Of a stretch of 64,000 nt of DNA, positions 1 through 64,000 are shown in pieces. The stretch comes from Cryobacterium arcticum. Lineage in GTDB: Bacteria > Actinomycetota > Actinomycetes > Actinomycetales > Microbacteriaceae. Below the pieces are notes generated by a model. That model searched no databases. It saw nothing but the letters and a program-made list of their open reading frames with translations, and was not told the DNA's origin. The DNA is taken from positions 3,720,001-3,784,000 of the forward strand of contig NZ_CP016282.1 of NCBI RefSeq assembly GCF_001679725.1, read 5' to 3'. The first letter of the stretch is position 1. Each line of letters opens with the position of its first letter. A program made the translations under genes and the position numbers.

Positions 1-140
1 GCCTGCGTGAGCCCCACGGCCGCCGCGATGTCCCGCACCGAGGTCTGGCGGAAGCCGTTGCGCGCCACGAGCGCCAGCGCGGTCTCCAGTATCTCGGCAC
101 GCTTCGCCACGCCCTTCGGGTACCTGCCCACGCTAGCCAT
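1..140 (-). CDS. TetR/AcrR-family regulator, N-terminal part (cut by window edge)
   Basis: Reading leftward from the ATG at 138-140 gives 46 codons that begin MASVGRYPKGVAKRAEILET and continue into RNGFRQTSVRDIAAAVGLTQ. This is the usual N-terminal helix-turn-helix of a TetR repressor: a basic lead-in, an ARRxEIL-type helix, then the recognition helices. The ligand-binding domain lies outside the window. It is transcribed away from the MFS transporter at 363, so it could control that gene, but the palindrome between them has IclR-like geometry. The effector cannot be predicted. Confidence 0.8.
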   Translation of the reverse strand, partial: MASVGRYPKGVAKRAEILETALALVARNGFRQTSVRDIAAAVGLTQ

Positions 141-229
141 TGCCCCAGGCTACCGACGTTCCGCGAACCGTGAGCACAGCATCTCAAACCCCAGGTTGAG
201 GGAGCTCATCTCCCGGTTTGCGAGATCTG

Positions 230-250
230 GCTTTCCGCATGGCGGAAAGC
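230..250. promoter_or_regulatory. Palindromic operator, probably IclR-type, upstream of the MFS gene
   Basis: A perfect inverted repeat has 9-base arms GCTTTCCGC and GCGGAAAGC around the spacer ATG. It lies 113 bases upstream of the transporter start at 363, in a divergent intergenic region. A second palindrome with the same 9-3-9 layout and the same inner core (TCCGC, 3 bases, GCGGA) lies beside the other IclR gene of this window at 42565-42585. The shared core suggests both are IclR-family operators. Binding is inferred. Confidence 0.55.
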
Positions 251-362
251 GCACCCACATAGTGGAAACTCTGTGTGATTCTGATCCCGCGCCGGTCACC
301 GGTTGCACGCTCAACGAGCAGATTCCGCACACTGGATTCAGACAACAGACAGAGAGGTCTCC

Positions 363-1790
363 ATGTCATCGTCAACCCCCGCGCCGGCCGCGCCACCCCG
401 CACCGCGGACTCGAGCATCTCCGAGGCGGATCTGCGCCGGGCCGGCTGGGCCAGCTCGCTGGGCAGCGCCCTGGAGTACTACGACTTCGCGCTCTACAGC
501 CTGGCGTCGGCACTCATCTTCAGCGAACTGTTCTTCACCGACAGCGATCCCACCACCGGACGCATCCTGGCGTTCGCCACCTATTTCATCGGCTTCGCGG
601 TCCGCCCCCTCGGCGGCCTGTTCTTCGGGTCGCTCGGCGACCGCATCGGCCGCAAGTCGGTGCTGCTGCTCACCGTGCTCCTGATGGGTGGGGCCAGCAC
701 CGCGATGGGCCTGCTGCCCACCTACGACCAGGTCGGCATCCTCGCGCCGATCCTGCTCATCGTGCTGCGCATCCTGCAGGGCTTCGGGGCCGGCGCCGAA
801 CAGGCCGGCGCGGCCACGCTGATGACCGAATACGCGCCGAGGCACCGCCGCGGCTTCTTCGCCTCGCTGCCGTTCATGGGCATCCAGATCGGCACCGTGA
901 TCGCGGCGCTGGTCTTCTTCCTGCTGCTCATCCCCAGCCAGCAGGTCGTGTTGGACGGCCTGTGGCGCATTCCGTTCCTGGCCAGCGCGATCCTCATCGG
1001 CGTGGCCGTGTACATCCGGCTCAAGCTCAAGGAGTCGCCCTCGTTCTCCAAGCTCAAGGCCCACGAGCAGGTTCAGGACAAGCCCCTGCGCAACCTGCTG
1101 CGCACCTCACGCAAGACCGTGCTGATCGGGATGGGTCTGCGCATGGCCGAAAACGGTGGCTCCTCGATCTACCAGGTGCTCGCCATCAGCTACGTCGTCA
1201 CCGTCGCGCTGGGCTCGTCGGTCACCGCCGGGCCGATCGGTGCCATTTCGCTGGTCTTCGCCGCCGCCGTCGGTGCGATCACCGTGCCCGTCGCCGGGCT
1301 GCTCAGTGACAGGTTCGGTCGGGTCCGGGTGTACCGCGGGTTCGCGATCTTCCAGTTCGTGATCGCGGTGCCGGTGTGGTGGATCCTCTCCACCGGGAAC
1401 GTCGTCGCCACCGTTGCGGCCATCTCGGTGGCCCTCGGCATCGGCACCTGGGGCATGTTCGGCGCCCAGGGTGCCCTGATGCCCGAGCTGTTCGGCTCCC
1501 GGCACCGCTACACCGGTGTCTCGGTGGCCCGCGAGTTCTCCGCCGTCATCGCCGGCGGCCTGGTGCCGCTGGTGGGCGCGCTGCTGCTGGCCTGGTTCGC
1601 CGACAGCTGGGTTCCCCTTGCGGCCTACCTGCTCCTGCTGACCGGCGTGACCATCGCCGTCACCTTCATCACACCAGAGACCAGGGGCCGTGACCTCGAC
1701 CTCGAGACGGATGCCCTCGACGACGCGCGTCTCACCCCTGCGGCCGTCGCAACCCCCGCGTCCGTCCCCGTCGGAACCCCTCGTGCCTGA
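363..1790 (+). CDS. MFS transporter, metabolite:H+ symporter (MHS) family
   Basis: A 475-residue integral membrane protein with about 12 hydrophobic segments. The MHS hallmarks are an early LEYYDFALYS segment (residues 37-46), the loop motif GDRIGRK near residues 92-98, and LRILQGFGAGAEQAGA in the fourth to fifth helix region. MHS proteins import organic acids, osmolytes or sugar acids with protons. The ATG at 363 is chosen because GAGAGG precedes it at good spacing; an upstream in-frame ATG at 303 would add a non-conserved leader. The neighbouring KDG-type kinase and FAH enzyme suggest a sugar acid substrate, which is inference. Confidence 0.85.
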   Translation: MSSSTPAPAAPPRTADSSISEADLRRAGWASSLGSALEYYDFALYSLASALIFSELFFTDSDPTTGRILAFATYFIGFAVRPLGGLFFGSLGDRIGRKSVLLLTVLLMGGASTAMGLLPTYDQVGILAPILLIVLRILQGFGAGAEQAGAATLMTEYAPRHRRGFFASLPFMGIQIGTVIAALVFFLLLIPSQQVVLDGLWRIPFLASAILIGVAVYIRLKLKESPSFSKLKAHEQVQDKPLRNLLRTSRKTVLIGMGLRMAENGGSSIYQVLAISYVVTVALGSSVTAGPIGAISLVFAAAVGAITVPVAGLLSDRFGRVRVYRGFAIFQFVIAVPVWWILSTGNVVATVAAISVALGIGTWGMFGAQGALMPELFGSRHRYTGVSVAREFSAVIAGGLVPLVGALLLAWFADSWVPLAAYLLLLTGVTIAVTFITPETRGRDLDLETDALDDARLTPAAVATPASVPVGTPRA

Positions 1791-1815
1791 CCGCGACCCG
1801 GTCGGTGCGGTGCGC

Positions 1816-2592
1816 TCAGCGCCGGGGCAGCAGCACGGCCAGCTCCGCGGCGGCTTCGCGCAGCGGGCCGAGGAACTGCAGGGCCTGCTCCACCGTGGTG
1901 CGGTAGGCCGGGGACGGCACCGACAGGGCGGCCACCGCGATGCCCATGGCATCCAGCACGGGAACGCCCACGGTCACGATGCCCTCCTCGTGCTCCTCAT
2001 TGGAGACCGCGAAGCCCTGCGAGCGCACCCGGGCGATCTCGGCGGCGAACGCCGCCCTGTCGGTGATGGTGCGGGTGGTGAACCGTTCCAGCGGGAGCGA
2101 CGTGACCAGGTGGTCGCGGGTTTCCCAGTCAGCGAAGGCTATGAGCACCTTGCCCATCGAGGTGCAGTGCAGGGGTCCGAGCTTGCCGGTCTCGCCGCGC
2201 ACACCGACGTGGTGGCGGGCCTCGATGTGGTGGATGTAGAGCTGGTGTTCACCGTCGAGAACCGACATCAGGCTGGCCTCCCCCGTGGCGCGGGACAGCG
2301 TGCGCAGCACGGGCAGGGCCACGCCCTGGAAGCCGTGCGCGCTGGACACCGCGGCGCCGAGCTGGAACAGGCGCAGCCCCAGGCTGTAGAGCTTGGTCTC
2401 CGGGTTGAAACTCACGAAGTCGTCGCGCACCAGCGAGCCGAGCAGCCGGTGCGTCGTGGTCACCGGGTAGCCGGTCCAACGCGCCAGGTCCGACAGGGTG
2501 GCCCCGTCGGGGTGCGGGCCGAGCACGGTCAGCAGGCTCAGAGCCTTGCCCACCATGTCTTTGCCCACCGTTTCGGTGTCACCGGTCGTCAC
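1816..2592 (-). CDS. IclR-family transcriptional regulator
   Basis: This 258-residue protein has an N-terminal winged helix-turn-helix (about residues 30-55, TLSDLARWTGYPVTTTHRLL) and a C-terminal IclR effector domain. The effector domain carries the family signatures GPLHCTSMGKVLIA and VSNEEHEEGIVTVGVPV. The start is the GTG at 2592; a longer reading to 2643 would overlap the divergent gene that starts at 2631. IclR proteins usually regulate adjacent catabolic genes in response to a pathway intermediate. The divergent FAH/kinase/dehydrogenase operon and the transporter are the natural targets. Confidence 0.88.
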   Translation of the reverse strand: MTTGDTETVGKDMVGKALSLLTVLGPHPDGATLSDLARWTGYPVTTTHRLLGSLVRDDFVSFNPETKLYSLGLRLFQLGAAVSSAHGFQGVALPVLRTLSRATGEASLMSVLDGEHQLYIHHIEARHHVGVRGETGKLGPLHCTSMGKVLIAFADWETRDHLVTSLPLERFTTRTITDRAAFAAEIARVRSQGFAVSNEEHEEGIVTVGVPVLDAMGIAVAALSVPSPAYRTTVEQALQFLGPLREAAAELAVLLPRR

Positions 2593-2630
2593 GCGTCGAT
2601 CGTACCGGCATCCGCCTGGTCGGGCGCGCC

Positions 2631-3404
2631 GTGCTGATCGCACGGGTGGCCACCGGGGACGGACCCCGACACGGCATCGTGCGCGGTGACCGGGTGCTGC
2701 TGGTGCACGGTCTGACCGACCTGCGGCCCACGGGAGTGCAGCTGCCCTTCACCCCGCACCTGCTGCTCGCACCGGTGGTGCCGGGCACCATCTACGGCAT
2801 GGCGCACAACACCGGGCCGGCCGACCGGATGCTGCCGCCCCAGGCGTTCCTCAAGCCGGGGCACGCTGCCATCGGCCCCGGCGATCCCATCCCGGTGCCG
2901 CAGGGAATCGGCCCGGTCGTGGCCGAGGCCGAATTGGCGCTGGTGATCGGCAGGCCGGCGCGCCACCGCACCCGTGCCGATGCCCTCGAGGTGGTGCTGG
3001 GCTACACCGCCGCCAACGACGTGACCGCACGAGCCATGCAGGCGCAGGATTCCCTGTGGCTGGCGGGCAAGGGCTTCGACGGGTTCACGCCGCTCGGCCC
3101 CGTGATCGACACCGACCTGCCCGACGAGGCCGACATTCGCCTGGACCTCGACGGCACGCCGGTCTCCCGCAGCACGACCACCGGGCTGGCTCGCGGCTTC
3201 GCCGAGATCATCGTCTTCCTGAGCAGCATCACCACCCTGCAGCCTGGCGACGTGATCCTCACCGGAGCCCCCGGAGCCGATGCCGAACTCCGCCCGGGCG
3301 GGCAAGTGTCCGTGAGCGTGGCCGGGCTCTCCCTGCAGAACCCGGTCATCGCCGCCAGCGAGCCCGTCGCACTCCTCGAGCACTACCGGAAGGTCCTCGC
3401 ATGA
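2631..3404 (+). CDS. Fumarylacetoacetate hydrolase (FAH)-family protein
   Basis: A 257-residue FAH-fold enzyme starting at GTG. It shows the family's metal-site pattern (VVAEAELALVIG, then GYTAANDVTAR), the GFDGFTPLGPVI segment and the C-terminal block TTLQPGDVILTGAP. FAH-fold proteins hydrolyse, decarboxylate or hydrate beta-diketo acids or 2-keto-3-deoxy acids, and sequence alone does not fix the reaction. It overlaps the next gene by ATGA and opens a three-gene operon with a PfkB kinase and a 2-hydroxyacid dehydrogenase. That context favours a ketodeoxy sugar acid over an aromatic intermediate. Confidence 0.85.
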   Translation: MLIARVATGDGPRHGIVRGDRVLLVHGLTDLRPTGVQLPFTPHLLLAPVVPGTIYGMAHNTGPADRMLPPQAFLKPGHAAIGPGDPIPVPQGIGPVVAEAELALVIGRPARHRTRADALEVVLGYTAANDVTARAMQAQDSLWLAGKGFDGFTPLGPVIDTDLPDEADIRLDLDGTPVSRSTTTGLARGFAEIIVFLSSITTLQPGDVILTGAPGADAELRPGGQVSVSVAGLSLQNPVIAASEPVALLEHYRKVLA

Positions 3405-4429
3405 ACGCCGCCACTCTTCGCCTGCCCACTCCGGCCTCCGCACTGGACGTCGTCACGCTCGGCGAGATCATGGCCATGTTCGTGGCGGACGAGCCGGGCG
3501 CCCTGGTGAGCGCCGAGCATTTCACGCGCCGGTTGGCCGGGGCGGAGTTCAACGTGGCGGTGGGCCTGACCCGGCTCGGCCACCGGGTGGGCTTTCTCAC
3601 CCGCCTCGGCGCCGACCCGTTCGGCGAGTTCGCGCACTCCCGGCTGCGGGAGCTCGGCATCGACGCCGACCAGGTCAGCGTCGATCCCGTCGCGCCCACC
3701 GGTTTCCAGCTCAAGAACCGCGCCGGCGACGGCGACGACCCCACCGTCGTGTACTTCCGGGCGCATTCCGCCGCCCGCGGCATGGGCCCCACGACGGCAA
3801 CGGATGCCTACCTGCGGCGCGCCAGGCACCTGCACCTCACCGGCATCCCGCTCGCGCTCGGCGAGGGGCCGCGCGCGCTGGCCGCTCAAGCCGTGGCCGC
3901 CGCGCGGCAATCCGGCGCCACCGTGAGCGTGGACCCCAACCTGCGCCCGGCCCTCTGGCCGGATACCGCCACCATGGTGCGCACCGTGAACGATCTGGCG
4001 CTGCAGGCGGACTGGGTCCTGCCGGGCCTGCCCGAGGGACGGATCCTCACCGGAGCGACCACCCCCGCCGGCGTTGCCCGCTGGTACCTCGATCGCGGCG
4101 TGCAGGCCGTGGCCGTGAAAACCGGCGCGGCCGGCGCCGAGCTGTTCACCCGCGACGGCCTGCACGCCGTCTGCCCGCCGTTCCCGGTCCGCCCGGTGGA
4201 CACCGTCGGAGCCGGAGACGGCTTCGCCGCCGGGTTCATCAGCGCCGCCCTCGACGGCCGGCCCGTACCGGAGTGGCTCAGCCGCGCCGCCGCGGTGGGC
4301 GCCATCGCCACCACCAGCCACGGCGACCAGGAGGGCCTGCCCGACCGCGCCGGCCTCGCCGCCTTCCTCGCCGCCACCGACCAGACTCGTATCCACGACA
4401 ACACCCCCGCAGAAAGGGCCTCAGTATGA
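3401..4429 (+). CDS. PfkB-family sugar kinase, probable 2-dehydro-3-deoxygluconate kinase
   Basis: A 342-residue ribokinase-fold protein. The first PfkB signature is GAEFNVAVGLTRLG (near residues 47-60) and the second is DTVGAGDGFAAGF (near 266-278), which holds the catalytic Asp and the anion hole. The opening VVTLGEIMAMF and the segment TGFQLKNR resemble KdgK enzymes, which phosphorylate 2-keto-3-deoxygluconate. The start overlaps the stop of the FAH gene (ATGA), showing translational coupling. No KDPG aldolase is present in the window, so the next step must be encoded elsewhere. Fructokinase is a less likely alternative. Confidence 0.82.
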   Translation: MNAATLRLPTPASALDVVTLGEIMAMFVADEPGALVSAEHFTRRLAGAEFNVAVGLTRLGHRVGFLTRLGADPFGEFAHSRLRELGIDADQVSVDPVAPTGFQLKNRAGDGDDPTVVYFRAHSAARGMGPTTATDAYLRRARHLHLTGIPLALGEGPRALAAQAVAAARQSGATVSVDPNLRPALWPDTATMVRTVNDLALQADWVLPGLPEGRILTGATTPAGVARWYLDRGVQAVAVKTGAAGAELFTRDGLHAVCPPFPVRPVDTVGAGDGFAAGFISAALDGRPVPEWLSRAAAVGAIATTSHGDQEGLPDRAGLAAFLAATDQTRIHDNTPAERASV

Positions 4430-5508
4430 CCGCCACCACCTCCTCTCCCACGGTCTCCCCCGCCCTCCGTGTCGTCGTAGCCTCTCCGCTCACGGAGGAG
4501 CTCTGCCGGCTGATCGAGCGTGCGGAGCCGCGCATCGATCTCGTGCGCGACCAGAGCCTGTTGCCGCCCATGCGGCATCCGGCCGACTACCGCGGCGACC
4601 CGGCGTTTGTCCGAACCCCGGCCCAGCAGGCCGAGTTCGAGGCCCTCGTCGATTCCGCCGACGTGCTCTACGGCATCCCGGATGTGGACCCGGCCGCCCT
4701 CGGTCGCACGGTGGCGGCCAACCCGAAGCTGCGCTGGGTGCAGTTGATGGCCGCCGGCGGCGGCGCCCAGGTGAAGTCGGCCGGTCTCGCCGACGATGAC
4801 CTCACCCGGGTGGCCTTCACCACCTCGGCCGGTGTGCACGGTGGCCCGCTGGCGGAGTTCGCCCTGTTCGGCATCCTCGCCGGTGCCAAGCGGCTGCCAC
4901 AACTGCAGCAGCAGCAGCGACAGCACGAGTGGCCGGCTCGCCGACCGCTCGGCCAGGTGCGCGACCAGACCGTGCTCCTGGTGGGGCTGGGCGGTATCGG
5001 TAAGGAAATCGCCCGCCTCAGCCAGGCTCTCGGCATGCACGTCATCGGCACCCGCCGTCCCGGCAGCAGCAGCACGGTGGAACACGTCGATGAGTATGTC
5101 TCGATCGACGACCTCGCCGAGCACGCCGGCCGGGCCGACGCCATCGTGGTCTCGTTGCCGGGCACCGCGGCCACCGACGGACTCGTGGGCGCGGCCGTCT
5201 TCGCCGCTGCCACGCCCGGCGTGACCGTCGTGAACGTGGGCCGCGGCACCGTCATCGACGAGGCGGCCCTCACCGTGGCCCTGCAGAACGGGCAAGTCGG
5301 CTTCGCCGCTCTCGATGTGTTCGCCAGCGAACCCCTGCCCACAAGCAGCCCGCTCTGGGACCTCCCGAACGTGCTCGTCAGTCCGCACACGGCCGCCCTG
5401 GACGCCGGCGAGGAACGCCGCATCGCCGAGCTGTTCGCCGAGAACGCCACCCGCTTCCTCGACGGCCGTCCCCTGCTCAACACTGTCGACACCGTTGAGT
5501 TCTACTAG
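4426..5508 (+). CDS. D-isomer-specific 2-hydroxyacid dehydrogenase
   Basis: A 360-residue NAD(P)-dependent dehydrogenase. The Rossmann motif VGLGGIGKE lies near residues 186-194. The catalytic set follows: Arg in VNVGRGTVIDE, Glu in FASEPLP, and His in SPHTA near residue 320. It would interconvert a 2-keto acid and its D-2-hydroxyacid (glyoxylate/hydroxypyruvate or related). It starts inside the stop codon of the kinase gene (ATGA) and is the last gene of the operon. A polyglutamine stretch (LQQQQRQ) sits before the NAD domain. Substrate is unknown. Confidence 0.87.
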   Translation: MTATTSSPTVSPALRVVVASPLTEELCRLIERAEPRIDLVRDQSLLPPMRHPADYRGDPAFVRTPAQQAEFEALVDSADVLYGIPDVDPAALGRTVAANPKLRWVQLMAAGGGAQVKSAGLADDDLTRVAFTTSAGVHGGPLAEFALFGILAGAKRLPQLQQQQRQHEWPARRPLGQVRDQTVLLVGLGGIGKEIARLSQALGMHVIGTRRPGSSSTVEHVDEYVSIDDLAEHAGRADAIVVSLPGTAATDGLVGAAVFAAATPGVTVVNVGRGTVIDEAALTVALQNGQVGFAALDVFASEPLPTSSPLWDLPNVLVSPHTAALDAGEERRIAELFAENATRFLDGRPLLNTVDTVEFY

Positions 5509-5517
5509 CCTCCCCCG

Positions 5518-5582
5518 CCCGCGAACTGCGACAAAAGCGCCGAGAAAGCGCATTTTGAGGGGCTTTTTTCACAGTTCGCGGG
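5518..5582. repeat. Long imperfect palindrome (hairpin; terminator or repeat element)
   Basis: Outer arms CCCGCGAACTG (5518-5528) and CAGTTCGCGGG (5572-5582) match perfectly. An inner pair AAAAGC/GCTTTT extends the fold, giving a roughly 65-base hairpin. It begins 10 bases after the dehydrogenase stop and could terminate that operon. The size and AT-rich core resemble dispersed palindromic repeats more than a simple terminator. Only one copy is in this window. Confidence 0.6.
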
Positions 5583-5607
5583 AGGGTGGCACCGCTAGGG
5601 TGGCCGC

Positions 5608-5805
5608 ATGAATCTCCTTGTGCGAGTCAGCCACCGATGCACCGCGGCCCTCACCGAGGCCGCCCAGTTCGTTCTCTACTGGGTGGGCGGCGGCAACGGC
5701 GACCCCGAGCGGCTGCGAGCGGCGGATGCCCGTCGGGCCCGCGCCCGCACCACCCCGCCTCGTGCGTCCCGCAGCGCATCCGGTCGGAGCTCCCGCAAGC
5801 GCTGA
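5608..5805 (+). CDS. Small basic hypothetical protein
   Basis: This 65-codon frame encodes a short amphipathic or hydrophobic stretch (TEAAQFVLYWVGGG) and then an Arg/Ala/Ser-rich basic tail ending SRKR. I do not recognise the family. Support comes from strong GC at third codon positions through most of the frame. A TAGGGT box (5596-5601) also sits 6 bases before the ATG, consistent with a leaderless transcript. It lies between the palindrome at 5518 and the convergent ROK gene. The rest of 5509-5863 shows no other feature. Confidence 0.42.
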   Translation: MNLLVRVSHRCTAALTEAAQFVLYWVGGGNGDPERLRAADARRARARTTPPRASRSASGRSSRKR

Positions 5806-5863
5806 CACCGCCGAGCCCGCGAAACACCTCTCGCGACCTGTGAGTCAAACACCGGTGGGCAGG

Positions 5864-7015
5864 TCAGCCGCCGGCGGCGAGGGTGTCTACGGTGCGCTGG
5901 ATGGCGACGGCCGCTGCGCCCTGAGCCCAGGAGATGAAGCCACTGGGGTCGAGCAGCACGTCCACCCGGGCGGCCTCCGGGTCGCGGTCGGCGAGAATCG
6001 CGGCATCCATCTCGCCCCGCACGACGTCGAGGAAACCCAGACCCTCACCCGCGAGCACCACGTGCTCGACCATCGCGAGGTTGGCGACCGCCGCGATGAG
6101 CCGCCCGAGGGCGTTGCCCGCGGCGCGCAGCACCGCGAGGGCCACCGGCTGGCCGGCGGCGGCCATCTCGAGCACCTCGGCATAGCTCACCGGATGCCCC
6201 AGGGCCACCTCCACCTGCGCCCGGATGCTCGGGATGGTGAGCATCGCCGTTGAGCAGCCCCGGTGCCCCAGGAAGCAGAGCGGCCCGGTGGGGTCGAGCG
6301 GGAAGTGACCACCCAGGCCGAGCCCGGCCTCCGAGGTGCTGACCACCTGGTCGTGCATGACGAGCCCGTAGCCCACGCCGGCGCCCACGGTGAGCACCGC
6401 GAAGTTGGAGAAACCGCGGCCCAGTCCGAACCAGTGCTCCGCGGCGGCGAGGGCCACCACATCGTTCTCCACCATGACCGGCACGCCGAGCCGCGCCTCG
6501 ACGGCGTCCGCCAGCGGCACCCCGCGCCAGCCGAGGAAGGGCGCCCGGTCGATCACCCGGTTGTCGGAGACCTGTCCGCCTACGCTGATGCCGATGGCCG
6601 TGAACTCCTGCTCGTTCGCGAGCTCTCCGGCCAGCTCCACGATCACCGCCACGACATCGTCAAGCTCGTGACTCGGCAGCGGGCGTTCGGCCCGGCGCCC
6701 CTCGGCGGCGCGGAGGTCGGTCGTGACCGCGACAGCGGTGTCGCCGGTGAGCTTGACCCCGAGGAACTGCCGCGCGTCGGCGCGCACGTCGAGCGGCTTG
6801 GCCGGTCGGCCCATGGCGCCGTCGAGCTCTTCGGTCACCTCCACGAACAGACCGCCGTCGAGAAGAGGGCGGGCCAGCCGGGTGAGGGTGGCCAAGGACA
6901 GGCCCAACCGCTGGGCGAGCACACTGCGCAGAATCGGCCCGTGGATGAGAACCTCCCGGGCCAGCTCACTGGACGGTGCGCGGTAGCGGCGCTCGGCGGC
7001 CTCGACGGATGACAT
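5864..7015 (-). CDS. ROK-family transcriptional repressor
   Basis: A 383-residue ROK protein with an N-terminal winged helix (about residues 20-60, SVLAQRLGLSLATLTRLARP) that marks it as a repressor of the NagC/Mlc/XylR type. The ROK domain follows, with ENDVVALAAAEHWFG and GVGYGLVM. The zinc-binding motif is modified: the usual CxCGxxGCxE is read here as CFLGHRGCST. The start at 7015 (MSSVEAAER) is preferred to an upstream ATG with a Cys-rich leader. It is divergent from the alpha-galactosidase/ABC operon at 7227, its likely target. Confidence 0.87.
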   Translation of the reverse strand: MSSVEAAERRYRAPSSELAREVLIHGPILRSVLAQRLGLSLATLTRLARPLLDGGLFVEVTEELDGAMGRPAKPLDVRADARQFLGVKLTGDTAVAVTTDLRAAEGRRAERPLPSHELDDVVAVIVELAGELANEQEFTAIGISVGGQVSDNRVIDRAPFLGWRGVPLADAVEARLGVPVMVENDVVALAAAEHWFGLGRGFSNFAVLTVGAGVGYGLVMHDQVVSTSEAGLGLGGHFPLDPTGPLCFLGHRGCSTAMLTIPSIRAQVEVALGHPVSYAEVLEMAAAGQPVALAVLRAAGNALGRLIAAVANLAMVEHVVLAGEGLGFLDVVRGEMDAAILADRDPEAARVDVLLDPSGFISWAQGAAAVAIQRTVDTLAAGG

Positions 7016-7190
7016 GGGTGGGCAACTTTCGATCGGACAGTGCCGGCACCGGCGCCCCGGCGCCGTTGACACAGAAGCTGGTGAGTACGATCAGGATACC
7101 GGTCCCTGCCCTCCGGTTTATATTCATAACGCAACAAAATGATGCCGTTCCGGCCCTAAATCAGCTCGATTTGTCACAGTGAAACCAAAC

Positions 7191-7217
7191 TTGACTTTGC
7201 TTTACTTGCAATATAGA
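7191..7217 (+). promoter_or_regulatory. Candidate promoter of the alpha-galactosidase operon
   Basis: TTGACT (7191-7196) and TATAGA (7212-7217) are separated by 15 bases, slightly short of optimal. Transcription would begin at or within a few bases of the ATG at 7227, so the message may be leaderless; no Shine-Dalgarno sequence is visible. The region from 7100 is much more AT-rich than its surroundings, as expected for a divergent control region shared with the ROK gene. Confidence 0.45.
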
Positions 7218-7226
7218 AATATATGC

Positions 7227-9407
7227 ATGTCCCAGCACCACGCCGTCGTTGATCGCCATCCCGCCGACGAAGCCGGCGCCACCAACGAACCGGCCGTCAT
7301 CCATCTCCGTAACGGCGGAACCAGTGTTCTCGTCGACACGAGCGGCCCCGCCCTCCCGGTGATCGTGCACTGGGGCGCCGACCTCGGTTCACCTGACTCC
7401 ACGGAGCTCGACGCCATCGTGTTGGCCGCCCAGCCCCAGCGGGTGTCCGGCGGCCTCGACATCCCGGCGCGCCTCAGCCTGCTGCCCCAGGAGTCCACGG
7501 GCTGGCAGGGCACCCCCGGCCTCACCGGCAGCCGCGCCGGACGCTTCTTCTCGCCGGCATTGCTCACCACCGCCATCCAGCACACCCGCAGCACCCTCAC
7601 CGTGCACGCCGCCGACGCCGTCAGCGGGCTCATCCTCCGCATCGACCTGACCGTCGACGACGCCGGCGTGCTCGGCTCCGGGCTCACGCTCACCAACACC
7701 GGTGAGGACCACTACGACCTCGCCGATCTCTGCGTCACACTGCCCCTCCCGGCCACGGCGACCGAGATCCTCGACACCACCGGCCGGCACCTGCGCGAGC
7801 GCACCCCGCAGCGGCACGGGTTCACCATCGGCCGACACCAGCGGGACAGCCGCAAGGGCCGCCCCGGCGCGGATGCAACCCTGCTGCTGGCCGCCGGCAC
7901 TCCCGGCTTCGGCTTCGAGCGCGGTCTCGTGCACGCCGTGCACCTCGCCTGGAGCGGCAACCACCGCCTCGCCGCCGAGAAGCTCATCACCGGCTCCAGC
8001 TTCCTGCAAGCCGGCGAGCTCCTCGCCGCCGGCGAGATCCGGCTCGCTCCTGGTGCGAGTTACAGCACCCCGACCGTGATCGCGTCCTGGGGCGAGGGAC
8101 TCACGGAGCTCTCGGCACGCATCCACACTCGTCTGCGGGCCCGCCCCACACACCCGGCGGCCCCGCGCCCGGTCACCCTGAACACCTGGGAGGCCGTGTA
8201 CTTCGATCACGACCTCGCCCGGCTCACGACCCTGGCGGAAGCCGCCGCCCGAGTGGGTGTGGAACGGTACGTACTGGACGACGGCTGGTTCCACGGGCGC
8301 CGCGACGACACCAGCGGCCTGGGCGACTGGGTCGTCGACACCGACGTCTGGCCGGACGGCCTCGGCCCGCTCATCGACACCGTCACCGGCCTCGGCATGC
8401 AGTTCGGCCTCTGGGTCGAACCCGAAATGGTCAACCCCGAATCCGACCTGGCCCGCGCGCACCCCGACTGGATGCTTCAGGCCGCCGGACGGCTCCCCGT
8501 GGAGGGCCGCCAGCAGCAGGTACTCGATCTCTCACACCCGGGCGCGTATGCCTACCTGCTCGACCGTCTCGACGCACTGCTGGTGGAATACCCGATCGGC
8601 TACCTCAAGTGGGACCACAACCGGGATCTCATCGACGCGGGCAGCACGCTGACCGGCACTGCCGCCGTGCACGACAACGTGACAGCGCTCTACACGCTGC
8701 TCGACGAGCTCAAGGCCCGGCACCCCGGACTGGAGATCGAGAGCTGCGCCTCGGGCGGCGCCCGCGTCGACCTGGGCATCCTCGACCACACCGACCGCAT
8801 CTGGACCAGCGACTGCATCGACCCCATCGAGCGCCTCACCATCCAGAAGTACACGGGTCTGCTGGTTCCCTACGAGCTGATGGGCGCCCACATCAGCGGC
8901 CCCGTCTCGCACTCCACCGGCCGCCGCCACGAGCTCTCGCTGCGGGCCGGCGTGGCCCTTCTCGGCCACCTCGGCATCGAGTGGGACATCGCCGCCCTCT
9001 CCGACGCCGAGTACACCGAGCTGGCCGGCTGGATCGCCCTGTACAAGGCCAACCGCGACCTGCTCCACACCGGCACCAGCGTGCACGCCGACCACCCCGA
9101 CCCGGCCGTCGACCTGCGTGGCGTTGTCGCGGCAGACCGCAGCCGCGCCCTGTTCGTGTTCACCCAGGTGGCCGCGAGCACCTTCTACCCGGTCGGCACT
9201 CTCCGCTTCCCGGGCCTCGACGACGACCGCCAATACACCGTGCGGCCTCTCGCCCTCGAGTCCACCGGCACCGGCAACGGCCAGTCGCCGCTGGCCTGGA
9301 GTCAACGGCCGCTCACGATCTCCGGCCGGGCGCTCGGCACGATCGGGCTGCAGGGCCCGGTTCTTTTTCCCGAACATCTCGCGGTCTTTGAGATCACGTC
9401 CGCCTAA
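7227..9407 (+). CDS. Alpha-galactosidase, GH36 family
   Basis: A 726-residue cytoplasmic enzyme that releases alpha-1,6-linked galactose from raffinose- or melibiose-type sugars. It has an N-terminal beta-sandwich and a central TIM barrel with LDDGWFHGRRDD and GLWVEPEMVNPESD. The nucleophile Asp is in KWDHNRD (near residue 462) and the acid/base Asp in SDCIDP (near 529). ESCASGGARVDLG is also typical of GH36. The length is normal. The ATG at 7227 fits the promoter; an upstream GTG at 7179 would precede the predicted transcription start. It is the first gene of an operon with a sugar ABC importer. Confidence 0.92.
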   Translation: MSQHHAVVDRHPADEAGATNEPAVIHLRNGGTSVLVDTSGPALPVIVHWGADLGSPDSTELDAIVLAAQPQRVSGGLDIPARLSLLPQESTGWQGTPGLTGSRAGRFFSPALLTTAIQHTRSTLTVHAADAVSGLILRIDLTVDDAGVLGSGLTLTNTGEDHYDLADLCVTLPLPATATEILDTTGRHLRERTPQRHGFTIGRHQRDSRKGRPGADATLLLAAGTPGFGFERGLVHAVHLAWSGNHRLAAEKLITGSSFLQAGELLAAGEIRLAPGASYSTPTVIASWGEGLTELSARIHTRLRARPTHPAAPRPVTLNTWEAVYFDHDLARLTTLAEAAARVGVERYVLDDGWFHGRRDDTSGLGDWVVDTDVWPDGLGPLIDTVTGLGMQFGLWVEPEMVNPESDLARAHPDWMLQAAGRLPVEGRQQQVLDLSHPGAYAYLLDRLDALLVEYPIGYLKWDHNRDLIDAGSTLTGTAAVHDNVTALYTLLDELKARHPGLEIESCASGGARVDLGILDHTDRIWTSDCIDPIERLTIQKYTGLLVPYELMGAHISGPVSHSTGRRHELSLRAGVALLGHLGIEWDIAALSDAEYTELAGWIALYKANRDLLHTGTSVHADHPDPAVDLRGVVAADRSRALFVFTQVAASTFYPVGTLRFPGLDDDRQYTVRPLALESTGTGNGQSPLAWSQRPLTISGRALGTIGLQGPVLFPEHLAVFEITSA

Positions 9408-9440
9408 AGTCTTTTAGCGGATCTAGCGCAAGGAGGCGCC

Positions 9441-10757
9441 ATGCAGTCCCCCAGTTCCACCCATCCGAGACGTCGCCGGCTCCGCCGCGCCACAGCTGTG
9501 CTGGCCGCCGCGGCCACCCTCGCCGCTCTGAGCGGATGCTCCGCCGGCGACGACGGTCAGGTCACGCTGAACTTCTTCCAGTTCAAGCCGGAGGCCGTGG
9601 GCAACTTCACGGCGATCATCAAGGACTTCGAGGCCCAGAACCCGGGCATCCGGGTCATCCAGAACTCGGTGCCCGACCCGGACACCGCCATCCGCACCCT
9701 GCTCGTCAAGGACAAGGTGCCCGATGTGCTCACGCTGAACGCCAACGGCAACTACGGCGAGCTGGCCCGCGCCTGCATCTTCGCCGACCTCGCCGACGAG
9801 CAGGTCACCACAACCGTGAACCCCGCCGTGCAGGACATCGTGCAAGCACTCGGCACCTGCTCCGCCGACGGCGCCGACGAAGTGAACGCGCTGCCGTTCG
9901 CCAGCAACGCCAGCGGCATCCTCTACAACCCCGAGATCTTCGCCGCCAACGGCGTGGACGTGCCCACGACCTGGTCCGAGCTGATCGCGGCCGCCGATAC
10001 TTTCCAGGCCAACGGGGTCACCCCGTTCTTCTGCACCCTCAAGGACGCCTGGACCGCCTCGCCCGCCTTCGTCAACCTGGGCGGCACCCTCATGCCGGAC
10101 GGCTTCTTCGACGCCCTCCGCGCCGAGGGCTCCGAGGTCTCCGGTGGTGCCGTGTCGTTCGAGAACGACTTCGCGGATGCCGCCGCCAAGGAGGTGGAGC
10201 TGTTCAGCTACTGCCAGGACAACTTCGCCAGCCGCGACTACAACTCCGGAAACAAGGCCTTCGCCGACGGTGAGTCGGCCATGTACCTGCAGGGCTCCTA
10301 TGCGATCCCGGCCATCCGAGCCAACAACCCGGACGCCGCCATCGGCTCCTTCCCGTACCCGGTCACCGACGACGCCGATTCCCGCGTCGTGGTCTCCGGC
10401 GTCGACGTGGGCATCGCCATCGGCCGCAACACCCCGCACCCCGTCGAGGCGCAGAAGTTCGTCGACTACCTCATGTCGCCCGACGTCGTCACCGCGTACT
10501 CCGAGGCGCAGAGCACCTTCTCGCCGCTGGCGGACGCCACGCCCAACAGCGACCCCGCCCTGGCCGGCCTCGAACCGTACTTCAGTGCGGGCAAGATCAT
10601 CGGCTTCATCGACCACCAGATCCCCGCGGCGGTGCCGCTGGTCAACATGCTGCAGTCGCTCGTGATCACCGGGAACACCGAGGCCTTCCTCGAGGATCTC
10701 GACTCCGAGTGGAGCAAGGTCGCCGCCCGCACCACGACACAGAGACAGGGCAAGTGA
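9441..10757 (+). CDS. Sugar ABC transporter substrate-binding lipoprotein
   Basis: A 438-residue extracellular solute-binding protein (family 1). It has an Arg-rich n-region, a hydrophobic core and a lipobox LSGC at residues 30-33, so it is anchored to the outer face of the membrane. The mature part starts with VTLNFFQFKPEAVGNFT and has the usual two-lobe pattern (GILYNPEIFAANGVDVPTTW). A strong AAGGAGG site precedes the ATG. It lies 33 bases after the alpha-galactosidase and directly before two permeases, so an alpha-galactoside is the likely ligand. Confidence 0.9.
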   Translation: MQSPSSTHPRRRRLRRATAVLAAAATLAALSGCSAGDDGQVTLNFFQFKPEAVGNFTAIIKDFEAQNPGIRVIQNSVPDPDTAIRTLLVKDKVPDVLTLNANGNYGELARACIFADLADEQVTTTVNPAVQDIVQALGTCSADGADEVNALPFASNASGILYNPEIFAANGVDVPTTWSELIAAADTFQANGVTPFFCTLKDAWTASPAFVNLGGTLMPDGFFDALRAEGSEVSGGAVSFENDFADAAAKEVELFSYCQDNFASRDYNSGNKAFADGESAMYLQGSYAIPAIRANNPDAAIGSFPYPVTDDADSRVVVSGVDVGIAIGRNTPHPVEAQKFVDYLMSPDVVTAYSEAQSTFSPLADATPNSDPALAGLEPYFSAGKIIGFIDHQIPAAVPLVNMLQSLVITGNTEAFLEDLDSEWSKVAARTTTQRQGK

Positions 10758-10758
10758 G

Positions 10759-11694
10759 ATGACCGACACGATCTCGCGGGCAGAGAAGCCCGCCGCAGCA
10801 CCCAAACCGGCACGCACCCGGTCGAATATCGCCCGCACGCCCCGCACCTTCTACTGGATGGTCGTGCCGGCCGTCGTGATCTTCTTCGGCCTGCACACCA
10901 TTCCGGTGCTCTCCGGCATGTTCTTCAGCCTCACCAACTACGCCGGCTACGGCACCTGGGACCTGGTCGGCTTCTCCAACTACATCAACCTGTTCCAGGA
11001 CGACCGGGTGCTCAACTCCTACGGGTTCACCTTCGGCTTCGCCATCGTGTCGACCGTGCTGGTGAACGTGATCGCGTTGGCGATCGCGCTGGGCCTCAAC
11101 TCCAAGATCAAGTTCCAGGCGGCGTTCCGCGGGGTGTTCTTCATCCCCTACGTGCTCGCGATCCTGATCATCGGCTACGTGTTCAACTACCTGTTCGCCA
11201 ACTCGTTCCCGACGATCTTCACGGCGCTGGGCCTGCCTGGCCTGTCGGGCAACCTGCTGGCCAGCCCCGACTTCGCCTGGATCGGCATCGTCATCACAAC
11301 GGTCTGGCAGGCGGCGGCGTTCAACGTCATCCTCTACCTGGCCGGGCTGCAGACGATCTCCGCCGACCTCTACGAGGCCGCCGCCATCGACGGTGCGAGC
11401 GGCTGGCGCCGGTTCCGGTCGATCACCTTCCCGCTGATCGGCGCGTACTTCACCATCAACATGGTGCTGTCGTTCAAGTCGTTCCTGCAGGTCTTCGACC
11501 AGATCGTGGCCCTCACCGCGGGAGGCCCGGGCACGTCCACCGAATCCATCGCCCTGGTCATCTTCCGAGGCGGCTTCCAGGGCGGCGAATACGGCTACCA
11601 GATGGCCAACGCCGTCGTGTACCTCTTCGTCATCATCATCGTTTCATTTCTCCAGCTGCGCATCCTGCAGCGCCGGGAGGCGAGCTTCTCATGA
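10759..11694 (+). CDS. Sugar ABC transporter permease (MalF/UgpA type)
   Basis: A 311-residue inner-membrane permease with about six transmembrane segments. The cytoplasmic EAA loop reads EAAAIDGASGWRRFRSITFP (near residues 205-224), which docks the ATPase. Typical CUT1 features include FSLTNYAGYG after the first helix and ALTAGGPGTSTE near the end. One base separates it from the binding-protein stop, and it overlaps the next permease by ATGA. No ATPase is encoded with it, so a shared MsmK/MalK-like subunit is presumed. Confidence 0.9.
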   Translation: MTDTISRAEKPAAAPKPARTRSNIARTPRTFYWMVVPAVVIFFGLHTIPVLSGMFFSLTNYAGYGTWDLVGFSNYINLFQDDRVLNSYGFTFGFAIVSTVLVNVIALAIALGLNSKIKFQAAFRGVFFIPYVLAILIIGYVFNYLFANSFPTIFTALGLPGLSGNLLASPDFAWIGIVITTVWQAAAFNVILYLAGLQTISADLYEAAAIDGASGWRRFRSITFPLIGAYFTINMVLSFKSFLQVFDQIVALTAGGPGTSTESIALVIFRGGFQGGEYGYQMANAVVYLFVIIIVSFLQLRILQRREASFS

Positions 11695-12602
11695 CCGACA
11701 CACTCACCAGCACCACGGCCCCACTGCCCGAGAGTCCGGATGCGCCCACCCGCGCCCCGCGTACCCGCCGGCGGCTCGACGGCGGCAACGGCGGCACCAA
11801 CTGGTGGCTCACCGCTCTCATCGCGGTGTGCTCCCTCACGGTTCTGATCCCGCTGTACTTCACCGTGGTCACGGCGCTCAAGACGCCCGACCAGCTCGGC
11901 GGCACCGGGTTCGAGCTGCCCACCAGTATCCGCTGGGAGAACTTCGCGGATGCCTACCAGCTGACGAACTTCCCCCGGGCGCTGATGAACACGGCCCTGA
12001 TCACGGTGGGCGCGGTGTTCCTCACCCTGCTCACCAACTCGCTGGTCGCCTACGCGATCGCCCGCAACATGCACAAGAAGTTCTTCAAGGGGCTGTACTT
12101 CTACTTCCTCGCGGCGATCTTCGTGCCGTTCCCGATCATCATGCTCCCGGTGGTCAAGGAGACCGCACTGCTCGGCCTGGACACCCCGGTGGGCCTGATC
12201 CTGCTGTACACGGTCTACGGGCTCTCGTTCAACATCTTCATCTTCGTCGCCTACATCAACTCCATTCCGGTGGAGCTCGAGGAGGCGGCGCGGCTGGACG
12301 GCGCGAGCACCTGGGGCGTGTTCTGGAAGGTGATCTTCCCGCTGCTCTCCCCTATGAACGCCACGGTCGGCATCCTCACCTGCGTCTGGGCGTGGAACGA
12401 CTTCCTGCTGCCGCTGGTGGTGCTCTCCGACCCGTCGGCACAGACCCTGCCGTTGGCGCAGTTCATCTTCCAGGGCCAGTTCAACACCAACTACCCGGTG
12501 GCGTTCGCGTCCTACCTGATGGCCTTGGCGCCGCTGCTGATCGTCTACGTGATCGCGCAGAAGTGGGTGGTGAGCGGGGTCACCCGCGGCTCGGTGAAGT
12601 AG
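11691..12602 (+). CDS. Sugar ABC transporter permease (MalG/UgpE type)
   Basis: A 303-residue inner-membrane permease and partner of the preceding one. The N-terminus is a Pro/Arg-rich cytoplasmic tail, followed by about six transmembrane helices. The EAA loop is EEAARLDGASTWGVFWKVIF (near residues 198-217), and VWAWNDFLLPLVVL is a typical CUT1 segment. It closes the alpha-galactosidase/ABC operon. No clear terminator hairpin follows; the next 120 bases instead hold what looks like a gene remnant. Confidence 0.9.
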   Translation: MTDTLTSTTAPLPESPDAPTRAPRTRRRLDGGNGGTNWWLTALIAVCSLTVLIPLYFTVVTALKTPDQLGGTGFELPTSIRWENFADAYQLTNFPRALMNTALITVGAVFLTLLTNSLVAYAIARNMHKKFFKGLYFYFLAAIFVPFPIIMLPVVKETALLGLDTPVGLILLYTVYGLSFNIFIFVAYINSIPVELEEAARLDGASTWGVFWKVIFPLLSPMNATVGILTCVWAWNDFLLPLVVLSDPSAQTLPLAQFIFQGQFNTNYPVAFASYLMALAPLLIVYVIAQKWVVSGVTRGSVK

Positions 12603-12617
12603 CCGGCTCCTCCTGGC

Positions 12618-12722
12618 CTGACCGAGGCCGACGCCCTGCGTCGACGCGCCGACCACGAATCGCGCTCGATGCAGGACGTCGCCCGGCAGGTTGCCTGGGC
12701 CTGGGCGGGCCTGCGAGGCAAG
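12618..12722 (+). pseudogene. Possible remnant of an ANTAR-domain protein
   Basis: Immediately after the permease stop, the forward frame reads LTEADALRRRADHESRSMQD, then VARQVAWAWAGLRG. This resembles the last helices of an RNA-binding ANTAR domain (pattern EADAxxxLRxxAxxxxRxxxDVAxxVV). There is no start codon, and the first two thirds of the domain are missing. The convergent membrane-protein gene ends at 12723, at the right edge. It may be a decayed C-terminal scrap left by a deletion. The match is judged by eye and could be chance. Confidence 0.3.
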
Positions 12723-13244
12723 CTAATGCACCAGGATCTTCAGCAGCACGGCCAGCAGTCCCAGCGCCGCGGTGGCCAGTGCGCCGCACACCCGCCAGTA
12801 CCAGGTGACTCCGGTTCCGCCGAAGGCGATCCAGCCCACCACGGCGAGCAGCCCTACCTCCACCCACAGCGCCGTCCAGTAGGCCACCTCGCCCTCGTGC
12901 ACCCCGAACAGGCCCAGCAGCAGGAACACCAACGGCAGCACCCCGGCCAGCAGCAGCCCCTCGGATTCGACCAGCGCGCCGCGCACCGACGCCGCCACCC
13001 GCACGGTCTCGGCGTCCGGCCGCTTGCGTTGCGCGGCGACCGTGTAGGCGAAGACCTCGGTCGCCCAGAACACCAGCACGCTGAGAAGCGTGATCGCGAA
13101 GACATCCAGGATGCCGCCGCCCTCGTCCGCCACTGCGATCACGACGCAGACGAGCACCGACCCGGAGATCAGCTCCGGGCTGATGAACCGCCGGCGCAGG
13201 CTCGCGGTCGACCAGCGGCCCGTCGCATCCGCATCCACTCGCAT
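12723..13244 (-). CDS. Hypothetical membrane protein
   Basis: A 173-residue protein with about four hydrophobic segments, near residues 28-45, 48-66, 95-115 and 125-172, and an Arg-rich connecting loop (AAQRKRPDAETVRV). I do not recognise the family. Several acidic residues lie in or near the membrane segments. The ATG at 13244 is preferred because an AGGGG site lies just upstream; an ATG at 13262 has none. It is downstream of a TetR gene on the same strand (88-base gap) and may be co-transcribed with it. Confidence 0.6.
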   Translation of the reverse strand: MRVDADATGRWSTASLRRRFISPELISGSVLVCVVIAVADEGGGILDVFAITLLSVLVFWATEVFAYTVAAQRKRPDAETVRVAASVRGALVESEGLLLAGVLPLVFLLLGLFGVHEGEVAYWTALWVEVGLLAVVGWIAFGGTGVTWYWRVCGALATAALGLLAVLLKILVH

Positions 13245-13331
13245 CCATCCCCTGCCGCGCATCGGCAGCTTTGCTACGAACTGTGCCCCGACCCCCGACC
13301 GGCGTCTAGGCCTGTCCGCGGAACGGCTCAC

Positions 13332-13889
13332 TCAGCCGACCGGCGCCTCCCGCGTGGCCGTGATCGCCGCGACGATCCGCTCGACCCCGTATTGCCAGGC
13401 GGTCTCGACGTTGCCGCCGAGATTGAAGCCGCCGTTCAGCTCCATGGTGATGAAGCCGGCCGCCCACGCGGTCAAGGTGCGGGCCGCCTCGAGGGCATGT
13501 TCCTCGCCCGCCAGTTCATCGGCCACACGCAGGATGGCCGCACTCGCCGCCCGCACGAATTCGTCGCCGACCGCGGGCACGCCGGGCCCGGGCGTCATGA
13601 TCAGCTGAAAAGCGGCCGGTCGCTCGTGACCGATCGCGCGCAGCGCGTTGGCCAGCTCGACCGGCCCGACGGCGGCATCCAGCCGGCCGGCGAGCTCGGT
13701 GATGGTGGTCTCCGCGACCAGCTGGATCAGCCGTTCCCGGCTGGGCACTCTCTTGTACAGCGACGGCGCCCGCACACCGACGCGCTGGGCGACGGCCTGC
13801 ATGGTCACCCCCGCGAGCCCGCTCTGCTCGAGCAGGTCAGCAGCGGCGAGCACGATGGCGTCGAGAGAAGTCCGGTCTGGAGTGGGCAT
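13332..13889 (-). CDS. TetR/AcrR-family regulator
   Basis: A 185-residue regulator. The N-terminal HTH (SGLAGVTMQAVAQRVGVRAP followed by SLYKRVPSR) is typical of TetR, and the C-terminus is an all-helical ligand domain (TetR_C_33-like, WAAGFITMELNGGFNLGG). The start is the ATG at 13889. An upstream ATG at 13919 would place the operator repeats inside the gene. It is divergent from a metallo-beta-lactamase-fold gene, and the 53-base gap holds repeated ATAGCCAT-type sites. It probably represses both itself and that gene. Confidence 0.87.
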   Translation of the reverse strand: MPTPDRTSLDAIVLAAADLLEQSGLAGVTMQAVAQRVGVRAPSLYKRVPSRERLIQLVAETTITELAGRLDAAVGPVELANALRAIGHERPAAFQLIMTPGPGVPAVGDEFVRAASAAILRVADELAGEEHALEAARTLTAWAAGFITMELNGGFNLGGNVETAWQYGVERIVAAITATREAPVG

Positions 13890-13898
13890 GATTCGAGT

Positions 13899-13941
13899 AT
13901 AGCTATTGACGATAGCCATGATGGCTATGTAGCATAGCCAT
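13899..13941. promoter_or_regulatory. TetR operator cluster between divergent genes
   Basis: Four related 8-base sites fill the divergent gap: ATAGCTAT (13899-13906), ATAGCCAT (13912-13919), its inverted copy ATGGCTAT (13921-13928), and ATAGCCAT (13934-13941). The middle pair is a perfect 17-base palindrome centred on G13920. The last site ends one base before the ATG at 13943. The TetR protein encoded at 13332 is the obvious binder. Confidence 0.7.
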
Positions 13942-13942
13942 C

Positions 13943-14659
13943 ATGAAACTCGGACCTCACCTCCACCGCATCGGCAACGACATCGTCGCCGTCTACCTCG
14001 TCGACACCGACGAGGGAGTGACCGTCATCGACGCCGGGCTGCCCGGTCTCTGGCGCGAACTACTCACCGAACTCGCCTCCATGGGCCGCACCCTCGCCGA
14101 CGTGAAGGGCGTGATCCTCACCCACGGTGACGGCGATCATGTCGGCTTCGCCGAACGCCTGCGCCGCGATCACGGCGTGCCCGTCTTCGTGCACCCCGGT
14201 GACGCCGACCGCGCGAAGGGCGGTAAGAAGCCGGCCAACGCCAAGCAGTCGATGAAACTCGGCCCCCTCTTGGGCTTCGTCGGCTACTCCCTCCGCAAGG
14301 GCGGCATACGCGCGACCTACCTAACCGAGGTCGCCCTCGCGCACGACGGCGAGACTCTCGACCTGCCCGGCGCACCCCGGATCATCGCGCTGCCCGGGCA
14401 CTCGGCCGGCAGCATCGCGATCCACGTTCCGGTCGCCGACGCCGTTTTCGTCGGCGACGGACTCACCACCCGTCACGTGCTCACCGGCCAGATGGGCCCA
14501 CAGCCGGCGCCGTTCACCGACGAACCGGACCAGGCGATCGCCTCGCTCCGGGCTCTGCTGCCCACCGGTGCAACCTGGGTGCTGCCCGGCCACGGCGCCC
14601 CGTGGAACGGCGGGGTCGCCGCAGCGGTCGCCGCGGTCGAGAAGGCGGCGCACGCCTGA
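13943..14659 (+). CDS. Metallo-beta-lactamase-fold hydrolase
   Basis: A 238-residue MBL-fold protein. The metal-binding motif is THGDGDHVG near residues 53-61, the HxDxDH variant of HxHxDH. A second ligand block is LPGHSAGSIAIHV near 151-163, followed by FVGDG and the C-terminal LPGHG. MBL enzymes hydrolyse esters, thioesters, lactones or lactams; AHL lactonase-like or detoxification roles are possible but unproven. There is no signal peptide, so it is cytoplasmic. It is controlled by the divergent TetR through the sites at 13899-13941. Confidence 0.85.
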   Translation: MKLGPHLHRIGNDIVAVYLVDTDEGVTVIDAGLPGLWRELLTELASMGRTLADVKGVILTHGDGDHVGFAERLRRDHGVPVFVHPGDADRAKGGKKPANAKQSMKLGPLLGFVGYSLRKGGIRATYLTEVALAHDGETLDLPGAPRIIALPGHSAGSIAIHVPVADAVFVGDGLTTRHVLTGQMGPQPAPFTDEPDQAIASLRALLPTGATWVLPGHGAPWNGGVAAAVAAVEKAAHA

Positions 14660-14677
14660 CGACCAAGCCGGAGCGAG

Positions 14678-15309
14678 TCAGGCCCCGGTTGGGATGGGCG
14701 CCAGGACGGTGCGGATCTGGTCACGGATATCAGCGAGCACGGCATTGTCGTTCCATTCCAGGTAGACGATGGCAGTGACACTGATGTGGATGATCGCACT
14801 GACCACGCGCGCCAACGTGGCCGCAGCGGCATTTCGAGCGCGCCGTCCCGAGCGAGGGCATGTGCGACACCCTCCTCGAGCCCGGCCGCGCGTGCCAGAC
14901 CTTCTCGACGGTTCGGTTCGGCGGGGTCACCGAAGACGAGTTCGTGCAGGTAGGTCCGACCGTTGTCGATCCGCTCTCTGGCACAGACGACCACAGGTCG
15001 GATTACGGCCATGACTGATTCCAAAACATCCGCGGCGCCCGACGGATCCGCGGCGATCGCGACCAGACCCTCCTCGATGGCGGCGGCGAATTTGTCGTTC
15101 TGAACCATGATCAACAGTCCCGACTTCGTCGAGGCATACAGGAACAGCGTTCCGATCGCGACGTCCGCCCGGTCGGCGATCTGCTGTGTCGTGACTGCCC
15201 CAACGCCGTGTTGGTCGAACAGTTCGCGTGCCGCATTCAGGATGCGTTCACGCTTGTCACGCTTTGCGCGCTCACGGCGCCCGAGGGGCATGTTCTCCTT
15301 TCTTGACAT
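14678..15309 (-). pseudogene. TetR/AcrR regulator with a frameshift
   Basis: The frame starting at 15309 (MSRKENMPLGRRERAKRDKR) encodes a TetR HTH and ligand domain up to about 14845, then runs into unrelated sequence overlapping the gene before it. One frame over, the sequence continues as NAAATLARVVSAI and ends TVLAPIPTGA at a stop at 14678-14680. This matches the paralogue at 18946 (ATAATLAHVVSAI). A single missing base in GGCGCG near 14839-14844 explains the break. It is either a recent pseudogene or a sequencing error. It is divergent from the hydrolase/oxidoreductase operon at 15370. Confidence 0.75.
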
Positions 15310-15331
15310 TGTTTATGATGACACTCATAAT
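15303..15331 (+). promoter_or_regulatory. Promoter and overlapping operator of the hydrolase/oxidoreductase operon
   Basis: A near-consensus promoter has TTGACA at 15303-15308 and CATAAT at 15326-15331, with 17 bases between them. Inside it lies the inverted repeat TTATGA/TCATAA (15313-15330, 6-base spacer), well placed for a repressor to block RNA polymerase. Transcription would start near 15338, which rules out the in-frame start at 15331 for the downstream hydrolase and supports ATG 15370. Confidence 0.65.
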
Positions 15332-15369
15332 TGAGCCTAGTCGGAAATAGCGCACGGGCAGGAGACATC

Positions 15370-16215
15370 ATGGCGTCGAAACGGGCGACCCTGTATCGGG
15401 ATGTGCCGACGAGCGCCGTCGCCGCCGGCGGCGCGGTCTTCGCGTACCGGTCGTACGGCCCCGACGACGAACTCCCGCTGGTCATGCTGACCCACCTGGG
15501 CGCGAACCTCGACGGCTGGGACCCCCTCGTCATCGACGGCCTCGCCAGGGACCGCCGCGTCATCGCGGTGGACTATCGCGGAGTCGGCGACTCCACCGGC
15601 GCCATCCGCAGCTCGATCGACGACATGGCGGCCGACATGATCGCGGTCGTCCGCGCGCTCGGATTCACCCGCGTTGACCTCTTCGGCCTCTCGATGGGCG
15701 GGATGGTCGCCCAGGCGCTGGTCACGCAGGCGCCCGACCTCGTCGACCGGCTCATCCTCGCCGGAGCGGGCCCAGCGGGCGGGCCCGGGCTGACTCGAAT
15801 GACCGGGGTCATGGTCCGCTCCGTCCTGCGCGCGGCCCTGACATTCACCGACCCGAAGACCCTACTGTTCTTCACCCGCACGCGGACCGGCAGGAAAGCT
15901 GCCCACGACTACCTCGACAGGCTCGCCGAGCGCACCACCGACCGGGACGCTCGCGTCACGCCGGGCGCGTACCGGGCGCAGCTGACCGCGGTGAAGGAAT
16001 GGGGCGCGGCGCCGTCCGCGACATTCTCCGCACCCGGTCCGGCTCTGATCGTGCATGGCGACAGCGACCGGATGGTGCCCCCGGCCAACGCCCATACCCT
16101 CGCCCGCCTTGTGCCCGGCGCGACCGTCACGGTCTTCCCGGATTCCGGCCACGGGGTCGTCTTCCAGAACCATGACGCCTTCGTCGCTGCCACCCGCGAC
16201 TTCTTGTACCGCTGA
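15370..16215 (+). CDS. Alpha/beta hydrolase
   Basis: A 281-residue alpha/beta-hydrolase-fold enzyme. It shows the oxyanion-region strand LVMLTHLGANLDGWDP, the nucleophile elbow GLSMGGM (Ser near residue 107), an acid in HGDSDRMVP, and the catalytic His in PDSGHGVVFQ. AGGAG is spaced 5 bases from ATG 15370. A close relative lies two genes downstream at 17305. The operon partners (MDR oxidoreductase, second hydrolase, SDR) suggest breakdown or detoxification of a carbonyl or ester compound. The substrate is unknown. Confidence 0.85.
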   Translation: MASKRATLYRDVPTSAVAAGGAVFAYRSYGPDDELPLVMLTHLGANLDGWDPLVIDGLARDRRVIAVDYRGVGDSTGAIRSSIDDMAADMIAVVRALGFTRVDLFGLSMGGMVAQALVTQAPDLVDRLILAGAGPAGGPGLTRMTGVMVRSVLRAALTFTDPKTLLFFTRTRTGRKAAHDYLDRLAERTTDRDARVTPGAYRAQLTAVKEWGAAPSATFSAPGPALIVHGDSDRMVPPANAHTLARLVPGATVTVFPDSGHGVVFQNHDAFVAATRDFLYR

Positions 16216-16265
16216 TACCCCCCTCCCCCCGACCTCGTCATCCCGTTTCAAAGGAGCATCACCCC

Positions 16266-17261
16266 GTGCGATCATTCATCTTCGACACGTACACCGGCCC
16301 GCTACACGAAGCGGACGTCTCTGAACCCGCAGTGGGCGACGAGGATGTCCTGGTTCAGATGCTCGCCGCGGGCCTCAACCTGTTGGACGACAAGATTCGC
16401 ACCGGCGAATTCAAACAGATCCTCCCCTACAAGATGCCCCTGACTCTCGGCCATGACATTGCGGGAACGGTGCTCAAAGTGGGGTCCCGGGTGCGCGGCT
16501 TCACGCCGGGCGACGCCGTCTACGGCCGCGTCCGCGACGGTCGCATCGGCACCTTTTCCGAACGAATCGCCATTGCCGAGTCCGACCTTGCCCCAGCGCC
16601 CGATACCATCAGCGCCGAGGAAGCCGCCTCGCTCCCCCTCGTCGCGTTGACCGCGTGGCAGGCGCTCGTCGAGCGCGGCAACGTTCAGCCCGGACAAAAA
16701 GTGCTCATTCACGCCGGTTCCGGCGGGGTCGGCTCCATCGCGATCCAGCTGGCCAAGCATCTCGGCGCCTATGTCGCGACCACCGCCAGCGGATCCAACG
16801 CCGACTTCCTGCGCGAGCTCGGCGCCGACACCGTCATCGACTACCGCACCCAGGACTTCGAACAGGAGCTCTCCGGCTACGACTTTGTGCTCGACAGCGT
16901 GGGCGGCACGAACCTCGAGAAATCCCTGCGCATCCTGGCTCCCGGCGGCAAGGCCATCGGAATCTCCGGTCCTCCCGACCCCGATTTCGCCCGCGCGGCC
17001 GGACTGAACCCGGTTTTGCGCCTGGCGATCACTGCCCTCAGCAGCAAGGTGCGTCGGCAGGCGAAGAAGCTCGGCGTCAGCTATGAGTTCCTCTTCATGC
17101 GTGCCAGCGGCGAGCAGTTACGGGAAATCACCGCCCTGGTCGACGCCGGTATCGTCCGCCCGATCGTCGGGAAGACCTACCCCTTCAGCCACACCCCCGC
17201 AGCCCTCGAGGCCGTTGTGCGAGGCGGCTTCCGGGGCAAGCTCGTCATCACCAACCCATAA
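16266..17261 (+). CDS. Zinc-free MDR-family NADPH oxidoreductase (quinone oxidoreductase-like)
   Basis: A 331-residue medium-chain dehydrogenase/reductase that lacks the zinc-binding cysteines. Landmarks are LGHDIAGTVLKVGSRVRGF near residues 62-80, the NADPH-binding loop HAGSGGVGSIAIQLAK near 149-164, and a C-terminus IVGKTYPFSHTPAALE. Such enzymes reduce quinones or alpha,beta-unsaturated carbonyls. It starts at GTG with AAAGGAG upstream. It sits between two alpha/beta hydrolases in the same operon. Confidence 0.87.
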   Translation: MRSFIFDTYTGPLHEADVSEPAVGDEDVLVQMLAAGLNLLDDKIRTGEFKQILPYKMPLTLGHDIAGTVLKVGSRVRGFTPGDAVYGRVRDGRIGTFSERIAIAESDLAPAPDTISAEEAASLPLVALTAWQALVERGNVQPGQKVLIHAGSGGVGSIAIQLAKHLGAYVATTASGSNADFLRELGADTVIDYRTQDFEQELSGYDFVLDSVGGTNLEKSLRILAPGGKAIGISGPPDPDFARAAGLNPVLRLAITALSSKVRRQAKKLGVSYEFLFMRASGEQLREITALVDAGIVRPIVGKTYPFSHTPAALEAVVRGGFRGKLVITNP

Positions 17262-17304
17262 TCAGCCCCTCACGCGCAAAAAACCCACAACAAGGAGACC
17301 CCTC

Positions 17305-18159
17305 ATGGGCACCGCCGAACCCGTCATCACCTCGTACGCGAAAGCGCCTACCAAGACCATCACCGTGGGCGGTATCACCTACGCCTACCGGGAGCTCGGC
17401 CAGAAGGGCGGCATCCCGGTGGTGTTCTTCGTGCACCTCGCCGCCACCCTGGACAATTGGGATCCGCGGATCATCGACCCGATCGCAGCGACCCGGCACG
17501 TGATCACCTTTGACCAGCCCGGCGTCGGCGCCTCCACCGGAACGTTCCCCCGCCAGCTGGACCAGGCCGCCGATCAGGCCTACACATTCGTGACGGCCCT
17601 CGGGTACTCCCTGATCGACATCTTCTCCTTCTCCATGGGCGGGATGATCGTGCAGGACTTCGTCGTCAAGCATCCCGACATGGTGCGGAAGCTGGTGCTC
17701 ACCGGCACCGGCCCCCGCGGCGGCACCGGCATGGACAAGGTCGTCGGCACCACCTGCTGGGATCTGGTCCGCGCGACCCTCACCCGGTCGGACCCGAAAG
17801 AGTTCCTCTTCTTCAACCGCAACACCACCGGCAAGCGCGCCGGCACGGCGTTCATCAATCGCCTGAAGGAACGCACCGTCGACCGCGACAAAAACATCAC
17901 GCTCACGGCCTTCCGAACCCAGTTGAAGGCCATTCAACGCTTCGGCCGCTCAGCCCCCTCCGATCTGTCGGTGATCACCCAGCCGACCCTCATCGCCAAC
18001 GGAGACAACGACCGGATGGTGCCCTCGGTGCTCTCGAACGACCTCCACAGGCGCATCGCCGGCTCCGAGCTGATCATCTACCCCGATTCCGGCCACGGTG
18101 GCATCTTCCAGTTCCACGAGAACTTCGCCCCCGTGGCGGTGAAGTTCCTGGCCCCGTAG
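17305..18159 (+). CDS. Alpha/beta hydrolase (paralogue of the one at 15370)
   Basis: A 284-residue alpha/beta hydrolase with nucleophile elbow FSMGGMI (Ser near residue 111), acid in NGDNDRMVPS and His in PDSGHGGIFQ. It shares most of its architecture with the hydrolase at 15370: the PEFLFF/PKTLLFF segment, the NTTGKRAG/RTGRKAA motif and the ending. AAGGAG precedes ATG 17305. A longer open frame upstream overlaps the oxidoreductase and is not coding. The two hydrolases probably arose by duplication within the operon. Confidence 0.85.
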   Translation: MGTAEPVITSYAKAPTKTITVGGITYAYRELGQKGGIPVVFFVHLAATLDNWDPRIIDPIAATRHVITFDQPGVGASTGTFPRQLDQAADQAYTFVTALGYSLIDIFSFSMGGMIVQDFVVKHPDMVRKLVLTGTGPRGGTGMDKVVGTTCWDLVRATLTRSDPKEFLFFNRNTTGKRAGTAFINRLKERTVDRDKNITLTAFRTQLKAIQRFGRSAPSDLSVITQPTLIANGDNDRMVPSVLSNDLHRRIAGSELIIYPDSGHGGIFQFHENFAPVAVKFLAP

Positions 18160-18203
18160 CCCTCCCGCTCCCCATCCCTCCCCCACCTGAGAGAGTTGGC
18201 ACC

Positions 18204-18917
18204 ATGCCGTCCTTGAACAACGCTGTCGTCCTCGTTACTGGCGCGAACGGGGGCATCGGCGGCGCGTTTGTGCACGCCGCCCTCGCTCGCGGGGCCGCCA
18301 AGGTGTACGCATCCGCGCGCGCGCCGCACGAGTGGAATGACAAGCGCATCGTTCCGCTGACCCTGGACGTCACCGATTCCGGCTCGATCGCGGCGGCGGT
18401 CGCGGCTGCCGGGGATGTCACGGTATTGATCAACAACGCCGGTGGCCTCCCGCCGACCGCCAGCATGCTGGACGTCACCGAGGAGGACCTGCGAAAGGTG
18501 ATGGAGATCAACTTCTTCGCCCCAGTGCTCGTGGCGCGGGCGTTTGCCCCGATCCTCAGCGCCGCCGAGAATGCCGTACTGATCGACATGCACTCGGTCG
18601 CGAGCTGGCTCGCGTGGGGAGGCCCCTACAGTGCGTCGAAGGCCGCGCTCTGGTCGGCGACCAACTCCCTCCGACTGGAACTCGCACCCCGCGGCGTCCT
18701 CGTCACCGGAGTGCACGTGGGCTATGTGGATACCGTCATGGCCGCCCACAGCGACGGACCCAAGTTACAGCCGGCAGAGCTGGTGGACGCCGTGCTCGAC
18801 GGTGTCGAGAACGACGCCTTCGAGGTCATCGCCGACGACCTGACGGCCCAGGTCAAGGCGGGCCTTGCCGCCCCGATCGGCGTGCTGTACCCCGAACTGA
18901 GCGGCACCCTGCACTAG
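18204..18917 (+). CDS. Short-chain dehydrogenase/reductase (SDR)
   Basis: A 237-residue classical SDR. The cofactor motif is TGANGGIG (residues 12-19), followed by VLINNAGG, and the active-site set is Ser in DMHSVASW and Tyr-x-x-x-Lys in YSASKAALW. It probably oxidises or reduces a carbonyl/alcohol with NAD(P)(H). It is highly similar to the SDR at 20835, so this locus looks partially duplicated. It is the last gene of the operon that starts at 15370 and is convergent with the TetR gene at 18946. Confidence 0.87.
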   Translation: MPSLNNAVVLVTGANGGIGGAFVHAALARGAAKVYASARAPHEWNDKRIVPLTLDVTDSGSIAAAVAAAGDVTVLINNAGGLPPTASMLDVTEEDLRKVMEINFFAPVLVARAFAPILSAAENAVLIDMHSVASWLAWGGPYSASKAALWSATNSLRLELAPRGVLVTGVHVGYVDTVMAAHSDGPKLQPAELVDAVLDGVENDAFEVIADDLTAQVKAGLAAPIGVLYPELSGTLH

Positions 18918-18945
18918 CTGCCGCGTCGTTGACCCGGCCCGGGCG

Positions 18946-19548
18946 TCAGCCCGGAAGGATCGCTCTGACCTGCTCGGCGATCTCGTCGACGATCTCGTCG
19001 ACCGCTCGCCCGGCGTTCACCGTGGCGGCCATGCTGATGAACATGATGGCCGAAACGACGTGGGCCAGCGTCGCCGCCGTGGCGGGCGCGACGCGCGTAT
19101 CGCGCGCGATGACCTCGGCGACGAGTTGTTCGGTTTGTCCCGTGAGCGTGAGGGCTTCGCGGTGGTGCTGTTCCTCCGGATCGCCGAAGACGATCTCGCG
19201 GAGGTAGGTACGACCGTTCTCAACCTGCTTGCGGTTGCATTCGACGACGGGGCGGACGACGGCCAAAACGCCGGCGAGAACGCCGTCGGCGGCCGCGGCA
19301 TCGGCTCGGCCCTGCTCCAACGCCCCCGCGTAGGCCGAGTTCTGCACGAGCAGGAGCAGCTCGCCCTTCGTCTTCGCATACAGGAAGAGCGTTCCGGTGC
19401 CGATATCGGCTCGGTCGGCGACCTCCTGCGTGGTCACGTCCTCAACGCCGCGCTCCGCGAAGAGCTCCCCCGCCGCGGCAGTGATACGCGCGAGCTTGTC
19501 GAGCTTGTTGCGCTCACGACGGCCGAGCGGCCGGGATTGGACGGTCAT
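18946..19548 (-). CDS. TetR/AcrR-family regulator
   Basis: An intact 200-residue TetR protein. Its N-terminus (RPLGRRERNKLDKLARI, VTTQEVADRAD, GTLFLYAKTK) closely matches the frameshifted copy at 14678, so the two are paralogues. The C-terminal ligand domain ends ATLAHVVSAIMFISM. It is divergent from the Old Yellow Enzyme gene at 19712, with an inverted repeat AGTGA/TCACT between them. It probably regulates the OYE-SDR pair. With its sister broken, it might also control the first operon, since both control regions share TTATGAGTG half-sites. Confidence 0.87.
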   Translation of the reverse strand: MTVQSRPLGRRERNKLDKLARITAAAGELFAERGVEDVTTQEVADRADIGTGTLFLYAKTKGELLLLVQNSAYAGALEQGRADAAAADGVLAGVLAVVRPVVECNRKQVENGRTYLREIVFGDPEEQHHREALTLTGQTEQLVAEVIARDTRVAPATAATLAHVVSAIMFISMAATVNAGRAVDEIVDEIAEQVRAILPG

Positions 19549-19582
19549 AGCTCCTCCGGAAATATTTAATGACCATGATCAG

Positions 19583-19599
19583 TTATGAGTGAAGTCACT
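19583..19599. promoter_or_regulatory. Candidate TetR operator
   Basis: The inverted repeat AGTGA-AG-TCACT (19588-19599) is overlapped by TTATGAGTG (19583-19591). The reverse of TTATGAGTG, CACTCATAA, also occurs in the control region of the paralogous system at 15322-15330. It lies between the TetR gene and the OYE gene. Binding is inferred. Confidence 0.45.
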
Positions 19600-19711
19600 A
19601 CAGTGCGTGCTCGAATGTGCCTCAGCTCATTCTCCCACGCCGGTCGAAGGCCCCTGGCCCTCGACGGCACGACAGTGACGACTCATATCGACCACGTAAG
19701 GACCCATCTCC

Positions 19712-20788
19712 ATGACCGCACCCTCCCTCTGGCAGCCCTTCACCCTCGGACGCCTTGAACTGCCACATCGGCTCGCTCTGGCACCGATGACCCGAAATCG
19801 CGCGGAGACTGACGGCACGCCAGGCGATCTCGTTGCCGAGTACTACGGCCAGCGCGCATCGCTCGGACTGATCATCACGGAGGGCACCCAGCCCTCTGAC
19901 GATGGCCAGGGCTACTTCGGTACCCCCGGCATCTACACCGAGCAGCACATCGCCGGCTGGCGCAAGGTCGCCGACACCGTGCACGCGAATGGCGGCGCCC
20001 TGTACATCCAGCTCATGCACGCGGGCCGGATCTCGCACCCTGACAACACCCCGCACCACCGCCAGCCGGTTGCACCGTCGGCCATCAACCCCGAGCAGGA
20101 GATGTTCACTGCGACCGGCCCGCAGCCGATCCCCACGCCGCGCGAATTGAGTGTCGCGGAGATTCAGTCCACCATCGCGGAATTCCGGCATGCAGCAGCC
20201 TCGGCGATCGCCGCGGGCGCGGACGGCGTCGAGATCCATGGTGCCAACGGCTACCTCCTCCACCAGTTCCTCTCCCCCAACGCGAACCACCGCAAGGATA
20301 GCTACGGTGGCAACGTGGAGAACCGCTCGCGATTCGCCATCGAGGTCGCCCAGGCTGTCGCCGAGGAGATCGGCGCGGACCGGGTCGGCATCCGTCTCTC
20401 CCCGGCCATGCCGCTGGGCGGACTCGACGAAGGCGACACCGAGACCGTGCGCCTGCAGTACCACCACTTGGTCGGCGAACTGGCAAAGCTCCAGCTCGCC
20501 TTCCTGCACGTGCACCACGTCGGAGACGACGAGTTGCTGCGCTCGCTGCGGGAGGCCTGGCCGACCGCCGTCCTCGTCGTGCGCTACGGACGGGGTCGCG
20601 AGCAGATCGCCGACGACATCGATGCCGGCCTGGCCGACATCGCTCCACTGGGACGATTCGCCCTGGCGAACCCCGACGTCGTCGAACGCCTGCGCGCCGG
20701 TGCGCCGCTGAACGAGCTGGACCCCGCCACGCTCTACGTCGGCGGCGCCGCCGGCTACACCGACTACCCGGTTCTCACCCCGGCCTGA
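19712..20788 (+). CDS. Old Yellow Enzyme-family alkene reductase
   Basis: A 358-residue FMN-dependent TIM-barrel enzyme that reduces activated C=C bonds with NAD(P)H. Landmarks are RLALAPMTRNRA near the start, the HxxN substrate-binding motif in VEIHGANGYLLHQFLSP, NRKDSYGG-type NHRKDSYGGNVENR, and RVGIRLSP. The final third contains an FMN-phosphate loop variant. It is followed after 46 bases by an SDR, giving a reductase pair for unsaturated carbonyl compounds. Control is probably by the divergent TetR. Confidence 0.9.
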   Translation: MTAPSLWQPFTLGRLELPHRLALAPMTRNRAETDGTPGDLVAEYYGQRASLGLIITEGTQPSDDGQGYFGTPGIYTEQHIAGWRKVADTVHANGGALYIQLMHAGRISHPDNTPHHRQPVAPSAINPEQEMFTATGPQPIPTPRELSVAEIQSTIAEFRHAAASAIAAGADGVEIHGANGYLLHQFLSPNANHRKDSYGGNVENRSRFAIEVAQAVAEEIGADRVGIRLSPAMPLGGLDEGDTETVRLQYHHLVGELAKLQLAFLHVHHVGDDELLRSLREAWPTAVLVVRYGRGREQIADDIDAGLADIAPLGRFALANPDVVERLRAGAPLNELDPATLYVGGAAGYTDYPVLTPA

Positions 20789-20834
20789 CGCACACCCCCA
20801 CACCCCACACCCCCCCAACAGAAAGTTCACCATC

Positions 20835-21548
20835 ATGCCCTCACTTACTGGAGCAGTCGTCCTCGTCACCGGCGCGAACGGCGGCATCGGCACCAACTTC
20901 GTTCACGAAGCCCTCGCCCGCGGAGCCGCCAAGGTCTACGCGACAGCCCGCACCCCGCGCAACTGGGATGACGAGCGCATCGTGCCGCTGGTCCTCGACG
21001 TCACCGACGCGGCATCGATTGCGGCCGTAATCGCCGCAGCGCCCGACGTGACTGTGCTCATCAACAACGCCGGAACCTCCGCGTCCACCCCTGGCATCCT
21101 GACGCACAGCGACGAGGAGATCCGCGCGAACGTGGAGACCAACTTCCTCGGCCCGCTGTTCCTGGCCCGCGCCTACGCGCCGCTGCTCGCGCACCGCACC
21201 GGTGCGGCCATCATCGATATCCACTCCGCGCTCAGCTGGTATGCCGTCGCCGGCATCTACAGCGCCACCAAGGCGGCGCTGTGGTCGGCGACCAATTCCA
21301 TCCGCCTCGAGCTGGCGCCGGCCGGAGTACACGTCGTCGGCGTTCACGTCGGCTGGGTCGACACGGCCATGGCGGCGCACACGAACGACGCGAAGCTCGA
21401 CCCCGCGGTGCTCGTCGCGAGGGTGTTCGACGCGACTGAGGCCGGCGAATACGAAGTCCTCGCCGACGAGGCCTCGGTACAGGCAAAGGCCGGGCTCAGC
21501 GCACCGCTCGAGGCCGTCTACCCGCAGCTGGTCGCGGTGACCAGCTAG
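20835..21548 (+). CDS. Short-chain dehydrogenase/reductase (SDR), paralogue of the SDR at 18204
   Basis: A 237-residue SDR identical in length to the one at 18204. Motifs are TGANGGIG, INNAGT, Ser in DIHSALSW and YSATKAALW. The shared opening (AVVLVTGANGGIG) and long matching stretches indicate a recent duplication. It is downstream of the OYE gene and shares its operon. A strong hairpin follows its stop codon. The substrate is unknown; a carbonyl product of the OYE is plausible. Confidence 0.87.
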   Translation: MPSLTGAVVLVTGANGGIGTNFVHEALARGAAKVYATARTPRNWDDERIVPLVLDVTDAASIAAVIAAAPDVTVLINNAGTSASTPGILTHSDEEIRANVETNFLGPLFLARAYAPLLAHRTGAAIIDIHSALSWYAVAGIYSATKAALWSATNSIRLELAPAGVHVVGVHVGWVDTAMAAHTNDAKLDPAVLVARVFDATEAGEYEVLADEASVQAKAGLSAPLEAVYPQLVAVTS

Positions 21549-21566
21549 TCGATACGGGACCACCCG

Positions 21567-21609
21567 ACCGCTAGCGGAGGTGCACTCAGTCGGCACCTCC
21601 GCCAGCGGT
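21567..21609. terminator. Bidirectional terminator hairpin
   Basis: Arms ACCGCTAGCGGAGGTGC (21567-21583) and GCACCTCCGCCAGCGGT (21593-21609) pair over 17 bases with one mismatch and a 9-base loop. It lies between convergent genes (SDR and YdeI-like) and overlaps the last codons of the latter. No long T-tract follows, as is common in actinobacteria. Confidence 0.7.
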
Positions 21610-22197
21610 GGTCCTGCTCCATTGGGCTGCGCGTTGGTTTCGGGAGGCGCGCTCTGCGGTTTCGAGGATCCGAGCGGCTCGGGTTTGGGGTCGTTTGGCT
21701 TGGACGATCCATTCGAGGATGCCGCGGCGGGCCGACGGGGGAAACCGGTCCCAGTTCGCCCGTGCGGGAGGCTTCTCGCCGAACGCCTCGTCGAGGTCCG
21801 CTGGAACAATCAGGTCCTCGACATCATCGAGCAGCGTCCAGGCGCCACTACTCATCGCCTGAGCGATCACCGCTTCACCGGCAGGCAGCATAAGTCCGGC
21901 CGCACGGCCGGTCTCCACCCGGATCTTGTTCGGCCGGGACCAGGCACTCGTCGGTTTTCGGGGCGAGAAATAGAGCATCGTTCGCTCCTCGTCGAGTTTC
22001 TGCGGTTTGCTGTCCACCCAGCCCACGCACAAAGCCTCTGAGACGGCATCGTCGTAACTGACCGAGGGCCTGCCCGTGGCTTTCTTCCACGACACCAGCC
22101 AGACGGCTTTCTCGTGTTCGTGGTGTGCGATCAACCACCGGCGCCACTCAGCGCGAGTCTCGGCATGCACCCTTGGCGCTGTGGCGGGGGTAGCCAC
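21586..22197 (-). CDS. YdeI/OmpD-associated family protein
   Basis: A 203-residue cytoplasmic protein. The opening RVHAETRAEWRRWLIAHH, the core VSYDDAVSEALCVGWVDS and the segment MLYFSPRKPTSAWSRPNK are characteristic of the YdeI family. The C-terminal ARANWDRFPPSARRGILEWI is the conserved tail, followed by AKRPQTRAARI. The biochemical role is not established; some members are linked to peptide resistance. It is 7 bases upstream-adjacent to an SRPBCC gene on the same strand, so the two are probably one transcript. Confidence 0.85.
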   Translation of the reverse strand: MATPATAPRVHAETRAEWRRWLIAHHEHEKAVWLVSWKKATGRPSVSYDDAVSEALCVGWVDSKPQKLDEERTMLYFSPRKPTSAWSRPNKIRVETGRAAGLMLPAGEAVIAQAMSSGAWTLLDDVEDLIVPADLDEAFGEKPPARANWDRFPPSARRGILEWIVQAKRPQTRAARILETAERASRNQRAAQWSRTTAGGGAD

Positions 22198-22204
22198 CGG
22201 TCAC

Positions 22205-22612
22205 CTAGCTGTCGGCGAGCTTGGCCGCGATCGATCTCAACGCCTCGTCGAGACTGTCCTGGATTCCCGGGTAGCTCGCCGAGGTCGTGAGGGTGAGGTT
22301 CAGGCGAGTGACATCGTCGCTTTCTTCGGCGCTGAGTCGGCCGTGATACTCGTCGTTCTCGGGCGAGCCCCACGAGATGACATGGTCGGCGGGGTCGGAA
22401 CGGAACCAGGCGTCGGCAGTGACCGGCTCACCATTGTCGTCATCGGCACCGTTGGGATCGATGACCGCGGTCGTGCGCACCAGCTCGGGCCCCACGAGCT
22501 CGGCCGAAGTGATGCGGGGGAAGTAGTAGGGGAGGTTGCGGGGGTCGGCTATGAAAGCGAACGAATCATCCAGCGACTGGGGAAGGTCGATCGTCGCGGT
22601 GTAGTCGGTCAT
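22205..22612 (-). CDS. SRPBCC (START/Bet v1-like) domain protein
   Basis: A 135-residue single-domain protein. It opens TATIDLPQSLDDSFAFIADP, then has NLPYYFPRITSAELVG and ends in an amphipathic helix (DSLDEALRSIAAKLADS). This fits the polyketide cyclase/SRPBCC fold, which binds hydrophobic ligands. No catalytic residues can be assigned. It is the first gene of a pair with the YdeI-like gene, whose start is only 7 bases away. Confidence 0.75.
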   Translation of the reverse strand: MTDYTATIDLPQSLDDSFAFIADPRNLPYYFPRITSAELVGPELVRTTAVIDPNGADDDNGEPVTADAWFRSDPADHVISWGSPENDEYHGRLSAEESDDVTRLNLTLTTSASYPGIQDSLDEALRSIAAKLADS

Positions 22613-22832
22613 ATGAGTGAACCCTTCTGACAGTCGGTCGATGCGCAGGTGCCAGCTGGACCGACAAACGCCAGTCCGCCGAATACTGGTGACGAGATAG
22701 TAACCGAAGTGGACCCGCGTTCACCGGCTCAACTCGCACCGCTGGTCACCGGCGTGACAGGGTGCCGGCGACCGCCAGTGTGACTCCCGCCGGCGCGGTA
22801 CCGCCCGTCGTGGTGCACCCGCCATTGCCAAG

Positions 22833-22851
22833 TGAGGGTTACCTAACCTAG
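22833..22851. promoter_or_regulatory. DtxR/IdeR-type iron box
   Basis: The 19-mer TGAGGGTTACCTAACCTAG matches 13 of 19 positions of the IdeR consensus, including a perfect right half CTAACCTA-type core. It overlaps the -10-like TAACCT (22844-22849) of the siderophore-interacting gene, so iron-loaded repressor would block transcription. The remainder of 22613-22832 shows only imperfect hairpins. Confidence 0.7.
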
Positions 22852-22862
22852 TGTCGAAGGTG

Positions 22863-23714
22863 ATGACTTCCCCCACCGCCGCACCCACGCCCGCCACCCG
22901 GATCGCTCCCGCTCGGGCCGCCCGGCCGCAGATCACCCTCCAGGTCGTGCGGCGCGAACAGCTCAGCGCACACCTGGTGCGGATCGTGCTCTCCGGGGAC
23001 GAGTTCGACGACTTCGTCACCAACGACTCCACCGACAAGTACGTGAAGATCTACTTCACCAAGCCCGAACTGGGCCTCACCGCTCCCTTCGATCTCACCG
23101 AGCTGCGCCAGACGCTGGCCCCGGACGACCTGCCCGTGACCCGCACCTACACCGTCAGGGCCGTCGACGCGGAAGCTCGCACGCTCACCATCGACTTCGT
23201 CGTGCACGGCGACACCGGACTGGCCGGGCCGTGGGCGAACGCCGCCCAGCCGGGCGACCTCCTCACCCTCTCCGCCCCCGGCGGCGGCTACGCTCCCGAT
23301 CCGGCATCCGACTGGCACCTGTTCGCCGGCGACCAGTCGGCGCTGCCGGCCATCGCCTCGGCCCTGGCCGCGTTGCCCGGCACCGCGTCTGGCCTCGCCT
23401 TCATCCAGGTGCCCGACGCCAGCGAGGTCCTCCCCCTCGAAGCCCCGCCGGCGGTGCAGATCCGCTGGCTGTTCGGCGACGACCCGGCAATCCTCGTGCG
23501 AGAGGTGGATGCGGCCACCTGGCTGCCCGGCCGCCCGCAGATTTTCGCCCACGGCGAGCGCTCCGCCATGAAGGGACTGCGCGAGGTATTCGCCGGACGC
23601 GGGGTGCACAGGTCCGAACTCTCCCTCTCGGGCTACTGGGCCTTGGGCCGCACCGAGGACCGCTTCCAGGCCGAGAAACGCGAACCCGTCGGCGTGATCC
23701 TGCCGGTGTCCTAG
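22863..23714 (+). CDS. Siderophore-interacting protein, FAD-dependent ferric reductase
   Basis: A 283-residue cytoplasmic flavoprotein of the ViuB/SIP family that releases iron from imported ferric siderophores by reduction. It has the FAD-binding motif TRTYTVR, a VVHGDTGLAGPWANAAQPGD segment, the NAD(P)-binding-like block LFAGDQSALPAIASAL, and the family C-terminus SGYWALGRTEDRFQAEK. The ATG at 22863 is preferred to GTG 22851, which lies inside the iron box and only two bases from the -10. Expression is predicted under iron limitation. No siderophore transporter is adjacent. Confidence 0.88.
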   Translation: MTSPTAAPTPATRIAPARAARPQITLQVVRREQLSAHLVRIVLSGDEFDDFVTNDSTDKYVKIYFTKPELGLTAPFDLTELRQTLAPDDLPVTRTYTVRAVDAEARTLTIDFVVHGDTGLAGPWANAAQPGDLLTLSAPGGGYAPDPASDWHLFAGDQSALPAIASALAALPGTASGLAFIQVPDASEVLPLEAPPAVQIRWLFGDDPAILVREVDAATWLPGRPQIFAHGERSAMKGLREVFAGRGVHRSELSLSGYWALGRTEDRFQAEKREPVGVILPVS

Positions 23715-23742
23715 CGTCGCATCGTTGACGCTCTCGCGCGTC

Positions 23743-25860
23743 TCAGAGTCGTTCGAGTTCGATCAGGATCGCGGTCTCCGGTTGCAGGATCGGCGGACGC
23801 AAACCGATCTGCGCGAGCGCCGCCCCGGTGGTTTCCAGCCCGGTCAACCAGCGCGGTTGCTGCGCCTGGGTGGTGCCCGCCGCGCCGGCCGGCTCCGCCA
23901 GTCGCACCCGATACACCGCCTCGGCCTCGAGCCCGGGCAGCAGGATTCGCGGCGGGTTACTGGGGCCGGGCGCCGAGAGCTGCACATAGGCGAACACGGC
24001 CTCGGCGCCATTCTGCGCCACCACGCCGTGCACGAACGCCGTATCGTCGGGCTGCTCCACTCGCACGACCCGCCCCGAGTGCAGCAGGGCGCGCTTGTCT
24101 TTGTAGTACGCGGCCCAGGATGCGAGGGCCGCGCGTTCGGTCGGGGTGGCCTCGGTAATGTCCCACTCAATGCCGGCGTGCCCGAACAGTGCCGTGATCG
24201 CCCGGAACGAGAGGGCATGCGTGCGCCCCGTGGTGTGCGAGTGCGTCGGCCCGATGTGGGTGCCGAGCAGTTCCGGCGGGATGGCGAACTGGGTGTACCG
24301 CTGGATGTACTGGCGTTCGAGCGCGTCGTTGCAGTCCGAGGTCCAGAACCGGTCGGCGTGCTGAGCCATGCCCAGATCGACCCGGCCACCGCCCGAGGAA
24401 CAGGACTCGATCTCCAGCCGCGGGTGGCGGTGCTTGAGCTCGTCGAAGAGCCGGTAGATCGCTTCCGTCTGGCGGTGCACCGCAGCCACCCCGAGGTGGG
24501 CGGGTTCGGTGAGCACCCGGTTGTGGTCCCACTTGATGTAGCTGATGCCGTATTCCGTGAGGATCGCGTCGACCTGGCCCAGCACGTGCGCATAGGCGCC
24601 CGGGTGGCTGAGATCGAGCACCTGCTGGTGCCGGGCTTCCGGCGGCACACGCCCGCCGGCCTGGAAGATCCACTCGGGGTGGGCACGGTAGACGTCGGAA
24701 TCGGCATTGACCATCTCGCCCTCGAACCAGAGCCCGAATTCCATCCCGGCCGCCGCCACCCGGTCGGCCAGCGGGTGCAGCCCATCCGGCCAGACGGCGG
24801 TATCCACCACCCAGTCGCCGAGCCCGGCGAAGTCGTTGCGACGACCGAGGAACCAGCCGTCGTCGAGAACGAATCTCTCAACGCCCACCTCGGCCGCCAC
24901 ATCGACGAGGGCGCCCAGCTTGACCAGGTCGTGGTCGAAGTACACGGCCTCCCACACGTTGAGCGTCAACGGTCGCGGCCGCACCGGATGCTGCGGACGG
25001 GCGCGCAACCACCGGTGCAGCCGGTCGGTCATGCCGTCGATCCCCGTGGAGGAGTAGGTGGCTGCGACCGTCGGGGCGACGTAGCTCGCGCCAGGCGGCA
25101 GGATGGATTCGCCCGGCAGCAGGAGTTCACCGGCGCCGAAGGAGGTCTGCCCGGTCGGCAGCCGTTCCACCAGGTGGCGGGTGTTGCCGCTCCAGAGCAG
25201 GCCCGTGCTCCACACCGACCCGGTCTGATAGTCGGCCCCGTCGCTGAGGGCGAGTTGCACGATCGTGTAGTCGTGGCCGGAGCGGCCCTCGCGGATCTCG
25301 CGTGCCCAGGTACCCACCTGGATCGGGCGGCGCTGCGGTTGGCGTTCCTTGAGCCAGCGACCGGTGAAGTCGAGGGTCTCGGTGGCGGCATCGGGCAGCG
25401 GCAGCCAGGTGGTGAGCTCGGTCAGGTCGAACGGGGTGTCACCGTCGTTGGTGACGCTCTGTTCGATCAGGAGCACGCCGGCCGGTTGCAGGTCGAAGCT
25501 GACGCGCACGGTGAGGCCGGCGACGGCATCCGTCGACTCGACGACCAGGCTGTGTGCTGTCGCCTCGACCCGGCTGATGCCGAACAACTGCGACCAGTCG
25601 GCGCCGTTCCGGTGTCCGAGCACGGCCGGCCGGCCAAGGAACCCCCGGGCGTTCTCCCGCCAGAGGCCGGGACGCTCGGGGTCGTCGATGTTCGACTGGG
25701 GCACGCCGTCGTGCAGCAGCTCGGCCAGCTCGCCGGTGCCGAGTTCAGCACCCCAGTGGTCGATGACCGGCGTTCCACTGGACAGGTCGACACGGAGGGA
25801 CACCCCGTCGGCGACGAGTTCGATGAGGGTGTCGGGGGCGCGGGTCACGGACTGGGTCAC
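23743..25860 (-). CDS. Alpha-galactosidase, GH36 family (second copy)
   Basis: A 705-residue GH36 enzyme. It has LDDGWFLGRRNDF, GLWFEGEMVNADSD, the nucleophile Asp in IKWDHNRVL, and ESCSSGGGRVDLG followed by the acid/base Asp in SDCNDALER. It starts at GTG 25860 with AAGGA seven bases upstream. An in-frame ATG at 25950 would run through the terminator hairpin and is rejected. It is the last gene of a permease-permease-binding protein-hydrolase cluster. It is clearly diverged from the copy at 7227, so the two enzymes probably handle different galactosides. Confidence 0.92.
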   Translation of the reverse strand: MTQSVTRAPDTLIELVADGVSLRVDLSSGTPVIDHWGAELGTGELAELLHDGVPQSNIDDPERPGLWRENARGFLGRPAVLGHRNGADWSQLFGISRVEATAHSLVVESTDAVAGLTVRVSFDLQPAGVLLIEQSVTNDGDTPFDLTELTTWLPLPDAATETLDFTGRWLKERQPQRRPIQVGTWAREIREGRSGHDYTIVQLALSDGADYQTGSVWSTGLLWSGNTRHLVERLPTGQTSFGAGELLLPGESILPPGASYVAPTVAATYSSTGIDGMTDRLHRWLRARPQHPVRPRPLTLNVWEAVYFDHDLVKLGALVDVAAEVGVERFVLDDGWFLGRRNDFAGLGDWVVDTAVWPDGLHPLADRVAAAGMEFGLWFEGEMVNADSDVYRAHPEWIFQAGGRVPPEARHQQVLDLSHPGAYAHVLGQVDAILTEYGISYIKWDHNRVLTEPAHLGVAAVHRQTEAIYRLFDELKHRHPRLEIESCSSGGGRVDLGMAQHADRFWTSDCNDALERQYIQRYTQFAIPPELLGTHIGPTHSHTTGRTHALSFRAITALFGHAGIEWDITEATPTERAALASWAAYYKDKRALLHSGRVVRVEQPDDTAFVHGVVAQNGAEAVFAYVQLSAPGPSNPPRILLPGLEAEAVYRVRLAEPAGAAGTTQAQQPRWLTGLETTGAALAQIGLRPPILQPETAILIELERL

Positions 25861-25904
25861 GGCTGGTTCCTTGCGGTCGAGAGGTGAGGTGCAGGGGGTG
25901 GTGC

Positions 25905-25942
25905 GCCGATCGGCTGGGTTGGTGGGAACCCAGCCGATCGGC
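25905..25942 (-). terminator. Intercistronic hairpin between binding protein and alpha-galactosidase
   Basis: Arms GCCGATCGGCTGGGTT and AACCCAGCCGATCGGC pair perfectly over 16 bases around a 6-base loop. It lies after the stop of the binding-protein gene and before the GTG of the alpha-galactosidase. It may terminate most transcripts or stabilise the upstream message, giving more binding protein than enzyme. Confidence 0.75.
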
Positions 25943-25961
25943 TCTCGCAATAGTGCGGGTG

Positions 25962-27305
25962 TTACTTGAAGAGCGCGTTGACCTGCTCGTTCACGGCCGT
26001 CATGGAACTGGCCTTCGTCTTGCCCGACATGATCGATTCCATCGCCGGGGTCACCAGGGCCAGCACATCGGAGCGGTGGTCGGTGATCGAGTAGAGGAAG
26101 GTGGTCTTATCGTCGACCTGCATGATGAACGGGCTCACGTCGATGTCCTTGGCGGCGAAGGCCGCCACGGCCTTGTCGGTCGCCGTGGTGATGGCGGGGA
26201 AGACGACGGCGGCATCGGCGACGACGTCCTGGCAGGCGCTTGAGCCGAGGTACTTCACCCAGTCCCAGGACTCATCCGGGTGCTTGGTGCCGGCCCAGAT
26301 GTTGTCGGCCAGACCATTGAGCATCGAAGCGCGCTCACCACTCGGACCCACGGGGGTGGGGGCGATGGCCGGGGTGAAGGTGTCGCTGGCCGAGCCGAAC
26401 ACGGCGCCGGTCATCCACGAGCCGTTGCCCACCATGGCGGCCTTGCCTGCGGCGAGCTGGTCGGCCCAGCCGATACCCGTCTGCGCTTCGAAGGTGGGCA
26501 TGTAGCCCTTCTCTACCAGCGAGTACCACCAGTCGATGGTGTCCTGGAAGGCCGGGGAGTCGAAGTTGTACTCGTCGCCCCAGGCGCCGTTGGTCTCGTC
26601 CCAACCGTTGGTGTGGGTCAGGTAGGCCCACTGGGTCTGGCCGTCGGCGCCGCCGGAGTTCTCCATCCACAGGCCGTAGGTCGCCACGCTGGTCTTGTCG
26701 AAGCCGGCCTCGTCGCCTCGTACACCGTTGGTGTCGACGGTGAGGTGCGCGATGGCGGCCTCGTAGCTGCCGCCGTCTTCGGGGTTCCAGTCCAGGGCGC
26801 CCAGCTGCTCGGCGGTGAGCCCGGCGGCGTCGGTGAACTGCTTGTTGTAGAACAGGGCGACGGTGTCGAAGTCCTTGGGCAGCCCGTACTGCTTGTCGTC
26901 CGACCCCTTCCAGAGGTCGGCGAGACCGGCCTGGTAGACAGAGAGGTCGACCCCGTCGGCCTTGATGTAGTCGTCGAGCGGCAGGATCTGCTCGTTGAGC
27001 ATGAATTCGGGGAAGTTGGCCAGGTGGCCGGTGAAGACATCGTAGTTTTCACCCGAGACGAAGCCGGTGTTGATCTTGTTCCAGTAGTCGTCCCAGCCCA
27101 GCTGCTCCACATCGACGGTGATGGTGGGGTTGGCCGCGTGGAAGTCCGCCGCGCACTGCTCGTAAGCGGGCAGCTGGTTCGCGTCCCACAGGCCGTAGGA
27201 CAGGGTGACTCCTTCGGCCGAATCGGAGCCCGCTGACGCGGAGCATCCGGTGAGGACGAGAGGAATCGCGGCGAGGGTCAGGATCGCCAGTCGGTTCTTC
27301 TTCAT
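25962..27305 (-). CDS. Sugar ABC transporter substrate-binding lipoprotein
   Basis: A 447-residue family 1 solute-binding protein. The signal peptide is MKKNRLAILTLAAIPLVLTG with lipobox LTGC (Cys at residue 21), so it is a membrane-anchored lipoprotein. The mature part begins VTLSYGLWDANQLPAYEQC and contains GLPKDFDTVALFYNKQF, typical of oligosaccharide-binding proteins. It lies between the permease pair and the alpha-galactosidase. An alpha-galactoside ligand is inferred from context. Confidence 0.9.
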   Translation of the reverse strand: MKKNRLAILTLAAIPLVLTGCSASAGSDSAEGVTLSYGLWDANQLPAYEQCAADFHAANPTITVDVEQLGWDDYWNKINTGFVSGENYDVFTGHLANFPEFMLNEQILPLDDYIKADGVDLSVYQAGLADLWKGSDDKQYGLPKDFDTVALFYNKQFTDAAGLTAEQLGALDWNPEDGGSYEAAIAHLTVDTNGVRGDEAGFDKTSVATYGLWMENSGGADGQTQWAYLTHTNGWDETNGAWGDEYNFDSPAFQDTIDWWYSLVEKGYMPTFEAQTGIGWADQLAAGKAAMVGNGSWMTGAVFGSASDTFTPAIAPTPVGPSGERASMLNGLADNIWAGTKHPDESWDWVKYLGSSACQDVVADAAVVFPAITTATDKAVAAFAAKDIDVSPFIMQVDDKTTFLYSITDHRSDVLALVTPAMESIMSGKTKASSMTAVNEQVNALFK

Positions 27306-27357
27306 GGTCGTGTTCTCTTTCTCTTGGGGTTCTGGTGCGGGATGGGGAGGGGCGCGG

Positions 27358-28314
27358 TTACTTGACGCCGGAAGACTGGATGGAGCCCACGATCTTGCGA
27401 CCGAAGACGAGCATCAGAATGAAGATGGGCACGGCGGCAACCAGGGCTCCGGCCATCAGGCCGGCCCAATCGGGGTTGCCCTGCGGGGTCTGAGATTTGA
27501 AGATGCCCAGGCCCACGGTGAGCAGCTTGGAGGTCTCGCTCTGGCCTACGAGGAATGGCCAGAGATAGTCGTTCCAGTACTGGATGAACTGCAGGATGCC
27601 CAGGGTGATGATCTGCGGCCACGCCAGTGGCACGACGATCCGGCTGAAGATGCGCCAGTGATTGGCGCCGTCGATCACGGCCGCCTCGATGATGCTGCGG
27701 TTCACACCCAGGAAGAATTGCCGCAGGAAGAAGATCGCGAACGGGGTCATGAACATCGCCGGCAGTGCGATGCCGAGGATGCTGTTGAGCAGCCCGAGGT
27801 CTTTCACCAGGATGAAGTTGGGCAGCAGGGTGAAGATCCCGGGCACCATGAGGGCGATGAGGAAGATCGCGAAGACCTTGTCGCGGCCCTTCCAATTGAG
27901 CAGGGCGAACGAGTATGCGGCCATCGAGCTGAAAGTGACCTGCAGCACCGTGATGAGGGTGCAGGCCAGCACCGAGTTCAGCATGTACTGGCCGAAATTG
28001 ATCGATGCGCCGGAGCCGCCCTCGGCCAGCGCCTCTTCGGTTGTGGCCAGGCCCAGCACCCGCTGCAGGGGGCCGAAGGTGAAGTCCACCGGCAACAGGC
28101 TGAGCGGTTCGGAGAACATGGCCCGGTTGTTGCTGAAGGCAGTGCGGAACATCCAGTAGATCGGGAACAGCGTGATGAGGATCACGATGACCAGGGCGAG
28201 CCGGCCGAAGAACAGGGAGACCTTGGACTTGGCCAGTGCGGCATCCTCCACGTTCGACGCACGCTTGGCGGAGAGGGACGGACGCTTGGGCGTCTTGAAG
28301 GCGATGATGGCCAT
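27358..28314 (-). CDS. Sugar ABC transporter permease (MalG type)
   Basis: A 318-residue membrane protein with about six transmembrane helices. The EAA loop is IEAAVIDGANHWRIFSRIVV, and the C-terminal part has FIQYWNDYLWPFLVGQS, both typical of CUT1 MalG subunits. A basic cytoplasmic N-terminus precedes the first helix. It starts 4 bases after the stop of the MalF-type permease and precedes the binding-protein gene by 52 bases. No ATPase gene accompanies it. Confidence 0.9.
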   Translation of the reverse strand: MAIIAFKTPKRPSLSAKRASNVEDAALAKSKVSLFFGRLALVIVILITLFPIYWMFRTAFSNNRAMFSEPLSLLPVDFTFGPLQRVLGLATTEEALAEGGSGASINFGQYMLNSVLACTLITVLQVTFSSMAAYSFALLNWKGRDKVFAIFLIALMVPGIFTLLPNFILVKDLGLLNSILGIALPAMFMTPFAIFFLRQFFLGVNRSIIEAAVIDGANHWRIFSRIVVPLAWPQIITLGILQFIQYWNDYLWPFLVGQSETSKLLTVGLGIFKSQTPQGNPDWAGLMAGALVAAVPIFILMLVFGRKIVGSIQSSGVK

Positions 28315-28318
28315 GGTG

Positions 28319-29260
28319 CTATCTCTCCAGGTCTGACTCGTTGGCGCGCAGCAGCTTGTTCTGCACCAGGGCGATGGCGGCGAGCAGGATCATCAGGATC
28401 ACGGCCAGGGCAGAGGCATAGCCGAAGTCGAGTCGCTCAAAGGCGCGTTGGTAGATGTAGTAGTTGATGGCCCGAGTGGCGTCGATGGGGCCTCCGCCGG
28501 TGGTGACGGCGATGGTGTCGAAGATCTGGAACGAGCCGACGACCGTGACGACGAGCACAAACGCGAGCACCGGCCGCAGAAGCGGCAGGGTCACGCTGCG
28601 GAACACACGCCATTCACCGGCGCCGTCGACCTCGGCGGCCTCGTAGACGTCGCGCGGGATCGCCTGAAGTCCGGCGAAGAGCAGCAGGGCCGTGTAGCCC
28701 AGGTGCCGCCAGACGTTGACCATGGCGATGGTGCCCATCGCGAGGTCCTCGTTGCCGAAGAACCCGATCTTGCCGAGGCCGAAGTTGTCCAAGGCCGCGT
28801 TGATGAGGCCGAGGTTGTAGTCGGCCAGCCAGAACCAGACCAGCGCCACAATCACGTTGGCGATCAGGTAGGGCAGCATGATCACTCCACGCACCACCAT
28901 CGAGCGGGTGAAGCGCTGCATCAGCACGGCCAGGGCCAGCGCCGCGACGGTCTGCACTCCGACGTTGATGACCACGTACTCGAGGGTCACCTTGAGCGAG
29001 TTCCAGAACACCGGGTCGGCCGCGATCGCGATGTAGTTGTCCAGGCCGATGAACGTGGGGGCCCGCAGCAGGTTGTAGTCCGTGAAGCTGAGGTACAGGC
29101 CGCGCAGTGTGGGCCAGGCGAAGAACGCCAGGAAGCCGATGCTCGCCGGGACGAGGAAGAGGATCGCTGCTCGCGTCTGCGAGTCCCTGCGTCCGGTCTT
29201 CACTCTGAGTGTTCTCCGAGTCGCGAGCGACGCGGGTTCCTTCAGTGCGGTCACCACCAT
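28319..29260 (-). CDS. Sugar ABC transporter permease (MalF type)
   Basis: A 313-residue permease and first gene of the second alpha-galactoside locus. The start at ATG 29260 has GGAGG spaced seven bases upstream; an upstream in-frame ATG at 29326 would place the operator palindrome inside the gene. The EAA loop is YEAAEVDGAGEWRVFRSVTL, and VTTGGGPIDATRAINYYIY is the usual C-terminal segment. About six transmembrane helices are visible. Confidence 0.9.
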   Translation of the reverse strand: MVVTALKEPASLATRRTLRVKTGRRDSQTRAAILFLVPASIGFLAFFAWPTLRGLYLSFTDYNLLRAPTFIGLDNYIAIAADPVFWNSLKVTLEYVVINVGVQTVAALALAVLMQRFTRSMVVRGVIMLPYLIANVIVALVWFWLADYNLGLINAALDNFGLGKIGFFGNEDLAMGTIAMVNVWRHLGYTALLLFAGLQAIPRDVYEAAEVDGAGEWRVFRSVTLPLLRPVLAFVLVVTVVGSFQIFDTIAVTTGGGPIDATRAINYYIYQRAFERLDFGYASALAVILMILLAAIALVQNKLLRANESDLER

Positions 29261-29294
29261 GGGACGGCCTCCATAACTTCGTTGTTGAGAGAGA

Positions 29295-29313
29295 TCCTTG
29301 CATGCTGCAAGGA
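29295..29313. promoter_or_regulatory. Operator palindrome upstream of the second alpha-galactoside ABC operon
   Basis: Arms TCCTTGCA and TGCAAGGA pair perfectly around TGC. It lies 35 bases upstream of the first permease start, where a repressor would act. No regulator gene is adjacent on this side, so the cognate protein (LacI or ROK type) is probably encoded elsewhere. A weaker inverted repeat TAGTGA/TCACTA also lies in the AT-rich stretch near 29378-29400. Confidence 0.6.
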
Positions 29314-29505
29314 ACTTCGTCAACACACTCGGCCAAACCGTTACATTTGCCGCACTCGTCCCTCATCGCGTGGAGTATTTAGTGATTTTCGCCTCACTAT
29401 TTTCAATCACGAAATGAAGTGACGTGGATGGCCGGGCACATCGAGAGACGTCAAGCCCGTGAATGGGCGCCCCGAAGAGCCCGGTCTTCCCGACCGTTCA
29501 GTCCC

Positions 29506-31083
29506 TCACCGGCGACGGATGCCGTCCCAGCTGCGATCGCCGAGCAGCCGGGTGAGACCTACGAAGACACCCGCGACCACGACCGCCGCCGCGGCCAGGA
29601 GCGCCGCCCGGCCGACAAAACCCACCGGGGCGCCGACGACGGACACCAGAATCGAACCGGCCGCGGCGCTGACGCCCGCGGCGGTGAGGAGCCGCAGGTA
29701 GTACAGGACCTCGTGCGGTCGTCGCGCGGGCAGGTGGCCGCGCATCCGGAATGTGCGCCGGAGCGCGAGGTGGGCGGTCAGCCAGCCGGCGAGGTTGGCG
29801 ACGGAGATGCCCGCCGCGATGCCGAGCACGGTGGACTCCGGGGGCAGCAGCAGGGCCGCCGCCGATCCGGCCGCGGAGAGCCCGGCGATGACGAGTTGGG
29901 TGCAGAACGGCCCCCGGGCATCCTGCAGGGCGAAGGACGTGCGGTTGAGCACGTAGGCCTGGCTGAAGCCCACCAGTCCGAGTGACAGCACCGCGAGAAC
30001 ATGTCCGACGACCGCGCTGCCGAAGATCAGCTGGGTGAGCAGCGGCCCCACGGCCACGAAGAGGGCAGCGGCGGCGATTGACACGTAGGCGACCGGCCGG
30101 GTCGCCACCGACGAGTGCTTGTCGGTCTCCGCCAGATCGTTCCGGCCGGCCAGTGCGCTCATCCGGGTGTAGAGCGCCGTGGTCAGGGACACCGTGACGA
30201 TGCCGTGCGGTAGCAGTGCCAGGAGGTAAGCGAGCGAGAGCGAATTCAGGCTGGCCCCGTCCACTTCCATCCGATTGAGGGCATGCCCCGCGTTGTTGGC
30301 GACGTTGGCGGTGACCAGGTATGCCGCCTGGCCGGCCACCACGCCGAGCAGTGTCCAGCCGGCCACGGTCGACATCTGGCCGAGCCCGCCGACACCCCAC
30401 CGGAATCGCATACGGAACCCGATCTGGCGCAGCGGAATGATCAGGAGCAGCGCCTGCACCGCGATGGCGAGGGTGGCGGAGCCCGCGAGCACCGCGATCA
30501 TGAGGGGGCTCCACGAGGCGGCGTCGTCCAGCCCGGACGGCAGCGCCAGCAGGAACACCAGAATGCCGGCGATGCCGAGCAGATTAGAGATCGCGGGCGC
30601 CCAGGCGGGGGCGCCGAACACGCCGCGGGCGTTCAGCATCTGGGACAAGACGGCGAAGGCGATCAGGAAGAACACCTGCGGCAGGCACCAATAGGCCATC
30701 GAGGTCGCGAGGGTGCGCCACTCGTCCGACCAACCCACCGTGTAGGCCGCCACGATGGCCGGGGCACAGAGGGTGAGCAGCACGGTGGCAGCGGCGCCGC
30801 CCACGAGCACCACGGTGAGTAGCCGGTCGGTGTTCTCCCGGCCGACGGGCCCGGCGTCCAGGTTCCGCACGATCTGGGGCACGAGCACCGCACCGAGCAC
30901 ACCGCCGGCGATCAGCGCGAAGAGATACGTGGGGGCCGTGTTCGCGGTCTCGAAGGCTTGGCCGCCCGCATAGTCGCTCGTCGCGCCGATGGCAGCGACA
31001 AGCAGAATCGTCTTCACGAACCCCAGGCCCCGCGACACGAAGGTCGCGACCATCATCGATCCGATCGAACGTCGCACGCTCAC
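29506..31083 (-). CDS. MurJ/MviN-like lipid flippase
   Basis: A 525-residue polytopic membrane protein of the MOP superfamily with about 14 hydrophobic segments. It opens RRSIGSMMVATFVSRGLGFV and continues KTILLVAAIG, the first-helix pattern of MurJ, which flips lipid II for peptidoglycan synthesis. GRENTDRLLTVVLVGG and NARGVFGAPAWAPAISNLL also fit. The GTG at 31083 is chosen; the longer frame starts with a non-hydrophobic leader. It is not next to the usual parA/trxB neighbours of actinobacterial murJ, so it may be a second flippase for another polyprenyl-linked substrate. Confidence 0.78.
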   Translation of the reverse strand: MSVRRSIGSMMVATFVSRGLGFVKTILLVAAIGATSDYAGGQAFETANTAPTYLFALIAGGVLGAVLVPQIVRNLDAGPVGRENTDRLLTVVLVGGAAATVLLTLCAPAIVAAYTVGWSDEWRTLATSMAYWCLPQVFFLIAFAVLSQMLNARGVFGAPAWAPAISNLLGIAGILVFLLALPSGLDDAASWSPLMIAVLAGSATLAIAVQALLLIIPLRQIGFRMRFRWGVGGLGQMSTVAGWTLLGVVAGQAAYLVTANVANNAGHALNRMEVDGASLNSLSLAYLLALLPHGIVTVSLTTALYTRMSALAGRNDLAETDKHSSVATRPVAYVSIAAAALFVAVGPLLTQLIFGSAVVGHVLAVLSLGLVGFSQAYVLNRTSFALQDARGPFCTQLVIAGLSAAGSAAALLLPPESTVLGIAAGISVANLAGWLTAHLALRRTFRMRGHLPARRPHEVLYYLRLLTAAGVSAAAGSILVSVVGAPVGFVGRAALLAAAAVVVAGVFVGLTRLLGDRSWDGIRRR

Positions 31084-31209
31084 AGCGGATGCCCCGCACC
31101 AGCCCGGCAGAGTCGGCACGCCGACGTATGTTCCCCCATGCGCCCAGCGTCCCACAACCCGAAGCCTCCACGGTTGCATAACTCATTGGCAAGTGAAAGA
31201 CTCAACCAC

Positions 31210-31677
31210 ATGGAAAGTAATCCGATGGCCCGGGAAGATTCGACGGGAGCCCAGGCGTCCCTCAACGCGATCGCGGCGGATAGGCGGCAACTCGCTGTGC
31301 GGGCGAAGGCACCGGGATGGATGTACCCGATTCTGGGGCTGTCCACCGCCGGTATCGTCGCGTCGCCCGTGATCGCCGATCCGGTCTGGATGCTGATCCT
31401 CATCGCTGGCGCCTGCGCCGTCGTCGTCGCCCTCGAATATGCCTACAAGAAGCAAACGGGCCTGTCCACCAACCGGGTTCCCGGGCCACGCAGCCTGCTG
31501 ATCCTGATCGGGATGGGTGCGGTGGTGCTGGCGATGCTCTCCGCGTCGTCCCTTGTCACCACTATTGACCAGCCCGCCTGGGTGATCGCGACCGCGGCGA
31601 TCGGCTTCCTGACCATGTTCCCGGGCGGCTTGCTCTACGACCGAATCTACGCAGCGGAGTTGCAGCGTGGGCTCTGA
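31210..31677 (+). CDS. Hypothetical membrane protein paired with a winged-helix regulator
   Basis: A 155-residue protein with four predicted transmembrane segments (about residues 35-50, 55-75, 95-115, 122-142) after a charged N-terminus. I do not recognise a functional domain. The start is ATG 31210 or ATG 31225; neither has a strong ribosome site. It overlaps the downstream winged-helix gene by 11 bases, so the pair is co-translated. Small membrane protein plus HTH_34-type regulator pairs are common in actinobacteria. Confidence 0.65.
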   Translation: MESNPMAREDSTGAQASLNAIAADRRQLAVRAKAPGWMYPILGLSTAGIVASPVIADPVWMLILIAGACAVVVALEYAYKKQTGLSTNRVPGPRSLLILIGMGAVVLAMLSASSLVTTIDQPAWVIATAAIGFLTMFPGGLLYDRIYAAELQRGL

Positions 31678-32011
31678 CGCACGCTTCGACGAGTCCATCC
31701 ACGCGCCCACCCGGCTGCGACTCTGCGCGTTGCTCCGGCCGGTGGACTATGCCGAATTCTCGACCATCACGGCGACCCTGGCAGTCAGCGAGGCGAATCT
31801 TTCCAAGACGATCAAGAACCTGGTCGATCTCGGCTACGTCGCCACGTCGAAGGAGACGTCCCCGGACCGACCGGATTCACGCCGCCGCACGAACGTGTCG
31901 CTGACCGGCAGGGGCCGCCTGGCCTTCGACCGGCACCTCGCCGCACTGCAGGACCTGGCCGACTCGTCGCGCGTCGACGCCATCCCCACCGCTCCACCGC
32001 CCGTGCCGTAA
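31667..32011 (+). CDS. Winged-helix (MarR/HTH_34-like) transcriptional regulator
   Basis: A 114-residue single-domain DNA-binding protein. It has the opening IHAPTRLRLCALLRPVDYAE, a recognition helix region VSEANLSKTIKNLVDLGYV, and a wing SRRRTNVSLTGRGRLAFDRH. These fit the winged-helix family that lacks a ligand domain. It starts at GTG inside the preceding membrane-protein gene, so translation is coupled. It probably autoregulates the pair. Confidence 0.82.
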   Translation: MGSDARFDESIHAPTRLRLCALLRPVDYAEFSTITATLAVSEANLSKTIKNLVDLGYVATSKETSPDRPDSRRRTNVSLTGRGRLAFDRHLAALQDLADSSRVDAIPTAPPPVP

Positions 32012-32106
32012 GCAGGCGATGCGTTCCTGTCGCCAGAGGCACACCTTGTCTGGTGTTCGCCGCGTGCGCGGCGAAGCGACCGGGCCCCGCCACCCAGAAT
32101 GGACCC

Positions 32107-33384
32107 ATGGGCACCTCGGAATTCACCGTGCGGCGGGGGCCGGTCGAACTGTACGTGACCGATACCGCGGGTACGGGGTCACCAATCGTGCTTCTGCATG
32201 GTTTGGCGGGGAGCAGCACCGAGATGCTGGCCACCGCGCGGGCGCTCCCCCACCATCGGGTCCTGACAATGGATGCGCGCGGTCACGGCCGGAGTACCCG
32301 TCGGCCCGACGACGTCTCGCGGAAGGCTCACGTGGCCGATGTGATCCACCTGCTCGAGTCGGTCGTCGGCGAACCTGTTGCCCTGGTGGGCCAGTCCCTG
32401 GGAGGGCACACGGCGCTGCTCGTCGCATCCGCCAGGCCTGACCTCGTGGATCGGCTCGTTCTTCTGGAGGCCGGCGTCGGCGGTGACGGCACCGCGGAGA
32501 GCCGGGCGGGGATGCGCCAGTTCTTCGACTCCTGGCCCACGCCATTTGCAGACCGGAGCGAGGCCGAGCTCTTTCTGGGCGATTCTGCCCTGTCGCGTGC
32601 GTGGATCGACGACCTGGAGCGTCGCCCCGACGGACTCTGGCGTCGCTTCGATGCCGACATCATGATCGCGACGATCGAACCCGTCGATGCCCGCGCCCGC
32701 TGGGATGAGTGGACGACCGTGGCGGTGCCCACTCTCGCCGTCTTCGGTCGCGACGGCATGTTCGACACTGTGGCCAAACATGAATTCCTCCGTCGCGGTC
32801 GCCGTGTGCAGCACGTCGATCTTGCCGCGGGCGGTCACGATGCCCACCTGGAAGCCCACGATCTATGGGTCGCTGCCCTCACCGCATTCCTGGACGGGCC
32901 TGCCGGCAGCTCGGCGACGGTTCGCCCCTACGAGTCGGCGGACGCGGCGGGAACTCTGGCGGTCTTTCTCGACGCCGTGACGGTCACCGCTGCCGGCGAC
33001 TACTCCCCCGACCAGATTGCGGCCTGGTCAGCACCGCAAGAACGTGATGTGGCCGAGTGGGATCTCGTCCGCAGCAGGCTCGGCACCGTGGTTGCGACGG
33101 TCGACGGCGAGGTCGCCGGATTCTCCGATGTCGACGATCAGGGCTACATCGACATGATGTTCGTGGCATCGCGGTTCGGGCGCCGAGGCGTCGCCGGCGC
33201 CCTCCTCAGGGAGGTCGAGCGCCGGGCCGGAGAACTCACGGTGCCGGCGTTGTGGACGAACGCGAGCATCACGGCCCGGCCGTTCTTCGAGCGGCACGGC
33301 TTCGTGGTCGTTTCGGAACAGCATCCGGTCATCCGTGGCGCGCTCATGCGCAATTGCCGGATGCGCAAGGAGCTCGCTGTCTAG
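32107..33384 (+). CDS. Alpha/beta hydrolase-GNAT acetyltransferase fusion protein
   Basis: A 425-residue two-domain protein. Residues 1 to about 265 are an alpha/beta hydrolase with oxyanion segment IVLLHGLAGSS, nucleophile elbow GQSLGGH (Ser near residue 98), acid in FGRDGMFD and His in AAGGHDAHL. From about residue 275 a GNAT domain follows (TVRPYESADAAGTLAVF), with acetyl-CoA loop region SRFGRRGVAGALLREVE and terminal FFERHGFVVVSEQ. Each is a complete domain and no frameshift is visible, so the fusion is real as read. A longer upstream start is possible but not conserved-looking. The substrate is unknown. Confidence 0.85.
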   Translation: MGTSEFTVRRGPVELYVTDTAGTGSPIVLLHGLAGSSTEMLATARALPHHRVLTMDARGHGRSTRRPDDVSRKAHVADVIHLLESVVGEPVALVGQSLGGHTALLVASARPDLVDRLVLLEAGVGGDGTAESRAGMRQFFDSWPTPFADRSEAELFLGDSALSRAWIDDLERRPDGLWRRFDADIMIATIEPVDARARWDEWTTVAVPTLAVFGRDGMFDTVAKHEFLRRGRRVQHVDLAAGGHDAHLEAHDLWVAALTAFLDGPAGSSATVRPYESADAAGTLAVFLDAVTVTAAGDYSPDQIAAWSAPQERDVAEWDLVRSRLGTVVATVDGEVAGFSDVDDQGYIDMMFVASRFGRRGVAGALLREVERRAGELTVPALWTNASITARPFFERHGFVVVSEQHPVIRGALMRNCRMRKELAV

Positions 33385-33518
33385 TCCAGCACCCCGGCGA
33401 CGGCTTCGATCTCCACCAGCTGGTCGGTGTAGCCCAGCACGGTGACGCCCAGCAGGATGCTCGGCGCGTCGTGGTCACGCAAGCGATCGCCCACCCGCAC
33501 GGCACCCGACTCTTGCAT
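33381..33518 (-). pseudogene. Truncated RidA/YjgF-family remnant
   Basis: Reading leftward from ATG 33516-33518 gives 45 residues ending RDHDAPSILLGVTVLGYTDQ, then LVEIEAVAGVLD. This is the C-terminal third of a RidA-type enamine/imine deaminase. The N-terminal two thirds are absent, and upstream sequence gives no matching continuation. Its stop codon overlaps the last bases of the fusion gene at 33384. It is best read as a deletion scar. Confidence 0.6.
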
Positions 33519-33561
33519 AGGGGCCTACCGCCGACCCGGGTCTTCTGCCACCCTGTGCGCC

Positions 33562-34107
33562 ATGAGCATCCGAGCCCATGTGGTGGTGGGCGTCTACCCC
33601 GGCCAGGCCGACGGCGTGGTGTTGCAGGCGGCGGTCTTCGCGGCCCGTTTCGACGCCGAACTCGTCTGCGCCTGGGCCGACCCGGGCCGGCAGCCGCGGT
33701 CCCACCATCCCGACGCCGCCTCTCGCCAACCGGCCGCACCCCCGGCGATCGACCCCCTCACGGATGCGCCGCAACTGGCGGGCGACTCCGAACCGTCGAC
33801 ATCCGCGGCAGCCTTCGATCCCTACCTCTCCGCTCACCTCACGCGGATCCTGGGTGGGCACGCTATTCGGTGGAGCACCCGCCATCTCAGCGGCGACCCG
33901 GCCCGCGCCCTTGGCACCCTGGCCGAGTCGCTCCGCGCGACGATGATCGTGGTGGGCACCCGTGACGGAACCGTGCGGGGCACCCTGCAGGAGTTCTTTG
34001 TCGGCTCCATCGCCATGAACCTGGCCCATCACCAGCATCGTCCCGTGGTGGTGATCCCACTCTCGCCGGAGTCCTTCGACGACGAGTTGCCCTGGGAGTC
34101 GGACTGA
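33562..34107 (+). CDS. Universal stress protein (UspA family)
   Basis: A 181-residue single Usp domain. It starts HVVVGVYPGQADGVVLQAA and ends TMIVVGTRDGTVRGTLQEFF, then HRPVVVIP, the beta-strand/loop pattern of UspA with a somewhat degenerate ATP-binding loop. An unusual Pro/Asp/Ala-rich insert (about residues 45-80) lies between the first and second halves. The start is ATG 33562; upstream in-frame codons overlap the RidA remnant. Usp proteins aid survival under stress. The fluoride riboswitch begins shortly after its stop. Confidence 0.8.
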   Translation: MSIRAHVVVGVYPGQADGVVLQAAVFAARFDAELVCAWADPGRQPRSHHPDAASRQPAAPPAIDPLTDAPQLAGDSEPSTSAAAFDPYLSAHLTRILGGHAIRWSTRHLSGDPARALGTLAESLRATMIVVGTRDGTVRGTLQEFFVGSIAMNLAHHQHRPVVVIPLSPESFDDELPWESD

Positions 34108-34124
34108 GCGGTGTACCCTTTTGC

Positions 34125-34188
34125 GTGGTGATGGATCCCACCAGAGCACCCGCTCGAACCGCCGATTGCGCTGATGGTTCCTACCGAC
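34125..34188 (+). promoter_or_regulatory. Fluoride riboswitch (crcB motif)
   Basis: The RNA carries the conserved blocks of the fluoride aptamer in order: GGTGATGGATCCCACC, GAACCGCC, and CTGATGGTTCCTACC, with the spacing needed for P1, P2 and the pseudoknot. It lies just upstream of a phosphoglycerate mutase gene and two crcB fluoride-channel genes, the expected targets. A TACCCT box at 34114-34119 could be the -10. The bases 34189-34225 form the expression platform; the exact switching structure is not clear. Confidence 0.9.
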
Positions 34189-34225
34189 TTCAGGTCGTGC
34201 CGGGTCCGGCCGATGAGACTGGTGG

Positions 34226-34972
34226 GTGAGCGTGACGAGCAGGCCGAGCGGCGGATCCCTCGTTCTGCTACGACATGGCCAGAGCACCGCGAACGCAGCC
34301 GGCCTCTTCACCGGCATTCTCGACCCCGCCCTGTCGGCGCCCGGCGCCGACGAGGCACGCGCGGCTGCGGCCCTACTGGCCGCCAACGACCTTGTTCCGG
34401 ATGCTCTGCTCGTCTCCCCGTTGCGGCGCGCCACCCAGACCGCCCGGCTGGTCGCCGACGACCTGGGCCTGCCGAAGACCGCGGTCAGCATCGACTGGCG
34501 GCTGATCGAGCGTAACTACGGCGCCCTCACCGGCCGGCACAAAGACGACGTGCGGGCCGAGTTCGGCGAGGACCAGTTCCTGGCCTGGCGCCGGTCGGTC
34601 GACACGGCTCCGCCCGAGATGTCGGCGGAGCAGGTCGCCGAGTTCGCCGCCACCGCGTTGTTCCGCGGCCTGCCCGCGCGGGCGCTCACGAGCACCGAGT
34701 CCCTGCGTCACGTGATGGGCCGCGTTGCCGAGTTCCACGCCGAACGCGTCGAACCGCTGTTGGCGGATGCCCGAACCGTGCTGGTCGTGGCGCACGGTAA
34801 TTCGCTGCGCGCCTACTGCGCCGTGCTCGAGCAGCTCGACAAGTCCGCCATCCACGCGCTCAACCTGCCCACCGGGCATCCGTTGGTCTACCGGGACGGC
34901 GGCCGGCGATACCTCGACGCTCCCCGCGCCGAGGCGGCCGCGCTGGCCCTCACCCTCGACGGCGGCACCTGA
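34226..34972 (+). CDS. gpmA: 2,3-bisphosphoglycerate-dependent phosphoglycerate mutase-like protein
   Basis: A 248-residue histidine phosphatase superfamily enzyme, the normal GpmA length. It has the phosphohistidine motif LLRHGQSTAN (His near residue 16), the GpmA block LIERNYGALTGRHKDDVRAE, WRRSVDTAPPEM, and the second His in VVAHGNSLRAY. It would interconvert 3- and 2-phosphoglycerate. It starts at GTG 34226, and its stop overlaps the next gene. As first gene behind the fluoride riboswitch, it may supply extra flux when fluoride inhibits enolase just downstream in glycolysis; this is inference. Confidence 0.85.
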   Translation: MSVTSRPSGGSLVLLRHGQSTANAAGLFTGILDPALSAPGADEARAAAALLAANDLVPDALLVSPLRRATQTARLVADDLGLPKTAVSIDWRLIERNYGALTGRHKDDVRAEFGEDQFLAWRRSVDTAPPEMSAEQVAEFAATALFRGLPARALTSTESLRHVMGRVAEFHAERVEPLLADARTVLVVAHGNSLRAYCAVLEQLDKSAIHALNLPTGHPLVYRDGGRRYLDAPRAEAAALALTLDGGT

Positions 34973-35415
34973 TGCGCGCGGCCCCCGCGGCGCGTCCGGT
35001 GCATCTGCGCTGGCAGTACCTGGCCCTGGTGTTCGCCGGCGGAACCGTCGGCACCGCCCTCCGCGAGCTGTTGGCGATCTCGGTGCCGCCCGTGGCCGGC
35101 GTTGCCGTGGTGATCGTGGGCATCAACGTGGTCGGCGCCTTCCTGCTCGGCCTGTTGCTGGAGACCCTGGCGCGAAGCGGCCCGGACGACGGCCGCCGCC
35201 GCCAGCTGCGGCTGCTGCTCGGCACCGGCGTGCTCGGCGGCTTCACCACCTACAGCGCCCTGGCCACCGACACGAGCCTGCTCCTCGCCGACGACCGCCT
35301 CGGCACGGCCCTGCTCTACGCGCTGGGCACCGTCATCGTCGGCGCCATCACGGCCTGGGCCGGCATCGCCTGCGGAGCGGCCCAACACCGCCGCCGCCGG
35401 GGAGCCGACTCGTGA
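34972..35415 (+). CDS. crcB: CrcB/Fluc fluoride channel subunit
   Basis: A 147-residue membrane protein with four transmembrane segments. It has the family motif GINVVGAFLLGLLLE (with the GxN core) and the C-terminal GVLGGFTTYSALATDT, containing the phenylalanine-threonine-serine stretch that lines the fluoride pore. It exports fluoride from the cytoplasm. The ATG overlaps the stop of the phosphoglycerate mutase gene. A second crcB follows by overlap, so the channel is probably a heterodimer. Confidence 0.92.
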   Translation: MRAAPAARPVHLRWQYLALVFAGGTVGTALRELLAISVPPVAGVAVVIVGINVVGAFLLGLLLETLARSGPDDGRRRQLRLLLGTGVLGGFTTYSALATDTSLLLADDRLGTALLYALGTVIVGAITAWAGIACGAAQHRRRRGADS

Positions 35416-35795
35416 CCCCGCTGCTGTTCGTGGCCGTGTCCCTGGCCGGCGGGCTCGGCGCCGCGCTGCGCCTGGCCCTCGACGGCGTCGTGCGTGCCCG
35501 GGTGCGAACGACGCTTCCCGTGGGCACCCTGCTCATCAACGTGCTCGGGTCGTTCCTGCTGGGCGTGATCACGGGCCTGACCCTGGCGCTCTGGCTGCCG
35601 GAGGCCTGGCACCTCGTGCTCGGCGGCGGCCTGATGGGCGGCTTCACGACCTTCAGCACCGCGAGCGTCGAGACGGTGCGGCTGGCGCTGGACCGCCGCT
35701 CGTTCTCCGCCCTCGTCAACGGCCTCGGGATGCTCGTACTCGCGGTCGCCTGCGCGTTCCTCGGCCTCTGGCTCGGTCTCGGCGTCTACGGCTGA
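35412..35795 (+). CDS. crcB: CrcB/Fluc fluoride channel subunit
   Basis: A 127-residue Fluc subunit with four transmembrane segments. The hallmarks are GGLGAALRLALDG at the N-terminus, LINVLGSFLLGVITG, and GGGLMGGFTTFSTASVETV. It starts at GTG in a GTGA overlap with the first crcB. Paired crcB genes in Gram-positive bacteria usually form a mixed dimer with antiparallel subunits. It is the last gene of the riboswitch-controlled operon, and a strong hairpin follows. Confidence 0.92.
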   Translation: MTPLLFVAVSLAGGLGAALRLALDGVVRARVRTTLPVGTLLINVLGSFLLGVITGLTLALWLPEAWHLVLGGGLMGGFTTFSTASVETVRLALDRRSFSALVNGLGMLVLAVACAFLGLWLGLGVYG

Positions 35796-35831
35796 GTCGG
35801 CATCACCACGGACTTCCACCTCAGTTCTGGC

Positions 35832-35866
35832 AGCGCGGCCGCCGCACGTTTCGCGGCGGCCGCGCT
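35832..35866. terminator. Terminator hairpin after the crcB operon
   Basis: Arms AGCGCGGCCGCCGC and GCGGCGGCCGCGCT pair perfectly over 14 bases with loop ACGTTTC. It lies between convergent operons (crcB on the plus strand, aldehyde dehydrogenase on the minus strand ending at 35918) and could serve both. Confidence 0.8.
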
Positions 35867-35917
35867 TCGCAGCCACGTGCAGCAGCCCTGACACCGACGT
35901 GCCGGGGAGCGGCGCGG

Positions 35918-37297
35918 TCAGCCCAGGCGGATCAGCTTATTGTTGGTGAACTCCTCCATGGCGAACCGGCCCATCTCGCGGCCCGAGCCGGAGCGCTTGA
36001 CGCCGCCGAACGGCAGCTCGGCCGCGTCGCCGAGCACCAGGTTGACCCAGACCATGCCGGCGTCGATGGCGTCCGCCACCCGCAATGCCTGGTCCTGGTC
36101 GGTCGTGTAGACGTAGGAGCCCAGGCCGAAGGGCGTGTCGTTGGCAACCCGCACGGCCTCGTCCTCGGAAGAGACCCGGTAGAGCGCCGCGACGGGGCCG
36201 AAGAACTCCTCCCGGTAGGCGTCCATCTCGGGCGTGACATCGGCGAGCACTGCCGGCGGGAAGAAGTTGCCGGTGGCAGTACCGCTGGCCAGCACGGTCG
36301 CACCCTGGGCAACGGCCCGGCCCAGCTGCTCCTCGAGACGTTCGGTGGCGGCGGCAGACGAGAGCGGCCCGAGCAGGGTGTCGTCGGCGAACGGGTCGGC
36401 CGGCTGCGCGGCGGTGAACACGGCGGTGAACTTCTCGGCGAACTGCTCGTAGAGGTCGTCGATCACGATGAACCGCTTGGCGGCGTTGCAGGACTGGCCG
36501 TTGTTGTCCAGGCGGGCGTTGACGGCGTCCTGCACCGCGGCATCCAGATCGTCGGTGGACAGCAGGATGAACGGGTCGGAGCCGCCGAGCTCGAGCACGA
36601 CCTTCTTCAGGTGCTTGCCCGCGAGCTCGGCCACGGCCGCGCCGGCCCGTTCGGAGCCGGTGACCGAGATGCCCTGCACCCGCGGGTCGGCGATCAGGGT
36701 CGCGACCTGCTCGTTGGTGGCGTAGATATTCACGTAGACCCCGGCCGGGGCGCCCACAGCCTGGGCGGCCTCGGCGAAGATCTCGGCGATAGCGGCCGCG
36801 GACTCCGGGCACTGCGGGGCGTGCTTGAGCAGGATGGTGTTGCCGCCCACGACGTTCGGGCCGGCGAAACGGGCCACCTGGTAGTACGGGAAGTTCCAGG
36901 GCATGATCCCCAGGAGCACGCCGAGGCCGCCGCGACGGATGAACGCGCTGCCCTCGCCGTCGGAAAGCTCGATGGGCTCGTCGGCGAGGAAGGCGGCGCC
37001 GTTGTCGGCGTAGTACTGGTAGATCGCGGCGGCGAAGTCCACCTCGCCCAGCGCCTGGTCCAGTGTCTTGCCCATCTCGCGGACGATGATCGCGGCCAGC
37101 TCGTCGCGGCGGTCGGTGTGCAGCTCGGCGACCTTCTGCACGAGGGCGGTGCGCGCGGCAACCCCTGCTGTGCGGGACCAGTCGCTCCGGGCGGCGTCGG
37201 CCGTGGCCACGGCCGCCTCCAGTCCATCCGCGGTAATGGTGGGGTACTCCCGCAGGGTCTCACCGGTGGCGGGATTGATGACGGCGTAGTGGCTCAT
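35918..37297 (-). CDS. NAD(P)-dependent aldehyde dehydrogenase (succinate-semialdehyde dehydrogenase-like)
   Basis: A 459-residue aldehyde dehydrogenase. The catalytic Glu lies in [11 protein letters not shown] and the catalytic Cys in [26 protein letters not shown] is the cofactor-binding turn, and [15 protein letters not shown] is a conserved C-terminal motif. The short length and the opening [17 protein letters not shown] match the SSADH-like class. AAGGAG precedes ATG 37297 at good spacing. It stands alone. It oxidises an aldehyde to an acid; succinate semialdehyde is likely but not certain. Confidence 0.88.
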
Positions 37298-37454
37298 GCT
37301 GGTTCTCCTTCGGTGACGCACGGTCCGGCCAATGGATGCGCGATCCATCGTTTTGGCAACTCTTTCCGCAGCCGAGCGGGCTTATTTCGGACGAATCCGC
37401 CCCCATAGTGCCATATGAACCCCTGAGATCGATATGCCCAGCGCGGATGCGAGC

Positions 37455-37808
37455 TCACGCCGGCTGCCACAGTTCGATCCTGTTTCCTTCCGGGTCGGTG
37501 ACCCAGCCGAACCGGCCCACGCCGTCCATATCCTGGATGTCCTCGGCCACATCCGCGCCGGCAGCGCGCAGCTGTGCGAGCATCGCGTCGAGGTCGTTCA
37601 CCCGGAAGTTGAGCATGGTCTGTTGCGTCCGCGAGCCGAAGTAGTCGCTATCGGCGTCGAAGGTCGCGAACACCGTCGGCCCGGCCGCCTGGCTCCACAG
37701 GCCGTTGGCGTCGACATCCAGGCCCAGGCACTCGCGGTACCAGGCGCTTAGCGCCATCGGGTCCGCGGCCCGCAGGAAATATCCACCGATTCCCAGTACA
37801 CGTTCCAT
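37455..37808 (-). CDS. VOC-family (glyoxalase/bleomycin resistance-like) protein
   Basis: A 117-residue single vicinal-oxygen-chelate domain. It opens GIGGYFLRAADPMALSAWYR, then ECLGLDV, and ends GRFGWVTDPEGNRIELWQP, the typical betaalphabetabetabeta pattern with a metal-ligand Glu near the end. A longer open frame upstream is antisense to the antiporter gene and not coding. The substrate is unknown. It is divergent from the cation/H+ antiporter, 67 bases away. Confidence 0.82.
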   Translation of the reverse strand: MERVLGIGGYFLRAADPMALSAWYRECLGLDVDANGLWSQAAGPTVFATFDADSDYFGSRTQQTMLNFRVNDLDAMLAQLRAAGADVAEDIQDMDGVGRFGWVTDPEGNRIELWQPA

Positions 37809-37875
37809 GCCGACATCCTGGCACGCCACCGATACGGAAGACTGGCACGACACCGATCGCGGAAAGACAGGCATC

Positions 37876-39579
37876 ATGGACGTCCAGCTGCTCCTCGTCA
37901 TGACCGGCGCTCTGATCATCGCCGCCTTCGCCCACCTGCGCGGTCTGCAGGCCGGCATCGTCACCGTCACCCTGGCGGCGGCCATCTCGTTCATACCCGG
38001 CCTGCCCCGGCTAGAACTCGATCCCGAGCTGATCCTCGGGGTCGTGATCCCGCCGCTGCTGTACTCCGCCACCCTGAACTTCTCCTTCTTCGCGTTCGTC
38101 AAGAACTTGCGCAGCATCCTCGGCCTCGGCGTGGGCCTGGTGGTCTTCACCACCGTGGTGGTGGGCTTCCTCACCTCCTGGATCGCCCCGGAGATCGGCC
38201 TGGCCGGGGCGTTCGTGCTCGCCGCCGTGGTCTCACCGCCGGACTCGGTCACCACGGTCAGCCACGGCCGCGAGATCGGGCTGCCGCGGCGCACGATCTC
38301 GATCCTCACCGGGGAGAGCCTGGTCAACGATGCGGCTGCACTGACCCTGTTCGCGGTGGCGGTGGCGGCCGTCACCGGGGACAGCGAGTTCATCGAGAAC
38401 CCGTTCCTCCTCTTCGGCTGGGAGGCCCTGATCGGCCTGATCCTCGGTGTGGTCATCGGTCGCATCGTCATCGCGGTGCGCCGACGGGTGGGCAACCCCA
38501 CCATCGAGAGCGGGCTCAACCTACTGGTTCCGTTCCTGGCCTATTTCGCCGCCGAGCAGCTGCACGCCTCCGGCATCATCGCGGTCGTCGCGGCCGGCTT
38601 CACTGTGAGCATCTCGCACTTCACCGTGCGCCCCAGCACGGCGCCGTCCACGGCGTATCGCACCCGGCTGCAGGAGGCCGCGCTCTGGCCCGTCGTCGAC
38701 CTGATCCTCGAGGCGTTCGTCTTCGCGTACATGGGCCTGCAGTTCCGGTTCGTGCTGGAAGACCTCGCCGAGTCGAGCACCCCCACCTGGTCCACCATCG
38801 GCCTGGGCCTGATCGTGCTGCTCGCGGTGATCCTCTGCCGGTTCGCCTGGGTGTACTTCAGTTACGGCCGCGCCCAGCTGGCCCTTCTGATCTACGCCAA
38901 GCGGGTGGCGGCCTCGCTCGACCCTTCCGCCGCACGGCGGCAGCGTCGGCGCGGCGGGCCTGCGCGCCCCGTCGAGGGACGACCGGGGAGAACTGACAGG
39001 TCGCGGCGGCCGGACAGCGTGCAGAGGCTGCGTATGCAACAGAGGCTGGACAGCGCGACCGGACCAAACGGCCGGCGGGGCGGTCGCCCCGGCCCGGGCG
39101 GCCGGCAGGGCGGACGCGACCGCGGGCACATCACCGTCCTCACCCCGGCCGAGAACCTCCTCGTGTCGTGGACCGGCATGCGCGGCATCATCACGCTCGC
39201 CGCGGCCGGGGGCATCCCGCTCACCATCGCCTCCGGCGCCCCGTTCCCCGGCCGCACGATCATCCAGACCGTGGCGTTCATCGTGGCGGTCGGCACCCTG
39301 CTGCTGCAGGGTTCCACCCTGCCGCTCCTGGCCAAGACACTCCGCATCGATACCACCGCGGAAGACGCCGAGGTCGAGGAGGGGCGGGCCGACGCCCGCG
39401 CCGTAGCCGCGGCCGCCGTGGCCGGGCGCGAGGACAACACCAGCGGCGAGTACTTCGACCTGCAGCGGGCCGCCCTCACCCAGGCCGTCGTCGATCGCAA
39501 GATCTCCCCGGCCAGCGCCGGCGACGTGCGGCACGAGCTCGACGCGCTCCAAGCCGGCGTGACACCCCTGCTCGACTGA
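37876..39579 (+). CDS. Na+/H+ antiporter, CPA1 family
   Basis: A 567-residue membrane protein with about 12 transmembrane segments in two blocks. The signature VVSPPDSVTTVSHGREIGLP (near residues 118-137) carries the Asp-containing ion site, and LTGESLVNDAAALTLF (near 146-161) is the second conserved block. A highly basic, Gly/Arg-rich cytoplasmic loop (about residues 350-420) precedes the last membrane part (WTGMRGIITLAAAGGIPL). A cytoplasmic tail follows with a helical C-terminus. It expels sodium or potassium in exchange for protons for pH and salt balance. Confidence 0.87.
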   Translation: MDVQLLLVMTGALIIAAFAHLRGLQAGIVTVTLAAAISFIPGLPRLELDPELILGVVIPPLLYSATLNFSFFAFVKNLRSILGLGVGLVVFTTVVVGFLTSWIAPEIGLAGAFVLAAVVSPPDSVTTVSHGREIGLPRRTISILTGESLVNDAAALTLFAVAVAAVTGDSEFIENPFLLFGWEALIGLILGVVIGRIVIAVRRRVGNPTIESGLNLLVPFLAYFAAEQLHASGIIAVVAAGFTVSISHFTVRPSTAPSTAYRTRLQEAALWPVVDLILEAFVFAYMGLQFRFVLEDLAESSTPTWSTIGLGLIVLLAVILCRFAWVYFSYGRAQLALLIYAKRVAASLDPSAARRQRRRGGPARPVEGRPGRTDRSRRPDSVQRLRMQQRLDSATGPNGRRGGRPGPGGRQGGRDRGHITVLTPAENLLVSWTGMRGIITLAAAGGIPLTIASGAPFPGRTIIQTVAFIVAVGTLLLQGSTLPLLAKTLRIDTTAEDAEVEEGRADARAVAAAAVAGREDNTSGEYFDLQRAALTQAVVDRKISPASAGDVRHELDALQAGVTPLLD

Positions 39580-39734
39580 CGGATGCGCCCGGCCAGGCGA
39601 CCGAACAATCTACGGTCACCGCGGCGTGAGGGAGGGATCATCGTCGGAAAATAAAACCGCCCGACCGAGTTTGCGCGCGATTATTCGGCGGAAACCCATT
39701 TGAAACAGGAAGCCAGCAGTATTTCCTGCAGGGA

Positions 39735-39784
39735 CCAGTTGATTCTTCGGGCTGACCCCGCATCCAATCCCTTCCCCCAACTGG
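39735..39784 (+). promoter_or_regulatory. Possible leader hairpin masking the ald ribosome site
   Basis: CCAGTTG (39735-39741) can pair with CAACTGG (39778-39784), whose last two bases are part of the GGAG ribosome site at 39783-39786. A second inverted repeat, CAGGAA/TTCCTG, lies just upstream at 39706-39728. The 39580-39791 region is AT-richer than average and has no gene. A regulatory role is speculative. Confidence 0.25.
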
Positions 39785-39791
39785 AGCAATC

Positions 39792-40898
39792 ATGCGCGTC
39801 GGAATCCCCAGCGAGATCAAGAACAACGAGAACCGAGTGGCCATCACCCCCGCGGGAGTGTCCGAACTCACCCGTCGAGGCCACGACGTGGTCATCCAGC
39901 GTGGGGCCGGCCTCGGCTCCTCCATCACCGACGACGCCTACGCCCTGGCCGGTGCCACCATCCTCGACACCGCGGCCGAGGTGTGGGCCGCCGCCGAGCT
40001 GCTGCTCAAGGTGAAGGAGCCCATCGCGGCCGAATACGGCTACCTCCGCGCCGACCAGGTGCTCTTCACCTACCTGCACCTCGCCGCCGATCGCGCCCAG
40101 ACCGAGGCGCTGCTCGCCTCCGGCACCACCGCCATCGCCTACGAGACCGTGCAGCTGCCCAACCGCACCCTGCCGCTGCTCTCTCCCATGAGCGAGGTCG
40201 CCGGGCGACTGGCCACCCAGGTGGGCGCGTACCACCTGATGAGCGCGGCCGGCGGGCGCGGCATCCTGCTCGGCGGCGTGCCCGGCACCCCCAAGGCCAA
40301 GGTCGTCGTGATCGGCGGCGGCGTCGCGGGCGAGCACGCGGCGGCCAACGCCCTGGGCATGGGCGCCGACGTCACCATCATCGACCTGTCCGTGCCGCGC
40401 CTGCGCGAGCTGGAGAATCGGTTCGACGGCACGATCCAGACCCGGGTCTCCACCGCGTATGAGATCGCCGCCCAGCTTGCCGACGCCGACCTCGTGATCG
40501 GCTCGGTGCTCATCCCCGGTGCCGCAGCGCCCAAGCTCGTCACCGACGAGATGGTCGCCGGTATGAAGAAGGGTTCGGTGCTCGTGGACATCGCCATCGA
40601 CCAGGGCGGCTGCTTCGAGGGTTCCCGGCCCACCACGCACGACGAACCCACCTTCGACGTGCACAACTCGGTCTACTACTGCGTCGCCAACATGCCCGGC
40701 GCCGTGCCTGAGACGTCCACCCGGGCGCTCACCAACGCCACCCTGCCCTACGTGATCGCGCTCGCCGACAAGGGCTGGGAACTGGCCATCGCCGATGACG
40801 CCGCGCTCGAGGCCGGCCTGAACATCCACGCCGGCACCGTCACCAACGCCGGCGTCGCCGCCGCACTCGGCCTGCCGCTCGCCGCCGCCCGCGGCTGA
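39792..40898 (+). CDS. ald: Alanine dehydrogenase
   Basis: A 368-residue NAD-dependent enzyme that interconverts L-alanine with pyruvate and ammonia. It has the N-terminal [20 protein letters not shown], the catalytic Lys in LLLKVKEP and His in FTYLHLAAD, the NAD motif [13 protein letters not shown], and [19 protein letters not shown]. Length and motifs are standard. GGAG lies five bases before the ATG. It stands alone; in actinobacteria ald is often regulated by alanine and oxygen status through AldR, but no AldR gene is nearby. Confidence 0.95.
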
Positions 40899-41115
40899 CA
40901 CGAGTCGGCGCGCCACGCTCGGGGCGCGGCACCCGCATAACGGCGCGGCACCCGCGCAACGAGACCGACGGATGCGTCCCCACGCGCCACGCGGGGCACG
41001 CGCCGTTTCGCGGGTGGCGTGCCACCCGCCTGGCGGCGCGGCACCCGCGCAACGGCAGAAACCATCCTCGCGGCGCAGCACCGGCGCGCGGGGCCTCATC
41101 CCCTGCGGATCGCGC
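40899..41115. repeat. Intergenic GC-rich repeat region
   Basis: A 19-base unit beginning GCGCGGCACCCGC occurs three times: 40924-40942, 40943-40961 and 41036-41054. The last two are identical. Shorter related pieces such as GGCACGCGCC and CGGGTGGCGTGCC lie between in the opposite sense. No gene is visible. A related but different repeat cluster occurs at 47438-47590. Confidence 0.6.
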
Positions 41116-41667
41116 TCAGGCGACGTCGACGGCCGGCACCAGCGCGGCCAGCTCCGCCAACTGGGAGGCGAGCGCCCGCTCGTGACGCTCGGACGGCAGG
41201 AACACGCCCTCGACGACGTGCTCGGCCACCCAGGCGATCTCCACATTGGCCGCGAGCACCCGCATGCCGAGGTTCACCATCACCGGCTGCAGCGCCGTGA
41301 CCGCCCGGGTGCCGCCGGAGAGCCCGCCGTAGCTGACCAGCCCAACGGGCTTGCCCGCCCACTCGCCGTGCAGGTGGTCGATCGCGTTCTTCAGCGGGGC
41401 GGAGTAACTGTGGTTGTACTCCGGCAGCACGAAGATCACAGCGTCCACAGCCTCCACCCGGCGGCTCCACTCCCAGGTGAGCTCGCTCGTGTACTGCTTG
41501 AGGCGAGGATGGTGGGGCTCGGCCAGCATCGGCAGCACGAACGCGGCGAGGTCCACCACATCCACCTCGACATCGCCGGCCTGCCGCGCCGCCTGCGCGA
41601 CCCAGTCGCCCACCGGCCCGCCGACCCGGCCCACCCGGGTGCTCGCGATCACAACCATCAACCTCAT
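41116..41667 (-). CDS. NAD(P)H-dependent FMN reductase
   Basis: A 183-residue flavodoxin-like protein. It opens RLMVVIASTRVGRVGGPVGD (phosphate loop), then PEYNHSYSAPLKNAIDHLHG, the FMN/active-site block of the NADPH-dependent FMN reductase family, and VSYGGLSGGTRA. It supplies reduced flavin or reduces quinones. The start overlaps the stop of the IclR gene (ATGA), so the two are coupled. Its place next to an aromatic-degradation operon suggests it serves a flavin monooxygenase or a quinone intermediate, but no monooxygenase gene is in the window. Confidence 0.87.
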   Translation of the reverse strand: MRLMVVIASTRVGRVGGPVGDWVAQAARQAGDVEVDVVDLAAFVLPMLAEPHHPRLKQYTSELTWEWSRRVEAVDAVIFVLPEYNHSYSAPLKNAIDHLHGEWAGKPVGLVSYGGLSGGTRAVTALQPVMVNLGMRVLAANVEIAWVAEHVVEGVFLPSERHERALASQLAELAALVPAVDVA

Positions 41668-42470
41668 CTGTCGGCCACCTCTCCCACGGGCCGCGCATCC
41701 CAGCGTGCCCAATCTGCGCTGATTCCCTCGGCTGCGCGCAACAGCTGCGGCAGGTAGTCGTCGACCAGGGTCTGCATGCTCGTCTCGTACGCATGCGTGT
41801 TGAGATTGACGGCCGCGACAACCGCACCCGCGCCATTGCGGATGGGTGCCGCGACCGACCGGATGGCCGGAGCCAGCTGTTGGTCGGTGATCGCCCAGCC
41901 GCGTTCCCGCACCTCGGCGAGCGCCGCATCGATCTCGGTCCGGCTGGGCGTCCAGACCGCCGTCACGGGCGACCGGCTCGGCTTGCTCAGCGTCGCCTCG
42001 AGGGCATCCGGGGTCAGCCCGGCCAGCAGCACCTTGCCGAGCGAGGTCGCGTAGGCGGGAAACCGGGTGCCGATCGTGACCGACAGCGCCACCAGCTTGG
42101 GCACGGCCACCCGGGCGACGTAGACCACGTCGGCGCCGTCGAGTTGGGCCACCGAGCAGGACTCGTTCACGCGGGTGCTCAGGTCGGTGAGGTGCGGCCG
42201 GGAGAGCTCCCAGATGTTGCTCGAGCACACGTAGGCCATGCCCAGCTCCAGCACCCGCGGGGTGAGGCTGAAGCCGGCATCGTCGCTCCGCACATAGCCG
42301 AGCTCGGCCAGGGTGATCAGGATGCGCCGAGCGGTGGGCCGGGCGAGCCCTGTCGCGGTCGCCACCTCACTGAGGTTGAGCACCGGGCGGCCGGGGGCGA
42401 AGACCGTGAGCACGTCCAGGCCGCGGGCAATCGCCTCGATGAAATCGGGACTCTCGGTGGCGCGCGCCAT
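41664..42470 (-). CDS. IclR-family regulator (PcaR/PobR-like)
   Basis: A 268-residue regulator. The HTH lies near residues 28-50 (LNLSEVATATGLARPTARRI), and the effector domain has SCSVAQLDGADVVYVARV, FPAYATSLGKVLLAGL and AVNLNTHAYETSMQTLVDDY. The last block is typical of the Pca/Pob group that senses aromatic acids. The start is ATG 42470 with AGAGG upstream. It is divergent from the CoA-transferase operon, and a perfect palindrome sits between them. Confidence 0.88.
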   Translation of the reverse strand: MARATESPDFIEAIARGLDVLTVFAPGRPVLNLSEVATATGLARPTARRILITLAELGYVRSDDAGFSLTPRVLELGMAYVCSSNIWELSRPHLTDLSTRVNESCSVAQLDGADVVYVARVAVPKLVALSVTIGTRFPAYATSLGKVLLAGLTPDALEATLSKPSRSPVTAVWTPSRTEIDAALAEVRERGWAITDQQLAPAIRSVAAPIRNGAGAVVAAVNLNTHAYETSMQTLVDDYLPQLLRAAEGISADWARWDARPVGEVADR

Positions 42471-42556
42471 CACAACCTCTCCGCGTCGGGCCACGCCGGG
42501 CGGACCACGGGAAATCTGCCCGCCACCCTTGACCGTCGATCGCTTCTGGGGTTCAC

Positions 42557-42585
42557 TATAGATCACTGTCCGCCCAGCGGACAGT
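42557..42585. promoter_or_regulatory. Promoter -10 and IclR operator of the CoA-transferase/dioxygenase operon
   Basis: TATAGA (42557-42562) is followed directly by a perfect palindrome with arms ACTGTCCGC (42565-42573) and GCGGACAGT (42577-42585) around CCA. The palindrome covers the expected transcription start, which fits repression. Its inner core, TCCGC-N3-GCGGA, is the same as at 230-250. No good -35 was found at standard spacing; a TTGACC lies 22 bases upstream. Confidence 0.65.
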
Positions 42586-42609
42586 CGTCCGCAGAATTGA
42601 AAGGCAAAG

Positions 42610-43860
42610 ATGCCTCACCCATTCGCATCGACCCCCACGGGTGCCCCGCGCACCGTCGAGGCGCCCGCACCCCAGGCCGGCCCGCTCGACGGCCTGCTCG
42701 TGGCCGACTTCTCCCGTGTCTTGGCCGGCCCGTACTCCACCCAGCTGATGGGCGACCTCGGCGCCACCATCGTCAAGGTGGAGGGCCCCTCCGGCGACGA
42801 GACCCGCGACTGGGCGCCGCCCGAACGCGACGGCGTCTCCACGTACTACCTGGGCGTCAACCGCAACAAGCGCAGCATCACCCTCAACCTCGCCGACGCC
42901 GGCGATCGCTCTCTCGCGCAGGAACTCGCCCGCCGGGCCGACATCGTGATCGAGAACTTCAAGCCGGGGGGCCTGGCCAAGTTCGGCCTGGACTACGCCT
43001 CCGTGCGCGAAGGCAACCCGGCCGTGATCTACGCGTCGATCAGCGGCTTCGGCACCGCCGGCGGCGCCGCGCTGCCCGGCTACGACCTGATCGTGCAGGC
43101 CATGAGCGGCCTGATGAGCCTCACCGGCGACGCCGACGGCACCCCGTTCCGCAGCGGAGTCTCGGTGTTCGACGTCATGACGGGCATGCAGGCCACCGTC
43201 GGCATCCTGGCTGCGCTCAACCACCGCAACAGCACCGGGCAGGGCCAGCAGGTGGAGGTGAACCTGCTCTCCACCGCCCTGTCGGCGATGGCCAACCACA
43301 GTTCCACCTACGTCGCGGGCGGCCAGGTGCCGTTCCGCATGGGCAATGCCCACCCCAGCCTGTTCCCCTACGAACCCCTGCCGGCCAGCGACGGTGACAT
43401 CGTGATCGTGGCGGCCAACGATGCCCAGTTCGTCAAGCTCGCGGGCGCGCTCGGCCACCCGGAGTGGGCCGAAGACGACAGGTTCGCCCGCACCGTGTCC
43501 CGCAATCAGAACCGGGAGACGCTCCGGCCGCTACTGGTGGCCGCCCTCGCCACGAAGACCACCGCAGAGTGGTTCGATGAGCTCACCCTGGCCGGAGTGG
43601 CCTGCGGACCGATCAACACCATCGACGACGGCGTTGCCCTGGCCGAACGGCTGGGCCTCAAGCCGGTCGTGCAGGTGGGCACGGGCGACGCGGCCATCCC
43701 CATGGTGCGCAACCCCATCGACTTCTCCCTCACCCCCGCCCGCTACCTGTCACCGCCACCCGCGCTCGGGCAGGATGCCGCGGAGATCCGCCAGTGGCTC
43801 TCCCGATCTGACGCCGACCACGAGAACATCCCCTACGACGAGAGCGAGTTCGACCTGTGA
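42610..43860 (+). CDS. CaiB/BaiF family CoA-transferase (class III)
   Basis: A 416-residue class III CoA-transferase. It has LLVADFSRVLAGPYSTQLMG, then DLGATIVKVEGPSGDETRDW, including the conserved Asp that carries the CoA-thioester intermediate in the family (in GYDLIVQAMSGLMS). VFDVMTGMQATVGILAAL is a family motif. It moves CoA between carboxylic acids. It is the first gene of a tight five-gene operon and overlaps the next by GTGA. It probably activates the ring-cleavage product made by the LigAB enzyme. Confidence 0.9.
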   Translation: MPHPFASTPTGAPRTVEAPAPQAGPLDGLLVADFSRVLAGPYSTQLMGDLGATIVKVEGPSGDETRDWAPPERDGVSTYYLGVNRNKRSITLNLADAGDRSLAQELARRADIVIENFKPGGLAKFGLDYASVREGNPAVIYASISGFGTAGGAALPGYDLIVQAMSGLMSLTGDADGTPFRSGVSVFDVMTGMQATVGILAALNHRNSTGQGQQVEVNLLSTALSAMANHSSTYVAGGQVPFRMGNAHPSLFPYEPLPASDGDIVIVAANDAQFVKLAGALGHPEWAEDDRFARTVSRNQNRETLRPLLVAALATKTTAEWFDELTLAGVACGPINTIDDGVALAERLGLKPVVQVGTGDAAIPMVRNPIDFSLTPARYLSPPPALGQDAAEIRQWLSRSDADHENIPYDESEFDL

Positions 43861-44648
43861 CCGACTACCCCACCGGCCTGGGCACCAGCGACCGCGACAC
43901 CATCTCGCTGCTCGGCCACGACCTCGCCGGCGACCTGCTCGGCACCGTCACCTTCGGCGAACTCGCCTTCTGGCTGGCCACCCAGCAGCGACCCACCCCC
44001 GGGCAGCTGCGCGTGTTCGAGGCCGTTCTCGTCTCGCTGGCCGACCACGGCTTCACCCCCACCGCCATCGCCGCCCGGCTCACCTACTACTCCGCCCCCG
44101 ACTCGCTGCAAGGCGCCATAGCCGCGGGCCTGCTCGGCGGTGGCAGCCGCTTCCTCGGCGTCACCGAAGACACCGGAATGTTCCTGCACACCGCGCTGGC
44201 CGACCTCGGCGACACGAGCGGCTTCACCGACGAGCAGTGGGATGCCGCGGCCCTCACCCTGCTCACCCAGACGAAGCAGTCCGGCCGCCGGGTGCCCGGC
44301 CTCGGCCATCCGGTGCACAAGCTGCGCGATCCCCGCACTGACGTGATCATCCGCATCGCCGATGAGCAGGGCCTGCGCGGTGCGCACCTGCGCCTGTTCG
44401 AGGCCATCGGCCGCACCAACGGCCAGGTGCTGGGCAAGGACCTGCCGCTGAACGGCGCGGGTGTGGCCGGCGCCGCGCTGGCCGACCTGGGCCTGCCCAT
44501 CGAGCTGCTGCGCGGCTTCGCCCTGCTCGCCCGCACCGCCGGGCTGATCGGCCACCTCGCCGAGGAGCGCATCAACCCCATCGCCCCGGCGATCTACGCC
44601 GAGGTCGACCGCAACGCCGTGTACGTGCCCGCCATCCCCACCAACTAG
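43857..44648 (+). CDS. Citryl-CoA lyase-like protein (citrate synthase superfamily)
   Basis: A 263-residue short member of the citrate synthase superfamily. It keeps the core motif VPGLGHPVHKLRDPRTDV (near residues 147-164), with the His that corresponds to the second catalytic His of citrate synthase. The first-His segment (GPLHGGA in citrate synthase) reads LLGGGSRFLG, and the NVD motif carrying the catalytic Asp appears as LPLNGAGVAG. So it is unlikely to be a synthase; a lyase or retro-aldol role on an acyl-CoA is more plausible. It overlaps the CoA-transferase gene by GTGA, implying joint action. Confidence 0.8.
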   Translation: MTDYPTGLGTSDRDTISLLGHDLAGDLLGTVTFGELAFWLATQQRPTPGQLRVFEAVLVSLADHGFTPTAIAARLTYYSAPDSLQGAIAAGLLGGGSRFLGVTEDTGMFLHTALADLGDTSGFTDEQWDAAALTLLTQTKQSGRRVPGLGHPVHKLRDPRTDVIIRIADEQGLRGAHLRLFEAIGRTNGQVLGKDLPLNGAGVAGAALADLGLPIELLRGFALLARTAGLIGHLAEERINPIAPAIYAEVDRNAVYVPAIPTN

Positions 44649-44688
44649 TCCAGCGTCAGCCTCGAAGCAGAAGTCTCGAAGGAGAGAA

Positions 44689-45549
44689 ATGGCCACCCTG
44701 AGCGCGGTGCTCGCCACCACCCACCACCCGTTCTACCTCAAAGCCACCACGGCGCCGCCGGAAGAGCGGATGCCGCAGGCCGACGAGTGGAAGCGCAAGG
44801 TGGAGGCCTATCGCGAGACCCTCACGGTGGCCAAGCCCGACATCCTGGTGATGGTCGGTGCCGACCACTTCCATCAGTTCTTCTCCGACAACTACCCCAC
44901 CTTCCTCATCGGCAAGCAGCCGATGTACGACGCCACCTTCTACAACGAGACCCGGGAGTTCGGTCTGCCGACCTTCCTGCTGCAGGGCCACGAGGAGCTT
45001 TCCGGCTACATGTTGCAGGGGCTGCTCGACCGCGGCTTCGACTTCTCGGTCAGCCACGAGCTCAAGATCGACCACTCGATCATCTGCCCGATCATCACCA
45101 CCCGGCCGGATGCCGACCTGCCGATCGTGCCCATCTACACGAACATCTTCGCTCCCCCGCTGCCGAGCCCCAAGCGGTTCTGGGACCTGGGCCGGGCCAT
45201 CCGTTCGATCATCGACGAGTGGCCGAGCGACCTGCGGGTGGCGGCGGTGGGCAGCGGTCACCTCTCGCTCGAGCTCGGCGGCCCGCGCCAGTTCGGCGAG
45301 ACCGGCCCCGACCCCGAGTTCGACCTGCAGGCCATCGAGTGGCTGCGCACCGGTGACATCGACGGGATCCTCGCCAACGTCACCCACGAGAGCATGTCGG
45401 GTGCCGGCAACGCCACCCACGGGTTCATGGACCTGATCCTGATGATGGGCATCGCCGGGCCGATCGAGGCGTCCTACGTCGACAGCCTCGACCTCTTCCA
45501 TACCCGCGAGGCCTATGTGACGTGGTACCCGGAGGGGGCGCCGTCGTGA
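44689..45549 (+). CDS. Class III extradiol dioxygenase catalytic subunit (LigB family)
   Basis: A 286-residue non-haem iron(II) enzyme of the LigB superfamily. Candidate iron ligands are His in ATTHHPFYLK and in GADHFHQFF, and a later Glu/His. SHELKIDHSIICPI, GSGHLSLEL and GNATHGFMDLILMMG are further conserved blocks. It opens an aromatic ring next to a hydroxyl group, using O2. GAAGGAGAG precedes the ATG. The small LigA-type subunit is encoded immediately after with a GTGA overlap, as in protocatechuate 4,5-dioxygenase but with reversed gene order. Protocatechuate, gallate or a relative is likely. Confidence 0.88.
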   Translation: MATLSAVLATTHHPFYLKATTAPPEERMPQADEWKRKVEAYRETLTVAKPDILVMVGADHFHQFFSDNYPTFLIGKQPMYDATFYNETREFGLPTFLLQGHEELSGYMLQGLLDRGFDFSVSHELKIDHSIICPIITTRPDADLPIVPIYTNIFAPPLPSPKRFWDLGRAIRSIIDEWPSDLRVAAVGSGHLSLELGGPRQFGETGPDPEFDLQAIEWLRTGDIDGILANVTHESMSGAGNATHGFMDLILMMGIAGPIEASYVDSLDLFHTREAYVTWYPEGAPS

Positions 45550-45911
45550 GCATCTACTACGTGAACAAGTTCCTGTTCCAGGTCGACGCCGACCCCGAGC
45601 TGCTCGCCCGGTACAAGGCCGACCCGGCCGAGCTGGTGGCCTGGTGGGAGACGGAGCGCGGACCCTGGTTGAACCGGGTGGAACGCACCACCTGGTTGGG
45701 CTTCACCGACACCGAACGCCGCGCGCTCGTCGAGCACGACTACGTGACCCTGTTCGAACTCGGTGCGCACTTCTTCCTCTCGCTCACGATCTTCATCGCG
45801 ATCTACGACGCCGACTACGCCGCCCGGTCCGGCCCGCTCTCCTTCCAACGGGAGTACGGCGCCAACCTCGCCCACTGGATGGGCAAGGAGTACCCGAGCG
45901 TCGCCCTGTAA
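45546..45911 (+). CDS. LigA-like alpha subunit of extradiol dioxygenase
   Basis: A 121-residue all-helical subunit of the LigA family. It contains VNKFLFQVDADPELLARYKA, the block FTDTERRALVEHDYVTLFEL and the tail GAHFFLSLTIFIAIYDADY. In protocatechuate 4,5-dioxygenase this subunit caps the active site of LigB. It begins at GTG within the stop of the catalytic-subunit gene, so the two are made in a fixed ratio. Homologues often have the order ligA-ligB; the reverse is seen here. Confidence 0.87.
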   Translation: MSIYYVNKFLFQVDADPELLARYKADPAELVAWWETERGPWLNRVERTTWLGFTDTERRALVEHDYVTLFELGAHFFLSLTIFIAIYDADYAARSGPLSFQREYGANLAHWMGKEYPSVAL

Positions 45912-45967
45912 CACTGCCGCACCGCCCCCAGTTCGTCATTCGCCCGACTAAGGCAAAGGAGCCCGTC

Positions 45968-47437
45968 ATGCCCGTCACCCCCGTTCCCGCCCTGCCCGAC
46001 CACGCGCCGCCCGCCACGGTTTTCCGCGACGCCACCGTGCTCACGATGGATGCCGGCCGGCAGATCCTGCCGCACACCGATGTGCTCATCGTCGACGACA
46101 GCATTGCGGCGATCGGCCCGCACCTCGTGGTGCCGGACGGCACCTTCGAGATCGACGCGGCCGGCGGCATCCTGATGCCGGGCATGATCGACACGCACCG
46201 GCACATGTGGCAGACCGCGATGCGCGGCTACGGCGCCGACTGGACCCTCACCCAGTACTTCGTCTGGTACTACCTCGAACACGGCAAGCACTTCCGCCCG
46301 CAGGATGTCTACGCCGGCAACCTGCTCTCCTCGCTCGACGCCATCGACGCCGGCATCACCACCACGGTGGACTGGTCGCACGGGCTGCGCACCATCGAGC
46401 ACGCTGAGGCGGCGCTCGCGGCGCTGCAGGAGGCGCCCGGCCGCTCGGTGCTGGCCTACGGCAACATCTTCGCCGGGCCCTGGGAGTGGTCGGACTCCGA
46501 CGAGTTCAAGGCCTTCGCCGCCGCCCGCGAGAAGGGCAACGAGATGCTTGGCTTCCAGATGGCGTTCGACGTCACCGGCGATCCCACCTTCCCCGAGCGG
46601 CGCGCCTTCGAGGTGGCTCGCGACCTCGACCTGGCCGTCACCACGCACGCCGGGGTGTGGGGAGCGACCAACGACGACGGCATCCGGCTGATGTACGAGA
46701 ACGGCTTCATGACCCCCGGCACGGTCTACGTGCACGCGGCCACCCTCTCCGACGACTCCTACCAGCGCATCGCCGCCACCGGTGGATCGGTGTCGCTGTC
46801 GACCGAGAGCGAGCAGAGCTGCGGCCAGGGCTACCCGCCGTCGTGGGTGCTGCGCTCGCACGGCATCCCGGTGTCTCTCTCGGTGGACACCAGCGTCTGG
46901 TTCAGCAGCGACCTGTTCGCCGCGATGCGCACCACCCTCGGCGCCGACCGCTCGATCGAGCACATGAAGGCGCACGAGCTGGGCGACACCGTCACGCACT
47001 CGCACCTGCGCGCCGAACACGTGGTGGACTGGGCCACCCGCGGCGGCGCAGCAGCACTCGGCAAGGAGGCCACCCTGGGCTCTATCGAGGTGGGCAAGAA
47101 GGCGGATGTGGTGCTGGTGAAGAACGACGCCTCACCGTCGATGTTCCCGGTTCTGAACCCTTACGGGCACATCGCCCTGCAGGCCAACCGGGCCGACGTG
47201 CACACCGTGCTCGTGAACGGGAGGATCGTCAAGTACGCCAACGCCCTCGTCGGCGACCAGCTCGCGACGGCCCGCACCGCGGTGGAGGACACCATCACCC
47301 ACCTGCAGTCCACCCTCGGCGATGAGGTCTGGAACGCGGGCATGAACCCCGACATCCCGGCCACGAAGATCCTCGACAACCCGTACACCTACACGGAGTA
47401 CCGCACGAGCTCGACGCACGAGGCCGCGGAGGTCTGA
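45968..47437 (+). CDS. Amidohydrolase (TrzA/AtzA-like deaminase family)
   Basis: A 489-residue metal-dependent hydrolase of the cytosine deaminase/triazine hydrolase group. Metal ligands are visible: HxH in MIDTHRHMWQ (near residue 77), His in VTTHAGVWG, His in VYVHAATLSD and Asp in SLSVDTSVWF. The small beta-sandwich halves flank the barrel (VLIVDDSIAAIGPHL at the start and ADVHTVLVNGRIVKYANAL at the end). AAAGGAG precedes ATG 45968. It ends the dioxygenase operon. Such enzymes remove an amine or other leaving group from a ring or amidine-like compound, suggesting the substrate carries nitrogen. Confidence 0.87.
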   Translation: MPVTPVPALPDHAPPATVFRDATVLTMDAGRQILPHTDVLIVDDSIAAIGPHLVVPDGTFEIDAAGGILMPGMIDTHRHMWQTAMRGYGADWTLTQYFVWYYLEHGKHFRPQDVYAGNLLSSLDAIDAGITTTVDWSHGLRTIEHAEAALAALQEAPGRSVLAYGNIFAGPWEWSDSDEFKAFAAAREKGNEMLGFQMAFDVTGDPTFPERRAFEVARDLDLAVTTHAGVWGATNDDGIRLMYENGFMTPGTVYVHAATLSDDSYQRIAATGGSVSLSTESEQSCGQGYPPSWVLRSHGIPVSLSVDTSVWFSSDLFAAMRTTLGADRSIEHMKAHELGDTVTHSHLRAEHVVDWATRGGAAALGKEATLGSIEVGKKADVVLVKNDASPSMFPVLNPYGHIALQANRADVHTVLVNGRIVKYANALVGDQLATARTAVEDTITHLQSTLGDEVWNAGMNPDIPATKILDNPYTYTEYRTSSTHEAAEV

Positions 47438-47590
47438 GCCGGCCTGGGAGGCGGACGCTGCTGTGCGGGTCAGGCGCCGCTTCCCAGCCGAGGTGCGCGG
47501 GTCAGGCGCCGCTACGCCCCGGGCACGCCACCTGCGTAGCGGCATACCACCCGCGCATCTCGCCCCAGCCGAGGTGCGCGCGGCGGATGC
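47438..47590. repeat. Intergenic short-repeat cluster
   Basis: GCGGGTCAGGCGCCGCT occurs twice (near 47464 and 47498) and CCCAGCCGAGGTGCGCG twice (47483-47499 and 47564-47580), around CGCCACCTGCG/ACCACCCGCGC pieces. No gene is visible. The composition resembles the repeats at 40899-41115. Confidence 0.5.
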
Positions 47591-48076
47591 CTAGACCTTC
47601 ATCCGCAGCGCCGTCACGAAGGTCGGAATGGTGATGATCAGCTGCCATGCGATCACGGGGATGATGACCATCGCCTCGGCGGGCGCGGCCCACCAGGGGC
47701 TCTGGGCCAGAAGCATGAGCGCCACGGTGATCACGAAGACCACCGAGAGCACCCGGTACGACTGCGCGTAGACCAGGCCACGGATCTGCGCCTGCCGCTC
47801 GTCGAGCACCTCGGGCGAGAGCTCTTCAACGCCGCGCGTGGAGGCCTTGAGACCGCCGAGCGTGATCACCATCGCGATCATGAGCACCACCATGCCGCCG
47901 ATGAAGACGCCGACGGGCATCAGCCCGGCGGTGCCGATGAGCACCCCTTCCACCACCAGGATGGCGATGAGTCCGGCAGCCAAGAGGCGCCGAGCTCGCG
48001 GGTTGCGCAGGCTCTCCATCGAGGGGTCGTCCAGTCGGGCCGCCCGGCGCTGCTGGGAGGTCAAGGATGTGTTCAT
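47591..48076 (-). CDS. Hypothetical four-helix membrane protein co-encoded with an XRE regulator
   Basis: A 161-residue membrane protein with four hydrophobic segments (about residues 32-50, 54-72, 108-125 and 133-152). A charged cytoplasmic loop between the second and third contains ELSPEVLDERQAQIRGLVYA. This arrangement (two helices, a DER-rich loop, two helices) is common in small proteins encoded with XRE regulators in actinobacteria. The function is unknown. It overlaps the regulator gene by ATGA. Confidence 0.75.
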   Translation of the reverse strand: MNTSLTSQQRRAARLDDPSMESLRNPRARRLLAAGLIAILVVEGVLIGTAGLMPVGVFIGGMVVLMIAMVITLGGLKASTRGVEELSPEVLDERQAQIRGLVYAQSYRVLSVVFVITVALMLLAQSPWWAAPAEAMVIIPVIAWQLIITIPTFVTALRMKV

Positions 48077-48348
48077 CGGCGTTCTCCTTCGGTGTTGTAG
48101 AGCTGGTCGGCCATGCTGGCGAACGGGGTCAGCGAGAAGACGGCGTCGAGCGGAACCCCCAGTGCCGCGGCAATTCGCAGTGCGAGCACCAGGCTCGGGC
48201 TGTACTCCCCGCGCTCGAGGTAGCCGATGGTTTGGTAGTGCACCCCGGCCAGCTCAGCAAGCTCTTTGCGACTCATGCCGCGCTCGGCGCGCAGCACGGG
48301 CAGCCGCGTATAGAACTGAGGCTGCTCATCCTGCACTTGCTTCTTCAT
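48073..48348 (-). CDS. XRE-family (Cro/CI-type) transcriptional regulator
   Basis: A 91-residue regulator with a single helix-turn-helix (about residues 16-70): LPVLRAERGMSRKELAELAG, VHYQTIGYLERGEYSPSLVL, RIAAALGVPLDAVF. Its own start codon is inside a perfect palindrome, and a TACATT box sits 6 bases before the ATG with TTGTGC 18 bases further up. The message is therefore probably leaderless and autoregulated. It is co-transcribed with the downstream membrane protein. Confidence 0.88.
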   Translation of the reverse strand: MKKQVQDEQPQFYTRLPVLRAERGMSRKELAELAGVHYQTIGYLERGEYSPSLVLALRIAAALGVPLDAVFSLTPFASMADQLYNTEGERR

Positions 48349-48366
48349 GTAGTAAATGTACTACAT
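48347..48366. promoter_or_regulatory. Autoregulatory operator of the XRE gene
   Basis: A perfect palindrome has arms ATGTAGTA and TACTACAT around AATG. It overlaps both the -10 box (TACATT on the minus strand) and the start codon of the XRE gene. A bound repressor would block its own promoter. Confidence 0.7.
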
Positions 48367-48451
48367 ATGTCTGTATTCGCACAAGATGCGACGGAGAGAA
48401 ACCCCCCGGTCAGACGCTCGCGCCCCGTGCCGCGCATCGTAAGCTGAGCCC

Positions 48452-49450
48452 GTGGGGGACACGAGAAAACGCGCAGTGGTCGCCGGGGCATCCGGATTCA
48501 TCGGCCACAGGCTCATTCGCGAGCTCCTCGACCAGGGGTACCAGGTCGCCTGCATCGGCCGCTCGGGTCCCGACGCGAGGTGGGGCGACGACGCCGCCGT
48601 GCTGTCACTGGTCGACGGCGCCGATCTGCTGGTGAACCTGGCGGGAAAGATCGTGAACTGCCGGTACACGGAGGCCAATCGCACCGAGATCCTCCACTCC
48701 CGCGTCGACACCACCAGAGCGCTGCATCGGGCGGTCGCGGCGAGCGCGAAGCCGCCGCGGCTGTGGCTGAACGCGAGCACCGCCACGATCTACCGATACG
48801 CGCTCGACCGCCCGATGACCGAGTCCACGGGCGAGCTCGGCACCGGCTTCTCGGTCGACATCGCGCGCGACTGGGAGCGTGAGTTCTTCACCGGCGACCT
48901 CCCCCAGACCCGACGGGTGGCGCTGCGGATGGCGATCGTGCTCGGCGACGGTCCCGCCACCGCGATTCTCGTGCGGCTGGCTCGATGGGGCCTCGGCGGA
49001 GTGCAGATCGATGGCTGGTGGTTTCCGCACCGGCGCTACCGCGGCATCGGCCACGCCCCCTCCGGCGACGGCTCGGCGCCCGCGCACCGTTCGCACGGCC
49101 GCCAACGGTTCAGCTGGATCCACATCGACGACGTTGTCGGCGCCATGAAGTTCATCGTCTCCCACGATGAGATCACCGGGCCGGTCAACCTGGCGGCGCC
49201 TCACCCCAGCGACAATCGCACGCTCATGGCCACGCTGCGCCGCGCGGTGGGGGCCCCGATCGGTTTGCCGGCCTTCCGCTGGATGCTCGAACCGGCCATG
49301 TGGGTGCTCCGAACCGAGCCCGAACTAGTACTGAAGAGCCGCTGGGTGGAGCCGGAACGGTTACTCGCCGCCGGGTATACCTTCGCCTGGCCGCACCTTG
49401 ACCCGGCGATCGACGACGTCGTGCCACGACGGGGCAGCCGTAGCCGCTGA
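48452..49450 (+). CDS. SDR-type NAD-dependent epimerase (TIGR01777/YfcH-like)
   Basis: A 332-residue extended SDR. The NAD motif is GASGFIGHRLIREL (residues 11-24). VNLAGKIVNCRYTEANRTEI and LWLNASTATIYRYALDRPMT (with the catalytic Tyr) follow. The C-terminal domain (LPAFRWMLEPAMWVLRTEPE, LLAAGYTFAWPHL) is the DUF1731 tail of this family. It starts at GTG. The physiological role of this family is not established. It is read divergently from the XRE gene. Confidence 0.85.
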   Translation: MGDTRKRAVVAGASGFIGHRLIRELLDQGYQVACIGRSGPDARWGDDAAVLSLVDGADLLVNLAGKIVNCRYTEANRTEILHSRVDTTRALHRAVAASAKPPRLWLNASTATIYRYALDRPMTESTGELGTGFSVDIARDWEREFFTGDLPQTRRVALRMAIVLGDGPATAILVRLARWGLGGVQIDGWWFPHRRYRGIGHAPSGDGSAPAHRSHGRQRFSWIHIDDVVGAMKFIVSHDEITGPVNLAAPHPSDNRTLMATLRRAVGAPIGLPAFRWMLEPAMWVLRTEPELVLKSRWVEPERLLAAGYTFAWPHLDPAIDDVVPRRGSRSR

Positions 49451-49506
49451 GATGCTTGCGCCCAATCCGGGATCATTTCCGCGAAAACGGTAATAGAGTA
49501 CGTTTC

Positions 49507-49911
49507 ATGCCTCAGATACGGATCAAAGACGCGGCCGCGTTCCTCAGCGTCAGCGACGACACCGTGCGGCGCTGGATCGAGAACGGCACCCTGCCCAGCT
49601 CGAAGGATGCCTCCTCCCGCACCGTTGTCGACGGCCTCGCGCTGGCCCGGCTGGCCCGCCAGAACGCGGTGCTGCCCGACGACCCGTCCGGGATCGGCCG
49701 CTCAGCCCGCAACCGGTTTGTCGGCCTGGTGACCGACATCGTCATGGACACCGTCATGGCGCAGGTCGAGATCCAGTGCGGTCCGCACCGGGTGGTGTCG
49801 CTGATGAGCAGCGAGGCCGTGCGCGAGCTCGGCCTCGAACTCGGCTCGGTGGCCATCGCCGTCGTCAAGGCCACCACAGTCATCGTCGAGACCCCGGCGG
49901 GCAAGTCGTGA
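49507..49911 (+). CDS. Molybdenum-binding protein with N-terminal HTH and C-terminal Mop (TOBE) domain
   Basis: A 134-residue two-domain protein. Residues 1-45 are an excisionase/MerR-type HTH (IKDAAAFLSVSDDTVRRWIE). Residues 65-134 are a Mop/TOBE domain that binds molybdate (NRFVGLVTDIVMDTVMAQVE, VVKATTVIVET). It precedes modABC with a GTGA overlap, and probably senses or stores molybdate and controls the operon. A TAGAGT box 7 bases before the ATG suggests a leaderless message. Confidence 0.87.
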   Translation: MPQIRIKDAAAFLSVSDDTVRRWIENGTLPSSKDASSRTVVDGLALARLARQNAVLPDDPSGIGRSARNRFVGLVTDIVMDTVMAQVEIQCGPHRVVSLMSSEAVRELGLELGSVAIAVVKATTVIVETPAGKS

Positions 49912-50711
49912 CCGGCACACGTCGACTCCGCCCATTCGCTCTGCTGGCCGCGTTCGGCATCCTGGCCGCCGGCCTCACCGGCTGCGCGGCACCCGCCGGG
50001 ACGGCTTCCACCTCCTCGGCCTCGGCCGACGGCCTCGAGGGCAGCATCACCGTCTTCGCCGCGGCCTCACTTACGGCCACGTTCACCGAACTCGTCGACG
50101 CCTTCGAGGCCGAGCACCCCGGCACCACGGTGGCGCTCAACTTCGCCGGCTCCTCCGACCTCGTCACCCAGATCACCGAGGGCGCCCCGGCCGACGTGTT
50201 CGCCTCCGCCGACACCAAGAACATGACCAAGCTCACGGATGCCGGCCTCCAGCAGAGAGACCCCGTCGACTTCGCCACCAATGTGCTCGAGATCGCCGTG
50301 CCGCCGGGCAACCCCGCCGGCATCACCGACTTCGCCGACCTGGCTGAGCCCGGGCTCCAACTGGTCGTCTGCGCCCCCGCGGTGCCGTGCGGTTCGGCCA
50401 CCGCCGCCGTCGCGTCGGCGGCCGGGGTCAGCCTCAGCTCGGTGAGCGAGGAGTCATCGGTCACCGATGTGCTCGGCAAGATCACCTCCGGCCAGGCGGA
50501 CGCCGGCCTGGTCTACGTCACGGATGTCCAGGCGGCGGGCGACGCCGTCGAGGGCATCGACTTCGCCGAGTCCGGCGAGGCCGTGAACACCTACCCGATC
50601 GTGGCGCTCAAGGGCTCCGCCGAGGCGGATGTCGCCCAGGCCTTCATCGACTACGTCACCGGTAGCGCCGGCCAGCGCGTGCTGGCGGCCGCCGGGTTCG
50701 GGGCACCGTAA
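49908..50711 (+). CDS. modA: Molybdate ABC transporter substrate-binding lipoprotein
   Basis: A 267-residue binding protein. The lipobox LTGC is near residues 23-26, after an Arg-containing signal peptide. The mature part has [40 protein letters not shown] and FASADTKNM, the ModA oxyanion-binding segments. [10 protein letters not shown] is also conserved. It starts at GTG overlapping the stop of the HTH-Mop gene. It captures molybdate or tungstate outside the membrane. Confidence 0.93.
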
Positions 50712-50715
50712 CCGC

Positions 50716-51534
50716 ATGAGCCCGGCAGCGAAGCAGTATTCCGGCGTCCCCGCCTGGGTCGCCACCCTCGCCGTGGTCGGCGCGGCATTTGTGCTGCTGC
50801 CCCTGGCGGCGATGGTGCTGCGGGTCAACTGGGCGGAGTTCATTCCGTTGATCACCTCGGAGTCCTCGGTTGCCGCGCTGCTGCTCAGCCTGCGCACGTC
50901 GCTCGCGGCCACGGCGCTCTGCGTGCTCTTCGGGGTGCCCATGGCGCTGGTGCTGGCCCGCACCCACTTCTGGGGGCAGAAGATGCTCCGCTCGCTGGTG
51001 CTGCTGCCGCTGGTGCTCCCGCCGGTCGTGGGCGGCATCGCCCTGCTCTACACCTTCGGCCGCCGGGGCCTTCTGGGCCAGACCTTCCAGGCGCTGGGCA
51101 TCGAGATCGCCTTCTCGACCACGGCCGTCGTCATCGCGCAGACCTTTGTGGCGCTGCCGTTCCTGGTGCTCAGCCTCGAAGGCGCGTTGCGCACGGTGGG
51201 CACCCGTTACGAGGCCGTCGGGGCCACCCTCGGGGCGAGCCCCACGACGGTATTGCGGCGCATCACCCTGCCGCTCGTCGTGCCGGCCGTCATCTCCGGC
51301 GCGGTGCTGTCGTTCGCCCGCGCGCTCGGCGAGTTCGGCGCCACCCTCACCTTTGCCGGCAGTCTGCAGGGCACCACCCGTACCCTGCCACTGGAGATCT
51401 ACCTGCAGCGGGAGACCGACCCCGACACCGCGGTGGCCCTCTCGCTCGTGCTGGTGCTCGTGGCGATCGTGATCGTGAGCCTGGCCCACCGTGCGGGCCT
51501 GCCCTCCCTGCGGCCGGCTCGGGTGCCCTCGTGA
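50716..51534 (+). CDS. modB: Molybdate ABC transporter permease
   Basis: A 272-residue permease with about five to six transmembrane segments. The coupling loop reads [20 protein letters not shown] (near residues 167-186), typical of ModB, and [18 protein letters not shown] is the conserved C-terminal block. It starts 4 bases after the modA stop and overlaps modC by GTGA. With ModA and ModC it forms the importer. Confidence 0.93.
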
Positions 51535-52613
51535 GCTTCTCCGTCGACGTGCATGTCGCCGAGCGGGACGTGCGCCTGCACCTCACCGTGGCGGCGGGCG
51601 AGACCGTCGCGGTCCTCGGGCCGAACGGCGCCGGCAAGTCCACGCTGCTCGGCGCGATCGCCGGTCTGATCAGGCCCGACAGCGGGCGGAGCGAGCTGAA
51701 CGGCACGGTGCTGTTCGACCTGCCGGACGGGCCGGGCCGCGGCATCTGGCGGCCGGCGCACCAGCGCGGCGTCTCCCTCCTCGCCCAGGAACCCCTGCTG
51801 TTCCCGCACCTCAGCGTGCTCGACAACGTCGCATTCGGCCCGCGCAGCACCGGCGCCACGACGGCCGGCGCCCGCGAGACGGCCGCCCGTTGGCTGGGCG
51901 AGGTGGATGCCGAACCGCTCGCGGCGCGTCGCCCGGCCGAGCTGTCCGGCGGGCAGGCGCAACGCATCGCGGTGGCCCGCGCCTTGGCCTCCGACCCCGG
52001 CCTGCTGCTGCTCGACGAACCGCTGGCCGCCCTTGACGTCTCGGTGGCGCCGGCGGTGCGGCGGATGCTGCGCCGCGTGCTTGTCGATCGCAGTGCCGTC
52101 ATCGTGACGCACGATGTGCTCGACGCGTACACGCTCGCCGATCGGGTGGTCATCGTGGAGAACGGCCGGATCAGCGACGAGGGCATCCCTGCCGAGGTCT
52201 TCGACCTTCCCCGGGGCGCCTTCGCGGCCTCACTTTCCGGGGTCAACCTGGTCACCGGCATCCGTCGCGGTCACACCCTCCTGACCGCGGAGGGCGACGA
52301 GATCACCCTCGCCGCCGACGGGACCGCGCCCGAGGGCGCCCGGTTGTCACTCGCGGTTCGTCCCGCCGCGGTGACGGTGACGGTCGAGCAGCCCACCGAC
52401 CTGGCCGTCACCCGGGTGTGCGCGCGCATGATCGACCTCGAACCCCGCGGCGACGTCGTGCGAGTCCGCAGCTCCGTGCTGGCCGCGGATGTCAGCCCAC
52501 AGCAGGCGGCCCAGCTCGACCCGGCCGTCGGCTCCCCGGTCTGGTTCTCGTTTCCGGCGAGCGCGGGCACGCTCTATCCCAGCGCCCGAGCCGAGGACCC
52601 CAGCGGCAATTGA
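51531..52613 (+). CDS. modC: Molybdate ABC transporter ATP-binding protein
   Basis: A 360-residue ATPase. Walker A is GPNGAGKST (near residues 33-41), the signature [10 protein letters not shown] (near 139-148), and Walker [13 protein letters not shown], followed by the switch His in VIVTHD. Residues after about 245 form a C-terminal TOBE-like regulatory domain ([14 protein letters not shown]), which in ModC binds molybdate. It drives import by ATP hydrolysis. It is the last gene of the operon. Confidence 0.93.
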
Positions 52614-52698
52614 GACTCTCAGGCCCAGCCGACCACATCGGCGCGGGCAGGCGCGCTATTCTCGTGGCGAAACGCGTCGCCGACTGAGGAGGCCGCTG

Positions 52699-53139
52699 AT
52701 GAGCGTCGGACTGACCATCACCCGAACCATCGCGGCGCCGCCCGAGCGCGTGTTCGCCGCCTGGACCAAGCCCGAGCAGTTCGCCGTGTGGTTCGGCGGT
52801 GCCGCCGTCGAGGTGCCGCCGGAAACGGTGTCGATGGACGTGCGGGTGGGCGGCCTCTGGACTGCCGAGATGCGGGTTCCGGACGGCACCGCGATCCAAT
52901 GGCACGGCCGCTACACCGAGGTCGAGCCACCGCACCTCCTGGCCTTCACCATGGACGACGACCCGGCGACCGACACCGTCGAACCCGTCGTGGTGACCTT
53001 CGCCCCGGCCGAGGGCGGCACCGAGATGCGGCTCACTCAACCCCGCGACGACCTCACCACCGAGCAGCTGGCTCAGACCCTGGTGGGTTACAACGAGTTC
53101 TTCGACAGCCTGGACCTGCTGCTGTCCGGCCGCGACTGA
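52699..53139 (+). CDS. SRPBCC-family (AHSA1-like) protein
   Basis: A 146-residue single-domain protein. It opens LTITRTIAAPPERVFAAWTK and continues PEQFAVWFGG, the AHSA1/ActA fold entry, and ends LAQTLVGYNEFFDSLDLLL. Such proteins bind hydrophobic ligands or act as chaperone co-factors. GAGGAGG precedes the ATG by seven bases. It is unrelated in function to modC upstream, and convergent with the membrane protein gene at 53151. Confidence 0.83.
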   Translation: MSVGLTITRTIAAPPERVFAAWTKPEQFAVWFGGAAVEVPPETVSMDVRVGGLWTAEMRVPDGTAIQWHGRYTEVEPPHLLAFTMDDDPATDTVEPVVVTFAPAEGGTEMRLTQPRDDLTTEQLAQTLVGYNEFFDSLDLLLSGRD

Positions 53140-53150
53140 CCCGGGCGCGG

Positions 53151-53645
53151 CTAGGCCGAATTCCGCAGGTCCAGCACCAGTCGGGGCGTCTGCCCGCGGC
53201 GCACCGAGGTGGACCAGCGTGCGGCGGGGTAGGCCAGGCGCACAACGAAGTAGTTGAGGTACTCCACCACCCCGAATGCCCACACGGCCACCGTGAGCAC
53301 GGCGACGGCGATGTTCTCCGGCCACCAGATCACTACGCCGACGAGGCCGCCCGCCAGCAGCAGCACATCCAGCAGCCGGAATGCCCGGTACACGGCCGCG
53401 AGCGAAGTGGGCATCGCCGCCCGTTCGACCCAGCTCCGGGCCAGGAGCCAATACGTGCCCGCCTGCAGGAGAACCACGAGCAGCGGAAGCAGCGCCGACC
53501 ATAGGGCGGCGGCATCCCCGGCGGACTCGAGCCTGGGCGCGATCATGACGCCGGCCACCACGGCGAAGGTGAGGCATGCGGCCAGTTCACCCAGACCGAG
53601 GTTCAGATACCTGCGCCTCAGGGCCGTGCGCCGATCAGTGGTCAC
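53151..53645 (-). CDS. Hypothetical four-helix membrane protein
   Basis: A 164-residue protein with four hydrophobic segments (about residues 18-35, 48-66, 92-108, 112-130). A basic N-terminus (TTDRRTALRRRYLNLG) and a polar C-terminal tail (RRGQTPRLVLDLRNSA) lie on the cytoplasmic side by the positive-inside rule. I do not recognise the family. It is preceded by a 31-base gap after the downstream EAL gene and stands alone. Confidence 0.65.
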   Translation of the reverse strand: MTTDRRTALRRRYLNLGLGELAACLTFAVVAGVMIAPRLESAGDAAALWSALLPLLVVLLQAGTYWLLARSWVERAAMPTSLAAVYRAFRLLDVLLLAGGLVGVVIWWPENIAVAVLTVAVWAFGVVEYLNYFVVRLAYPAARWSTSVRRGQTPRLVLDLRNSA

Positions 53646-53676
53646 ATCGATACCCTAGCCGCGGCTGAGGGACCCG

Positions 53677-54711
53677 TCACCGAACCGCGGTGGTGACCAG
53701 CCGTTCCAGACGCACGATGCCGGCGTAGCGGCCGGCGTTGTCGGTCACGATCAGCGGATCATAACGGTGGGCCCGGTCGCGGGTGATCGCCCGGAGCAGG
53801 GCATCCCGCACCGGGGTGTCGAGTGTGACCCGCAGCGCATCCACCGCCATGCCGAGGTGGGCGCTCTCGCTGTCGAGAACCGAGACCGGTCGGGTGTGGT
53901 GGTCGATGAGAACCACGGTGCGCACCCCGGGCTCGTCGGTGAAGATCTGGGCGGCCAGCGCGACGCTCGCCACGGCGGGGGCGACGTCGAGCAGGTCGCG
54001 CACGGTGGGCACCGGATTCGACACCTTTGCCGGCAGGACCGTTGTCGCCAGGGCCGGCCAGGCGGGCCCGGGCCGGGCGAGGTAGTACCCCTGGGCGAGC
54101 GGAACCCCGAGTGCCGTGATGGTGTCGTACTCCGCCGCGGTCTCGATGCCCTCGGCCAGCACCCAGGAGTCGATCCGGCTCGCGAAGGTGCCGATCATCT
54201 CCACGAGGGCCCGCTTCGCTTCGTCGGCGTCGATGCCCTGGATGAGTTCACGGTCGAGTTTGATCAAGGCCGGCTTGAGCGCGAGCAGGCGAGACAGGCC
54301 GGCATAGCCCGAGCCGAGGTCGTCGACGGCGATGAGGCCGCCGGCGGCACGGATGGCGTCGAGCTCCGGCTCCAGATCGGTGGCGGACTCGATCGACGAT
54401 TGTTCGGTGAGCTCCACGAAGACGCCCTGCAGGTCAGAGTGCTCCCGCCAGACCGCGCGGATGACGTCGGCCCGGAGCACCGGCGGCGACACGTTCACGG
54501 TGAGGAAGCAGTTGGCCGGCAGCGTCCCTCGTTCCGCGAGGATCACGCGCAGGCAGGCCGCCTCGATCTCCGCCGCCCGGCCGGTCGCGCGCGCCTGCGC
54601 GAACAGGTCTTCCACGCCGGCGCCGTCGGGCATCTCGAAGCGGGCCAGTCCCTCGAACCCCACCACGACGCCACGGGCGGTGTCGACGATCGGTTGGAAG
54701 GCGGCCGACAC
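53677..54711 (-). CDS. EAL-domain c-di-GMP phosphodiesterase with C-terminal CBS-like region
   Basis: An EAL-family protein of at least 344 residues. The catalytic residues are visible: Glu in FEGLARF (EAL reads EGL), Asn in NVSPP, Glu in ELTEQSS, Asp-Asp in DDLGSG, Lys in IKLDREL, Glu in EGIET and Gln in QGYYLARPGP. So it looks active in breaking down c-di-GMP. Residues after 230 form a CBS-like pair. The true start is probably upstream: sense sequence (LSAAQWSALLDAVSAGTG) extends before GTG 54711 to a CTG at 54790-54792 that overlaps the DUF1059 stop. Confidence 0.85.
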   Translation of the reverse strand: MSAAFQPIVDTARGVVVGFEGLARFEMPDGAGVEDLFAQARATGRAAEIEAACLRVILAERGTLPANCFLTVNVSPPVLRADVIRAVWREHSDLQGVFVELTEQSSIESATDLEPELDAIRAAGGLIAVDDLGSGYAGLSRLLALKPALIKLDRELIQGIDADEAKRALVEMIGTFASRIDSWVLAEGIETAAEYDTITALGVPLAQGYYLARPGPAWPALATTVLPAKVSNPVPTVRDLLDVAPAVASVALAAQIFTDEPGVRTVVLIDHHTRPVSVLDSESAHLGMAVDALRVTLDTPVRDALLRAITRDRAHRYDPLIVTDNAGRYAGIVRLERLVTTAVR

Positions 54712-54788
54712 CCCGGTTCCGGCGCTGACCGCGTCCAGCAGGGCGCTCCACTGCGCAGCCGAGAGCGGTGCGGCGGGGAGCGGAGTCG

Positions 54789-54965
54789 TCAGGAGACGAC
54801 CACGATCCGGTCCATGACGCTCTGGGCCAGCTCGGGGCTCACGGTCTCGATGCCGTGGGCGGCGCTGGCGTGCTGGGCGACCAGCACGAGGATCTCGTCA
54901 TCGGTGGAACTGACCCAACTCGCCGTGCAGCCCGGCACCACGTCGCCGCATGCAAATGACTTCAT
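54789..54965 (-). CDS. DUF1059 family small protein
   Basis: A 58-residue protein opening MKSFACGDVVPGC and ending QSVMDRIVVVS, with the helical segment LVAQHASAAHGIETVSPEL. This is the DUF1059 pattern (MKxFxCGDVVPGC). It carries two Cys, possibly redox- or metal-linked. GGGGAG precedes ATG 54965. It is directly upstream of the EAL gene and overlaps its apparent CTG start, so the two are co-transcribed and perhaps coupled. The function is unknown. Confidence 0.8.
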   Translation of the reverse strand: MKSFACGDVVPGCTASWVSSTDDEILVLVAQHASAAHGIETVSPELAQSVMDRIVVVS

Positions 54966-55059
54966 AACACTCTCCCCCTGTCGTTCTCGCCACCCGGGCG
55001 ACTTCTATGCTTTCGTATGCTTCCTAGCATAGTTCGGCGGCGATCCGCTTGCGGATTGG

Positions 55060-55644
55060 TCATGCAGCGGTCACGACCTGGGTCTTTCCCGCTTTGTCCT
55101 GCCATCCCCGCCGATCGCCGAACAGCATGGGGAAGCCGAAGGCCAGCCAGACCACCAGCAGGATCGGCAGCACGGAGAGAAGCGATGTGCCCCTTTCGCT
55201 GTTCCCCACCCCACCGTTGGCAACGATGCCGAAGAGTGTCCAGGCCGACGAGGCGGTGGCGACGACAGGCACCGCGAGTACCAGGGTGCGGGCAAAGAAC
55301 CCGCCGTAACTGACCGGGCCGCCGGTTCGCTCATCGACCAGCCGGATGTGCGCGGCAAGCTGACCTATCGATGCCCGTCTGGTTCTGGAAAGACGGAGGT
55401 TGAGCAACAGCACGCCGATCGGCACGAGGAACAGCGAGCCGACGCCCAGCTTGAGCACAGCATTGGCCACCGTGACGTTACCCACCGTGTCGAGGTTGAA
55501 GCCCACCATGAAGCAGGTGAAGAACACGATTCCAGTCAGCAGCGTCGTGCCGACCACATCGATGAAGAACGCGACGGCTCGAGCCACTGCGGCGGCAGGC
55601 GGCCGAGCGAGGTCGGTCTGGGCATTCAACTCTGCTGGCGTCAC
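55060..55644 (-). CDS. RDD-family membrane protein
   Basis: A 194-residue protein with an RDD domain. The first helix segment (ARAVAFFIDVVGTTLLTGIV) has the Arg and Asp typical of the family. A second block (RRASIGQLAAHIRLVD) precedes the next helix, and two further transmembrane segments follow. It is probably involved in transport or membrane stress; some RDD proteins act as sodium/proton exchangers. It lies between the DUF1059 gene and prfC, on the same strand as both. Confidence 0.82.
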   Translation of the reverse strand: MTPAELNAQTDLARPPAAAVARAVAFFIDVVGTTLLTGIVFFTCFMVGFNLDTVGNVTVANAVLKLGVGSLFLVPIGVLLLNLRLSRTRRASIGQLAAHIRLVDERTGGPVSYGGFFARTLVLAVPVVATASSAWTLFGIVANGGVGNSERGTSLLSVLPILLVVWLAFGFPMLFGDRRGWQDKAGKTQVVTAA

Positions 55645-55671
55645 ACGCTCACCCTAGGGTGTGGGGCCGGG

Positions 55672-57309
55672 TTAGTAGCGCACCTCGTCGATGGGCCCGC
55701 CGCCGGCGAGGTCTTCGAGCAGCAGTTCCGGGTGGTCGCGCACGGTGTTCCGCAGCCGCCACGGGGTGCTGAACAGGGCCAGCAGGGTGCCGTCGCTGCG
55801 GCGCAGCACCTCCACCTGACGGTCGTGGCCGAGGATCAGTGCGCTCTCCTTGTCGGTGCGGCGCGCCAGCTGGTACGGCAGCACATCACTGCGGATGGCG
55901 GCGCCGAAGTCGTGCGACATCCGCTCCTCGACGACCTCGAACTGCATCGGGCCCACGGCGCCGAGCACGGGGGCCTGGTCGCCGCGGAGGTCGGAGCGCA
56001 TCACCTGGATGACGCCCTCGTGGTCGAGCTGGTCGATGCCGCGGCGGAACTGCTTGTGCTTGCTGGTGTCGGCGGGGCGCACGGCGCGGAAGTGCGCGGG
56101 CGCGAACATCGGCAGCGGCGGGAAGGTGACGGCCGGGCTTCCCTCGTGGATGGAGTCGCCGACGCGGAGCGCGGATGCGTTGACCAGGCCCACGATGTCG
56201 CCGGGCCAGGCCTCCTCGGCCACCTCGCGGTCCTTGCCGAAGAGCTGCTGCGCGTACTTGGTGGCGAACGGCCGGCCGGTGGCGGAGTGGGTGACGACCA
56301 TGCCGCGGCGGAACTGGCCGGAGCAGACCCGCACGAAGGCGACGTAGTCGCGGTGCGAGGAGTTCATGCCGGACTGCACCTTGAAGACGAAGCCGGAGAA
56401 CGGGCTGGTCACCGGGCGGTGGCCGCCGTCGGCGTCCAGGCGCGCCTCGGCGGGCGGGGCGAAGTCCACCAGGGTGTCGAGGATGTGCTGCACGCCGAAG
56501 TTGAGCACCGCGGCGGAGAACAGCACCGGGGTGGTGACGCCGCCGAGGAAGGACTCCTCGTCGTGGTTCTGGCCCTCCTCGGCGAGGAGTTCGGACTCCT
56601 CGGCGGCGGCAACCCAGGCGTCGCCCTCTTCGATCGCGGCCTCGGCGGCGGTGGTGCGCTCGGAGTCGGCGCGGGTGGCGCCGCCGGCGGTGCGGTTGAA
56701 GCGGATGAAGTCGCTGCTCTCCCGTTCGATCACGCCGCGGAAGTCGCCCGCGATGCCGACCGGCCAGGTGAGCGGGGTGGGGATGAGCCCGGTGCGGGTG
56801 CGGATCTCGTCCATGAGGTCGAGGGCGGCGGAGCCGGGCCGGTCCCACTTGTTGATCACGGTGATGACGGGCAGGCCCCGCTGCTTGCACACCTCGAAGA
56901 GCTTCATGGTCTGCACCTCGAGGCCCTTGCTGGCGTCGACGAGCATGACGGCGGCATCCACCGCGGAGAGCACCCGGAAGGTGTCCTCGGAGAAGTCGGC
57001 GTGGCCGGGGGTGTCGACGAGGTTGATCACGCTGTCGCGGTACTCGAACTGGATCGCGGCGGAGGTGATCGAAATGCCACGCTCCTGCTCCATGGTCATC
57101 CAGTCGGAGACGGTGCCGCGGCGGCCGGCCTTGCCATGCGTGGCGCCGGCGGTGGTGATGGCGCGGGCGTGCAGCAGCAGCGCCTCGGTGAGCGTGGACT
57201 TGCCCGCGTCGGGGTGCGAGATGACGGCGAAGGTGCGCCGGCGCACGGCCTGGGCCTCGACCTCTTTCGGGGACACCTCGGTGCCCGGGGTCATGGTTGT
57301 GTCAGCCAC
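55672..57309 (-). CDS. prfC: Peptide chain release factor 3 (RF3)
   Basis: A 545-residue translational GTPase. G1 is SHPDAGKSTLTEA, G2 lies in QERGISITSAA, G3 is DTPGHADFSED and G4 is INKWDRP. The opening EVEAQAVRRRTFAVISHPDA and the C-terminal domain (SDLRGDQAPVLGAVGPMQFE) match RF3 rather than EF-G or TetM. It removes RF1/RF2 from the ribosome after termination. It is present in only part of the actinobacteria. The start is ATG 57309. Confidence 0.95.
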   Translation of the reverse strand: MADTTMTPGTEVSPKEVEAQAVRRRTFAVISHPDAGKSTLTEALLLHARAITTAGATHGKAGRRGTVSDWMTMEQERGISITSAAIQFEYRDSVINLVDTPGHADFSEDTFRVLSAVDAAVMLVDASKGLEVQTMKLFEVCKQRGLPVITVINKWDRPGSAALDLMDEIRTRTGLIPTPLTWPVGIAGDFRGVIERESSDFIRFNRTAGGATRADSERTTAAEAAIEEGDAWVAAAEESELLAEEGQNHDEESFLGGVTTPVLFSAAVLNFGVQHILDTLVDFAPPAEARLDADGGHRPVTSPFSGFVFKVQSGMNSSHRDYVAFVRVCSGQFRRGMVVTHSATGRPFATKYAQQLFGKDREVAEEAWPGDIVGLVNASALRVGDSIHEGSPAVTFPPLPMFAPAHFRAVRPADTSKHKQFRRGIDQLDHEGVIQVMRSDLRGDQAPVLGAVGPMQFEVVEERMSHDFGAAIRSDVLPYQLARRTDKESALILGHDRQVEVLRRSDGTLLALFSTPWRLRNTVRDHPELLLEDLAGGGPIDEVRY

Positions 57310-57434
57310 GTGCTCAGTTCCTACCTCTTGTAGTACACGAAAATACGCGCACTACCTTCAAATCTACCCGGCGCGGGTCGACCAGCGGCACCCGCTCTGC
57401 TTGAATCAAGCCAGACGACGCACGAGGAGACACC

Positions 57435-59789
<2,355 letters not shown>

Positions 59790-59870
59790 GCCCGCCGCCG
59801 GGAACCGATCTGCCCCGTCCGGACATTCCTGGGTACAGCACTCTCGGTACAGAGTGCGTGAGGGGCAACG

Positions 59871-61067
59871 ATGAAACGGATCAGAGGTCTCGCCGCGGTG
59901 CTGGCGCTCGCTCTCTCGGGATGCGCGGCAGGAGCTGCGAGCACACCGAGTCCGTCCACCAGCGAATTCCCGATGTTCACCGACGAAGCGTGGGGCGAGC
60001 TGCCGGAGAGCCCGCTCTCGGCTCGGCGCGACAGCGTCGGCGCCTGGGTCCACGACAGGTTCGTGATCGTCGGCGGCTGGTCGGACCGGCCATGCCCCGC
60101 GCTCGCAGACTGCGACGTCACTGAACCGGCCCAGCGGACCGGCGCGAGCTACAACCCGTACACCGACATGTGGCAGCGCATCGCGCCGGCACCCGTTCCG
60201 GTGAGTCAGTACAGCTCCGTGGTCCTGGGCGGCGACCTCTACCTCTTCGCCTTCGACATCGCCAACGGCGGCCTCGAAGTCGGCCCCGACGGCCAAGTTC
60301 CGGTCTCCTTCCTGCGCTATACCCTCGACACAGATACCTGGACCACCCTGCCGTCCCCGCCCTCCGGCGGCGCGCTCATCGCGGCTGGGGACCGGGTGCT
60401 CTCCATTTCGGGGTCAGACGAAATCGCGGGCGGCGTCGATTCGGTCTACGACCCCGGCAGCTCGACGTGGACAGCGCTGCCCGACGATCCGCTTGGTCGG
60501 AGCTATGACCGCGAAGCGGTGTGGCTGGACAACCAACTGATCCTCGGCGCCAACTCCCTCGGTTCCTTCGACGCCGGCTCCGAAGGACCTGCCGTGGTGC
60601 GGCTGGCGATCCTCGACAGCAGCCTCACCGAATGGACAGTCTTACCCGACAGCGACATCACAGGGATCGGGGCCCTCGCAGTAGCCGGCCGGGTCGTGTT
60701 CCCCTTTTACGGAGTGACCGCCGACCGCATCGCCCTGGGCGCCGGGCAACCCTACGCCGAGGGCGGTATCTTCAACCCGGTCGACCAGGGCTGGACCGCT
60801 CTGCCCGACCTCCCCACGGGGACTCCCCTTGACGAATACGCGAACGGCCGCCCACCCCAGATCGTCGGGGACCAGGTCCTGGTCGGCGGTCAGTTCCTGC
60901 TCGACCCCGTCGCGGGCGTCATCACACCACTCCCGCGACCATCGTGGAGCGGTCGCGGCTCGGCGACGGTGATCACCGGCCCCGACAGCATCCTGGTCTG
61001 GGGTGGCGTGACCTACGACGGAACGGTCGGCGAGAATCACGCGGACGGGTACCTTCTGGGCCTCTGA
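59871..61067 (+). CDS. Kelch-like beta-propeller lipoprotein
   Basis: A 398-residue secreted lipoprotein. The signal peptide ends in the lipobox LSGC (Cys near residue 18), and a Thr/Ser-rich linker follows. The rest has repeated beta-propeller motifs: RDSVGAWVHDRFVIVGGWSD, YNPYTDMWQRI, GGDLYLFAF, SSTWTALPDDP, NPVDQGWTALPDLP. The trailing W-T-xLP pattern is typical of kelch repeats. It is exposed on the cell surface and probably binds a partner or polymer. The stop codon abuts the second copy of the uvrA-like gene end. A small hairpin (59838-59857) lies before its ribosome site. Confidence 0.85.
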   Translation: MKRIRGLAAVLALALSGCAAGAASTPSPSTSEFPMFTDEAWGELPESPLSARRDSVGAWVHDRFVIVGGWSDRPCPALADCDVTEPAQRTGASYNPYTDMWQRIAPAPVPVSQYSSVVLGGDLYLFAFDIANGGLEVGPDGQVPVSFLRYTLDTDTWTTLPSPPSGGALIAAGDRVLSISGSDEIAGGVDSVYDPGSSTWTALPDDPLGRSYDREAVWLDNQLILGANSLGSFDAGSEGPAVVRLAILDSSLTEWTVLPDSDITGIGALAVAGRVVFPFYGVTADRIALGAGQPYAEGGIFNPVDQGWTALPDLPTGTPLDEYANGRPPQIVGDQVLVGGQFLLDPVAGVITPLPRPSWSGRGSATVITGPDSILVWGGVTYDGTVGENHADGYLLGL

Positions 61068-61097
61068 TCACGACCTACGTGGGGGTCTGAGCCCGCC
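61068..61097. repeat. Direct repeat, copy 2 (footprint of insertion)
   Basis: This copy matches 59767-59796 at 28 of 30 bases, including the TGA that ends the uvrA-like gene. On the other strand it encodes the last residues and stop of the zinc alcohol dehydrogenase. It is probably the original 3' end of the uvrA-like gene, displaced about 1.3 kb by the inserted kelch gene. Confidence 0.85.
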
Positions 61098-62103
61098 CGA
61101 TCGACACCACCAACGACCCCGAGGCGCGGCCGGCGCGCAGGTCGTCGAGCGCGCGGTCGACCTGATCGAACCCGTAGGTCGTGACCGTCGGGCGCAGGCT
61201 CAGGTTCTGGGCCAGGCGCAGGAACTCGCGGCCGTCGGCGCGGGTGTTGCAGGTGACGCTGCGCAGGTCGCGCTCGTGGAAGAGGTGCTCTTCGTAGCCG
61301 AGCACCGGGATGTCGCTGAGGTGGATGCCGGCGACCACGACCGTGCCGCCGGGCCGGGTGGCCTCGAGCGCCACGGGCACGAGGCCGCCGGCAGGGGCGA
61401 ACAGGATCGCGGAGTCCAGGTCGTCGGGCGGTCGGGAGGCCTCGTCGCCGACGAACCGGAGCGGCATCGTGCGGGCCAGGTCGCGGTTGGCGTCGCCGCG
61501 GGTCATGGCCGAGACGGATGCCCCTGCCGCCAACGCGAGGGCCGCCGTGATGTGCGCGCTGGAGCCGAAGCCGTACAGGCCGAGGTGGCCGCCGGGCGGC
61601 AGGTTGGCCCGGCGCAGCGCCCGGTAGCCGATGATGCCGGCGCAGAGCAGCGGTGCCGCGGCGACCGGGTCGGTGCCCGCCGGTAGCGGGTAGGCGAACG
61701 CCTCGCGCACCACGGCGTGCCGAGCGAAGCCGCCGTCGGCGTCGTAGCCGGTGAAGCGGGCAGAGGCGCAGAGGTTCTCCCGCCCGGTGAGGCAGTAGTC
61801 GCAGCTGCCGCAGGTCTCCCTCAGCCAGGCGATCCCGACCAGGTCGCCTCGTTGGAGCCGGCGCACGGCCGGGCCCGTCGCGATGACCAGGCCGACCACC
61901 TGGTGCCCGGGCACCACGGCGCTGCGGTGCGGCGGCAGCTCGCCGTCCACGACGTGCAGGTCGGTGCGGCAGACGCCGCAGGCCAGGCATTCCACGAGCA
62001 CCTCGTCGGCCTCGGGTGCCGCGACCGCACGGTCCCGGCGCGAGATGCCGTGGTCGCCGGTCGTGACCCAGGCTTCGGTGATGATCACGAGCGCCTCCAG
62101 CAT
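61075..62103 (-). CDS. Zinc-dependent alcohol dehydrogenase (AdhA-like MDR)
   Basis: A 342-residue medium-chain alcohol dehydrogenase. The catalytic zinc ligands are in CGVCRTDLH and VVPGHQVVG, and the structural zinc cysteines in CGSCDYCLTGRENLC. The NAD fold has LYGFGSSAHITAALALAAGA. It differs from the zinc-free oxidoreductase at 16266. It oxidises an alcohol with NAD(P)+. Its last codons lie in the second copy of the 30-base repeat. It is convergent with the kelch gene and read divergently from the ROK kinase. Confidence 0.9.
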   Translation of the reverse strand: MLEALVIITEAWVTTGDHGISRRDRAVAAPEADEVLVECLACGVCRTDLHVVDGELPPHRSAVVPGHQVVGLVIATGPAVRRLQRGDLVGIAWLRETCGSCDYCLTGRENLCASARFTGYDADGGFARHAVVREAFAYPLPAGTDPVAAAPLLCAGIIGYRALRRANLPPGGHLGLYGFGSSAHITAALALAAGASVSAMTRGDANRDLARTMPLRFVGDEASRPPDDLDSAILFAPAGGLVPVALEATRPGGTVVVAGIHLSDIPVLGYEEHLFHERDLRSVTCNTRADGREFLRLAQNLSLRPTVTTYGFDQVDRALDDLRAGRASGSLVVSIGRAQTPT

Positions 62104-62235
62104 CGGTGGATTCCCTGACGCCGCACACTGTACGCCGCGGGCCCAGACCGGGCGACTAATTGTTACCGACCTTTACAAACACGATCTGTGCGTGGGAGAA
62201 TTGGCACACCAATCGACCGCTGAGGAGCCCCCGCC

Positions 62236-63189
62236 ATGACCCTCGCCTCGATGGTCGACCAGGCTCTCCCGCTCGGCTCCGGCGAGGCCGTGATCGCGGT
62301 CGACGTGGGCGGCACCGACACCAAGGCAGCCCTCTTCGACGAGGCAGGTCGCATGCTCGGGCTCAGCCGCACGCCCACTCCTCGCAGGGGCGACGGCACC
62401 GCGCTCGCGGTGGTGCACCGGGTGGAGGAGCTGCGGCTGCAGTTCGCCGCGGACTTCCCTTCCATTCACCCGCGCGCGGTGGGGCTGCTGGTTCCGGGAG
62501 TTGTCGATGACGACGCCGGCATCGGCGTGCTGTCCACGAACCTGCACTGGTCGAACGTGCCCTTCGCGCAGCTCACCAAGGAACACATCCACTTGCCCAC
62601 CACGTTCTCGCACGACGTGCGGGCCGCCGGCGAGGCCGAGTTCCGGCTCGGCGCGGCTCGGCCGTTTGGCACCGTGGTGGTGTTGGTCATCGGCACCGGC
62701 ATCGCCGGGTCCCTGTTCATCGACTCCCGGGCGCACACCGGAGGCGGGTACGCCGGCGAGATCGGTCACTCCATCGTCGATCCGGCCGGCCCGCTCTGCG
62801 GCTGCGGCGCGCGCGGCTGCCTGGAGACCATCGCCTCGGCGGGCGCCATCGTGCGCCGCTACGAGCAGCGCACCGGCACGCCGGTCACGGGCGCACGCGA
62901 GGTGCTGGCCAGGGCCGAGGCAGGCGACAAGGCGGCGACCGCGATCTGGAGCGAGGCGCTGGATGCCCTCGCGCTCAGCATCGCCCAGCTCGCCGCGGTC
63001 CTCGCCCCGGAGGCCGTGGTGATCGGGGGCGGGCTGGCCCAGGCCGGCGATCGCCTCTTCGTTCCGCTGCGCGAGCGGGTGGACGCCCTGCTGAGCTTCC
63101 ACCGTCGGCCCCGGATCGTGCCGGCGTCGATCGGCGAGAACGCCGGCCTGCTCGGCGGCGCCCTGCGCGCCCGCGACCTGGTCAGGTGA
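62236..63189 (+). CDS. ROK-family sugar kinase
   Basis: A 317-residue ROK protein without an HTH, so an enzyme and not a repressor. It has the phosphate motif AVDVGGTDTKAALFD, a substrate-binding Glu/His segment (GEIGHSIVDPAGPLCGCGAR), and the zinc motif CGCGARGCLE. TIASAGAIVRR follows. Likely substrates are glucose or N-acetylated amino sugars. A TTTACA/GAGAAT pair with an 18-base spacer lies upstream. It overlaps the convergent GH3 gene by a few bases, and a link to amino-sugar recycling is plausible. Confidence 0.88.
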   Translation: MTLASMVDQALPLGSGEAVIAVDVGGTDTKAALFDEAGRMLGLSRTPTPRRGDGTALAVVHRVEELRLQFAADFPSIHPRAVGLLVPGVVDDDAGIGVLSTNLHWSNVPFAQLTKEHIHLPTTFSHDVRAAGEAEFRLGAARPFGTVVVLVIGTGIAGSLFIDSRAHTGGGYAGEIGHSIVDPAGPLCGCGARGCLETIASAGAIVRRYEQRTGTPVTGAREVLARAEAGDKAATAIWSEALDALALSIAQLAAVLAPEAVVIGGGLAQAGDRLFVPLRERVDALLSFHRRPRIVPASIGENAGLLGGALRARDLVR

Positions 63190-64000
63190 CCGGCGCGAGC
63201 AGCTCGAGCAGGGCCCGGCCGACGAGCCGGGAGGCGCCGAAGGTGGCGATGTCCGCATAGGCGAGGTCGTCCGACGGCCAGCCCATGTCGATCACGAGCA
63301 CGTCGTCGCGCTGGGTGCGCAGCAGATCGATCAGGTCGCAGGCGAACGGATGCCGGTGGTTGTCCTTGCCGATCACCAGCACCGGTATCCCGGCGGCAGG
63401 TTCGGGCGCGGAGGACTGAGCGCTCGCCCGTGTCAGGGGGCCGGCCTGCCAGAACGCCGCCGGGCGTGAACCCGGGTCGACGAGCACCTCGGAGAACGGT
63501 CCCCACGGGGCGCCGCCCACCGCGATGTTGCTCTCGGTGTCGATCCGCACCACCGTCACGGACGGCGCCGCCGCCGCCAGCCAGCGCCGGGCCTGCGCGT
63601 TCACGGCGAAGGAGGCCGTGATGCGCGCGGTGTCGAAGGCCGGCTCGGCCGCCGTCAGCGCGGCATCCGGCAGCTGCACCTGCCGGGCCTCCTCGAGCAG
63701 CCCTGCGGCCAGCCCGCGCACCCGGTTGGCGGCCTCGGCGAGCCGGTCGCCGCTCAGGCGGCCGGTTTCGACGGCGGCGAGCACCGCGGCCTCGATCCGG
63801 TCGAGCTGCTCGGCCGTGTTCTCGGTGCCGAGGCAGAGCAGGTCGCAGCCCGCGGCGAGGGCGGCCGCGGCCGCCCCGGGCACGCCGAGGGTGCCGCTGG
63901 CGCCCGTCATGTCGAGGGCGTCGCTGACGATGACACCGCCGAAGCCCAGTTCATCGCGCAGCAGCCCGCCGAGCACGCCGGGCGAGAGGGTCGCCGGGTT
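63182..64000 (-). CDS. GH3-family glycosidase, C-terminal part (cut by window edge)
   Basis: 273 residues of a longer GH3 protein run off the right edge. The first visible residues, NPATLSPGVLGGLLRDELGF, lead into GVIVSDALDMTGA, the catalytic segment with the nucleophile Asp of beta-N-acetylhexosaminidases (NagZ-like) or beta-glucosidases. A C-terminal alpha/beta domain follows (LVIGKDNHRHPFACDLIDLL). It probably cleaves GlcNAc- or glucose-containing saccharides. It is convergent with the ROK kinase and overlaps it by 8 bases. Confidence 0.85.
   Translation of the reverse strand, partial: NPATLSPGVLGGLLRDELGFGGVIVSDALDMTGASGTLGVPGAAAAALAAGCDLLCLGTENTAEQLDRIEAAVLAAVETGRLSGDRLAEAANRVRGLAAGLLEEARQVQLPDAALTAAEPAFDTARITASFAVNAQARRWLAAAAPSVTVVRIDTESNIAVGGAPWGPFSEVLVDPGSRPAAFWQAGPLTRASAQSSAPEPAAGIPVLVIGKDNHRHPFACDLIDLLRTQRDDVLVIDMGWPSDDLAYADIATFGASRLVGRALLELLAPVT

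What the first reader, a model, noticed from the sequence alone, without database searches (positions are those of the whole stretch)
42610..47437. Candidate undescribed pathway: CoA-transferase, citryl-CoA-lyase-like, LigB-LigA and amidohydrolase in one operon
Five genes lie in one tight transcript, three junctions overlapping or coupled. LigAB cleaves a hydroxylated ring; the CoA-transferase would activate the product; the citrate-synthase-like protein could split the acyl-CoA; the amidohydrolase suggests a nitrogen-bearing substrate. Known protocatechuate/gallate meta pathways end with a free-acid aldolase, not CoA activation and a citryl-CoA-lyase-like step. The meta-cleavage product 4-carboxy-4-hydroxy-2-oxoadipate is citrate-like, so a CoA-dependent retro-aldol route is plausible. 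The pathway is inference.
Basis: partly seen in the sequence, partly recalled or inferred. Interest (0 to 1): 0.72.

Follow-up and report, generated by a model that had tools for sequence, protein, structure and literature searches.

The report
Conserved ring-degradation operon, unusual enzymes
A five-gene operon whose core recurs in bacteria of two phyla probably breaks down a still unknown ring compound through a coenzyme-A-dependent end route, but two of its enzymes lack key residues of the enzymes they are named after, so the chemistry first proposed for it is doubtful.

Summary
The operon is real: CaiB, CCL (citryl-CoA-lyase-like), LigB, LigA and an amidohydrolase at 42610-47437, facing an IclR-type regulator and an FMN reductase. 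It is not chance. CaiB and CCL accompany LigB-LigA in 57 of 60 loci of Actinomycetota and Alphaproteobacteria; in a separate draw of 396 Actinomycetota genomes, 8 of 9 with LigB carry the whole set. A palindromic operator (42567-42583) lies at 30 of 35 CaiB starts, at 11 of 11 oppositely transcribed amidohydrolase genes and at 7 of 7 FAD-hydroxylase genes; reversed-pattern control 0. CCL-CaiB also sits beside hydroxyquinol-type intradiol dioxygenases, and LigB-linked CCLs are not one lineage. A ring-cleavage plus CoA module is therefore well supported. The chemistry first proposed is not: LigB lacks the catalytic His (67 of 67) and iron-binding Glu of DesB, CCL lacks two of three citrate-synthase catalytic residues (62 of 62), and an RraA-type CHA-aldolase query found nothing in this genome. 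Substrate unknown; I favour a quinol-type ring over protocatechuate or gallate.

The parts
41116..41667 (-). NADPH-dependent FMN reductase; overlaps the regulator gene by 4 bases; possible quinone reductase (role inferred)
   Evidence: PF03358 E 3e-37; an FMN reductase is in 25 of 60 loci
41664..42470 (-). IclR-type regulator, close to the PcaR/PcaU/PobR family
   Evidence: PF01614, PF09339; TIGR02431 271.7 bits, below its cut-off 284.75; a regulator is in 53 of 60 loci
42565..42592 (.). Operator: perfect 9-base inverted repeat ACTGTCCGC-N3-GCGGACAGT (42565-42585) plus a third half-site
   Evidence: the only perfect TGTCCGC-N3-GCGGACA in the genome; at 30 of 35 CaiB starts, control 0 of 35
42610..43860 (+). 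CaiB/BaiF (family III) CoA-transferase
   Evidence: PF02515 E 1.3e-117; Asp159 in 62 of 62; in 57 of 60 loci
43857..44648 (+). CCL: citrate-synthase-fold protein named citryl-CoA lyase, active site altered
   Evidence: NF004868 275 bits; best solved relative 6hxp; residues
44689..45549 (+). LigB-like protein, catalytic His and iron-ligand Glu of DesB/LigAB replaced
   Evidence: PF02900 E 3.4e-27
45546..45911 (+). LigA-like small partner, very divergent
   Evidence: no Pfam, NCBIfam or PDB match; in 60 of 60 loci; hhalign 98.3% to the LigB partner of L073, 24.0% to a canonical LigA of L149
45968..47437 (+). Amidohydrolase of the PRK08204 type; probable feeder enzyme (inferred)
   Evidence: PF01979 E 9.5e-27; in 41 of 60 loci; own operator in 11 of 11 loci where it is on the strand opposite CaiB

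Best explanation
One IclR-controlled catabolic unit. The regulator acts at the TGTCCGC-N3-GCGGACA operator. The LigB/LigA-like pair opens the ring of a hydroxylated aromatic or heteroaromatic compound; because residues needed to handle a catechol are missing, I think the ring is of the hydroquinone or hydroxyquinol type and gives a maleyl-type acid. CaiB puts CoA on the open-chain acid and the citrate-synthase-fold protein splits the ester into acetyl-CoA (or a similar acyl-CoA) and a small acid. The amidohydrolase (a FAD hydroxylase or an esterase-like hydrolase in some other hosts) prepares the ring substrate, and the FMN reductase may keep it in the quinol form. Shown: gene content, conservation, shared operator sites, module exchange, residue changes. 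Inferred: operator binding, ring opening, substrate class, order of steps, products.
For: CaiB, CCL, LigB and LigA together in 57 of 60 loci and in 8 of 9 LigB genomes of a separate draw. Shared operator at CaiB, separately transcribed amidohydrolase and FAD-hydroxylase genes. LigB-LigA is paired with different CCL lineages: in 27 loci CaiB is 29-34% and CCL 37-42% identical to the window's while LigB is 74-85%. CCL-CaiB sits with an intradiol dioxygenase, FAD hydroxylase and LeuCD in Burkholderia glumae, whose intradiol enzyme is a hydroxyquinol 1,2-dioxygenase relative (5e-88 to 8r2x). The FAD hydroxylase in L063 resembles 2-hydroxybiphenyl 3-monooxygenase and PnpA (7e-29, 1e-28). No RraA-type CHA aldolase in the genome.
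Against: No enzyme was assayed. LigB lacks the base and the Glu ligand that known LigAB enzymes need, so ring opening itself is unproven. CCL lacks two catalytic residues, so its reaction is unproven. The quinol-type substrate rests on analogy with a different operon and on recalled chemistry. L034 and L045 (full-length stretches) and L025 carry LigB-LigA without CaiB or CCL, and two Rhizobium plasmids carry LigB-LigA without them nearby.
Confidence: 0.45

Rival explanations
1. LigB-LigA is not an oxygenase: the changed metal site does another reaction (hydrolysis, hydration, isomerisation) on a non-aromatic or already opened acid that CaiB and CCL then process.
For: Catalytic His and Glu ligand lost in 67 of 67. 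CCL also occurs without any recognised ring-cleavage gene: 7 of 16 contexts in the Pseudomonadota draw if VOC proteins are counted as possible oxygenases, 13 of 16 if not.
Against: A LigA-type partner is always kept (60 of 60). FAD hydroxylases share the operator in 7 of 7 loci that have one. The same CCL-CaiB end goes with true intradiol dioxygenases.
Confidence: 0.2
2. LigB-LigA still opens a catechol, aminophenol or hydroxypyridine ring by normal extradiol chemistry, with His191 or another His taking over as base and ligand.
For: His12, His60 and His129 (DesB His12, His59, His124) and new His13, His62 and His191 are invariant in 67 of 67. L152 and L153 have lost the base but keep the Glu. 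PydA, given as a 3,4-dihydroxypyridine dioxygenase, is in PF02900 (PMC7356986).
Against: His192Phe inactivates DesB (PMC3962378). No carboxylate at the Glu column in 67 of 67.
Confidence: 0.15
3. One reading: LigAB cleaves protocatechuate or gallate, 4-carboxy-4-hydroxy-2-oxoadipate forms, CaiB activates it and CCL splits it like citryl-CoA.
For: Closest solved relatives of LigB are DesB and LigAB. No CHA aldolase or OMA hydratase homologue found in the genome.
Against: LigB residues; CCL residues; no OMA hydratase-like gene (no positive control); CCL cleavage of that CoA ester would give acetyl-CoA and 2,4-dioxoglutarate, a poor product (chemical reasoning).
Confidence: 0.08
4. The amidohydrolase is the ring-opening dioxygenase, as shown for KpiC on 3,4-dihydroxypyridine, and LigB-LigA does a later step.
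For: KpiC (475 aa, PF01979) opens 3,4-dihydroxypyridine (PMC7356986, passages and section 3.4). The amidohydrolase shares the operator and lacks the deaminase Glu.
Against: KpiC is nearest to enamidase, while this one is nearest to ATZ/TRZ-type enzymes. It was not found in 19 of 60 loci.
Confidence: 0.07
5. The genes are neighbours by accident and belong to unrelated pathways.
For: CCL and CaiB also occur in other contexts.
Against: 57 of 60 loci, two phyla, several gene orders, different CCL lineages, shared operator.
Confidence: 0.02

Closest known systems
Protocatechuate/gallate 4,5-cleavage operons (lig, pmd, pcm; LigAB, DesB)
   Same: LigB fold and a LigA-type partner; conserved His12, His59 and His124 equivalents
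   Different: Catalytic His and Glu ligand replaced; no OMA hydratase or RraA-type CHA aldolase found in the genome, whereas known operons such as that of Pseudarthrobacter Sphe3 list both (PMC8431788 passages); CoA genes instead
Citryl-CoA lyase (6hxp) and ATP-citrate lyase/citrate synthase
   Same: Citrate-synthase fold family, PGxGH motif
   Different: The His of GSAHGG and the Asp of NVDG in 6hxp are F/I/V/Y and A/S in 62 of 62
Hydroxyquinol-type intradiol operon with CCL, CaiB, LeuC, LeuD (Burkholderia glumae plasmid)
   Same: Same CCL family and a CaiB, beside a ring-cleavage dioxygenase and a FAD hydroxylase
   Different: Intradiol enzyme in place of LigB-LigA; CCL 37% and CaiB 33% identical to the window's; its substrate is unknown to me too
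3,4-Dihydroxypyridine pathways (PydA; KpiA-KpiC)
   Same: PydA is in PF02900 and KpiC in the amidohydrolase superfamily; FAD hydroxylase first (PMC7356986)
   Different: The word CoA does not occur in that paper's text; the PydA motif DDHFENH given in PMC3637104 is not the ADHFHQF of this LigB
Itaconate/citramalate CoA pathways
   Same: Acid CoA-transferase followed by a CoA-ester lyase (PMC12290011, abstract start in the listing only)
   Different: No ring-cleavage gene; the lyase there is (S)-citramalyl-CoA lyase, of the CitE type as I recall, not citrate-synthase fold

Membership tests
Class III (LigAB-type) extradiol dioxygenase | LigB domain PF02900 | tested here: met
   E 3.4e-27, 95.6 bits, cut-off 26.3
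Class III (LigAB-type) extradiol dioxygenase | Fe(II) ligands His12, His59, Glu239 (DesB numbering; PMC3962378) | tested here: not met
   Both His kept in 67 of 67; no acidic residue at the Glu column: H/A/G 59/7/1 by the alignment, or an almost invariant Gly245 by that
Class III (LigAB-type) extradiol dioxygenase | Acid/base His124 and His192 (DesB) | tested here: not met
   His124 kept, His192 is Leu194 in 67 of 67 and in 9 further members
Class III (LigAB-type) extradiol dioxygenase | LigA alpha subunit | tested here: inconclusive
   Always adjacent (60 of 60); no Pfam match; hhalign 24.0% to a canonical LigA, 98.3% to the partner in L073
Class III (LigAB-type) extradiol dioxygenase | O2-dependent ring cleavage | not testable with these tools
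   needs an assay
Citryl-CoA lyase | NCBIfam PRK06224.1-5 over cut-off | tested here: met
   275.1 against 193 bits
Citryl-CoA lyase | Catalytic residues at the H274, H320 and D375 positions of citrate synthase (numbering recalled) | tested here: not met
   Only the second kept; other two replaced in 62 of 62
Family III CoA-transferase | PF02515 and the catalytic Asp (position recalled from formyl-CoA transferase) | tested here: met
   E 1.3e-117; Asp159 in 62 of 62
ATZ/TRZ-type amidohydrolase (deaminase) | Metal-site residues HxH, His, His, Asp | tested here: met
   His77, 79, 227, 256 in 45 of 45; Asp307 in 44 of 45 and one gap
ATZ/TRZ-type amidohydrolase (deaminase) | Glu three residues after the third His (deaminase acid, recalled) | tested here: not met
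   V/T/P/A/S in 45 of 45
Protocatechuate/gallate 4,5-cleavage pathway | CHA aldolase in the genome | tested here: not met
   no match at E<=1e-3; the same query rings in 56 of 149 Actinomycetota genomes
Protocatechuate/gallate 4,5-cleavage pathway | OMA hydratase in the genome | tested here: inconclusive
   no match, but no positive control was run
PcaR/PcaU/PobR regulators | TIGR02431 over cut-off | tested here: not met
   271.7 against 284.75 bits: a close relative, not filed as a member

The most novel reading that the evidence does not exclude
An undescribed aerobic route for ring compounds: a LigB/LigA enzyme with a rebuilt, His-only metal site opens a quinol-type ring, and a CaiB transferase with a citrate-synthase-fold lyase of rebuilt active site forms an exchangeable CoA-dependent end module that is also used behind hydroxyquinol-type intradiol enzymes.
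Probability: 0.35. Interest if true: 0.8.

Novelty: new variant of a known kind. Interest (0 to 1): 0.6.

Why it matters
If true, aromatic degradation has an end route besides the aldolase, thiolase and reductase endings, shared by Actinomycetota and Proteobacteria and hidden under the misleading names 'protocatechuate 4,5-dioxygenase' and 'citryl-CoA lyase'. It would also show that the LigB fold can work, or has been put to other use, without its Glu ligand and catalytic His. The shared operator gives a direct handle: the inducer of the regulator should be, or be close to, the substrate.

Tried and rejected
Considered and dropped or left open. (1) Riboflavin, vitamin B6, nicotine, mimosine and isonicotinate breakdown as the source of the substrate, from memory; I saw no neighbouring gene that supports one of them. 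(2) 3,4-Dihydroxypyridine: the genes described in PMC7356986 and PMC3637104 do not match this set. (3) A hydratase partner: LeuD is near in 6 of 60 loci and LeuC in none; a LeuD query finds one gene in the window's genome, elsewhere; so no hydratase is claimed here. (4) VOC proteins beside CCL-CaiB (L069, L137, L139, L140, L141, L144, L145) could be one-domain extradiol enzymes or epimerases. The seven scanned with Pfam or listed there match Glyoxalase only weakly (six scanned; PDB for one), so they are not counted as ring-cleavage enzymes.

Literature: no paper describing a CaiB plus citryl-CoA-lyase-like step after ring cleavage appeared in the listings of searches (open PMC library; most subscription papers are missing; listings of 32, 102 and 106 were capped at 30 of 235, 12 of 174 and 10 of 49). 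Seen: PMC3962378, PMC3637104 and PMC8431788 as passages; PMC7356986 as passages and the whole of section 3.4; PMC12290011 in a listing only.
Full report
What is there. The window comes from a Cryobacterium-like genome: its LigB is 100% identical to that of C. arcticum SK-1. The operon is CaiB 42610-43860, CCL 43857-44648, LigB 44689-45549, LigA-like 45546-45911 and amidohydrolase 45968-47437. Divergent from it lie an IclR-type regulator, 41664-42470, and an FMN reductase, 41116-41667. Two of the four operon junctions overlap by 4 bases; the others are gaps of 40 and 56 bases. A search of the genome with this LigB finds only this gene at E<=0.001.

Is it more than chance. A scan of one genome per species, by peptide patterns from this LigB, gave 60 loci with relatives of 74-100% identity in Actinomycetota and Alphaproteobacteria. 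In them LigA is found in 60 of 60, CaiB in 57, CCL in 57, a regulator in 53, the amidohydrolase in 41, an FMN reductase in 25, and a FAD hydroxylase and LeuD in 6 each (some stretches are cut short by contig ends). The loci without CaiB and CCL are L025 (11.7 kb), L034 and L045 (both full length); the whole genome of L034 has no CCL over the family cut-off (best 136 bits). An independent draw of 396 Actinomycetota genomes gave 9 with this LigB, the window's genome among them. Of the 8 others, 7 hold IclR, CaiB, CCL, LigB, LigA and amidohydrolase together; in the eighth (L129) only LigB and LigA were found, on a contig that ends about 2 kb beyond LigB. With the window that is 8 of 9. The eight other LigBs are 61-67% identical to the window's.

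Shared operator. The IclR-CaiB gap holds a perfect 9-base inverted repeat at 42565-42585 followed by a third half-site. It is the only perfect TGTCCGC-N3-GCGGACA in the genome; one other place has one mismatch. In 35 loci with a regulator at least 50% identical to the window's (the window included), a site with at most 2 mismatches lies near 30 of 35 CaiB starts; the reversed control pattern gives 0 of 35. Misses: L038, L057 and L063, where CaiB stands behind a FAD hydroxylase gene that has a site; L054, where the site was found at the regulator start; and L130 (3 mismatches). The amidohydrolase start has a site in 11 of 30 loci: exactly the 11 in which it is on the strand opposite to CaiB, and none of the 19 in which it is on the same strand. 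The FAD hydroxylase start has one in 7 of 7. CCL and LigB starts have none (0 of 35 each), and controls are 0 throughout. The loci are related to one another and the pattern was read from them, so these are not independent trials. In alphaproteobacterial loci, whose regulators differ, no such conserved site is seen.

Exchangeable front and back ends. In 27 of the 57 loci CaiB is 29-34% and CCL 37-42% identical to the window's while LigB is 74-85%; in the other 30 all three are close (CaiB 59-90%, CCL 62-93%, LigB 76-99.7%). On a tree of 70 CCLs (of 98; near-copies dropped) well-supported branches force at least four changes of the label 'LigB-linked'. One clade is actinobacterial, one of Hyphomicrobiales next to intradiol-linked CCLs, and one of Sulfitobacter, Martelella, Chelativorans and related MAGs next to VOC-linked CCLs. 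Some branches are long and the root is a midpoint. Outside LigB loci, CCL and CaiB sit with an intradiol dioxygenase, a FAD hydroxylase, LeuC and LeuD in Burkholderia glumae, and with an intradiol dioxygenase, an HMG-CoA-lyase-like gene and LeuC in Cupriavidus necator N-1. In a draw of 398 Pseudomonadota genomes 17 hold a CCL over the cut-off. Of the 16 contexts fetched (the 17th is the genome of L014, used as centre, which has LigB-LigA and CaiB), 12 have a CaiB, 2 an intradiol dioxygenase, 1 LigB-LigA and 6 a VOC protein, 5 of these with MetE-like genes; 4 have no recognised CaiB. The B. glumae intradiol enzyme is a clear homologue of hydroxyquinol dioxygenases (5.2e-88 to 8r2x). I conclude that CaiB-CCL is a general end module and that LigB-LigA is one of several front ends. 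That the front ends all open rings is inference by exchange, not an assay.

What speaks against the chemistry first proposed. In DesB the iron is held by His12, Asn57, His59 and Glu239, and His124 and His192 act as acid and base; the mutants His124Phe and His192Phe are inactive (PMC3962378, passages). In 67 members (window plus 66 loci) the equivalents of His12, His59 and His124 are invariant, but the His192 column is Leu194 in all 67. No acidic residue stands at the Glu239 column: in the alignment it is position 244 (His 59, Ala 7, Gly 1), in that it is Gly245, at least 97% conserved. Nine further members agree on Leu194 and His191. A LigB from a canonical CHA-aldolase operon (L149) shows the usual residues in the same alignment. 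Invariant His13, His62 and His191 suggest a rebuilt metal site; this could not be modelled. More distant LigBs L152 and L153 share the His192 loss but keep the Glu, and L073 and L151 lack both. CCL keeps the His of PGxGH (62 of 62), but the GSAHGG His and the NVDG Asp of 6hxp are F/I/V/Y and A/S (62 of 62); that these are H274 and D375 of citrate synthase is recalled. The amidohydrolase keeps its metal residues but has no Glu at the deaminase position (45 rows; role recalled).

Mechanism I favour (0.45). A feeder enzyme makes a hydroxylated ring: the amidohydrolase here, a FAD hydroxylase or a CocE-type hydrolase in some other hosts. The FMN reductase may keep it reduced. LigB-LigA opens it, CaiB makes a CoA ester, CCL cleaves it. 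The missing catechol residues, the hydroxyquinol-type enzyme of the parallel operon, the PnpA-like hydroxylase and the LeuC/LeuD neighbours of some relatives (which hydrate maleate-like acids; recalled) make a quinol-type ring and a maleyl-type product more likely to me than a catechol. All of this paragraph is inference.

What is known. Protocatechuate 4,5-operons, including that of the actinobacterium Pseudarthrobacter Sphe3, list OMA hydratase and CHA aldolase (PMC8431788, passages). The window's genome gives no match to a CHA-aldolase query that rings in 56 of 149 Actinomycetota genomes, many of those weak family hits, nor to an OMA-hydratase query (no positive control). Searches of the open literature listed no description of this combination.

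Noticed in passing
L075 (Burkholderia glumae plasmid), 7071-14600: Operon of intradiol dioxygenase, CCL, FAD hydroxylase, CaiB, LeuC, LeuD and a TIM-barrel protein; nine B. glumae plasmid records are listed with this CCL.
   Followed up: partly
L137, L139, L140, L144, L145: CCL and CaiB with a VOC protein and MetE-like (cobalamin-independent methionine-synthase-type) genes in unnamed Pseudomonadota genomes; function unknown.
   Followed up: partly
L065 (4425-5653) and L066 (11974-13202): LigB-LigA of the same family on Rhizobium plasmids without CaiB or CCL nearby, beside a cytochrome P450 and hydrolases.
   Followed up: no
L073 (9001-10163) and L151 (3881-5040): A more distant group of LigB-like proteins, each with a small partner, that also lacks both the catalytic His and the Glu ligand.
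   Followed up: no
L063, 13384-13974; L033, L035, L038, L039, L057, L059: A lone LeuD gene near LigB-LigA with no LeuC found in the stretch; it may borrow the LeuC of leucine synthesis.
   Followed up: partly
window 49776-52613: By eye from the translations, a molybdate-type ABC transporter set (binding protein, permease, ATPase) downstream of the operon; probably unrelated.
   Followed up: no
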